NCBI GenBank assembly: GCA_946886255.1
Contig: CAMPIG010000006.1
Span: forward strand, 1-35,794
Reading direction: 5' to 3'
From: an uncultured Cellvibrio sp.
GTDB taxonomy: Bacteria; Pseudomonadota; Gammaproteobacteria; Pseudomonadales; Cellvibrionaceae
DNA length: 35,794 nt
This document shows positions 1-35,794 of this stretch, one piece after another. A program made the translations under genes and the position numbers. Each line of letters begins with the position of its first letter. Position 1 is the stretch's first letter. Below the pieces are notes generated by a model that made no database searches, was not told the origin of the DNA, and saw only the letters and a program-made list of their open reading frames with translations.

Positions 1-265
1 CCGCCCGCTGTTACAAAACTCCTACGACCACCTGCGCAAACTGCTTGAAAACCGCATTACCGCCATCAGCCGCCTGCAAAAACTCGACATTAATCCGAGT
101 TTGGTCAGTGACCGCGCCCGCGCTATTCTCGCCTCCCTAATCGGGGGCATCACTCTCGCCCGCATGCTCCCCGACGAAACCGAACGCAGTGCCATCCTCA
201 ACGCGGCACAAATGCAGATACTGGCATTAATGGGCGTACAGCCACGGCAGCCGGTGGAGCAGTGA
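1..265 (+). CDS. TetR-family transcriptional regulator, C-terminal part (partial)
   Basis: An open frame enters from the left edge (codons from base 2) and stops at TGA 263-265, giving about 87 residues without a start. The sequence is helical, with a segment reading ILASLIGGITLARMLPDE followed by ILNAAQMQILALMG. That pattern is typical of the ligand-binding and dimerisation half of TetR-type repressors, whose DNA-binding helix-turn-helix would lie outside the window. The target and ligand cannot be inferred. The next gene starts 66 bases later on the same strand. The family call rests only on the C-terminal helix pattern, so it is moderate. Confidence 0.6.
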   Translation, partial: RPLLQNSYDHLRKLLENRITAISRLQKLDINPSLVSDRARAILASLIGGITLARMLPDETERSAILNAAQMQILALMGVQPRQPVEQ

Positions 266-331
266 GCAGGACGTCCGGCTTTTTATCAGCTTTTTAACTC
301 CATCGACCCGTCACATCACAAGGACATCTTT

Positions 332-1048
332 ATGAAAGCCATGAAAATCCTGCTCCTCACTGTTCCCCTTACCCTCGCCGCCTGCAACGCTAACATGCCG
401 CAAATTCTGCAAACCAGTGCCGATGTGGCCAGCGCCAGTGGTTATGGCAATCAAGCGCAGTTGGTGCGCGGCATCAAGGATGCGCTGGAGCTGAGCAGCG
501 GGCGCGCCGCGACCAGCTTGTCGCAGAACGGTGGTTACAGTAATAACCCGCTGTATCGCATTGAACTACCCCAATCTGTTCAGCCTATCGCCAGCACACT
601 GCGCCAGTTCGGGCTCGGCGGGCAGCTGGATAAAGTCGAAATGCTGATGAATCAGGGCGCGGAAAAGGCAGCGGTTGAAGCGAAGGACATCTTTATCTCC
701 GCCGTGCGCAACATGACGGTAACCGATGCACTGAGGATTATTCGCGGTCACGATACAGCGGCCACGGATTATTTCCGCCAGCAAACCGAGTCCACCCTGC
801 GCCAGCGCTACCTGCCGATCATCCAGCAGAACCTGCGGCAGATTGGCTTTTACAATCAGTACCAACAGTTGCTTGGCACCTATAAACAATTACCCATCGC
901 CAACAAGCCGGACCTGGACCTTGAGCAGCATGTGTTGAACCAGAGCCTCATCGCCTTGTTCAAGGAAGTGGCCAACCAGGAGCAGCTGATCCGCAAAGAC
1001 CCTGTGGAACGCGGCAGCGCCATCATCGGTGCGGTATTCAGCAAGTAA
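332..1048 (+). CDS. DUF4197 domain lipoprotein
   Basis: A 238-residue protein with a short lysine-containing N-terminus, a hydrophobic stretch and a lipobox (LAAC, Cys18), so it is probably a lipid-anchored envelope protein. Most of the rest matches the DUF4197 pattern: a segment reading LPQSVQPIASTLRQFGLG, then the stretch with AEKAAVEAKDIFISAVRNMT, DALRIIRGHDTAATDYFR and a C-terminal VERGSAIIGAVF. The first ATG is preceded by AAGGA at a good distance, which favours it over the ATG three codons later. The family is widespread in proteobacteria but has no assigned biochemical role. It ends 148 bases before serA. Confidence 0.85.
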   Translation: MKAMKILLLTVPLTLAACNANMPQILQTSADVASASGYGNQAQLVRGIKDALELSSGRAATSLSQNGGYSNNPLYRIELPQSVQPIASTLRQFGLGGQLDKVEMLMNQGAEKAAVEAKDIFISAVRNMTVTDALRIIRGHDTAATDYFRQQTESTLRQRYLPIIQQNLRQIGFYNQYQQLLGTYKQLPIANKPDLDLEQHVLNQSLIALFKEVANQEQLIRKDPVERGSAIIGAVFSK

Positions 1049-1196
1049 CTACATTAAGAATGCAATGACGCCGGGCGACACCCAGTCAAGGCTGGAGCTG
1101 TGCTATCATGCCGCCCGTTTTTATCCCCCCGTTTTCGTTTCCGATCAGAGATTCCCGTCAGGCGCGGGCCACAGTATTGCCAGAGGTCAGACTTTC

Positions 1197-2426
1197 ATGA
1201 GCAAGACGTCGTTAGACAAAAGCAAGATCAAATTCCTGTTGCTGGAAGGCGTTCACCAATCCGCGGTCAATACGCTTAACGCCGCCGGTTATACCAACAT
1301 TGAATATCTGAAGACCGCGCTGGCCGAAGACGAACTGATCGAGCGGATTCAGGATGCCCATTTTGTCGGCCTGCGCTCGCGCACCCAACTGACCCGCCGC
1401 GTGTTCGAAAACGCGCCCAAGCTGATCGCCGCCGGTTGTTTTTGTATCGGGACCAACCAAGTGGATCTGAAAGCGGCGCAAGAATTTGGTGTGGCGGTGT
1501 TCAACGCGCCCTACTCCAACACCCGTTCGGTGGCCGAACTGGTCATCGCCGAAGCGATCCTGCTGTTGCGTAATATTCCCGCCAAGAATGCCGTGTGTCA
1601 TCGCGGCGGTTGGGATAAATCGGCTATCGGTTCTTACGAAATTCGCGGCAAGACCCTGGGCTTGATCGGTTACGGTTCTATTGGTAGTCAGACTAGCGTA
1701 TTGGCCGAAGGCCTGGGCATGAACGTGTGCTTTTACGATGTGATCACCAAGTTGCCCTTGGGTAATGCGACCCAGATGCGCAGCCTGGATGAGTTACTGA
1801 GCACAGCGGATATTGTCAGCTTGCATGTGCCGGAAACCCATGCCACACAGAACATGATCGGCGCACGGGAAATCGGTTTGATGAAGAAAGGCGCGATCCT
1901 GCTCAACGCCTCGCGCGGCACGGTGGTTGATATCGATGCACTGGCCCAGGCAGTACGTATCGGTCATTTGTCCGGCGCTGCCATTGACGTTTTCCCGGAA
2001 GAGCCCAAAGCTAATGACGATGAATTTATCAGCCCCTTGCGCGGCCTGGATAACGTCATCCTCACGCCGCATATCGGGGGTTCTACCATGGAAGCTCAGG
2101 CGAATATCGGGGTGGAAGTGGCTGAGAAATTAATTAAATATTCCGATAACGGTACCACCACCAGCTCGGTCAACTTCCCGGAAGTGGCTTTGCCTGGTCA
2201 TCCGGATGCGCATCGCTTGTTGCACGTCCATGCCAATGTGCCGGGTGTGATGTCGTCTATCAATAAAATCTTTTCTGATTTCAATATCAATATCGTCGCG
2301 CAGTATTTGCAAACCAATGAGAAGGTCGGTTATGTGGTGGTGGATATCAATTCGCCGTACAGCGAGGAGGCATTGGAGAAATTGCGCAATGTGGAAGGGA
2401 CGATTCGGTGTCGGGTGTTGTTTTAA
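1197..2426 (+). CDS. serA: D-3-phosphoglycerate dehydrogenase
   Basis: Catalyses the first committed step of serine synthesis, oxidation of 3-phosphoglycerate with NAD, in the cytoplasm. The 409-residue product is nearly the length of Escherichia coli SerA (410) and closely similar throughout: KIKFLLLEGVH near the start, the segment CFCIGTNQVDL around 81-91, a Rossmann GYGSIG loop at 158-163, the catalytic set Arg240, Glu269 and His292 (ASRGTVVD, EEP, PHIGGS), and a C-terminal ACT domain from about 338 for serine feedback inhibition. The open frame extends further upstream to 1029, but similarity begins at ATG 1197, which has AGAGG before it; the longer N-terminus is rejected. Confidence 0.97.
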   Translation: MSKTSLDKSKIKFLLLEGVHQSAVNTLNAAGYTNIEYLKTALAEDELIERIQDAHFVGLRSRTQLTRRVFENAPKLIAAGCFCIGTNQVDLKAAQEFGVAVFNAPYSNTRSVAELVIAEAILLLRNIPAKNAVCHRGGWDKSAIGSYEIRGKTLGLIGYGSIGSQTSVLAEGLGMNVCFYDVITKLPLGNATQMRSLDELLSTADIVSLHVPETHATQNMIGAREIGLMKKGAILLNASRGTVVDIDALAQAVRIGHLSGAAIDVFPEEPKANDDEFISPLRGLDNVILTPHIGGSTMEAQANIGVEVAEKLIKYSDNGTTTSSVNFPEVALPGHPDAHRLLHVHANVPGVMSSINKIFSDFNINIVAQYLQTNEKVGYVVVDINSPYSEEALEKLRNVEGTIRCRVLF

Positions 2427-2435
2427 TTTTCCTGG

Positions 2436-2582
2436 AATGACAAACGCAGATTCTTCAATATTCCGCTGAAAGCACTTCGTAGTCCGTTTGTCATTAGGCT
2501 ATTGGTTTCGAAAACGCATGCATACGTCCTGTAGCTCCCGCAATTCATCCATGAATTGAGGGTTTCGAAACCAATAGCCTAA
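2436..2582. repeat. Nested palindromic repeat element downstream of serA
   Basis: Three inverted repeats sit in tandem or nested. An 11-bp perfect pair lies at 2436-2446 and 2485-2495 (AATGACAAACG and its complement). A 20-bp perfect pair lies at 2494-2513 and 2563-2582 (TTAGGCTATTGGTTTCGAAA and its complement). Inside its loop is a further 8-bp hairpin at 2541-2548 and 2551-2558. The region lies between two convergent genes (serA and the DUF368 gene). Neither main arm is followed by a clear T-tract, so this looks more like a mobile palindromic repeat or a bidirectional transcription barrier than a simple terminator. Confidence 0.7.
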
Positions 2583-2631
2583 CGCCAAACTCGCATTGTG
2601 CGAGCCGCAAATCTGTAAAAGTCTTGAGAGT

Positions 2632-3576
2632 TTATTTCTTCAGCCGATGCGCCACATGTTCGGTTACCACTACCAACAAAACCCCTGCTAACGCACTCAA
2701 ACACGCCGCAACTAACATCGGCTCAACACCCGTTACTGAGAGGTATTCAAACGGACTGAGGTTGGCTTGCTGCAAAACAACGGTGTTGCCATCGCTGTCT
2801 ATCGTTGTAGTCAACACCTGCTTCCAGGGCCAGGTGACGTAAAGCGACCCCACCAAAAAACCAATCAAGGTCGCCAGCGTCGCGCTGTGATAACTCGCCA
2901 GTAACCAGGAAAGGAAACGGGAGAAGATGATCAGGCCGCAGATACAGCCCAGGCCGAAGGCGAGGAGTTTGCCGATCTCGAGGTTGTGGATGGCGTTGAG
3001 GAAGACCGGATAGAGGCCGACGAGCAAGAGGATAAAGCTGCCGGAGATGCCAGGCAGGATCATGGCGCAGATGGCGACGAATCCGCCCAGGAATAGGATC
3101 CAGGCATAGCCCGGTAGCTGCGCCGGGGCCAGATTGGCTACGGCATAGATAAAGGCGGCGCCCATCAGTAGTGCGATCCAGTGGGATAAACGCCAGTTGG
3201 TTTGGGATTTACCCAGCAGGTAGATGGAGGCTAACACCAGGCCGGAGAAAAATGCCCACACCAGAATGGGGTAGGTTTCCATGGCGATCAGGACAACGGC
3301 GGCAAACGTTTTGAGGCTGACGAGGATGCCGCCGAAAAGAGCGACCAAAAAATTACCGTTGATGTAGCGCCAGGTATTGGCGAGGCCGTCTTTTTTCAGC
3401 ATCAATAACACGGCAGGGGTGCAGCGCTTAAGGGAGTTTAACCATTCATCATAAACGCCGGTGATAAAAGCGATGGTGCCGCCGGATACGCCCGGTACTA
3501 CGTCCGCCGCGCCCATGCACATGCCTTTCAAAAAGATAACCAGATAATCCTTGATACTGCGCTGTTCTTGCGTCAA
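2632..3576 (-). CDS. DUF368 family polytopic membrane protein
   Basis: A 314-residue, strongly hydrophobic protein with about eight or nine membrane segments. The N-terminus carries the DUF368 signature (FLKGMCMGAADVVPGVSGGT then IAFITGVYDEW), and a second glycine-rich motif, MILPGISGSFILLLVG, lies near the middle, as in the family. DUF368 proteins belong to a group of inner-membrane proteins linked in published work to polyprenyl-phosphate lipid carrier translocation; that role is not provable from this sequence. The start codon is TTG, supported by GAGGA eight bases upstream and by the conserved N-terminus. It is convergent with serA and follows the hydrolase gene on the same strand at a distance of 68 bases. 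Confidence 0.9.
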   Translation of the reverse strand: MTQEQRSIKDYLVIFLKGMCMGAADVVPGVSGGTIAFITGVYDEWLNSLKRCTPAVLLMLKKDGLANTWRYINGNFLVALFGGILVSLKTFAAVVLIAMETYPILVWAFFSGLVLASIYLLGKSQTNWRLSHWIALLMGAAFIYAVANLAPAQLPGYAWILFLGGFVAICAMILPGISGSFILLLVGLYPVFLNAIHNLEIGKLLAFGLGCICGLIIFSRFLSWLLASYHSATLATLIGFLVGSLYVTWPWKQVLTTTIDSDGNTVVLQQANLSPFEYLSVTGVEPMLVAACLSALAGVLLVVVTEHVAHRLKK

Positions 3577-3644
3577 AACAGTTTCCTCACGTCAGTAAAT
3601 TCAAGCGGCAGGTACCTCCGCTGGACTCACAGAGGCAAGGCATT

Positions 3645-4628
3645 CTACCGGTTTCGCTCGTTGAAGAAATAGCTTTGGATATAGGTGAAGACCTGCGCAC
3701 GATATTCTGTGCTCTCGTTAACCAAATGGTGCCCGGCATCGGCGATCAATTTGATCTCGGCGTTGGGTAATTTTTCGCGTAATTGTTCAAGGTTGTAGCG
3801 CCATTCCACAGTTCGATCGCCGGTTCCCTGTACAATCAGCATCGCTTTACCCAGAGGTTTAAAGTGGCGGAAACCTTCGGCCCAGGCTTTCATAGCCGAA
3901 ATCCAGACCACGGACAGGTATTGGGATTGCAGGGGATCGCGGCGTGCGATGAAGTCGGCAAATTCGGGATCGTGGGAGCTGGGTGTAAACCGCCGTGGTA
4001 CGTGGCTGACGAAACCTTTGAGCAGGCGATAGAGCATGCGACCGGAACGCCAGCCGCGCGGCAAAATCAGCGGAGCACAGAGCGCAAATTTGGCGAAATC
4101 ATCCGGTGAGTAACGCCAGCAATAGTTGAGCAACACTGCACCGCCCATGCTTTGCCCCAAAGCAAATCGGTGTTGCGGTAAAAGATCCCGGGAGCGATTT
4201 AACAGATCGGCAAGCACATCGGCGTAGTGATCGAAGGAATCAATTGATGCCGTCATGCCGCTGCTGAGACCGTGGCCGGGCAAGTCAAAAGCCAGGACGG
4301 CATAACCCTGCTGCAAAGCCAATTGGATCGGGTGGTGATATACACCCACATGATCGTAATAACCATGGACAATAACCACCGTGCCCTTGGGTTTTGGGGG
4401 CAACCAGTAATGAGTCGCCACCCGAAAATTACCGCTGTCGACACGCCCGAAGCCGTGCATAACATCAGGAAATTCGCGTGCGAAATTAATGTGGTAGTAG
4501 TCGAGATAGGTTTGCGGATCAGCCTCCAGCGGCCATCGACTATCCTGTTCGGCCACGAACTGAAGTGGCGGTAACTCCTCTGCCAAGCGAAACAGCAGTT
4601 CTTTATCGAGTATCATGGAATCGGACAC
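3645..4628 (-). CDS. Alpha/beta hydrolase (lysophospholipase/monoacylglycerol lipase-like)
   Basis: A 327-residue alpha/beta-hydrolase of the Hydrolase_4 type. Visible parts are an oxyanion-hole motif HGYYDHVG around 88-95, DLPGHG at 115-120, the nucleophile elbow GQSMGG with Ser160, the acid Asp271 (GTGDRTVEW) and the base His300 or His301 (DAGHHLVNES). Families with this layout cleave lysophospholipids or monoacylglycerols, but the substrate here is unknown. No signal peptide is seen, so it is likely cytoplasmic. The start codon used is GTG at 4628, five bases after AGAGG; an internal ATG four codons later is the alternative. It is transcribed away from the AraC-type gene at 4954. Confidence 0.85.
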   Translation of the reverse strand: MSDSMILDKELLFRLAEELPPLQFVAEQDSRWPLEADPQTYLDYYHINFAREFPDVMHGFGRVDSGNFRVATHYWLPPKPKGTVVIVHGYYDHVGVYHHPIQLALQQGYAVLAFDLPGHGLSSGMTASIDSFDHYADVLADLLNRSRDLLPQHRFALGQSMGGAVLLNYCWRYSPDDFAKFALCAPLILPRGWRSGRMLYRLLKGFVSHVPRRFTPSSHDPEFADFIARRDPLQSQYLSVVWISAMKAWAEGFRHFKPLGKAMLIVQGTGDRTVEWRYNLEQLREKLPNAEIKLIADAGHHLVNESTEYRAQVFTYIQSYFFNERNR

Positions 4629-4953
4629 TCAGGCCTCTCTGGGTAAAGTAGTGTTAAACAAAATCACAGGCCCTGACTTCCACGTAAGACTTGCTCTTCC
4701 GGGACGCAAGATCTTCTGGATACAAAAGGCTTTGGTAAAAACTCCCCACTGTCGGGGATACAACATGATTACCTGACTTATGCCCCGCGATAATGCAGCG
4801 CATACTGTAACCGGTTCATAAACATAACGCGACCCACGCAACGCCAACCCTAAGCTGCGGAAGCCGTTGATGACACTGACGACAGTCGAACGCGCTTGAT
4901 CTATAATTCGCGGAGTATAACTATAACGATCACTGACAAGCTGTGGGACTCTC
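4629..4953. promoter_or_regulatory. Divergent intergenic region between hydrolase and AraC-type gene
   Basis: 325 bases separate the divergent starts of the hydrolase gene (minus strand) and the AraC-type regulator (plus strand), so promoters for both must lie here. I cannot place -35/-10 boxes with confidence. A small hairpin, CCCCACTGTCGGGG, is present near 4744-4757. An open frame of 162 codons on the minus strand crosses the region and runs into the AraC gene, but its composition does not look protein-like. Confidence 0.4.
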
Positions 4954-6117
4954 ATGAAAGCGCAAATTTTTAATATCCACGACGTCGTCTTATTGATGAC
5001 CGTGGCAGAGTGTTTCTTGTTGGCAATCTTCCAGGCAGTATTACCGGTCACCAATCGACTCGCCAGTATTCTCCTCAGTTGTTTCTTGCTTTGCGTTGCC
5101 ATCGGCTCAGCGTGCATCCTGGTATTGTGGAACGGTGATGTGCATATCCACCCGGTATTTGATCGTCACTTCCTGCCCTACTTTCTGGTCACCGCGTTGA
5201 TCCTCAAGGGACCAGCACTGTATCTTTATGTCGCTTCGCTGACTCGTGAATCCTTTCGTTTGCAACCACGCCACTTGTGGCACCTGACTCCGGTAGCCGT
5301 CGCGATGTTGTGGTTGGCCATCTTCCGTATCGACAGTCTGGACCTGAGCTTCCGTTCCATTGACGCTACGGATTTTTCCCGCAGCCTCGTGGATTGCGTA
5401 TGGCACGTCGTAAAAGCCCTGCCGTTTATCTATGGTATTGCAGCGGTGTTGTTGACCAAAAAGTATCAAGCGCAACTTAAAGATCAATACTCCGATTTCT
5501 CCACGACCGAACCCGGCTGGTTAAAAGTCCTGACTATCGGCTTTCTGGTGAGCTGGAGTCTGAGCGGAATCGCACACATCATTGCGCAAACCGCATCACC
5601 GGATGTTTCTGACAGTTTCGGGATTGCCGACAATTACGTAACGTTTATTTTGATCAACGCGCTGTTCACTTATAGCCTGGTCTATGCGCACAAATTGCTG
5701 ACCACCAAGCACGAACCCATCAAAGATAAACACGATGAGAAGCTCACCGACAGCGCAATTGAAAAAGTGCAACAAGGCATGGAAATACAAAAGTTGTACC
5801 TCAAGCACAACTTGAATATTGAAGAATTTTCCAAGCGTATTGATCTGCCGGTGAAGGAAGTGTCAGCGGTCATCAACAAACACTACGGCACTAACTTCTT
5901 TGAATTTATGAATACTTACCGGGTAGATGAAGCCAAGCGATTATTGAGCGATGAGAAGCATGCGGATATGACTGTACTGGATGTGTTGTTGCAATCCGGG
6001 TTTAACAGTAAATCTGCATTTCACCGCTTTTTTAATCGATTAGTGGGTGTATCGCCGACGGAGTTCCGCAAGAATGGTGCGCCGGATGCGGCGTTGAAGA
6101 AGGCGGCGAATGAGTAG
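4954..6117 (+). CDS. AraC-family transcriptional regulator with N-terminal membrane domain
   Basis: A 387-residue protein in two parts. Residues about 8-247 contain roughly seven hydrophobic membrane-spanning stretches (about 10-30, 36-58, 70-92, 107-124, 150-166, 190-213, 229-247). Residues about 275-380 form an AraC-type double helix-turn-helix, with INKHYGTNFFEFMNTYRVDE and the family-typical end LLQSGFNSKSAFHRFFNRL then VGVSPTEFRK. The arrangement suggests an inner-membrane sensor that binds DNA on the cytoplasmic side; its ligand is unknown. No obvious target is adjacent apart from the divergent hydrolase gene. A strong Shine-Dalgarno is not visible before the ATG. Confidence 0.9.
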   Translation: MKAQIFNIHDVVLLMTVAECFLLAIFQAVLPVTNRLASILLSCFLLCVAIGSACILVLWNGDVHIHPVFDRHFLPYFLVTALILKGPALYLYVASLTRESFRLQPRHLWHLTPVAVAMLWLAIFRIDSLDLSFRSIDATDFSRSLVDCVWHVVKALPFIYGIAAVLLTKKYQAQLKDQYSDFSTTEPGWLKVLTIGFLVSWSLSGIAHIIAQTASPDVSDSFGIADNYVTFILINALFTYSLVYAHKLLTTKHEPIKDKHDEKLTDSAIEKVQQGMEIQKLYLKHNLNIEEFSKRIDLPVKEVSAVINKHYGTNFFEFMNTYRVDEAKRLLSDEKHADMTVLDVLLQSGFNSKSAFHRFFNRLVGVSPTEFRKNGAPDAALKKAANE

Positions 6118-6130
6118 TTTTTCATAATTT

Positions 6131-6163
6131 GTCGGATTACGCCTTTGGCTAATCTGACCTACG
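6131..6163 (+). repeat. Dispersed repeat unit, single arm
   Basis: A stretch starting GTCGGATTACGCCTTTGGCT and ending near AATCTGACCTAC closely matches the left arm of the palindromic repeat at 17458-17532. Here only one arm is seen. The two copies lie just outside the two ends of the split acetyltransferase gene (6184 and 17453), so they bracket the original gene. Sequences of this TCGGATTACGC...AATCCGACC type are common dispersed intergenic repeats in gammaproteobacteria; this is from general knowledge. Confidence 0.6.
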
Positions 6164-6183
6164 GCGGATAGTAGGGACTAGTG

Positions 6184-6303
6184 ATGGGGTTTGACAGGAT
6201 CGTTTTGGACGGGGAATTTGTTCAGCTGGAACCGCTTACTCGCGAGCACTTTTCTGGATTATGGAGATTTAATTACAGTCTCGAAACTGGCGAGCCGCAT
6301 TGA
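6184..6303 (+). pseudogene. GNAT N-acetyltransferase, N-terminal fragment (gene split by island)
   Basis: The frame from ATG 6184 gives 39 residues before TGA. The first 26 (including VLDGEFVQLEPLTREHFSGL) match the start of RimJ/RimL-type GNAT acetyltransferases, where a strand reading VRLEPL followed by EH..GL is typical. After about base 6263 the similarity ends abruptly. The rest of such a gene, beginning DAIKNGALWNLHLT, lies at 16954-17453 on the same strand. Joining 6263 directly to 16954 completes a TGT codon and restores one continuous frame (GLCDAIKNGALW). This is therefore best read as the 5' remnant of one gene separated by about 10.7 kb. Confidence 0.75.
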
Positions 6304-6406
6304 ACCACTTTATGATTGTCTTATGAACGTTTGAGCGATTATGAGTAACCTGCAGTTACACGGAATTATTTACAGGCTCCGAGTCCGCCGAGGCCGATTG
6401 ATTTTT

Positions 6407-6795
6407 CTATTCTTTTTTTGCGTTCTCTACTGACTTATTATTATAAAACTCTAAAAATTTCGCCGTCTTCTCTTGATGCTTATCTGTTATCGGCCAAGCA
6501 GAACATTTGCTAGCCCTGAGTTGATCATTGTTTTCTTTGGTTTTATAAGCATAAACAATATACTTGCCTCCCTTCTCGTAGCTTAATCCACATGCAGTCG
6601 AACTTTTCTCTGTAATCATCTTTAGTTTCGCATGTTCGTCGCCCTTATAGAATGTTAAGTTCTGGTATTTGAAGTGGTTCCTAGTAAAACCGACCTTTTG
6701 AAACTATCTCCCCTATAAAGATAACATCGGCCCCTTCATGGCTTTTTTCCGGGTCATAGTCTCTGTCACAACTACACGAAAAGGCGTGCTGAGAA
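6407..6795 (-). pseudogene. Secreted TIMP/netrin-like domain protein, main 3' part (interrupted and frameshifted)
   Basis: Read on the minus strand, the region encodes FSCSCDRDYDPE followed by EGADVIFIGEIVSK, then after a one-base insertion near 6694-6700 VGFTRNHFKYQNLTFYKGDE, and later a stretch containing CGLSYEKGGKYIVYAYK and RASKCSAW. A CxC motif directly after a signal peptide, a VFIGE strand and a later CGL...KYIVYA strand resemble small bacterial proteins with a TIMP/netrin-like fold; this family call is an inference. The signal peptide and start codon lie on the far side of the IS66 element at 9077-9114. With one target-duplication copy removed and the extra base deleted, the gene is exactly 142 codons including the stop. 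Confidence 0.65.
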
Positions 6796-6803
6796 AACGC
6801 AAA
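6796..6803. repeat. Target-site duplication, left copy (AACGCAAA)
   Basis: The eight bases AACGCAAA directly abut the left inverted repeat of the IS66-family element and recur exactly at 9077-9084 against the right inverted repeat. Eight base pairs is the duplication length known for IS66 elements. Confidence 0.93.
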
Positions 6804-6830
6804 GTAAGCGCTAAACCAACTACGCCCTAG
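6804..6830 (+). repeat. IS66 left terminal inverted repeat
   Basis: The 27 bases start GTAAGCGCTAAACCAAC and match the complement of 9050-9076 at 23 of 27 positions, differing at positions 13, 18, 19 and 27. Confidence 0.9.
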
Positions 6831-8336
6831 CCTAACGTAGTATTCCAAGGCAACAACTGCTCTATTTGCTCAATGCTATTGGCGTTGGGTAAATGCGTAA
6901 ACACCAAGCGCAGATATTCGTAGGCATTTACATTATTCGCCTTGGCCGTTTCAACCAAACTGTACTGGTTAGCACTGGCTGTCGCGCCAGCCTGACTTTT
7001 ACTAAACATCCAATTCTTACGACCAATCGTGAATGGGCGAATTGCTCGCTCTGCCGCATTATTGTCAATGGGATAGCATCCATCCTCGATATAACGAACC
7101 AGACGGCTCCATTGATTATTCAGGTAAACTAATGCTTACCAATCGCCATTTTCGGCGGTACGGCCAATAAGCTTTTCTCCATCCACTCTTTCAGATCGTC
7201 AAGAATTGGCTTTGCCTCGGCTTGTCGAGTCGCATACCGACTATCGGGAGGCTCATCCTTAATTCTTCGTTCAATGGCATAAAGTTTTTGTATAAAAGCG
7301 AGCCCCTGGTTGGCTTTTCCGGTTTTACCTTTCGGCTGTGCATCCATAGCCTCTTTAAACTTGCGCCTGGCGTGAGCCCAGCACCCAAGGCGAACAATCC
7401 CGTAATCGTCGCAAGCTTTTTGATACCACTCATAACCATCGATCATAATGGCGGTATTGTCTTCGCTTAATAATTGTAATGGTACCTGTTGGCTGCGGTT
7501 GTCGGCATAGTGAAATACGCAGGCGGGCTGATGCTGGGAGCCAACCATGACCCACATATAGCTTTTACTTTGTGCCGCCTTTCCTGGTTCATCCAGCACC
7601 TGCAGGGTTGTTTCATCGAGATGTAAATACGGTTGTCGGTGCAGGTGTTCAATGAGCAGGTTTATTAACGGTTGAACCAACTCACCGCATTTCACCATCC
7701 AATTGGTCATGTTCGCTCTATCAAGATCGATGCCGATACGCTTGAACATGTCGCTTTGCCTGTAAAGCGGCATAGCATCGGCATACTTTTGAATTGCGAT
7801 ATAAGCGAGCAAGCCAGGGCTGGCAATGCTTTTTTCGATAGGCTGTTTGGGTTTGGTGGCGGTAACGATATGGCTTTTACAGCAAGGGCAGGCATACTTC
7901 AGGCGTTTGTGGCGAATCACCTTAATTGTTGCAGGAACAATACCCAGTTGCTCATGATCTTCACTGCCAATCACGTTTAACGCCGTACCGTCGTGCGGGC
8001 AGATTTTTTCCGAGTCCGGTATATCGTGAACAAACTCTTCACGAGGAAGGTTGTCAGGAATACTCACACGCGGCTTACGGGCGCGGGTATGTGACTTAAC
8101 CGTGGCTATTTCAGCGTCTTGCGGCAATTCAGCAGAAAGTGTTTCTTCCGCCTCATTGAATAGACCCAGTTGATCCTGAGATACCTTTTCGGTTGCTTGA
8201 GCTGTTCATTCAAGACAGCGATCTGTGCATCGCGAGCCGCTGCTTTGACTTGTTCGTTTTTCAGTTTTTCTTCATTAGCGGCAAGTTGCTTGCGCAACAA
8301 TTCGTTTTCTTTTTGTAAGGCCGCTGTATTATTCAT
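6827..8336 (-). pseudogene. tnpC: IS66 transposase TnpC (frameshifted)
   Basis: The DDE transposase of the IS66 element, split over three frames. The first piece (8336 to about 8190) has the coiled-coil-like N-terminus ALQKENELLRKQLAANEE. The second (about 8190-7135) has the zinc-ribbon-like CPHDGT and CPCC motifs, the first catalytic Asp in YLHLDETTLQVL and the second in IMIDGYEWYQ. The third (about 7133-6827) has the catalytic Glu in [12 protein letters not shown] and ends [11 protein letters not shown]. Frameshifts lie near 8190 (with apparent loss of some residues compared with the family) and near 7134, where one missing base turns [11 protein letters not shown] into a stop. The protein cannot be made whole. 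Confidence 0.92.
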
Positions 8337-8354
8337 GGCGGCTATTATAAAAAA

Positions 8355-8712
8355 TTAATGGATGTCAGTGAAGTGTAACTGCCTATGCGGTTTAAAATTT
8401 TCAAAATCAAAACCCCGCAACAGCCAGCTCTCCATTGTTCGTGATTAACAGCGACAGTCGTAAACAGGTCTTTCCGTGGCCATTTGAATTTATCTTTTTC
8501 CAGGCGTTTCTGCCATAAGGCGAACCCGGTGCTGTCCCAGTAGAACACCTTGAGCTGGCTGCGATTTTTGTTACAAAACACGAAGAGTGCGGTATCGTAA
8601 ACATCCAGACCATTTCTTCGCTGACGATTAGCGCCAGTCCATTGATCGCTTTGCGGAAATCAACAGGGTCGCGATGAAGGTAGATGGGAATCGAGTCTGG
8701 CCACTTGATCAT
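8355..8712 (-). pseudogene. tnpB: IS66 accessory protein TnpB (frameshifted twice)
   Basis: The IS66 Orf2 family is recognised by IYLHRDPVDFRKAINGLALIV near the start. A missing base near 8609-8611 moves the true frame, which continues LDVYDTALFVFCNKNRSQLK, VFYWDSTGFALWQKRLEKDKF. A second shift near 8431-8445 leads to the family-typical end SWLLRGFDFENFKPHRQ and a stop at 8355. The start ATG overlaps the tnpA stop as ATGA, the usual IS66 translational coupling. The reading assumes genuine mutations and not sequencing errors; other genes in the window are intact, which favours decay. Confidence 0.9.
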
Positions 8713-8996
8713 GCGAGGGATTTAACCAGCGAAACAAACGAGGGAATGGGCATGGTGGTTGGATAATGAATTTTGCAGTTGCCGATATCCAAAACCAAGC
8801 CTTCAGGTGATGACTGTGTTGGTTGTACAACAACCTTGGCAAAGGCTCCAGTTTCCAGTGTCTTGCGCTTGGATAGCTTAAGGCTGAAATAGGTCGGGTT
8901 AATCTCGTGCTGTTTGCAAAACTCAACTCGGGACAGGTTTGATTGTGAGAATTCGTTGAACAGCTTTGGCCAGCTGTAAGTGCGGCGCTTGGTCAT
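8709..8996 (-). CDS. tnpA: IS66 protein TnpA (intact)
   Basis: A 95-residue protein of the small TnpA type found first in IS66 operons. The N-terminus (TKRRTYSWPKLFNEFSQSNL, then SRVEFCKQHEINPTYFSLKL) fits a helix-turn-helix DNA-binding region, and the C-terminus reads EGLVLDIGNCKIHYP. A strong AGGAGG precedes the ATG by six bases. Its stop overlaps the tnpB start. It is the only undamaged gene of the element; its exact role in transposition is not well defined. Confidence 0.88.
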   Translation of the reverse strand: MTKRRTYSWPKLFNEFSQSNLSRVEFCKQHEINPTYFSLKLSKRKTLETGAFAKVVVQPTQSSPEGLVLDIGNCKIHYPTTMPIPSFVSLVKSLA

Positions 8997-9049
8997 GAGG
9001 AGCCTCCTGTTGATGAAGGCTCCAGAGTAAATTCATAATTGACGGGCTA

Positions 9050-9076
9050 ATAGGGCGCGGTTGCTTTAGCGCTTAC
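9050..9076 (-). repeat. IS66 right terminal inverted repeat
   Basis: Read on the minus strand it begins GTAAGCGCTAAAGCAACC and pairs with the left end at 6804-6830. Confidence 0.9.
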
Positions 9077-9084
9077 AACGCAAA
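9077..9084. repeat. Target-site duplication, right copy (AACGCAAA)
   Basis: Exact copy of 6796-6803, touching the right end of the IS66-family element. Confidence 0.93.
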
Positions 9085-9114
9085 CATAAAAAGTGCGAAG
9101 ATCATCCACTTCAT
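9077..9114 (-). pseudogene. 5' end of the interrupted secreted TIMP/netrin-like gene
   Basis: On the minus strand ATG 9114 begins MKWMIFALFMFA, and the frame continues across the removed insertion into FSQHAFSCSCD at 6795. Together these form a convincing secretory signal peptide ending at HAFS before the CxC motif. The first 38 bases leave two bases of a codon that is completed exactly by base 6795, confirming that the two pieces were one gene before IS66 inserted. Confidence 0.8.
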
Positions 9115-9210
9115 TATTAATACCCACAGGTCGATGGAAATGTTTGACAAGCATAGGTGTCAGCATTGCCCCAAGCACGCCGCGTATCATATAAAGGATT
9201 GTTGCCCCCT

Positions 9211-9918
9211 TTATATACTCATCAAGGTTTGGTCATTCACGTCCAGTAACAACGCCTGGCGTACATCATTCAGGAATCGCCTGATCCAGCTTACCGCACG
9301 AGGACCAATCGGCCGGAGCCAGTCCTTGCCGCCTTCCTTCAAAAACAAGGTGCGGCGATCTACAGCAATGTCATTGATCCGCAGGCGGCACAGTTCTGTG
9401 CGCCGGATACCGGTGCCGGAGAAGGTTTCCAGGATCGTCCGATCACGCAGGCCATACGGGGCTCCAATGTCCGGCTGTTGCATGATCCGTTCGATTTCCT
9501 CTTCACTGAGTACCACCGGCATCTCTAAGTGGCTTTGGGGATCACCAGTTCGAACGCCGGGTTATACAGCAGATAGTTTTCCCGGGGTGAGCGACTTGAA
9601 AAAGTGACGGATAAAACCGATATAACGCCCGCGAGTGGTCGGCGACAGTGGCTCACCGGTATGTTCCTGCCGGTAGTAGTAAAGATAACGCTGGTAGCTT
9701 TCCAGGATCGGCTTGGTGATGCTTTGCGGTTCATTCAGGTCGCGCTCATCGCATCAACCGATAAAACGCCGGATCGCATTTTCCCGCAGCTTAGGGAGAA
9801 TTCGGAGTAATTGCGCATCAGCATGGTTTGCGCATAATGCGTTAACTATCGATAAAACGCGGTGTGTTCAATCGCCACCTTCCTCCCGCAGATACACCAT
9901 GGTACGTTTAATCGCCAT
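9211..9918 (-). pseudogene. Tyrosine recombinase/integrase (decayed, C-terminus lost)
   Basis: From ATG 9918, preceded by AAAGGGA, the minus strand encodes MAIKRTMVYLREEGGD, a stop, then LLRILPKLRENAIRRF, a stop, then ILESYQRYLYYYRQEHTGEP (the N-terminal core-binding domain). Frameshifts near 9600 and 9525 lead into MPVVLSEEEIERIMQQ and the catalytic-domain start, with the first catalytic Arg in GTGIRRTELCRLR. It ends after DVNDQTLMSI, so the conserved His-x-x-Arg and the tyrosine are absent. This is a XerC/XerD-like phage-type integrase fragment and cannot be active. It lies immediately upstream of the disrupted secreted gene and may be a remnant of the recombinase that once mobilised part of this region. 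Confidence 0.85.
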
Positions 9919-10121
9919 TTTTTTATTTCCCTTTATAGCGTTTTCGCGTACACCTGACCACTTTCGCTGTAGGCCAGCGTGGGCGCGGCTTTCAGCGGCT
10001 TTGACTGCCGTGACCGCCCCCTGACTGATTCGCCTTTTGTCCTGACCGATTTTTGTCGTAGCCTAATTTTAATGCGCTGGCCTTTCCGAGGGCGGTCGGA
10101 CAGAAATAGCAAATCTTAAGT
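9919..10121. other. Non-coding stretch upstream of the integrase remnant
   Basis: About 200 bases with no credible gene. The short string GTCAGG or its complement occurs several times (around 9955, 10022 and 10053 in complement form), which could be remnants of recombinase binding sites, but the evidence is weak. Confidence 0.3.
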
Positions 10122-10150
10122 AAAAAGCCCTGGCCAATTGGTCAGGGCTT
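10122..10150 (-). terminator. Rho-independent terminator of the RHS operon
   Basis: The minus strand reads AAGCCCTGACC, loop AATT, then GGCCAGGGCTTTTTA: a GC-rich stem followed by a run of five T. It lies about 33 bases after the stop of the small lipoprotein gene at 10183 and should end the RHS transcript. Confidence 0.8.
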
Positions 10151-10182
10151 CACCGAACCAAATAAATGCGCCCTTATTTCTT

Positions 10183-10635
10183 TTAACGAGTCTTAACGCT
10201 CTTTTCAGGCTCAACTACTTTTTTAACAAATATATAATGGTCGCTACACAATTCCCAACCGATTCGACGGCCATCGACTTCGATAAAATCAACGTCCTGC
10301 ATCCCTACGGGTGTAGGTAGCCGATAACCATAAACTGTTAACACCTTGCTTCCCTCTTTCCTTATATTTTTGATAGTGCGATCATCTAAAGAAAGATTTA
10401 CGCATTCCCTAGATTCCAATATTAACCGCCCCATAAAAACGTGATTAATTTCTTCTATTGTCACAACTCCGGTATAGCCACAAACTTCATTTCTTTCGCA
10501 TTGCTCCCGACTCATGGCAGTTGGAACGCTTGAGTATTGATTAGCTGTACAGGCAGTACAACCAATAAGCACAAGCAGATGAACACATATTAATTTATGG
10601 ACATGGATCACTTTTAGTACCTTTCGTAGAGCCAC
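10183..10635 (-). CDS. Small putative lipoprotein overlapping the RHS gene (candidate immunity protein)
   Basis: Up to 150 residues. A hydrophobic N-terminus ends in a lipobox-like LIGC or CTAC, so it is probably anchored in the envelope. The body has two cysteines in [14 protein letters not shown] and later RECVNLSL and WELCSDHY. I do not recognise the family. It starts at GTG 10635 (GGGA five bases upstream) or possibly GTG 10611 (AAAGG upstream); in both cases the start lies inside the end of the RHS gene (stop at 10595). Translational coupling to a polymorphic toxin-like protein is the usual arrangement for an immunity gene, so that role is suggested by position only. Confidence 0.6.
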
Positions 10636-13189
10636 TATTTTCCCAGTTCTGCATATTTGTCACCAATGCAGCTCTTTCATCTGCAGAAAGTCCTGGACCA
10701 GAAGCAACGGTCGTTCTATAAGTCCCATCTGACATGGATTCAATTGAAAAAACACGACTTGATGTCATCATAAATGCTATGCCTGTTCCGCCTTTTTTGG
10801 CCGCAGCTCCATCACCATGACTAGGCACAGATTGGTGACTATCTGAATGACTATGCACCGCCGATTGTCCTTGGGAAATTTGGCCGATACCCAGTGTCAT
10901 CCTCGTTCTACCACATTTTATTTCTTTGGTTTTAAACTTTTGTGGCCGAATTGAATTTGTATCTGCAACAAAAAAGTATTCGTTTCCGTTACCATATCTT
11001 ACCTTCGGTTTTTTAACTCGATGGCCAGTTACAACAACTTCTTCAATTTTCATCTCTTCATCAGTCTTTGGCTCTGGCGGACCAACTTTATTTGCTGATT
11101 CTGGCGTTTCAACACAAGAAGTATCCCAATTGGGACAGTTCGTCATTCCCGTGGGATCAACAAAATTTATTGGATCGTTCCCAACGTAAGCGTATAAATT
11201 CATTTGATCCGCGTAGCCAACCGGATCGGTTTGTAAGAACCGTCCCAGCTTCGGCGAATACATCCTCGCCTTGTAGTGAAACAACCCAAGCTCCTTGAAC
11301 CACAGCTGACCCGTGTAGCCAAACCGGTCAATGTTCGCGCTGTCCGGAATCCCGTAGGCATCATAGGTGAGGCGGTTGCTGACCGAACCCATGTAGTTAC
11401 TGTGGGCAATGATACTCCCCTGATGATCCGCGTGGAGATAGCGGCGCTCATAGTTAAGGTACGCGTTGTTGTACTGCACCAATGGCTCATCTACCCGATC
11501 ACCATGCACATAACGCCGGGTTAACGTGCCAGCACTGTTGTACTCCGTTACTAGCGCATCGCCATCGTAGAGAAAGCGGGTGGTGGTGCCATTGATGATG
11601 ACCTCATGCAAACGCCCGAGTGGATCGTACTTAAAACTGGAGGTGGCACCACCACTGGTGCTCACCAGCCGGTTCTCATCATCATAGGTATAGATCAATG
11701 ATCCGTCGTTAGTCAGGTTGCCATTGGTGTCATAACTCAGGGGCTGCCCGGCGATGTGGGTATATTGGTTCAAGCCATTAGGGGTGTAGCTACCCAAACG
11801 GTTTTGATTGCCCTGGTAGTGGAACAGGTCATTGCTGAGGGTTAGCGAAGTAACCTGCCTAGCTGGGTTGTAACTAAAACTGCTGGTCAGATCGTTGGTG
11901 GTGCCATTGAAATCCTGCTGGAGGCTTTCAAGACGAGCGACATCATCAAAGGTATAGGTCGTCGTCGCACTGCCGGCGCGTGTAAGGGTCTCCCGCTGGC
12001 TTCCAGGATTATAAGTGACATTGATCAAGCTGAAGGTTTTTTCTGTTATCGCGCTGAGTCGATTGATGCCATCAAAGGCATAACCAAAATAGACATTATC
12101 TGGATGAGTGATCCGAGTGCGGTTGCCATTGTTATCGTACTGGTACACCAGCGTGCGACTGACACCGCCCATGTTGGTTGTGCTGTTCGCGAGGTTACCG
12201 AAGCCATCATAAACGTTGGTAATCCCTTGACCGCTTTGACTTCCAAATCGCGCGGACAGTTGCAAACCACGAAGATCATAATTGTAATAAATGTCTTGTG
12301 TGAGTGCGTTATTGGAATAGTCCTTTTTAACCAGCCGATCATTTTTATCGTACGTATAAGTTATAACTGCACCGTTTCTTTTTCGCTCGGTACGAACATT
12401 ACCATTCAAATCGTAACTGTATTCTACGTAATCCGACTCGTTGACTAACGCTCCATTAAGCTTCGACGGAAACACTCTTCGTTTCAGTCGACCGAAGCCA
12501 TCGTAACGAAGTTCTGTTCTATTACCATTGGCGTCCGTTACGCTTGATGGCATCCAGTAATCATTGTAGGTGTGTCGCGCGTAAAACTGACTTAACGTGG
12601 TACCAAATGCTTTTTGAACGCTAATACCGCGATCTCTGTTATCATAAGTATATTTTGTTACGCGATCATTCCCATGACTACCTGCTGCTCCTAATTCGCA
12701 CGCGCTGACTGGTAATGTACCGAACGCACTGCTATTCATTCGCGTTACAGTGCATTCTAGCCTTTTCAGATTATCGTACGAGAACTGCGTTATATTTATT
12801 ATATTAGAATTTCGGTCACTGTGAGTTTCGCTTAACTTTCTCCCCCAAGTATCATATGTATAGGCAGCTCTGGATATGATAGTGAAGTCAGCCCAATTTT
12901 CCGGCTTAACGGCTTCGCTTTGCCAGGATTGCAACACCCCTGACTCTACAGTGACCAACAGGCCTTGGGCGTTGTAGGTATTACGGATAGCGGGATAAGC
13001 TGGAGGATAACTTCCAGGGGCGGCGCTTATCGTTCCCGTAAGCTCTCCATTCAAATTGTATCTTTTACCTGTTGTAAATGGCGATGGGTTCGTCTGAGCA
13101 TGAATGAATGCGGATGAAAGGGAAAGTATAGCAACAGCTGTATATATTGAAAGTTTCAGGATTCGGCTGATAGGTCCATTGCGGTTCAT
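10595..13189 (-). CDS. Secreted RHS/YD-repeat protein with variable C-terminal tip
   Basis: 864 residues with a signal peptide ending near AFIHA|QTN. The body holds many YD repeats ([32 protein letters not shown] types) and an RHS core-associated domain ending [20 protein letters not shown] then [15 protein letters not shown] near residue 682. The 182-residue tip that follows is unrelated in style and carries [15 protein letters not shown] (779-793), matching the HxH...SxxD spacing of JAMM/JAB-type metalloprotease folds found at tips of some RHS proteins; the activity is inferred. The linker also contains [10 protein letters not shown], like a TonB box. AAGGAG precedes the ATG. It is third in a three-gene operon; because of the Sec signal it is not a typical type VI effector. 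Confidence 0.88.
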
Positions 13190-13200
13190 TTAAGTACTCC

Positions 13201-15075
13201 TTACTCACAACTCGTCAGATTGGCTCGAGGAGTTGTCACGGCGATTTGATTCCCAAGTGCATCATATTTGTAACAGGCTCGCCGGGATTTTCCATTGGCA
13301 GTTGTTACAACACCAGTCAACCACAGGTTATTAGCTCCAGTAGCTTCACCATATTCGTACTTGGTGACCACTAGCTTCGTCGGATCAGCACACCCGTTTG
13401 TGGTCGTAGCACCTTGAGTGCAGGTACGCTCCTCCGTAAGGAGCCAAACTGGACTCGACGAGCTAACAATGCTGCCTGCCGAGTTTTTATAAGATGCATA
13501 CCGTTGGGTATAAGTATAAGTTGTCTGGGCTCTGACGCCGTTCTGATCTGGCGGCGCAAGCACACTTTCGACTTCGCCACTCTCATCGTGATAGGTGTAA
13601 TCTGTCCGATAGTCTCCAACTGTACCATTAGGAGTTTCTACCCATCGAGCCTTGTTGCACCACTTGAAATTTGTCTCGTTACAACTGTCAAATCCTGCGT
13701 GGGCCACAATAGTCATTCCAGATTCAGGAGTGCCAGAAGCGCCCGTTTGTGTGGTTGTTATTAAATTTCCGCGCACATCATAATCAAATGCCAACGCTTT
13801 GCCTTTGTGGGCCATTGTGGTCAATAATCGTCTGTCATTCTGCGTATAACCGGCCGTCACGTCATTCCCCATAAAAGTCATCGGTCCGCCAACCGTTCCG
13901 TAATGATCTTTTATTAAACTCGAAAAGGTATTGCCGCAACGACTTGAAATCTGGAGCCCAACATAATCTGTTTGAGGAAGTGTATATTTATAAGTGCAAT
14001 CCACTCCATCTGCCGTTGACGTCACGACGACATTGGCTCCAACTACTACACATGTTTGTTCCAGCGTAATGTAATAAGACTGTGCGCAGATAACGAGATT
14101 TTTAAAATCGAATGTCTGAGAGCGCTGAGGACCCACGATTGAGGTAATGCGAGGCTCATAAGGTTCGCCACCCAATACTTTTTTTGAGAACGATTTATGG
14201 GTATACGTCGTAATCCTGCCCATCGGATCAGTGACCCTGAAATAGCCGATCGCCGTGCCTGTCCCTGTTGCTGGATAAAGCTGAGTCCATGTGGGCCATG
14301 AATAGTTCACTGTGGGCCAATCGTTCACGAGTGAACAGGTGTCTGCAGCGGGGTCGCAATACTCAACGGTATTGTTAATTGCAACAATACTCGAAGGATG
14401 CATAAAACGTGAGTAGTCATCACTATTTGTAGGGGCATTAGTATTTGTGTTGTTGCGGTAGTTGTACTTCAATTGCAATCCGGTACTCGATACGACCGAC
14501 TGAATTCGCCTCCCCTTTTTGTAGATGTTTACTGAATATCCATTTGGGTAAGTTATAGATTCAATAGGCGTACCTATCATCGCAACCATTCCAGACCGTG
14601 ATGTATATTTGAATGTCGAGGAAGTCAGTTGTACCAATTGACTGCCATCTCCATTAACCGCCTCGTAGGTACCCGCACTTATGTTACCGCTCATAAGCCT
14701 GAATTGCTGCGAGAAATGGCCTATCCCTACAAGTCTAAAGCGATTAAGCACATTGTTTGTCGTAACAAAAGTTGCTGAAAGCGTGTAGTCATCGATAAAT
14801 CCCCAAAACATATGTTCGTAAGTACCGATACTGTGACTCAGAGAACTAGTACCGTTACCAATATTAAGATCGTTTTGATTTATTGATGCGTACCCAGAAC
14901 CTAAATCAACGCCAGCTGCATCTGAAATTGGGATAGGCGGTGGTGGCAACAAGCCTTGCGCTGCTGTGTTGCCTGAAATGAGGAGCACACTGAATATCGT
15001 TAGCGCGCAACCTAGCACTACAAGCCTTCTAGCAGGATAGATTGATACGACTTTATTTTTGCGTACATGCATCAT
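13201..15075 (-). CDS. Secreted RHS/YD-repeat-type protein, N-terminal and middle modules
   Basis: A 624-residue protein with a long basic N-terminus and a hydrophobic segment ending ISGNTAAQ, so it is exported. The early part resembles the N-terminal region of bacterial RHS proteins (PISDAAGVDLGSGYASINQN, DLNIGNGTSSLSHSIG), and YD repeats appear towards the end (ALAFDYDVRGNLITTT, CYKYDALGNQIAVTT). It stops in a repeat, and the next gene starts 11 bases later with a new signal peptide and resumes YD repeats, as if one long RHS protein had been divided. The frame is open to GTG 15111, but ATG 15075 has AGGGA seven bases upstream and is preferred. Confidence 0.8.
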   Translation of the reverse strand: MMHVRKNKVVSIYPARRLVVLGCALTIFSVLLISGNTAAQGLLPPPPIPISDAAGVDLGSGYASINQNDLNIGNGTSSLSHSIGTYEHMFWGFIDDYTLSATFVTTNNVLNRFRLVGIGHFSQQFRLMSGNISAGTYEAVNGDGSQLVQLTSSTFKYTSRSGMVAMIGTPIESITYPNGYSVNIYKKGRRIQSVVSSTGLQLKYNYRNNTNTNAPTNSDDYSRFMHPSSIVAINNTVEYCDPAADTCSLVNDWPTVNYSWPTWTQLYPATGTGTAIGYFRVTDPMGRITTYTHKSFSKKVLGGEPYEPRITSIVGPQRSQTFDFKNLVICAQSYYITLEQTCVVVGANVVVTSTADGVDCTYKYTLPQTDYVGLQISSRCGNTFSSLIKDHYGTVGGPMTFMGNDVTAGYTQNDRRLLTTMAHKGKALAFDYDVRGNLITTTQTGASGTPESGMTIVAHAGFDSCNETNFKWCNKARWVETPNGTVGDYRTDYTYHDESGEVESVLAPPDQNGVRAQTTYTYTQRYASYKNSAGSIVSSSSPVWLLTEERTCTQGATTTNGCADPTKLVVTKYEYGEATGANNLWLTGVVTTANGKSRRACYKYDALGNQIAVTTPRANLTSCE

Positions 15076-15091
15076 GGGCTGATCCCTTAGA

Positions 15092-15871
15092 TTAAAAATA
15101 AGCTTTTTCACCGCATTGAGTGCTTACACATGCTCTTACCCAATATGGCTTGTTGTAGTTTTGATTGTTATATGAGCAGCTATACGTGATTGATGTTGCC
15201 GTTAAGGTGGTCTCCGGCCCTGCTGCGTGGCGGAAGACGTAACTCGTTGCTCCTGGTACTGCATTCCAGCTGCCTCTCCAGGCACAATTCGCGATGAGGC
15301 CAGAAAACAAGCCTGTCGGCTTTCCTGGTACGAAAGACCCGACGGAAACAAAGGTTCTATTGCCTGCGGCATCGTAAAAATAGCCACGATCATCGTTCAA
15401 TGAATCTTTAACCTTGGTTAATCGACCAAGATCGTCATATTCGTATTCAAACGTAGGAGTTGCCGAAGAGGAAGACGAAGAGGACGAGGAAGTGACACTT
15501 GAGCTTGAAGAAAGGAGCGACACCACTATACTTTGGGAGCCTGGAACCGTTGCGCAACTCAAGCCCATTGAAGTCCCTGTGCAGTTTTTCATTCTGTAGG
15601 TGTAGGTACCGCTTACAGTTTTTACCACCGGTATACTGCCCGACTTTTGGCCCCCACCGATGGTTTGCCATTCGTTCGCTTCAGAAACCCATTCCTCAAT
15701 CAATCCAATTGTTGTGGTGGCTGAATAGGTTATTGTAAATTGGCCGGTGCTGCTTGTTGATGGGACGTTATACGTTTGAGCAAAAGATAGTGTGGCCCAC
15801 AAATTGAAAATTGAAATCACCAAAAATAATTGAATTTTTTTTCCTTTAAGATCTGTGCTGAATAAGAGCAT
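15092..15871 (-). CDS. Secreted protein with serine linker, one YD repeat and a fibronectin-like domain
   Basis: 259 residues from ATG 15871, which has AAGGAG nine bases upstream (the ATG three codons earlier would touch the ribosome site). A signal peptide ends LSFAQ. Then comes a beta-rich domain (STGQFTITYSATTTIGLIEEW), a linker of repeated serines around residues 120-137, a YD repeat (YEYDDLGRLTKVKDS, YFYDAAGNRTFV), and a C-terminal fibronectin type III-like region (WNAVPGATSYVFRHAAG). It is the first gene of the RHS operon; its stop lies 16 bases before the next start. It may display or guide the larger RHS partners, but its function is unknown. Serine linkers of this type are common in Cellvibrio-like secreted proteins. 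Confidence 0.75.
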   Translation of the reverse strand: MLLFSTDLKGKKIQLFLVISIFNLWATLSFAQTYNVPSTSSTGQFTITYSATTTIGLIEEWVSEANEWQTIGGGQKSGSIPVVKTVSGTYTYRMKNCTGTSMGLSCATVPGSQSIVVSLLSSSSSVTSSSSSSSSSATPTFEYEYDDLGRLTKVKDSLNDDRGYFYDAAGNRTFVSVGSFVPGKPTGLFSGLIANCAWRGSWNAVPGATSYVFRHAAGPETTLTATSITYSCSYNNQNYNKPYWVRACVSTQCGEKAYF

Positions 15872-16566
15872 TAACTTCATCTCCTTGAGTAGTCGGGGCT
15901 GTGCTGTGACGACGATCTTCCTTAGCTGCTAGGATCAAGTGGCACTTGCATGGATAGATATGGAGGTAATAACGAAAAGTTTGCATTCCGCAGATTCCTT
16001 TTCACGATAAATATATGCCTATGAATACTAGTCGCATCAATAGGAAAGGCGTTGATTAACGAGTTGCCGAAGATGTGGCTGAAATCTCTCATTATTTATT
16101 ATTAACATAAGATGCTAGCAAACGAATATGCTGCATGCAAGAGGGACGATCTGATGAACTTGCTTGGCAACCGGCTTAAGACCCCAAAAGACTCTGAGCA
16201 GCTAGCCGCTTTTTGTCCCAACGTTACAATTTCCTTAAGATTTTGCTCAGACCGCTTTCTACATATGCGACACACACAATACGCAAAGCACTTCACCCAT
16301 TCAAAATCAGAAAATCACGATTGCTGACCATATCCAGGAGTTTGGCGACGGCCATCTGCAGTTCTAGGAAAGACCTCGATGCCCAATATGCACACAGCGT
16401 ATAGATAGCAGTACAGTATCATCGCGTGGTGCTACAGGTCACTTCGCACACATGCCCATGGGTGGGTATTGCCCTACCAAAGTTACAAGCGGGATGCCTT
16501 ACTTGGGATTGCCTCCCCGCCGGCCTAATCCTGAGCATGCCACGCAAATAAAATCGCAGTTTGCAA
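15872..16566. other. Gene-free stretch upstream of the RHS operon
   Basis: About 700 bases. Small open frames on both strands (such as 16102-16327) have no ribosome site and no recognisable protein pattern. It must contain the RHS operon promoter near 15880-15980, but I cannot identify the boxes. It could include eroded gene remains. Confidence 0.4.
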
Positions 16567-16953
16567 ATGAGTCAAAACGAAATCGTTAACGGTCTACATT
16601 TCGAGGAATTCAAAAAGGTAGCTCTCATCGTCGATCAAGAAAGAATCTGGGAATACGCGAACTTGAGCGCGTATCAGCTGGCGCATATCTTCTCCACTTT
16701 GATGGATTACCTTTCGATCAGTAGTTATAAGTACAATGAAAAACATGTGAGACGGTATTGGTTCAGATGTTGGTCGATGCCAGCGTAGAACGTTACGACG
16801 ATCTGTGGATTCATCGCACTGAACCGCTGGCATTGATACGCGCCTGGCATAAGCAACCACATAATAGGAAGCCGCAGTTAGACGACATTATCAATTTTCA
16901 TTCTATTGATATCGAGGCGGATTTTCTGGCCGATGGCAAGGCTCGGATTAATG
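16567..16953 (+). pseudogene. Unrecognised ORF, frameshifted and running into the GNAT junction
   Basis: From ATG 16567 the product reads MSQNEIVNGLHFEEFKKVAL and continues through ERIWEYANLSAYQLAHIFSTL to YNEKH near 16746. One missing base there moves the frame, which continues ETVLVQMLVDASVERYDDLW and IHRTEPLALIRAWHKQ, then LDDIINFHSIDIEADF. The combined sequence looks like a real helical protein of about 130 residues. After about base 16950 this frame runs into acetyltransferase sequence in the wrong register, so its natural end is probably lost at the island boundary. I do not recognise the family; an immunity or defence role near the RHS genes would be a guess. Confidence 0.45.
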
Positions 16954-17453
16954 TGATGCCATCAAGAACGGTGCCTTGTGGAACCTCCATTTAACCCTGG
17001 TCTCCCATCCCGACATCGCGCAATTTTTCGACTTTTCTGAAACCTCTTTTTGCCACGACGACGGCATCACTTACGCCCTCATTGACAAGCAAACCGACAA
17101 GATCGCCGGCTCAACACGATTTATGAAGGCCAACCTCGCCTATAAATGTGTGAAGATTGGTTATACCTTTCTCGGCCAATCATGGCAGCGTACACGCACC
17201 AATACCGAAGCAAAATTTTAATACTCAGTCATGCATGTGAGCAAATACGCTTGAATCGCGTGGAGCTACTGGCTGATTATTTAAACAATAGATCACGCCA
17301 GGCCATCTTGCATTTAGGTGCAAAAGAAGAAGGGTTTTACGTAGCCATATGGTAATGCCGGACGGGCGCGTGCGGGATTCGGCGGTCTACAGCATTATTC
17401 AACATGAGTGGCCGGAGATAAAACAGCACCTAGCGTTTTTACTTAATCGATAA
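16954..17453 (+). pseudogene. GNAT N-acetyltransferase, C-terminal fragment (frameshifted)
   Basis: The frame begins DAIKNGALWNLHLTLVSHPD and continues with the acetyl-CoA-binding core DKIAGSTRFM and IGYTFLGQSWQRTRTNTEAK. A frameshift near 17215 leads to LILSHACEQIRLNRVELLAD and YLNNRSRQAILHLGAKEEG. A second near 17330 leads to HMVMPDGRVRDSAVYSII and QHEWPEIKQHLAFLLNR, stop at 17451-17453. This is a RimJ/RimL-type GNAT protein lacking its first 26 or so residues, which are found at 6184-6263. The rebuilt gene would encode about 193 residues, the normal length for the family. The two frameshifts show that it has decayed since it was split. Confidence 0.88.
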
Positions 17454-17457
17454 CTTG

Positions 17458-17532
17458 TCGGATTACATCTTTGGCTAATTCGATCTATGGTGATGCTGCT
17501 TTTGTAGGTCGAATTAGCGCAAGCGTAATCCG
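17458..17532. repeat. Palindromic dispersed repeat
   Basis: Two imperfectly complementary arms at about 17458-17488 (TCGGATTACATCTTTGGC...) and 17504-17532 (TAGGTCGAATTAGCGCAAGC...) can fold into a long hairpin. A single related arm lies at 6131-6163. Confidence 0.75.
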
Positions 17533-17556
17533 ATAAACATAAAAACGAATCTTGAA

Positions 17557-17590
17557 AAAAAAGCCATGCAGGTAACTGCATGGCTTTTTT
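17557..17590 (-). terminator. Rho-independent terminator after the GH16 gene
   Basis: A perfect 9-bp stem (GCCATGCAG at 17563-17571 with CTGCATGGC at 17576-17584), loop GTAA, flanked by A-run and T-run on both sides. It works in either direction and sits 18 bases past the GH16 stop on the minus strand. Confidence 0.92.
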
Positions 17591-17607
17591 CTTATCAATA
17601 AACGCTA

Positions 17608-19959
17608 TTACGGATTAATCCAGCGAATATTATCCAACTGCAAATTAACGCCTTGCTGTGAGTCCCATGTAGGAAGCAGCACGAAAGGAGTATTGACTTT
17701 CGTCAAGTCCAAACCACCTGTTACCATTTGTGAGATGGGCACCGTGACAGTCTGCCATGCGCCGTCACCAACCACGCCGACCGGAATATCTCCCGAGCTA
17801 CATGGATTAACACAATCGGCCTTAACTACTAATCCAGACGTGTTAACACCATAATCAGCGACTTTAATATCAAAGGACAGGTACCCATCTTCTGCAAAAG
17901 CACTAATATCTTTTGTTCCTGTGGCTTGAATGAAAATGAGTCCGTTCGCTGTGGAATTAAAGCTCACTTCAAGTACCTTTCCACGCTCTACTTCATCTGC
18001 ATCAACGACTGCGTTAGTAACATGGCCACCGGCGGTCTCGTATACACCAATCCCAAAATCCCAGTTAGGATCTATAGCGTCAACAAAAACATCGAAAGTT
18101 TCTGTCAAAGCAACGGGTGGCTCCTTCGGCTTGATATCGCAATCTTCCAAGCAAGCAATACGAATATTATCAAGCTGTATATGAGCAGCTCCGCCCAATA
18201 TTTCCGTTTCAAAGGGGCGCATTATCGACGACCAGTCCACTGCCGACCAAGAGCCTGGAGCTTGCCGCAAATTGTAGAAACGCACAGATACTGGCGTCCA
18301 CTTTCCAACCATATCCGGCGTAAGTGCTATTTCCTCAATACTGATATCGGGGAAACCTGAACCTAATTTAACACTCAGTTTGGCATTAGGTTCTGCTGTT
18401 TCCACCCAAATATCAAACTTGTATTCACCAAGTTGACGGGCACGATTGTGCAAAGGATCACTACCGAAATTGAAGCCATCCTGCACGCCTTCAACTCCGC
18501 TCATATCAGCCGACGCAAGCCAAGCAACAGCGGGACCCGCATTATTAAATTGGAGATCCCATACAACCGCACCACCTGAGCCATCATTAATAGGTGTAGC
18601 CACCGGATTGGAAACGAGAGCGCCGCTATCATTCCATACAGCGTGTTGGAGGGTGTTGGTAACTTCAGTATCATTCACATCAAAGGTCAACGTTTGTATT
18701 CCGCCTTGTGAACCACGGAACAACCATACTTCATCCAGCACATCCGGTGGTGGTACATGGCCAACGATATCGGTTGGTGTTACTCCCTCATCAGCCGTGG
18801 GCGTAGTGCAACCTTTACCGGTCAGAGGATCGACAGAGCACTGATAAACGCGAACGTAATCTACCTGCATCGTTCTGGAGTCGGTAAAGTCTGGTAAATC
18901 AATATAAGTACCGTTCCCCAATGCCACGTTCATAATCATATGGAAAGGTTTGTCAAAAGGTTGGGCTTCGGTACCGATTTGATAACCAACTTCTTGACCA
19001 CCCCAATAATAAATAAACCAGTTACCACGGTTAACAGCGAAGAGCACATCGTCTACATACCAACGTATTTCACCTTCCTCCCACTCTACGGCGTAGGTGT
19101 AAAAATCATCCCACATATTGGTTGGTGGTTCGTAGGAAGCACCGCTGTACTGGTTCCAGGGCCAAGAGAAACCATAATGCAAGGTGCCATGCATTTCGTT
19201 CGGCGCCCCAGTAGGCTGAGGACCGGCAACACCCGGTTGGAAAGCTTCGAATATGTCTATCTCACCACTGTGCGGCCAACCACCGTAGGTAGTGGTATCT
19301 GTAGGCAGCATCCAGAGAGCAGGCCAAATACCTTTACCTTGTGGCATTTTTGCGCGGATTTCCATTCGGCCATAAGTCCAGTCAGCCTTACCACGAGTAC
19401 GCAGTCGAGCCGAAGAATAATCTTTACAAACCGTCGCTCCGGGATAGCCTGGATCTTCCTGATTCAGCGCTGGGCCACAGACTTCTCCCTCACCCTCATA
19501 TATAGAGGTTATATTTAACAGCCCGTCCGAAACGTAACTGTTGTCAGGGCTGGCGGTATAACATTGCGCCTCGTTATTGCCACCACCCCAGCAGTTTACT
19601 TCGTGTTCCCAATTAGCGCTGTTTATAACTTCGCCATCAAATTCATCAAACCAAACAAGATCCCACGCAGCAGCGCTGGACTCACTGGAAGATTCAGAAC
19701 TTGAAGATTCCGCACTGGAAGACTCAGAACTTGCTGCTTCAGAACTTGAGGCTTCGCTGGAAGCTTCAGAGCTGACCGCAATACTGGACTCAGAGGAGCT
19801 GCTGGAAGCAGGCTCGCTTGACGCAACAGCACTGGAACTGCTTGAGCTGTTCGGTGTGGAGGAACTGGAGCGATTGTCATTCGAATCGCTACCACCACAG
19901 CCGGCCAGCGTCAGACACAACACGCTAAAGCAGGTTACTAAAGGAAATGTTATTTTCAT
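17608..19959 (-). CDS. GH16 laminarinase-like endo-beta-1,3-glucanase lipoprotein
   Basis: 783 residues. Lipoprotein signal with Cys21 (LTLAGC), then a serine/glutamate/alanine-rich linker at about 31-97, then a GH16 catalytic domain at about 99-374 with the retaining active-site motif GEIDIFE (nucleophile Glu233, Asp235, acid/base Glu238) and flanking WPALWMLP. The ending VDYVRVYQC is typical for GH16. This subgroup cleaves internal beta-1,3 bonds of laminarin-type glucans. Residues about 400-783 form two beta-sandwich-like modules, each ending in a QLDNIRI or LQLDNIRW motif, perhaps glucan-binding. Probably an outer-membrane surface enzyme. It follows the GH3 gene by 88 bases on the same strand. 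GAGG precedes the ATG. Confidence 0.93.
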   Translation of the reverse strand: MKITFPLVTCFSVLCLTLAGCGGSDSNDNRSSSSTPNSSSSSSAVASSEPASSSSSESSIAVSSEASSEASSSEAASSESSSAESSSSESSSESSAAAWDLVWFDEFDGEVINSANWEHEVNCWGGGNNEAQCYTASPDNSYVSDGLLNITSIYEGEGEVCGPALNQEDPGYPGATVCKDYSSARLRTRGKADWTYGRMEIRAKMPQGKGIWPALWMLPTDTTTYGGWPHSGEIDIFEAFQPGVAGPQPTGAPNEMHGTLHYGFSWPWNQYSGASYEPPTNMWDDFYTYAVEWEEGEIRWYVDDVLFAVNRGNWFIYYWGGQEVGYQIGTEAQPFDKPFHMIMNVALGNGTYIDLPDFTDSRTMQVDYVRVYQCSVDPLTGKGCTTPTADEGVTPTDIVGHVPPPDVLDEVWLFRGSQGGIQTLTFDVNDTEVTNTLQHAVWNDSGALVSNPVATPINDGSGGAVVWDLQFNNAGPAVAWLASADMSGVEGVQDGFNFGSDPLHNRARQLGEYKFDIWVETAEPNAKLSVKLGSGFPDISIEEIALTPDMVGKWTPVSVRFYNLRQAPGSWSAVDWSSIMRPFETEILGGAAHIQLDNIRIACLEDCDIKPKEPPVALTETFDVFVDAIDPNWDFGIGVYETAGGHVTNAVVDADEVERGKVLEVSFNSTANGLIFIQATGTKDISAFAEDGYLSFDIKVADYGVNTSGLVVKADCVNPCSSGDIPVGVVGDGAWQTVTVPISQMVTGGLDLTKVNTPFVLLPTWDSQQGVNLQLDNIRWINP

Positions 19960-20047
19960 GATTACCTCGTTATATTGTTATCGGTAATGGCCCGTCGATA
20001 CCGAATCGGCGGGCCGGGTCACTCTGCTGATGTGCTATTACGCTGAA
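19960..20047. other. Spacer between GH3 and GH16 genes
   Basis: 88 bases containing the GH16 ribosome site. No clear terminator is seen, which is compatible with GH3-GH16 co-transcription. Confidence 0.4.
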
Positions 20048-22582
20048 TTAATCACACGTAATTTCAGCATCAACGTTTTTCTCGATACGCAAGTTGTAGA
20101 GTGATAGATCCAACTTGCCCTCTGTCACCAGATAGAACGGCGACAAAATCATGTCCATTTTTGCGCGATCTGTTGCGAGACACTTCAGCGCAACCGACAG
20201 CGTGGTCCATTCTTTTTGCGGCAGTGCTTGCAGGTTTTCCGTGATGGATTTTTCAGCCATACAGTCCTGGCCACAGAAAATACCGAGGCGAACATCAGCC
20301 GTGGGTTTTTCATCCACCTTCACATCAAACACCAGCGCGGAATTTGCTTCGACATAAGAAGAGAGATCGGTGCGCGATTGCGCAAAGAAACCGGCGCTGC
20401 CACGACCAGTACCATTCCACTGCATACGCCGTGAATCTTCCTGCACGTTACGATCTACCGCGCGCAGCGTGATGGTGTCGAGACTTGCGGTACTGCCGGT
20501 AACAGTCACGGAATTATTGCGGCCATCGGCAATAACCAGTTGCCAGGGTTCCAGTGGACGGTTATCAAAAATGTTCAACACCGCATCGGTTTGCGCGCTG
20601 GTGTTGGCTGCTGCTTCGAACAGATCATCACCCAGCGTGTCTTTGTCCTGATAGGTCAGGCCATATCCGTAAGCAAATAGAGGTGCGTAATCTTTTTCAC
20701 CGACATTCAAGGGTGATTGCGTCGGCGTTGCTGGCCAGGAGAATGAGAGCTTGCCGTTGAAGTCGTGTTGAATTTTTCCGGCTTTATCAGTGAACAACAC
20801 ATCAGCCACACCGGCACCTTCAGAGCCCGGATGCCAAATGGCAACAAAGGCATCAGAGGCATTTAATTCGCGATTAATCCACAGCGGGCGACCGGTAATA
20901 AATAACGAGACAACCGGAATACCATCAGCCTTGAGTTTTTTAAGCAACGCCAGATCATCGGTATTGGTGTAGGCAAGATTTTTTACATCGCCTTGCATCT
21001 CAGCGTAAGGATTTTCACCAAAGACGACGATAGCCACGTCTGGCTTGGTGGTGTATTCACCGGTTTCGCTCAACGAAACCTTACCGCCCGCCGCTTCAAC
21101 AGATTCGGCGATGCCCTGATAAACAGAACTGCCGCCGGGGAAATCTTCGTTGGTATTGCCCGTGCCTTGCCAGGAAATAGTCCAGCCGCCGGATTGCTTG
21201 CCAATGTTGTCCGCACCATCACCGGCCACTAACACATTAGCGTTGGGATTTAACGGCAGAAGTTGGTTTTTATTTTTCAACAGTACGAGGGATTCGCGCA
21301 CGGCCTGACGTGCAACCGCGCGATGTGCCGGTGCACCGATCAACTCTTGTTTGGCCGCGAACGCGCGGGTGGAGGGCGCACCTTTTTCAAATAAACCGGC
21401 ACGAATTTTTACACGCAGAATACGACGAACGGCATCATTCAAACGCGCTTCACTGATCTCGCCGTTTTTTGCTTGCTCAAGCGTATTGGCGTAAAGCACT
21501 TTCCAATCCGCATCGGGCGCCATAAAAATATCAAGGCCCGCATTGATGGCTTGCGGACAACTGATCTTGGTGCAACCCGGAACAAATTCGTGACCGTTCC
21601 AATCGCCGACAATCAATCCGTCAAAGCCAATGCGGTTTTTCAGGATGTCGGTCAGCAAATATTCGTGGCCGTGCATTTTTTTGCCCTGCCAACTGCTGAA
21701 GGACGCCATCACGGTTTGTGCACCGGCTTCAATCGCGGTGACATAACCTTGTGCGTGCAGCGCGATCAATTCCGCTTCGCTGATATTGGCATCACCGCGA
21801 TCTACACCATCGAGGGTGCCGCCGTCGGCAATAAAATGTTTGGCGGTAGAAATAACGCGGTCTTCCGCCATAAATTCATCGGTATTGGCACGGCCTTGCA
21901 GGCCTTCTACCATCTTTCCGCCATAGGATTTCACCACGGCAGGATCTTCCGAATAGGATTCGTAAGCGCGGCCCCAGCGGTCATCGCGCGCCACTGCCAG
22001 CGTCGGTGCAAAATTCCAGTCGATGCCGGTGGCAGAAATTTCACGCGCGGTGACTTCACCGATCTGACGCATCAACTCAGGGTTGCGCATCGCGCCCAAA
22101 CCAATGTTGTGTGGAAAAATCGTTGCACCAATGACATTGTTGTGGCCGTGCACTGCATCCGTGCCCCACATTATGGGAATCGCAATGCCGCCGTCGCTAT
22201 CTTCCATGGAGGCGTTGTAAAAGGTGTCTGCCAGTGCGACCCAATCATTCACAGTCGCGTATTTGTTATCACCGGGAAATGCACCGCCGCCGTTCAATAC
22301 GGAGCCGACATGATATTTTTTGATATCCTCCGGCGTGATTTGACGCAACTCCGGCTGCATCAGCTGGCCTACTTTTTGTTCCAGCGTCATCCTGGCAAGC
22401 AAACCATCAATTCTCGCCTCAACAGCAGGATCCTTAGCAACAGCGCTGGTTAATACCGGCCATTCCGCCGCCGCTTTTTGCTCGGCTATGGGCTTATCTA
22501 CCGGCTCTGTCTTGGTACATCCCATCAGCGCGGTTAAAAAAATCACACTGCCACCAACCATGATCTTTAACTGTTGCTTCAT
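20048..22582 (-). CDS. GH3 family exo-beta-glucosidase, ExoP-like lipoprotein
   Basis: 844 residues. Lipoprotein signal with Cys22 (LTALMGC). The GH3 N-terminal barrel shows GIDWNFAPTLAVARDDRWGR, KHF at 248-250 and the catalytic Asp327 in GLIVGDWNGHE. The second domain follows with LVLLKNKNQLLPL and VVSLFITGRPLWINREL. The extra C-terminal beta-sandwich (about 670-844) is the layout of ExoP-type 1,3/1,4-beta-glucosidases. It should release glucose from the non-reducing ends of beta-glucan oligosaccharides made by the neighbouring GH16. AGAAGG precedes the ATG. The 43-bp element shared with the TonB receptor gene lies about 440-480 bases upstream. Confidence 0.93.
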   Translation of the reverse strand: MKQQLKIMVGGSVIFLTALMGCTKTEPVDKPIAEQKAAAEWPVLTSAVAKDPAVEARIDGLLARMTLEQKVGQLMQPELRQITPEDIKKYHVGSVLNGGGAFPGDNKYATVNDWVALADTFYNASMEDSDGGIAIPIMWGTDAVHGHNNVIGATIFPHNIGLGAMRNPELMRQIGEVTAREISATGIDWNFAPTLAVARDDRWGRAYESYSEDPAVVKSYGGKMVEGLQGRANTDEFMAEDRVISTAKHFIADGGTLDGVDRGDANISEAELIALHAQGYVTAIEAGAQTVMASFSSWQGKKMHGHEYLLTDILKNRIGFDGLIVGDWNGHEFVPGCTKISCPQAINAGLDIFMAPDADWKVLYANTLEQAKNGEISEARLNDAVRRILRVKIRAGLFEKGAPSTRAFAAKQELIGAPAHRAVARQAVRESLVLLKNKNQLLPLNPNANVLVAGDGADNIGKQSGGWTISWQGTGNTNEDFPGGSSVYQGIAESVEAAGGKVSLSETGEYTTKPDVAIVVFGENPYAEMQGDVKNLAYTNTDDLALLKKLKADGIPVVSLFITGRPLWINRELNASDAFVAIWHPGSEGAGVADVLFTDKAGKIQHDFNGKLSFSWPATPTQSPLNVGEKDYAPLFAYGYGLTYQDKDTLGDDLFEAAANTSAQTDAVLNIFDNRPLEPWQLVIADGRNNSVTVTGSTASLDTITLRAVDRNVQEDSRRMQWNGTGRGSAGFFAQSRTDLSSYVEANSALVFDVKVDEKPTADVRLGIFCGQDCMAEKSITENLQALPQKEWTTLSVALKCLATDRAKMDMILSPFYLVTEGKLDLSLYNLRIEKNVDAEITCD

Positions 22583-22725
22583 AACCTTCTCTCTTTATCT
22601 GAATCGTCTTGATAACCGCTTTACCTGCTGTTCCACGGGAACAACACTGCTGAAAAATGGATATGGGCCTCAATTGCCGCACACTGTTTGTTTATGCTGA
22701 ATTCCTCATTACCCGGACAAAAATG

Positions 22726-22749
22726 GCCCCCGGAGCGTTCTCCGGGGGC
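22726..22749 (-). terminator. GC-rich hairpin in the GH3 leader
   Basis: Perfect 10-bp stem GCCCCCGGAG / CTCCGGGGGC with a CGTT loop. On the minus strand it is followed by CATTTTTG, so it may act as a terminator or attenuator about 145 bases ahead of the GH3 start, or end read-through from the upstream operon. Confidence 0.55.
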
Positions 22750-23018
22750 TAAGCAAGGAGAGCTAACAAGATCGCATGGGGTTGGCATAATCCCAGCCTC
22801 ACCTGTTAACACCCAAAGGTGACCTGACATCACCTAAAGGTTCGGGTACAGCTCCGCCGAAAGAAAAGCGGCAGCTGGAGATTCACATGACTAATTCGCC
22901 ATCGAGTTGCTTTAAAGAGTGATATGGACTTACCGAATACACGCTTTATGTTTTTTTATTTGTCACACGAGTGAAGATTTGATGGGAGAGATGATTGCAG
23001 CGGCACCGCTGCGTGTCG

Positions 23019-23060
23019 TCCCACTTTGTGAAAGCCAGCCAACATGGGCGATTCACTTTT
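23019..23060 (-). promoter_or_regulatory. Conserved regulatory element upstream of GH3 (copy 1 of 3)
   Basis: On the plus strand: TCCCACTTTG at 23019-23028, CAACATG at 23040-23046 and ATTCACTTTT at 23051-23060. The same parts with the same first spacing (21 bases) occur at 34226-34268 and 35752-35794, each upstream of a different minus-strand gene of the glucan locus. Probably a binding site for a shared activator or repressor. Confidence 0.7.
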
Positions 23061-23560
23061 GCCGGATAAAAATGGGAACTGGAATAAGCCGCGGACAGGC
23101 TTGCGTTCGACGTAAATCAGGACGCGGATGAAGGGAAGCCAGCCAGACTTACTCGTTGGCTTTATAAGTACCGCGCTGTCCGGATGAAGAATGGCAGGCC
23201 GAACGGGTTTAACGGGCACGTTATCCGGAGCGAGAGAACATCAAGCGAGATTTGCTATTCTCTCAAAGCTTTAGTTAATTGTTGGGCAGTGCCAGCTGAC
23301 TTCAGCAAAGTGGGAAGCACTCGAACATGACACTTACCACCTTGATAGCAGAATGGGAATGATAGATGGTTATAAGGTACAGAGCATATGCCCCGACATT
23401 TGTCGTTTCGTTATAATGCGACGGTATACCCGGCGGCTTGGGTAAACTCCAGAGCAAGAGATTATTACGCCCGGCTCAGCGCAAAGCACCAATACATTTT
23501 TGCCACGCATCAAGGATATCCCTAGCAGATCGGCAGCTACAGATCTTGATTAGCGGTAAG

Positions 23561-24346
23561 TTATTGAGGGAATTGTGGCGGGTTGCCTTTCCACCAAAAA
23601 TTAACCAATACGTTGACAGGCTCCAACGCTTCCACGTGATGCCACCAATGCGTTGGAATATATAAAGCATCACCCGGGCCCAATTCCGCAACCTGGACCT
23701 GCTCAAGCGCATGGCGAAACAGCGGAAATTTATCAAGGTCCGGCGACTGAAGATCAACCAGACTGATGGGCCGACCGGCGGGCGTCATATCAACCGGTCC
23801 TATATACAGATTGGCTTCCTGCTCGGGCGGAAATAAGGTGAACCGGCGACGCCCCGCCGCCACACACGCGATATTTTCTGAATCATCATTGTGGGTGGCC
23901 ACAGTGACCGCGTTACCAATCCAGATAGTGGGGTCAATAGATTCGCCAAGAAAATCTATCCGCGTGTCGGCCTCCAAACCCGGTAAATATTCAGGCACTA
24001 CCTTAGAACCAATATAAAAACCGGGACACGGTGTTTTGGTCGACAATGCGCTCAAAATATTCAGCGCCTCGCGCAGCTCACCGTTCATGCGATCAAAATT
24101 AAATCCGCTCATATCGGCCCTGTAAAACAGCCTGCCTTTTGCTGAGACGGGTGCAATCATGGCCTGAAATACTTTCCCCTGATCAAACTGCAACAGATAA
24201 TCTGATAGCGCAGAGATTCCTTGCAAACCGGCTTGCACTAATGACCAACCTTGTACCAGGTTGCGCAGGATAACTGGCCGCTGGCCTGCACTGATCGCTG
24301 CACGCACGGATTCATCCGCAATGTCATTCCACACTGGCACCCACAT
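23561..24346 (-). CDS. Cupin-like (JmjC-type) protein, short form
   Basis: 261 residues of the cupin_8/JmjC-like fold, similar across its length to the gene at 27393: GFYIGS, an IWIGN strand, the metal-binding THNDD (His152, Asp154), FTLFPPEQ, NLYIGPVDMTPAGRPISLVD and the distal WWHHVEAL (His236 or His237) followed by NVLVNFWW. Iron/2-oxoglutarate-dependent hydroxylation is the usual chemistry for this fold, with the substrate unknown. It stops about 75 residues earlier than the paralogue, losing the C-terminal helices. Last gene of the seven-gene operon, six bases after the SapC gene. ATG 24346 has no clear ribosome site, consistent with coupling. Confidence 0.85.
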   Translation of the reverse strand: MWVPVWNDIADESVRAAISAGQRPVILRNLVQGWSLVQAGLQGISALSDYLLQFDQGKVFQAMIAPVSAKGRLFYRADMSGFNFDRMNGELREALNILSALSTKTPCPGFYIGSKVVPEYLPGLEADTRIDFLGESIDPTIWIGNAVTVATHNDDSENIACVAAGRRRFTLFPPEQEANLYIGPVDMTPAGRPISLVDLQSPDLDKFPLFRHALEQVQVAELGPGDALYIPTHWWHHVEALEPVNVLVNFWWKGNPPQFPQ

Positions 24347-24352
24347 CGCGCG

Positions 24353-25057
24353 CTATCTCATGGTCCTGGCCATACGTTTCAATATTTCATTCACCGAGCC
24401 AATTGAATGAATATGCGCGTAGGTCCAGGCCGTCCAGCCCTTATAAAACCAATCCACGATTTCTTCATCGGTCAAAGCTTCATGAAATGCTTTCTCATTC
24501 ACCGCAAAAAAGCTATCAAGTTTGACTTCTTTATCTGCAAGTTGCACAACCACTTGCGAACGACTTAACAAGCCTTTCACTTTTAATGCCTGGGTATAGT
24601 CCAGAGTCATACGGTGAGCCTGATCCAAGGTATCGAGATACTGTAGGGTATCGAGCAAAACAGAGGTAGGCTCGCCGGCATCGTCAAACAAGCGCTCGCC
24701 GTCAGCTGCGTTGAAATGCGATGCTGCCTCGTCGATCATGACCACACCTTTGTTCTCTGCAAGGGCAAAGGGATAACGTTTAACAAAAGAAGGGATGTAA
24801 ACTCCCTCCCAACGATCGCCCAATTGATGACTCTGGCTGGTGAGCGACAGTAACGCAACCGGCAAAAAACCGCCGCTGCCAGTTTCTACAAACATGACGG
24901 GATGGCTGCGACTACAAGGGAAAAACTCCGGACCTGACACTGGCACGGTGTTGACTTTGGATGTAAAAGTGTAGCTGTCAGACTTTTTATATTTCAGCCC
25001 GCGATGTTTCTCTTTATCAAGCGGAGCGGGTTTTTCGTAGAATAATAATTCGGCCAT
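24353..25057 (-). CDS. SapC family protein (second copy)
   Basis: 234 residues matching the SapC pattern: HPVMFVETGSGGFLPVALLS near residue 50, WEGVYIPSFVKRYPFAL in the middle, then ERLFDDAGEPTS and a helical C-terminus. SapC was named from the Campylobacter S-layer locus, but in proteobacteria of this kind the protein is a recurrent partner of tryptophan halogenases, cupin proteins and TonB receptors, with no proven function. No signal peptide is seen, so it is likely cytoplasmic. It lies 72 bases after the DUF6445 gene and six before the cupin gene. It is a distant paralogue of the SapC at 28432. Confidence 0.88.
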   Translation of the reverse strand: MAELLFYEKPAPLDKEKHRGLKYKKSDSYTFTSKVNTVPVSGPEFFPCSRSHPVMFVETGSGGFLPVALLSLTSQSHQLGDRWEGVYIPSFVKRYPFALAENKGVVMIDEAASHFNAADGERLFDDAGEPTSVLLDTLQYLDTLDQAHRMTLDYTQALKVKGLLSRSQVVVQLADKEVKLDSFFAVNEKAFHEALTDEEIVDWFYKGWTAWTYAHIHSIGSVNEILKRMARTMR

Positions 25058-25129
25058 AACGGAATACCATAACTGTAGAAATAAAACGTGCTGGTTAATG
25101 TTAATCCTGCACGACAGATGTTAACGCAC

Positions 25130-25846
25130 TTAATGAAAATCAATAAAAATATTGGCCGTCAACCTGCCTCTTACAGGGTCGCTGCAAACATCCACGGCCT
25201 CAGACACCAAACCACTGTGGAGTAAATTGCCCGGATAGATCAGCAAGCGATTGGCCCGGTAATCAACACCAGTGATCAACTCGTAATGATTGGTGCTGCT
25301 GTTAATATATTTTTCTTCCGGCAAGCCCCGGACCGCCATAAATGCCGACGCCGACTGTTTATAAATATCGCATCGCGCCTGGGTAATACGCTCAAAGCCG
25401 GTTGGCCGATGACGAAAAAAACCTGTGCCGCCGAAATCACCTTCGTTGAGATAATGCAGCACGGCGTAATAATGTGTGTTCGTGGTATCGAAGTGAGGCA
25501 ACCGTTGTAATGGATTTAGTTTTCGCGCCGGGGTCGTCAACAAAGAATAGTAAGCAAGTTCCACACTCGGAAGCAAAACTGGAGGAATGGCATAGCGCTC
25601 ATAGAGCAGCGGCGTAATAGATTCCATCAGCGACTTTACATAGGCCTCCGGCAGCATCGTTCGAATACCGGGATAGCCTGTCTTGCCATCCTCCGCGTAA
25701 TCCGACATACCACAACCTTCGCGTCTTATTGAAGCGACATCGTCGGCAACATCGTCAATGACAATCACGGGAGTCTGTTCATTGCCTACACGCATAACTT
25801 CATGGGTGCTGACATTAAAACGTTGATCTTTTACACCAGATTCCAT
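25130..25846 (-). CDS. DUF6445 protein, putative Fe(II)/2-oxoglutarate oxygenase
   Basis: 238 residues from ATG 25846, eight bases after the halogenase stop; the frame is also open to TTG 25876, which would overlap the halogenase, but similarity to the family does not require it. The pattern fits a 2-oxoglutarate oxygenase: QRLPHFDTT with His118 and Asp120, TGFFRHRPTGFERI, then NLLHSG with His210 and an Arg at 228. This is an inference from the HxD...H...R layout. It exists only in the second of the two halogenase cassettes and has no counterpart in the first. A hydroxylation role on the same substrate as the halogenase and cupin is plausible but unproven. Confidence 0.75.
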   Translation of the reverse strand: MESGVKDQRFNVSTHEVMRVGNEQTPVIVIDDVADDVASIRREGCGMSDYAEDGKTGYPGIRTMLPEAYVKSLMESITPLLYERYAIPPVLLPSVELAYYSLLTTPARKLNPLQRLPHFDTTNTHYYAVLHYLNEGDFGGTGFFRHRPTGFERITQARCDIYKQSASAFMAVRGLPEEKYINSSTNHYELITGVDYRANRLLIYPGNLLHSGLVSEAVDVCSDPVRGRLTANIFIDFH

Positions 25847-25854
25847 GATTAAAA

Positions 25855-27348
25855 CTACATCACTTTTGATTTGCAATAGTAATCAATAAACTCGTGGTGA
25901 GCAGGCAAACGATCAACTTTCTGCTCGGTAGATTGTTTCAGCTCCATAAGTAATTCACGCAATGCATCGTCGGTCATGGAATCCACCACCGGATGATAGC
26001 TTTCCGGCGTTACGCCTTGACCCAGCATCACCTGAATCCAGGACTCTTCTGCAAAGAGATCCATTTCCTTTTTGAAGACTTTGCCTGTCTCCCTGAAGAG
26101 CTTGATACGGTGCGTCAAGGATTCAGGCACATTCATATTTTTACAGTAACGCCAGAAGGGCGTGTCTTCGCGATCCGTCACGTGATAGTGAAGAATAATA
26201 AAGTCGCGAATGTTCTGCACTTCTTCACTTGTCTGGCGATTGAATTCGTCGACTTCGGACTGTTTGATGCCGTCATAGGGAAATAATTGAATAAATCGCG
26301 TAATACTTTTTTGAATCAAGTGAATACTGGTGGATTCGAGCGGCTCCAAAAATCCACTCGACAAGCCGATGGCGACACAGTTTTTCGTCCAGTGCTGCTT
26401 GCGCGTCCCTGTGGTGAACTTAATGACACGGGGCTCGTTCAGTAATTTCCCTTCCAGGTTTTTTACCAACAATTGTTTGGCTTCGTCATCTGAACCATAC
26501 TCGCTACAAAAAACCAATCCATTACCGACACGACTTTGCAATGGAATTCGCCATTGCCAGCCGAACTCACGCGCAATCGAACGCGTGTAGGGCAACGGCG
26601 GCCGCACCGTTTCGGTTTGAACCGCGATAGCGCTATTGCATGGCAGCCAATGTGACCAATCTTCGTATTCTGTTTTGAGCGCTTCACCTATCAACAATCC
26701 GCGAAAACCACTGCAATCGATGAAAATGTCGCCCTCAACTACTTCCCCGGATTCCAGAGATAGGGATTGAATATAGCCCGTATCCGGGTGCAGATTAACA
26801 CCGGTTATCTTCCCTTCTTTACGCATTGCGCCGAATTGTTCGCTCACTTCACGCAAAAATTTCGCATACAACCCGGCATCAAGATGATAAGCATAGTTGA
26901 CACCATTCTTGGGCATGACCGCGAATTTCTCTTTGCGACATGCTAAATGCTCAGCGCAATAATTCCCGTACTCCGTGAAATCAATGCCACGCTTCTGGCC
27001 CGCCAACCAGAAATGCTGGAAGCCGGCAGCCCAGTTACTTTTTCCAGCAAAACCGAACGAATGAACGTAGTTTTCACCCACGTCGCGCCAGTTTTCAAAT
27101 GAAATACCCAGCTTGAAGGTACCATTCACTCGCGCCATAAATTCCTTTTCACTTAACTCCAATACTTTATGGAGATTAATGATAGGAGGAATCGTTGCTT
27201 CACCCACACCCACCGTTGGAATTGCGTCCGATTCAATCAAGGTTAAATCGATACTCTTACCAAAAGACTTAGCCAACAAGGCAGCCGATATCCAACCCGC
27301 AGTACCGCCGCCGGCAATCACTACTTTTTTTAATTTTAATTCTTTCAA
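25855..27348 (-). CDS. Tryptophan halogenase family flavoprotein (second copy)
   Basis: 497 residues. FAD-binding GGGTAGW at 13-19, the GVGEATIPP segment at 47-54, the lysine matching the catalytic Lys79 of PrnA (Lys79 in GTFKLGISFENW), the halogenase-type WxWxIP (Trp264, Trp266) and FLEPLESTSIHL with the conserved Glu. Such enzymes use reduced FAD and oxygen to make hypohalous acid and halogenate aromatic rings; free tryptophan need not be the substrate. The start is TTG, supported by AGGTG seven bases upstream and the intact FAD motif. 44 bases after the first cupin gene. It is markedly different from the first halogenase (525 residues), so this is not a recent duplication. Confidence 0.92.
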   Translation of the reverse strand: MKELKLKKVVIAGGGTAGWISAALLAKSFGKSIDLTLIESDAIPTVGVGEATIPPIINLHKVLELSEKEFMARVNGTFKLGISFENWRDVGENYVHSFGFAGKSNWAAGFQHFWLAGQKRGIDFTEYGNYCAEHLACRKEKFAVMPKNGVNYAYHLDAGLYAKFLREVSEQFGAMRKEGKITGVNLHPDTGYIQSLSLESGEVVEGDIFIDCSGFRGLLIGEALKTEYEDWSHWLPCNSAIAVQTETVRPPLPYTRSIAREFGWQWRIPLQSRVGNGLVFCSEYGSDDEAKQLLVKNLEGKLLNEPRVIKFTTGTRKQHWTKNCVAIGLSSGFLEPLESTSIHLIQKSITRFIQLFPYDGIKQSEVDEFNRQTSEEVQNIRDFIILHYHVTDREDTPFWRYCKNMNVPESLTHRIKLFRETGKVFKKEMDLFAEESWIQVMLGQGVTPESYHPVVDSMTDDALRELLMELKQSTEQKVDRLPAHHEFIDYYCKSKVM

Positions 27349-27392
27349 GGTTACACCTGTCGTCGTTAATTAATTGTTGGCGTATTAGTGCG

Positions 27393-28406
27393 TTAGCGTT
27401 TCAGCATATTGACCAAATGCGATCTTATTTTGCGTGCAATCAATTCATCCGTCCGGGCCAGAATTCCCTGAATTTGGGGTGGTACGTGTTGACCTGCTGC
27501 TTCCGGCTCTTCAAACACATAATAATCAAATATTTTTTTCCAGATGTCCCGCTGCTGTTTGGGTAAATCACGCAATCCAAGCAGCGCATGATGAAGAACG
27601 TTTTCCGGATTTCCCATATAGTCCGGTACGTTGCGCCACCAGTAATTAACCAATACATTTAAACTGGTATGCGCCTGCACATGGTGCCACCACATACCGG
27701 GAATAAAGACCGCATCTCCTGCATCGAGCTCTGCCACAACACTCGCTGCCAACGCCTGTTTAAATCGCGGATACCTTTCAAAATCCGGCTGCAACAGATC
27801 GACCATACTGATCGCACGCCCTGAGGGCGTAATATCCAACGGGCCCACATAAAGATTTTGTAATTGTTCGGGTGGAAACAACGTAAAGGTTCGTTTGCCC
27901 ACGACGTTGCAAGCGATGTTGTCAGGACAATCGTAATGCGCGGCGATAACGCTGCGATTGCCCAACCAGATACTGACCAGCGGTTCGATGTTGCTCAAGC
28001 CAAGATCATTCTCTGCACGAAAACCCGGCAACCATTCATCAACACGAGTAGAGCCGATATAAAACATTGGCGCATCAGCTTGGTCACGGTGCTGCTCGAG
28101 CAGGGCCAGTACATTAGTCAGATTGGCTTCCGAGCGCTGGAAGTTAAATCCGGTAAAGTCTTTATTAAAAAAAATTTTTCCTTGAATCTCAGGCGCACCG
28201 TAATAATAGGTAACCGGCTTGCCACTGTAGAAACTGCGCAAATACTCGCTCGCTTGTTGCTCTGACTGCCGTCCTTTTTTAACAATAGGCCATTCGGCCA
28301 CCACACCTTTTAGCACCAAGGGCTCGCCGGATTGAAATACCCAATCCGGAATATTTGCAGGGCTACACCCCTCAACCACTCTTACCTTATTCGGAATGCT
28401 AGTCAT
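27393..28406 (-). CDS. Cupin-like (JmjC-type) protein, full-length
   Basis: 337 residues of the cupin_8/JmjC-like family. GSTRVDEWLPGF, the SIWLGN strand, metal ligands His157 and Asp159 (AAHYDCPDN), FTLFPPEQLQNLYVGPLD, ITPSGRAISMVDL and the distal histidine in WWHHVQA (His241 or His242), then NVLVNYWWRN. A helical C-terminal extension from about 262 to 337 is present, unlike in the second copy. Likely an Fe(II)/2-oxoglutarate hydroxylase by fold; substrate unknown. Starts 25 bases after the first SapC gene. The Shine-Dalgarno before ATG 28406 is weak. Confidence 0.9.
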   Translation of the reverse strand: MTSIPNKVRVVEGCSPANIPDWVFQSGEPLVLKGVVAEWPIVKKGRQSEQQASEYLRSFYSGKPVTYYYGAPEIQGKIFFNKDFTGFNFQRSEANLTNVLALLEQHRDQADAPMFYIGSTRVDEWLPGFRAENDLGLSNIEPLVSIWLGNRSVIAAHYDCPDNIACNVVGKRTFTLFPPEQLQNLYVGPLDITPSGRAISMVDLLQPDFERYPRFKQALAASVVAELDAGDAVFIPGMWWHHVQAHTSLNVLVNYWWRNVPDYMGNPENVLHHALLGLRDLPKQQRDIWKKIFDYYVFEEPEAAGQHVPPQIQGILARTDELIARKIRSHLVNMLKR

Positions 28407-28431
28407 AGGGTTACTTCAGGGGCAGATGCAA

Positions 28432-29160
28432 TTAGTTGGCTTCCAACTGGCTTTTCAGCTTAATCAATTTATTGACGTTGGCAAGCGAGGCAATAGCCAT
28501 GTAAATAGGTTGCAGATAACCGCTTTCATTTAATTTACCGAGCACCGCGCCATTTAATTTATTAAGCACATCTTCATTGATGGTATAGAAACCTAATAAC
28601 TGCGCTTGTCGGCCCGTGGTCAGGGTAATATCAAAGGTGACAGACTCCAGAAGATTGTGTTCGAGTAACGCCTGACTAAAGCCTTTTCCCTGTTCATTCC
28701 ACACATGAATGGTTTCCAACAAAGAAGCCATGTAGTCCAGGTATTCGCTGTTACCGCCTTGTTCAAGAAACAAGCGCTCGCCTTCTATTTCGCTAATGCG
28801 CGGGCTATCCATGTTGATGTTCATGACACGCGTAGTATCAGATTCACTGCCAGCAGGACCCCGCTGAAAACCGATAAGGAACGGGTGCCGTTGTATCATC
28901 AAAGGAATATAGCTCGCTTCCCAACCCCGTTCACTCAGGAACAGGTTTTCTCCCTCTTCAAAGCCAAATAATGCCACCGCGTTATAACCGTTATTCTCGT
29001 GACTTTTTTGGAAGAGGATCGGGTAATGCGCTTGAATAAAACGGAACTCCAGCGGAAAGGTGTTCGTCAACATAACGCCATCACCCAGCGCTTTTTCTTT
29101 CCGCGTAATCACTCGTACGTTTTTATGCTTGACATTATTAACGACTTCAATATTTTTCAT
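28432..29160 (-). CDS. SapC family protein (first copy)
   Basis: 242 residues with SapC features: HYPILFQKSHENNGYNAVAL, FGFEEGENLFLSERGWEASY, IPLMIQRHPFLIG, then ISEIEGERLFLEQGG and a helical end. Probably a cytoplasmic partner of the halogenase encoded 11 bases upstream; SapC-halogenase-cupin sets are a recurring arrangement beside TonB receptors in proteobacteria. Function unproven. A weak GATGAG precedes the ATG. Confidence 0.88.
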   Translation of the reverse strand: MKNIEVVNNVKHKNVRVITRKEKALGDGVMLTNTFPLEFRFIQAHYPILFQKSHENNGYNAVALFGFEEGENLFLSERGWEASYIPLMIQRHPFLIGFQRGPAGSESDTTRVMNINMDSPRISEIEGERLFLEQGGNSEYLDYMASLLETIHVWNEQGKGFSQALLEHNLLESVTFDITLTTGRQAQLLGFYTINEDVLNKLNGAVLGKLNESGYLQPIYMAIASLANVNKLIKLKSQLEAN

Positions 29161-29171
29161 AAGAACTCATC

Positions 29172-30749
29172 TTAATTTAGTAATTGTTTAACTATTCCGG
29201 CGTGATGATTTATCTTCGACAGGTGCATCAACAATTCACGGTGTCCCGGCAATCTACCGAGCAACCGGCGTGTCTGTTTTGCATTTTTTTCAAAATAGTG
29301 TTGCGCCAATTGCAGTTCTTTATTACCCGGCTTTTGATAGCCTGCGACAACATCAGGCGGAAAGCCCATACCATACAACACATACTGAAAACTCGCCGAA
29401 GAGAATAGCTCTTCGCGCTGCGGGCAATCGTAAGCCCAGGGCGGCTGATAACGCCACAGGCATAATAAATCTTGCAGGCTTTCCGGTATGCTTGATGGAT
29501 TTTTATTTTCCTGCCAATACACGGAATCCGTTCTTGATGATAGTACATAGTGGAGTTTCAGAAACTCAATAACACGCTGCCAGTGATAGCTGAATTTATC
29601 GTTATAACGTTTGGCCAAGGGTAACATCATATCGAACGATACAGGCATTTGTTCGGCCAACATCTTAGCCGCCAACTCAATCATAACCAGCGCAGATGCT
29701 TCAAGAGGTTCGATAAAGCCTGCCGATACTCCCACCGCTACACAATTCTTAACCCAGAATTTTTCGCGGTAACCAGGAGTGAAGGAAATCTTGCGGATAT
29801 CGGTTTGGGCTTCCGGACTGTCAGTAGCCTGAAGGTAAGCCAACAATACCTGCTCGGCCTCCGCTTCGGTTGTAAAACGGGATGAATATACATGACCTAT
29901 CCCACGACGACTTTGCAGGCCGATATCCCAGATCCAACCTGAAGATTGCGCTGTTGATTGGGTGTAACTTTTTATCGGGCTTGCGGCGTCTTTATACGGA
30001 ACCTGGACTGCCAGCGCCGTATCGTTAAACAGCACATCATTTTTATGAATAAACGGAACCTGGTAATGCTGCCCCAGCAACAACGCAGCGAAGCCGGAAC
30101 AATCGATAAATAAATCGCCTTCGATGTTACCCGCATCGTTGGTTTTTAACGCGGTAATATAACCATTATCATCGGCTTCAATCGCCGCCACATCCGCTGA
30201 AATATATTGCACCCCCAACAGGTCACAGCAATGGCATTTGAGAAATGCAGCGAATTTCCCTGCATCCAAATGGTATCCGTAATTCAGCAAATAATCGTAT
30301 TCCGGCGTTGAGACTTCCTTGGGTGCTAATTGGTTGTCACACACCAGGCTTTGTGGACACACAGCTTCTGCAAAAGCCACCTGATCGCGAAACGCTGGCC
30401 ATATCCGCGCCAGATTCATTTCACCCCAGGCTTCCGGGAGGGTAAACGGATGATAGTAGGATTCGCGTGTACCGGACTGCCATCCGACAAAGCAAGACCC
30501 CTGCTTAAAACTCGCATCGCAGTGGCGAATAAAATCAACTTCCGCAATGCCCATGGTTTTCAAGGTATCGCGCATCGAGGGCCAGGTACCTTCACCGACC
30601 CCCAGAATTTTTACTGTTGGTGACTCAACCAGCGTAATCGACAAATTGCGCCCACGCCCTTGGGCATGCGCAGCTGCCAGAGTACCTGCGGTCAACCAAC
30701 CAGCAGTACCGCCTCCGACAATAACAATCGATTTTACTAGCTTGCCCAT
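29172..30749 (-). CDS. Tryptophan halogenase family flavoprotein (first copy)
   Basis: 525 residues. FAD-binding GGGTAGW at 12-18, GVGEGTWPS at 50-58, a lysine (Lys82 in ASFKQGSCFVGW) matching PrnA Lys79, WIWDI at 272-276 in place of the classic WxWxIP, and FIEPLEASAL with the conserved Glu. Proteins of this branch lie next to TonB-receptor, SapC and cupin genes; characterised relatives brominate indole-like substrates, with the natural target unknown. First gene of the operon, with a LacI-like palindrome about 55 bases upstream. AGGA precedes the ATG. Confidence 0.92.
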   Translation of the reverse strand: MGKLVKSIVIVGGGTAGWLTAGTLAAAHAQGRGRNLSITLVESPTVKILGVGEGTWPSMRDTLKTMGIAEVDFIRHCDASFKQGSCFVGWQSGTRESYYHPFTLPEAWGEMNLARIWPAFRDQVAFAEAVCPQSLVCDNQLAPKEVSTPEYDYLLNYGYHLDAGKFAAFLKCHCCDLLGVQYISADVAAIEADDNGYITALKTNDAGNIEGDLFIDCSGFAALLLGQHYQVPFIHKNDVLFNDTALAVQVPYKDAASPIKSYTQSTAQSSGWIWDIGLQSRRGIGHVYSSRFTTEAEAEQVLLAYLQATDSPEAQTDIRKISFTPGYREKFWVKNCVAVGVSAGFIEPLEASALVMIELAAKMLAEQMPVSFDMMLPLAKRYNDKFSYHWQRVIEFLKLHYVLSSRTDSVYWQENKNPSSIPESLQDLLCLWRYQPPWAYDCPQREELFSSASFQYVLYGMGFPPDVVAGYQKPGNKELQLAQHYFEKNAKQTRRLLGRLPGHRELLMHLSKINHHAGIVKQLLN

Positions 30750-30800
30750 ACAGCTGTTCCTGCTTGCGAATCGCTTTTTACTAAGAATAGGCGCTTATTT

Positions 30801-30816
30801 ACGCAAACGTTTGAAT
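30801..30816. promoter_or_regulatory. LacI/PurR-type palindromic operator of the halogenase operon
   Basis: ACGCAAACGTTTGAAT contains the perfect 10-bp palindrome CAAACGTTTG (30804-30813), the core preferred by LacI/GalR-family regulators and almost the PurR consensus. It lies 52-67 bases before the first halogenase start, a typical operator position. No LacI-family gene is in the window. Confidence 0.6.
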
Positions 30817-30849
30817 TTATTCTGATTAAAGTAATGCCTCGGCGCGGTA

Positions 30850-30882
30850 AAAAAAAGCCGCTGAAAGTTCAGCGGCTTTTTC
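30850..30882 (-). terminator. Bidirectional terminator after the TonB receptor gene
   Basis: Stem GCCGCTGA (30857-30864) and TCAGCGGC (30869-30876) with A-run before and T-run after. It separates the receptor gene from the halogenase operon, which therefore needs its own promoter. Confidence 0.92.
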
Positions 30883-30916
30883 TTGCCTGTAGGCATCCTT
30901 GTACATCAACTACACA

Positions 30917-33900
30917 TTAGAAGGTATAACGTGCACCGATGTTGTAGCGTGGACCGCTGGTGTAAACACCGGTGGTGTACAGGTCATGACGCCCGTAGGT
31001 ACGACGGTATTCATCCGTGATGTTGATACCTTCAAAGAATATAGTGAAGTTATCATTGATGTCGTAGCTGGCATTGAGGTCAACCTGCTGATAATTCTCG
31101 ACATAGGTCGGGTTAGCACCTGTGCCATCAGCGGTTCCATTCAGGTAGTCATCACGCCAGTTGTAGCTCAAGCGCACTTGTACACCATGTTTTTCATAGA
31201 AGGCAATAAAGTTGGCACTGTCGCTCAAACCGGTTAATGCAAATTGTGGATCTACGATATTGCCGTCATCGTACTCGGTATCGGAATCCGTGATGGTGTA
31301 GTTAGCAACAACACCAAAACCGGTATCCCAGAAGTTATGCTGAACCGCAAATTCCCAACCATCAAAGGTCGCTTCCTGCTCGTTCAGGAACTCAGTGATG
31401 TTGAAGATCACATCCGGATCACCTTCCACACCATAAACCCAAGCCGGGTTTTTAGTCAGGTCTACACTGGGGTCTCCATCAGGTGTATTAGCAACGATGT
31501 AATCTTTAACTGCCGCAGTACTCCATTGATTGTTGCCGTCAGCAGCAACGGCCGCATCACGACGGCTACCTTGCGATGGATCCGGCGCATTAAAGATAAC
31601 TTCGGGCGATACCGTTGTACCGATAAAGTTCTTAACATCTTTTCTGTAGTAGCCGACAGAAACATAGCTGGCTTCGTCGTAATACCATTCCACAGACAAG
31701 TCGAAGTTGTCGGAGATAATCGGTTTCAGGTTTACATCACCACGTGTACCGCTACCACCAGCGCTGCCAGGGAACATCGATTGCGGTGCAACACCGCGGC
31801 CAATAGAAAGGGCGCTCATCTGATTCCACAATGGACGACCAAGGCTACGGCCGTAAGATGTGCGTACCACGACATCATCGGTCACGTCAAAAGCCAGATC
31901 AATGCTTGGCAGGAAGTAGTCGTAGCCACCCTCACCTTGTTTGACCGGCGTAACTTCGTAATCGTCAGCAGCGAGCAGATACATCTCGTTACCGCCGATC
32001 CACACGACCTCACCGGTGTACTGCAACTCAATGGGTGTTGCGAAAGAGCGAGTTTCTGTATCTTCCCAACGAACGCCCAACGCACCACGCACCGGGATAC
32101 CGATATCGTATTCTGCGTTCAATTGCACCCATGCGCTGGTGGAATCTTCTTCAATCAAACGAACGTCGTCCGGCGTGGGGTTCATACAGTAGTAGGTACT
32201 ACCATTGGAACAGTTGGCAAAACCACCGCCATCATCCAGGTTTTCTGCAGCGTACTGAACCACTTTATCGAAATCAGCGACAAAACGTTGACCCAGTAAC
32301 TGATCATGACCGTTGCCACTGACATTGTCGAAGTAGCTGGCAATGTCTGAAACTTTGTAGCCATCGAGCGGCACATCACCTTCATTACCCAGTCCACCCC
32401 AGGTATCGCGCTGGTTGTTTGCAAAGGTGGAGCGGTTGGTTTGCTCGATACGAGACACACCGAAGTCAAGATTCAAGCTGTCAACAAATTCAAAGTTACC
32501 CTTGAACTGGAATTGATCAATTTCATGCAGCATACGCGCATTGCGGAAAGAGCTACCGGTAATCTGGAGGTCTTCAAGGCGAGCAGTATTACCACCGTCG
32601 TTATTCAAAATACCGACATTCAGCACTGGCAAATCTGAGCCGAGATAAACAGCCGAACTATCGCGGACAAATGCCGATGTAGTAATTACGTTGCTGTTAC
32701 CGTACTCACTATCTGGCTTGGATTCAGCATCTGAGCTGTGAATATCGAATTCGAGGGTTAAACGATCAGTTACAGACCACTCAACATTCAAACCGATAGA
32801 TTCATTTTCATTGACACTGGAGTTAAGGCCAGCACCAAAGGTTAAGTCAGCACCTCTGGCTCCGGTCAAACCAAATTCTTCATACATTAACGGTACTTCA
32901 ACTACGCCATCACCGTTATCCGTCCAGGACGTCCGACGGTTTCCGCCAAAGTTAAACCAGGCACCCACATCAGAGAACTTGGAAGACTCTTCTTTCTTGG
33001 AATAGGTGTAATCCAGAGTAGAAGTGATGTTTTCGTTGGGAGCAAATTGCAGTACCAACTGACCGTTCAAGCGCTTACGCTCGTATTCGTTGAAGTTGTA
33101 GCCTGCTTGTTGCGGCACACCGTAAACATCAGCAGGGACTACGACCTCTTCACCATCCATAACAGCTGGACTTGGAGGATTAGTGTGGAAGTCGGTGTTT
33201 TGCAGATTGTTGATTGCACCCCAGCCATCAGAGCCAACCGGGAAATAACGCCAGCCGGTACCTATTTGCGCATTGGCGTTACCGCCCTCACGGTCCTGGT
33301 AACTCATGGACAGACCAACACCAAAGGTGTCATCAGCAAAGGTATTGCTGTAGATGCCGGAGATTTCCGGGGTCAGGCTTGGATCTTCTGCAGAGTCATC
33401 GTAAACACCTTTGATGCCGGCTGAAAATTGCTGGCCAGGGTTATCCAATGGACGTGCAGTTTTAATGTTGATGGTTGCACCCACACCACCAGCCGGATTT
33501 TCGGCGCGAACGGTTTTAAAGACTTCAACTCCACTAATGCCTTCGGAAGCCAGGTTAGAGAAGTCAAAGGAGCGCGAGCCAGACACGCTGGTGGCTTCGA
33601 TGGTGGTGCCGGGCATCTGACGACCATTCAAGGTCACCAGGTTGTAATCAGGGCCGAAGCCGCGCACGGTAACTTTGGAACCTTCACCGTTGCTACGATC
33701 AATCGACACACCGGTAATACGTTGCAGAGACTCTGCCAGGTTAGTATCAGGAAATTTGCCGATATCTTCTGCAGAGATCGCATCTACCACACCTTGCGAT
33801 TCACGCTTGATATCCATAGAACGCTGCAAGCTGCCCTTAATGCCGGTAACGACGATTTCTTCAACCATCTCACCGTTATCTTGCGCGAAAGTGGTACCAC

Positions 33901-33976
33901 TCAGCCCCACAAGGGCGTAAGAAGCCACTGCCGTCGCAATAAGTTTCTTCTTGAAGCCTACTGTGTTTTTGTTCAT
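30917..33976 (-). CDS. TonB-dependent outer-membrane receptor (TonB-Xanth-Caul type)
   Basis: 1019 residues. Signal peptide to about residue 31 (TTFAQ), a TonB box EEIVVTG at 39-45, a plug domain with ISAEDIGKFPDTNLAESLQR, ITGVSIDRSNGEG, TVRGFGPDYNLVTLNGRQMP, then a large beta-barrel ending GPRYNIGARYTF with the terminal aromatic residue required for outer-membrane assembly. This class imports oligosaccharides and similar ligands using TonB energy. Its neighbours (GH16, GH3, solute-binding protein) suggest beta-glucan oligosaccharides. GGAGAA precedes the ATG. A copy of the shared 43-bp element lies 250-292 bases upstream. Confidence 0.95.
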   Translation of the reverse strand: MNKNTVGFKKKLIATAVASYALVGLSGTTFAQDNGEMVEEIVVTGIKGSLQRSMDIKRESQGVVDAISAEDIGKFPDTNLAESLQRITGVSIDRSNGEGSKVTVRGFGPDYNLVTLNGRQMPGTTIEATSVSGSRSFDFSNLASEGISGVEVFKTVRAENPAGGVGATINIKTARPLDNPGQQFSAGIKGVYDDSAEDPSLTPEISGIYSNTFADDTFGVGLSMSYQDREGGNANAQIGTGWRYFPVGSDGWGAINNLQNTDFHTNPPSPAVMDGEEVVVPADVYGVPQQAGYNFNEYERKRLNGQLVLQFAPNENITSTLDYTYSKKEESSKFSDVGAWFNFGGNRRTSWTDNGDGVVEVPLMYEEFGLTGARGADLTFGAGLNSSVNENESIGLNVEWSVTDRLTLEFDIHSSDAESKPDSEYGNSNVITTSAFVRDSSAVYLGSDLPVLNVGILNNDGGNTARLEDLQITGSSFRNARMLHEIDQFQFKGNFEFVDSLNLDFGVSRIEQTNRSTFANNQRDTWGGLGNEGDVPLDGYKVSDIASYFDNVSGNGHDQLLGQRFVADFDKVVQYAAENLDDGGGFANCSNGSTYYCMNPTPDDVRLIEEDSTSAWVQLNAEYDIGIPVRGALGVRWEDTETRSFATPIELQYTGEVVWIGGNEMYLLAADDYEVTPVKQGEGGYDYFLPSIDLAFDVTDDVVVRTSYGRSLGRPLWNQMSALSIGRGVAPQSMFPGSAGGSGTRGDVNLKPIISDNFDLSVEWYYDEASYVSVGYYRKDVKNFIGTTVSPEVIFNAPDPSQGSRRDAAVAADGNNQWSTAAVKDYIVANTPDGDPSVDLTKNPAWVYGVEGDPDVIFNITEFLNEQEATFDGWEFAVQHNFWDTGFGVVANYTITDSDTEYDDGNIVDPQFALTGLSDSANFIAFYEKHGVQVRLSYNWRDDYLNGTADGTGANPTYVENYQQVDLNASYDINDNFTIFFEGINITDEYRRTYGRHDLYTTGVYTSGPRYNIGARYTF

Positions 33977-34594
33977 GAAATTCTCCGGTTTCTTATTCGT
34001 CTGGAATTATTTACCCGGTACTGCCGCATACCCCCACCTGTAGTGGACCTGGTTGTAGAGGTATGGACGCCTTTGGGAATAGAGGCGATTTTTTATTAAC
34101 AATCCATAACAACCGAGTTATTAATTTAATAAGAGTTATCGCGTGTTGGTTGTTTATTAGACGTTAACTAAACCAACCCCACTCTAACGCTAGGTGATAT
34201 TTCCACTCCCAGCCTGGGAGCGTCGTCCCACTTTGGCGGCTAATACCAACATGAACTATCTCACTTTTACTTTTTTAAAGTGGGAAAACATATTTTTCTT
34301 TTAAATTCATAAGGTTATGTGCGAACAAGGCAGAGAGAAAAATAAAAATGGGAAGTGTAAAGATAGAAAAAATCCGCCATTTTCAGCATCCATTCCCGTT
34401 ATTTTCTTTTTCAGGGACAGCGCCGTCGGCGCATTAGCTGGACGAATTTTGGTTGCGCAATGTCGATGCAAAACGAATTCATTTTTTATCAGTACGCACC
34501 AATTGTTTTCATTAACGCTGCGCAGATGTCGTGCACCAAATAATATTTTTCGGAACCACAATGCAAAGCAGGCTTACGGTCATTGAGACAAAAA
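33977..34594. promoter_or_regulatory. TonB receptor upstream region and spacer after the solute-binding protein
   Basis: 618 bases with no credible gene. It includes the conserved regulatory element (34226-34268), a small inverted repeat CTCCCA...TGGGAG at 34206-34220 and an inverted AAAGTGGGA at 34277-34285. Open frames around 34307-34586 on both strands lack protein-like character. Confidence 0.55.
34226..34268 (-). promoter_or_regulatory. Conserved regulatory element upstream of the TonB receptor (copy 2 of 3)
   Basis: TCCCACTTTG (34226-34235), CAACATG (34247-34253) and TCTCACTTTT (34259-34268) on the plus strand; the inverted AAAGTGGGA follows at 34277-34285. CGTCG directly precedes the first site, as in copy 3 (copy 1 has TGTCG). 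Confidence 0.75.
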
Positions 34595-35485
34595 CTAATC
34601 GCTCAACAAGTCAGATTCATAATTCAACAATGCATCCGGTAATAGCGGATTACTCAAGGTAATGAGCTGACGATTTTTTAAATGTAAACGTTCAACCAGG
34701 TTGCCATAGTGACGCTGGAAAATGTCTTCCAACTGACCATTGTTAATAATGATTTGCATTCCCTGATCTATGCGCCGCGCCAATTCCGTGTTATCCGGAT
34801 TGACGTAGAACACTAACGGAAAGGGGTAATACAGCAGCAGATGTTCGTCGGTGTGCAGTCCTTCCGGAACAGCAGCCCGCTCCCGATAAACACCTTCCAC
34901 TTCATTTGCGCCGAACGAAACATAATCAAATTTGTGTTTACGCAGACGAGGAAACAGGTCGTCAAAGGAGCCGTCTTCTACAACGGGATAATCGTTGTGG
35001 CGAAACAAGGCTGCATCGGCCCAACCGAGCGGAATACCCAGCCGATGCTCCTGCAATTGTGCGGCACTGGTAATTCCGGCAAAGGTCTCGCGGTCGGCAG
35101 CACGGATTATCAGCAAGCGATAACCCAAGAGGCCTTTCATCATCGGGTGCGGAATCAGGATTTTCTTTTCATTAGCCAGCTTGGGGTTACCCGCCACCGT
35201 GCCGAATACATCAAAGCCTTTCTTGCGGAATATGCTGGCCTCGTCAGCCGGATCGGCATAGTCTGTGAGATCCTCGGTCACCGGAATCTCACCGTACCCT
35301 TTACGGGTGGCTTCAAGTACCGCCATCAGCACATCGCGCTCGTAGGCCTGGCGGGAACTGGTTTTGTTGCCGTTCCAGAATTTGATGGTGGTTACCTGCG
35401 GGTTTGAGCTGGTGTAATGCCACAAAAACAGTAGCGGCGAACAAATCAGCAGGACTGAAACAATATGAAGTGGGCGAATGCTCAT
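34595..35485 (-). CDS. Periplasmic solute-binding (SBP_bac_3-like) protein
   Basis: 296 residues from ATG 35485, which has AGAGGA seven bases upstream; the frame is open 38 codons further but that part is not protein-like. The N-terminus has a basic start and a hydrophobic stretch (IVSVLLICSPLLFLW), a signal peptide or anchor. The body reads like a type 3 solute-binding domain (QAYERDVLMAVLEATRKGYG, ITSAAQLQEHRLGIPLGWAD, then a late segment with DQGMQIIINNGQLEDIFQRH). No permease or ATPase is adjacent, so it may present a ligand to a sensor. It shares the 43-bp element with the TonB receptor and GH3 genes, linking it to the same regulon. Ligand unknown. Confidence 0.75.
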   Translation of the reverse strand: MSIRPLHIVSVLLICSPLLFLWHYTSSNPQVTTIKFWNGNKTSSRQAYERDVLMAVLEATRKGYGEIPVTEDLTDYADPADEASIFRKKGFDVFGTVAGNPKLANEKKILIPHPMMKGLLGYRLLIIRAADRETFAGITSAAQLQEHRLGIPLGWADAALFRHNDYPVVEDGSFDDLFPRLRKHKFDYVSFGANEVEGVYRERAAVPEGLHTDEHLLLYYPFPLVFYVNPDNTELARRIDQGMQIIINNGQLEDIFQRHYGNLVERLHLKNRQLITLSNPLLPDALLNYESDLLSD

Positions 35486-35751
35486 GGTTTTCCTCTCACC
35501 GACTGCTGGTTTTAACACGGAAGGCATGACCGGGTACGCCCATAGCCATGCCGTCCGAAAAAATGACACGGTCGGGCGCGGACCCGACGTTATAGGCAAT
35601 ATAGGTCATCAGGACCAATCTCATCTTTATCACTAGCTGCGCTCTGATTGTTATGCATTGGTAAATGACCGAAACCGGGAGATAGTTACAGCTGACGTTT
35701 AAATTCTTGTTGTCTGTTGAACTATTTTTAACGTCGCGAGAATAAACGTCG

Positions 35752-35794
35752 TCCCAGATTGACTTTTTTTTGCAACATGGGCTGTCTCACTTTT
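35752..35794 (-). promoter_or_regulatory. Conserved regulatory element upstream of the solute-binding protein (copy 3 of 3)
   Basis: TCCCAGATTG (35752-35761), CAACATG (35773-35779) and TCTCACTTTT (35785-35794, at the window edge). Spacings match the TonB receptor copy exactly. It lies 267-309 bases upstream of the start at 35485. Confidence 0.7.

Follow-up and report, generated by a model that had tools for sequence, protein, structure and literature searches.

In the window (the whole stretch of 35,794 nucleotides analyzed here, from an uncultured Cellvibrio sp.), seven genes packed tightly on the minus strand follow a TonB-dependent receptor gene and encode two members of the flavin-dependent halogenase family, two SapC proteins, two cupins and one DUF6445 protein. 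We tentatively suggest, with somewhat less than even confidence, that they work in the cytosol as an oxidative-tailoring module reserved for the upstream receptor, acting on protein and most likely on the receptor precursor. The computed features behind this reading are the gene content, the conserved active-site residues, the co-inheritance with the receptor, the modularity of the set and a hairpin behind the receptor gene.

Gene Content and Organization

In the direction of transcription, the row runs hal1 (29172..30749), SapC1 (28432..29160), cupin1 (27393..28406), hal2 (25855..27348), DUF6445 (25130..25846), SapC2 (24353..25057) and cupin2 (23561..24346), the order given by the original prediction. 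Strong Pfam scores bear out the family names of all seven proteins (two Trp_halogenase, two SapC, two Cupin_8 and one DUF6445). From low to high coordinate the gaps are 6, 72, 8, 44, 25 and 11 nt, in agreement with the predicted 6–72, if the ATG at 25846 is taken as the start of DUF6445 (238 aa), a start that the protein database's own prediction (P0241) also has; the alternative start in the list of open reading frames, a TTG at 25876, would run into hal2. Comparable same-strand packing is seen in many relatives, which excludes a chance arrangement. The notion of one operon-like gene set is supported.

The upstream gene (30917..33976, minus strand) encodes a receptor of 1019 aa with a signal-peptide-like start, which scores 660.5 bits against the NCBIfam model TIGR01782 (cut-off 310) and is the putative substrate or partner of the enzymes. 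Downstream, genes for a GH3 (20048..22582) and a GH16 enzyme (17608..19959), both on the minus strand and both with an Exop_C domain, provide the glycan context. A TIGR01782 receptor beside GH3 and GH16 is shared with TonB-receptor carbohydrate utilisation loci of the Xanthomonas/Caulobacter type, to which the present locus adds the oxidative enzyme set; the words halogenase, SapC and cupin do not occur in the main text of PMC1790865.

The prediction had also read the row as two cassettes of the same order. Its halogenase lengths (525 versus 497 aa) and its motif contrast (WIWDI versus WQWRIP) are correct, and pairwise identity inside the window is 31% for the halogenases, 25% for the SapCs and 44% for the cupins. 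The cassette reading itself is not supported: relatives have the order TBDR-hal1-SapC-cupin-hal2-DUF6445, SapC2 and cupin2 differ in lineage from SapC1 and cupin1, and many gene combinations occur elsewhere. In the closest relative found, with a receptor 79% identical, six of the seven genes are co-linear and hal1 is missing. Complete gene sets with hal1 lack hal2 in 34 of 50 cases, where the labels hal1/hal2, like SapC1/SapC2, were assigned by which of the window proteins scored higher in a single-sequence comparison. Separate promoters together with independent distribution of the cassettes had been named as counter-evidence; independent distribution of the genes, one part of that clause, is what was found.

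Linkage with TonB Receptors

The predicted tie of these halogenases to TonB receptors extends to other genomes. A TIGR01782 receptor lies within 8 kb of 72 out of 81 halogenases in ten DUF6445-bearing genomes, chosen from 47 such genomes and no random sample (9 short or weak of 90 halogenase rows were left out), and 70 of these 72 share the receptor's strand. The other nine have no such receptor within 8 kb, some being on contigs without a receptor. Across the phylum (249 genomes), a receptor is present in 22 of 24 genomes with a strong halogenase and in 10 of the 225 without one, in a survey that scored the best six and three candidates per genome and supports presence calls only. The distances between halogenases correlate with those between receptors (hal1: r = 0.85, 50 pairs; hal2: r = 0.53, 34 pairs), values unmatched in 2000 within-genome shuffles. 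On a FastTree tree the enzyme set tracks the receptor clades, with 26 changes where shuffling gives a mean of 63.5, and the window receptor groups in a clade of receptors carrying the same enzyme set. DUF6445 was used to gather the compared loci (56 of 59 DUF6445 places), and its counts in the gene-set tallies are inflated accordingly. Genomes hold several halogenases each (3 to 18 matches in the ten genomes and 23 in G355, weak rows counted), which fits a separate set for each receptor better than a single product common to all. The accompanying glycan genes vary among enzyme-bearing loci (GH3, GH16, GH1, GH20, amidohydrolase), and the stretch fetched for four sister receptors that have a GH16-family gene is free of the enzymes; every such "no enzymes" call refers to the fetched stretch, as distinct from the whole genome. 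Co-inheritance of enzymes and receptor may reflect linkage alone.

Enzymes and Candidate Substrates

The proposed mechanism is that the two halogenases, the two FIH-like cupins and the lysyl/prolyl-hydroxylase-like DUF6445 would have a protein or peptide as their substrate, the likeliest being the receptor precursor ahead of Sec export, with the SapC proteins as putative substrate adaptors. The enzyme set would be picked per receptor, so that hal1 may be present or absent. A protein substrate, already raised by the prediction, appears plausible. No export signals were computed in the enzymes of the set, and cytosolic-looking enzymes would have a short time to modify an exported receptor, which counts against the precursor as target.

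Both window halogenases score strongly against the Trp_halogenase model PF04820 (622.6 and 403.9 bits, cut-off 21) and contain GxGxxG together with the Lys and Glu that we take to be catalytic. This Lys is found in 64/64 hal1-type and 45/48 hal2-type proteins. hal2 carries the full W-x-W-x-I-P motif (WQWRIP) and is of the type of Xcc4156 (6y1w) and BrvH (6frl), its nearest solved relatives, aligning nearly end to end with both and with 9luq. Its residues 6–494 align to residues 16–502 of 6y1w with two single-residue gaps and without the added Trp-binding loops, the meaning of which in flavin halogenases is treated in PMC7336383. Like BrvH, it has the catalytic Lys and Glu and E-S-T-S. Unlike BrvH and Xcc4156 as described, it shares a receptor operon with SapC proteins and with 2OG oxygenases of two kinds; neither TonB nor SapC is mentioned in the main texts of PMC5945002 (BrvH) and PMC7336383 (Xcc4156). 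According to these texts, both enzymes brominate indoles while their native substrates are unknown. BrvH is described as having an open active site with space for bigger substrates (PMC5945002), and both have been proposed to act on a peptide (PMC7336383).

The predicted presence of two kinds of Fe/2-oxoglutarate oxygenase is likewise supported, by the nearness of cupin1 to FIH, by the metal-site residues kept in the cupins and by a DUF6445 model that matches 2OG oxygenases. Cupin1 (337 aa; H157, D159, R172, H241) is an FIH-like member of the Cupin_8 JmjC-type 2OG oxygenase family, and cupin2 (261 aa) belongs to another clade of Cupin_8 oxygenases. The HxD..H metal site plus an Arg (H, D, R, H) is kept in 21/21 cupins, both window copies among them. 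By sequence, FIH (factor inhibiting HIF) is nearest to cupin1, and the metal site and some of the core are common to cupin1, FIH and JMJD5. The cupins differ from FIH in their partners and in having the Arg (21/21) where FIH has a Lys, presumably Lys214. DUF6445, a predicted Fe(II)/2OG oxygenase with invariant H118, D120, H210 and R228, combines HxD..H plus Arg with what its model indicates is an oxygenase fold; by sequence, it gave no match in the PDB at E ≤ 1. The best matches of the predicted fold are protein hydroxylases, including OGFOD1, the lysyl hydroxylase LH3, PHD2 and EF-Tu prolyl hydroxylase; OGFOD1, LH3, PHD2 and Pseudomonas putida prolyl-4-hydroxylase count as the closest known systems. 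Small-molecule oxygenases match the model too, with HygX as the top Foldseek row and PasI and PolD among the VIA rows.

These small-molecule matches of DUF6445 leave some room for a substrate that is a small aromatic molecule tied to the receptor, such as a ligand that is imported, or an algal phenolic or indole signal entering with the glycan. BrvH and the Xanthomonas enzymes are reported to use free indoles in vitro (PMC5945002, PMC7336383), and an imported compound would suit cytosolic enzymes. Yet no aromatic pathway gene is found among ten Pfam-named examples of the ORF families most recurrent in the loci (a part of those families), which comprise sugar enzymes, MFS transporters, an ATPase-type kinase, FecR and a sigma factor. 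One compound would also hardly explain the many receptor-linked copies per genome and the pairing with receptor lineage, and we regard this explanation as unlikely.

The SapC proteins (242 and 234 aa) score 216.6 and 184.1 bits against PF07277 (cut-off 28.9), and no solved fold was matched. Their name invites comparison with a Campylobacter-type S-layer export locus; no gene for an S-layer protein or for type I export is among the 19 window ORFs scanned, a subset of the window's ORFs. In genomes without these halogenases, some SapC loci adjoin export or surface-protein genes (OEP, RTX, TPS), which favours the proposed module. Counting against it, other SapC loci have neighbours with no such relation, for instance FAD-linked oxidases (L173, L174, L177) or an FNR-like reductase; in other genomes the SapC2 lineage mostly stands alone beside a gene for such a reductase. 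At the cut-off used, SapC is present without a receptor in 58 of 249 genomes. This count and the nine halogenases without a nearby receptor would fit a set whose target is a different protein or peptide with its gene elsewhere (a periplasmic or surface protein, or a peptide of RiPP-like kind), with the receptor as a co-regulated neighbour. Precedents are described in the peptide halogenase MibH (PMC8269204, PMC7336383) and a leader-guided RiPP brominase (PMC10286304). Against this stands the receptor linkage as the dominant pattern; moreover, the 15 largest small-ORF families in the loci are antisense to or fragments of larger genes, and that comparison, which covered nearby genes as opposed to distant ones, recognised no RiPP precursor peptide gene. 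Such a target elsewhere is quite unlikely.

hal1 carries WIWDIG, lacking the Pro of the motif, and its relatives number at least 7999, in line with a halogenase family that is very common. Among 64 hal1-type proteins, W-x-W-D-I replaces W-x-W-x-I-P in at least 50, and 47 have E-A-S-A or E-A-T-S near the catalytic Glu, where E-S-T-G is usual. W-x-W-D-I is common to the nearest solved relatives, the tryptophan-halogenase-like 2pyx (nearest), 9ltb and 9lu2, and 2pyx and 9ltb also have E-A-S-A. A literature search on 9ltb, 9lu2 and 9luq found nothing related, and 2pyx is termed unpublished in PMC7336383. These altered motifs and the absence of hal1 from one relative could mean that hal1 is a monooxygenase related to the halogenases, or else that it assists hal2 without being catalytic itself, which is improbable given that the catalytic Glu, like the Lys, is retained in 64/64 hal1-type proteins and that sets with hal1 and without hal2 argue against a mere hal2 partner.

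For the receptor precursor as preferred target, a modified residue was sought in the receptor alignment. No receptor residue separates enzyme-bearing from enzyme-free receptors over 11 tree-independent pairs on starred branches; the columns that come nearest, with a D at window position 641 in the alignment and an F at 912, lack demonstrated significance. Ten aromatic residues of the window receptor are lost in the hal1-less relative, and none of them is conserved across 10 receptors with hal1.

More speculatively, and with doubt, sugar receptors in the outer membrane of many Pseudomonadota might be marked with halogen and hydroxyl groups in a programmed way, each receptor gene having its own mix-and-match set of halogenases and of FIH-like and lysyl/prolyl-hydroxylase-like oxygenases, delivered by SapC, and the receptor-specific marks altering ligand binding, export or phage recognition. 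If receptors are modified, this would be a new layer of outer-membrane protein modification, as far as the literature search shows, and an enzyme source for site-specific protein halogenation. That search (preprints not included) found nothing on a SapC-halogenase-receptor set, no paper joining tryptophan halogenase, SapC and TonB-dependent receptor, and no paper on DUF6445; mass-spectrometric evidence for the marks did not turn up either. With the pairing to receptors, the modular enzyme sets and a natural relative lacking hal1, the substrate question becomes amenable to simple experiments.

Hairpin between Receptor and Enzyme Genes

Between the receptor gene and hal1 lies a terminator-like hairpin (30857..30876) with a run of eight T behind it on the minus strand, a feature absent from the original prediction. 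It would lower enzyme expression relative to the receptor or mean separate transcription. Under revised scan rules, such hairpins occur in 38 of 73 receptor-to-enzyme gaps, in 0 of 138 enzyme-to-enzyme gaps and behind 14 of 40 receptors of loci without a halogenase. The initial scan, after which the rules were revised, also gave 38/73 with partly other members, had one match in the 138 enzyme gaps and overlooked the window hairpin. A separate tool scan did not report the hairpin at 30857–30876. A similar hairpin is present in another locus, L231.

Modular Composition of the Operon

All seven predicted genes are present in the window, lying on the minus strand with intergenic gaps of 6 to 72 nt. 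From upstream to downstream, they encode a first flavin-dependent halogenase family protein (hal1; 29172-30749), SapC1 (28432-29160), cupin1 (27393-28406), a second halogenase (hal2; 25855-27348), the predicted Fe(II)/2OG oxygenase DUF6445 (25130-25846, counted from ATG), SapC2 (24353-25057) and cupin2 (23561-24346). They are preceded, in the same orientation, by the gene of a TIGR01782 TonB-dependent receptor, separated from hal1 by a hairpin with a T run (30857-30876); a GH3 and a GH16 gene are located downstream.

The original prediction regarded this set as two non-identical halogenase-SapC-cupin cassettes of the same order. A modular composition replaces that model: the operon is a receptor-linked core joined by SapC2 and cupin2, a pair with a different origin, and by a hal1 that is only loosely retained. 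This view is based on a locus lacking hal1, on the grouping of cupin2 and on SapC2 orthologues that stand apart. The locus (L231) was retrieved with SapC2 as query against 97 relatives of genome G296. Its receptor is 79% identical to that of the window and is followed by a like hairpin, after which SapC1, cupin1, hal2, DUF6445, SapC2 and cupin2 occur in this order (55 to 73% identical to the window). hal1 is absent, no remnant of it was seen in the 245-nt gap there, and none of the halogenase matches of the same genome (G355; 23 matches, 21 strong) exceeds 49% identity to the window hal1. Cupin2 does not cluster with cupin1 but with the cupins of a hal2-cupin-hal2 locus and a receptor-cupin locus. 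SapC2 is on a long branch and its placement in the tree is unsure. At 12 further loci with SapC2 orthologues (L202-L213), no halogenase, cupin, DUF6445 or receptor is found within 3.7 kb; the same-strand neighbour directly upstream is an FNR-like reductase in nine of the 12, with a PF00175 match in 9/9 tested. Halogenases depend on reduced flavin; among the operon genes of the window, none was recognised as a reductase.

Frequency and Gene Combinations

The window gene set is a member of a very common family. For hal1 alone, the number of relatives is at least 7999, and 47 of the 118 Colwellia relatives carry DUF6445. Some of the related proteins bear the names Gilvimarinus, Marinimicrobium or Cellvibrio, which suggests a Cellvibrionaceae-like gammaproteobacterium as the source of the window. 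The loci sample comprised 56 of the 59 DUF6445 places from these relatives and 70 receptor neighbourhoods from ten DUF6445-bearing genomes. Downstream same-strand runs were compared behind 115 distinct receptors: hal1 alone (n = 13, several with SapC and DUF6445 adjoining on the opposite strand), hal1-SapC-DUF6445 (n = 12), hal2 alone (n = 9), hal1-SapC-cupin-hal2-DUF6445 (n = 5) and hal1-SapC-cupin-hal2 (n = 4). No enzyme occurs in the stretch fetched for 37 receptors, seven have no downstream run but a halogenase elsewhere in the stretch, and the remainder are rarer mixtures. Among 83 complete gene sets, SapC accompanies hal1 in 44 of 50, whereas it occurs in only four of 33 sets without hal1; of these 83, that of the window is the only one to continue with SapC2-cupin2. 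The searched literature yielded nothing on the SapC-halogenase-receptor combination. Single genomes of around 4.2 Mb can be rich in Trp_halogenase matches (G355: 23; G296: 22; a few of them weak).

Association with the Receptor

In ten genomes, after dropping nine short or weak rows out of 90 and with receptors over the curated cut-off, 72 of 81 halogenases have a TIGR01782 receptor within 8 kb, on the same strand in 70 of these 72; conversely, of the 86 receptors, 52 lie that close to a halogenase. In a phylum-wide sample of 249 genomes (halogenase E <= 1e-60, receptor E <= 1e-90), halogenases occur in 24, receptors in 32 and both in 22 (Fisher p 9e-22, which is too strong as the test ignores kinship). 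SapC is present in 84 of the 249, including 23 of the 24 halogenase genomes. Halogenase and receptor distances are correlated for both hal1 (r 0.85; shuffled mean 0.43) and hal2 (r 0.53; shuffled mean 0.07), each exceeding all 2000 within-genome shuffles. In the receptor tree, the window falls in a fully supported group of 11, ten of which have both halogenase kinds; at the eleventh, L067, the enzyme set adjoins on the other strand.

The distribution of the enzymes does not seem to track the glycan, since glycan genes vary among enzyme-bearing loci and some GH16-associated sister receptors lack enzymes nearby. Within the group of 11, GH3-, GH16- and GH1-family genes occur at six, four and four loci, respectively, and other enzyme-bearing loci carry GH20 or amidohydrolase genes. 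For four sister receptors, the retrieved stretch contains a GH16-family gene but none of the enzymes.

Of 73 gaps between a receptor and an enzyme gene, 38 contain a terminator-like hairpin, compared with none of the 138 gaps between enzyme genes (>= 40 nt in 45 cases) and one of 730 shuffles. It is not special to enzyme loci, as one is present within 250 nt of 14 of 40 receptors whose loci contain no halogenase. The pattern fits an abundant receptor and scarce enzymes. Alternatively, the enzymes may be under separate promoters, apart from the receptor; a promoter scan gave no excess over shuffles.

A Candidate Protein Substrate

The original idea of a protein substrate survives on indirect argument and gains a specific, testable candidate. 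We favour a cytosolic protein-tailoring module that would act on the precursor of the TonB receptor, because there is one set per receptor, the oxygenases resemble protein hydroxylases, the halogenases belong to a group with open sites, no other candidate gene was recognised and, in some other loci, SapC occurs near export or surface-protein genes. The open-site group has been proposed to act on a peptide (PMC7336383). SapC lies beside OEP (L175, L182, L183), RTX (L176) and TPS (L196) genes, though such neighbours are missing from most of the 28 loci looked at, and the FAD-linked oxidase genes (PF02913, PF01565) adjoining SapC in L173, L174 and L177 are a misfit with export. Three points count against the receptor precursor: no receptor residue tracking enzyme presence was found, receptors stay only briefly in the cytosol, and linkage alone can suffice for co-inheritance of the genes.

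In L161-L167 and L172, SapC is extended at its C-terminus by a fused stretch of some 310 to 400 residues; five fusions tested (L161-L165) gave no further Pfam match, and sensor kinases are near those of L161 and L165. At 11 of 12 hal1-SapC-DUF6445 loci (L037, L038, L040, L041, L043, L045, L047, L048, L050, L051 and L055), the signal peptide of the receptor is preceded by a long Trp-containing stretch that is similar among them (W-R-K or W-W-K followed by S-S-L); the ORF of the twelfth, L056, starts later.

Elsewhere in the window are an IS66-type transposase (7129-8127), RHS repeats in three successive minus-strand ORFs (10595-15880) and a minus-strand ORF of 334 aa without Pfam match (34595-35599), whose family was found in five loci including the window, all with halogenases.
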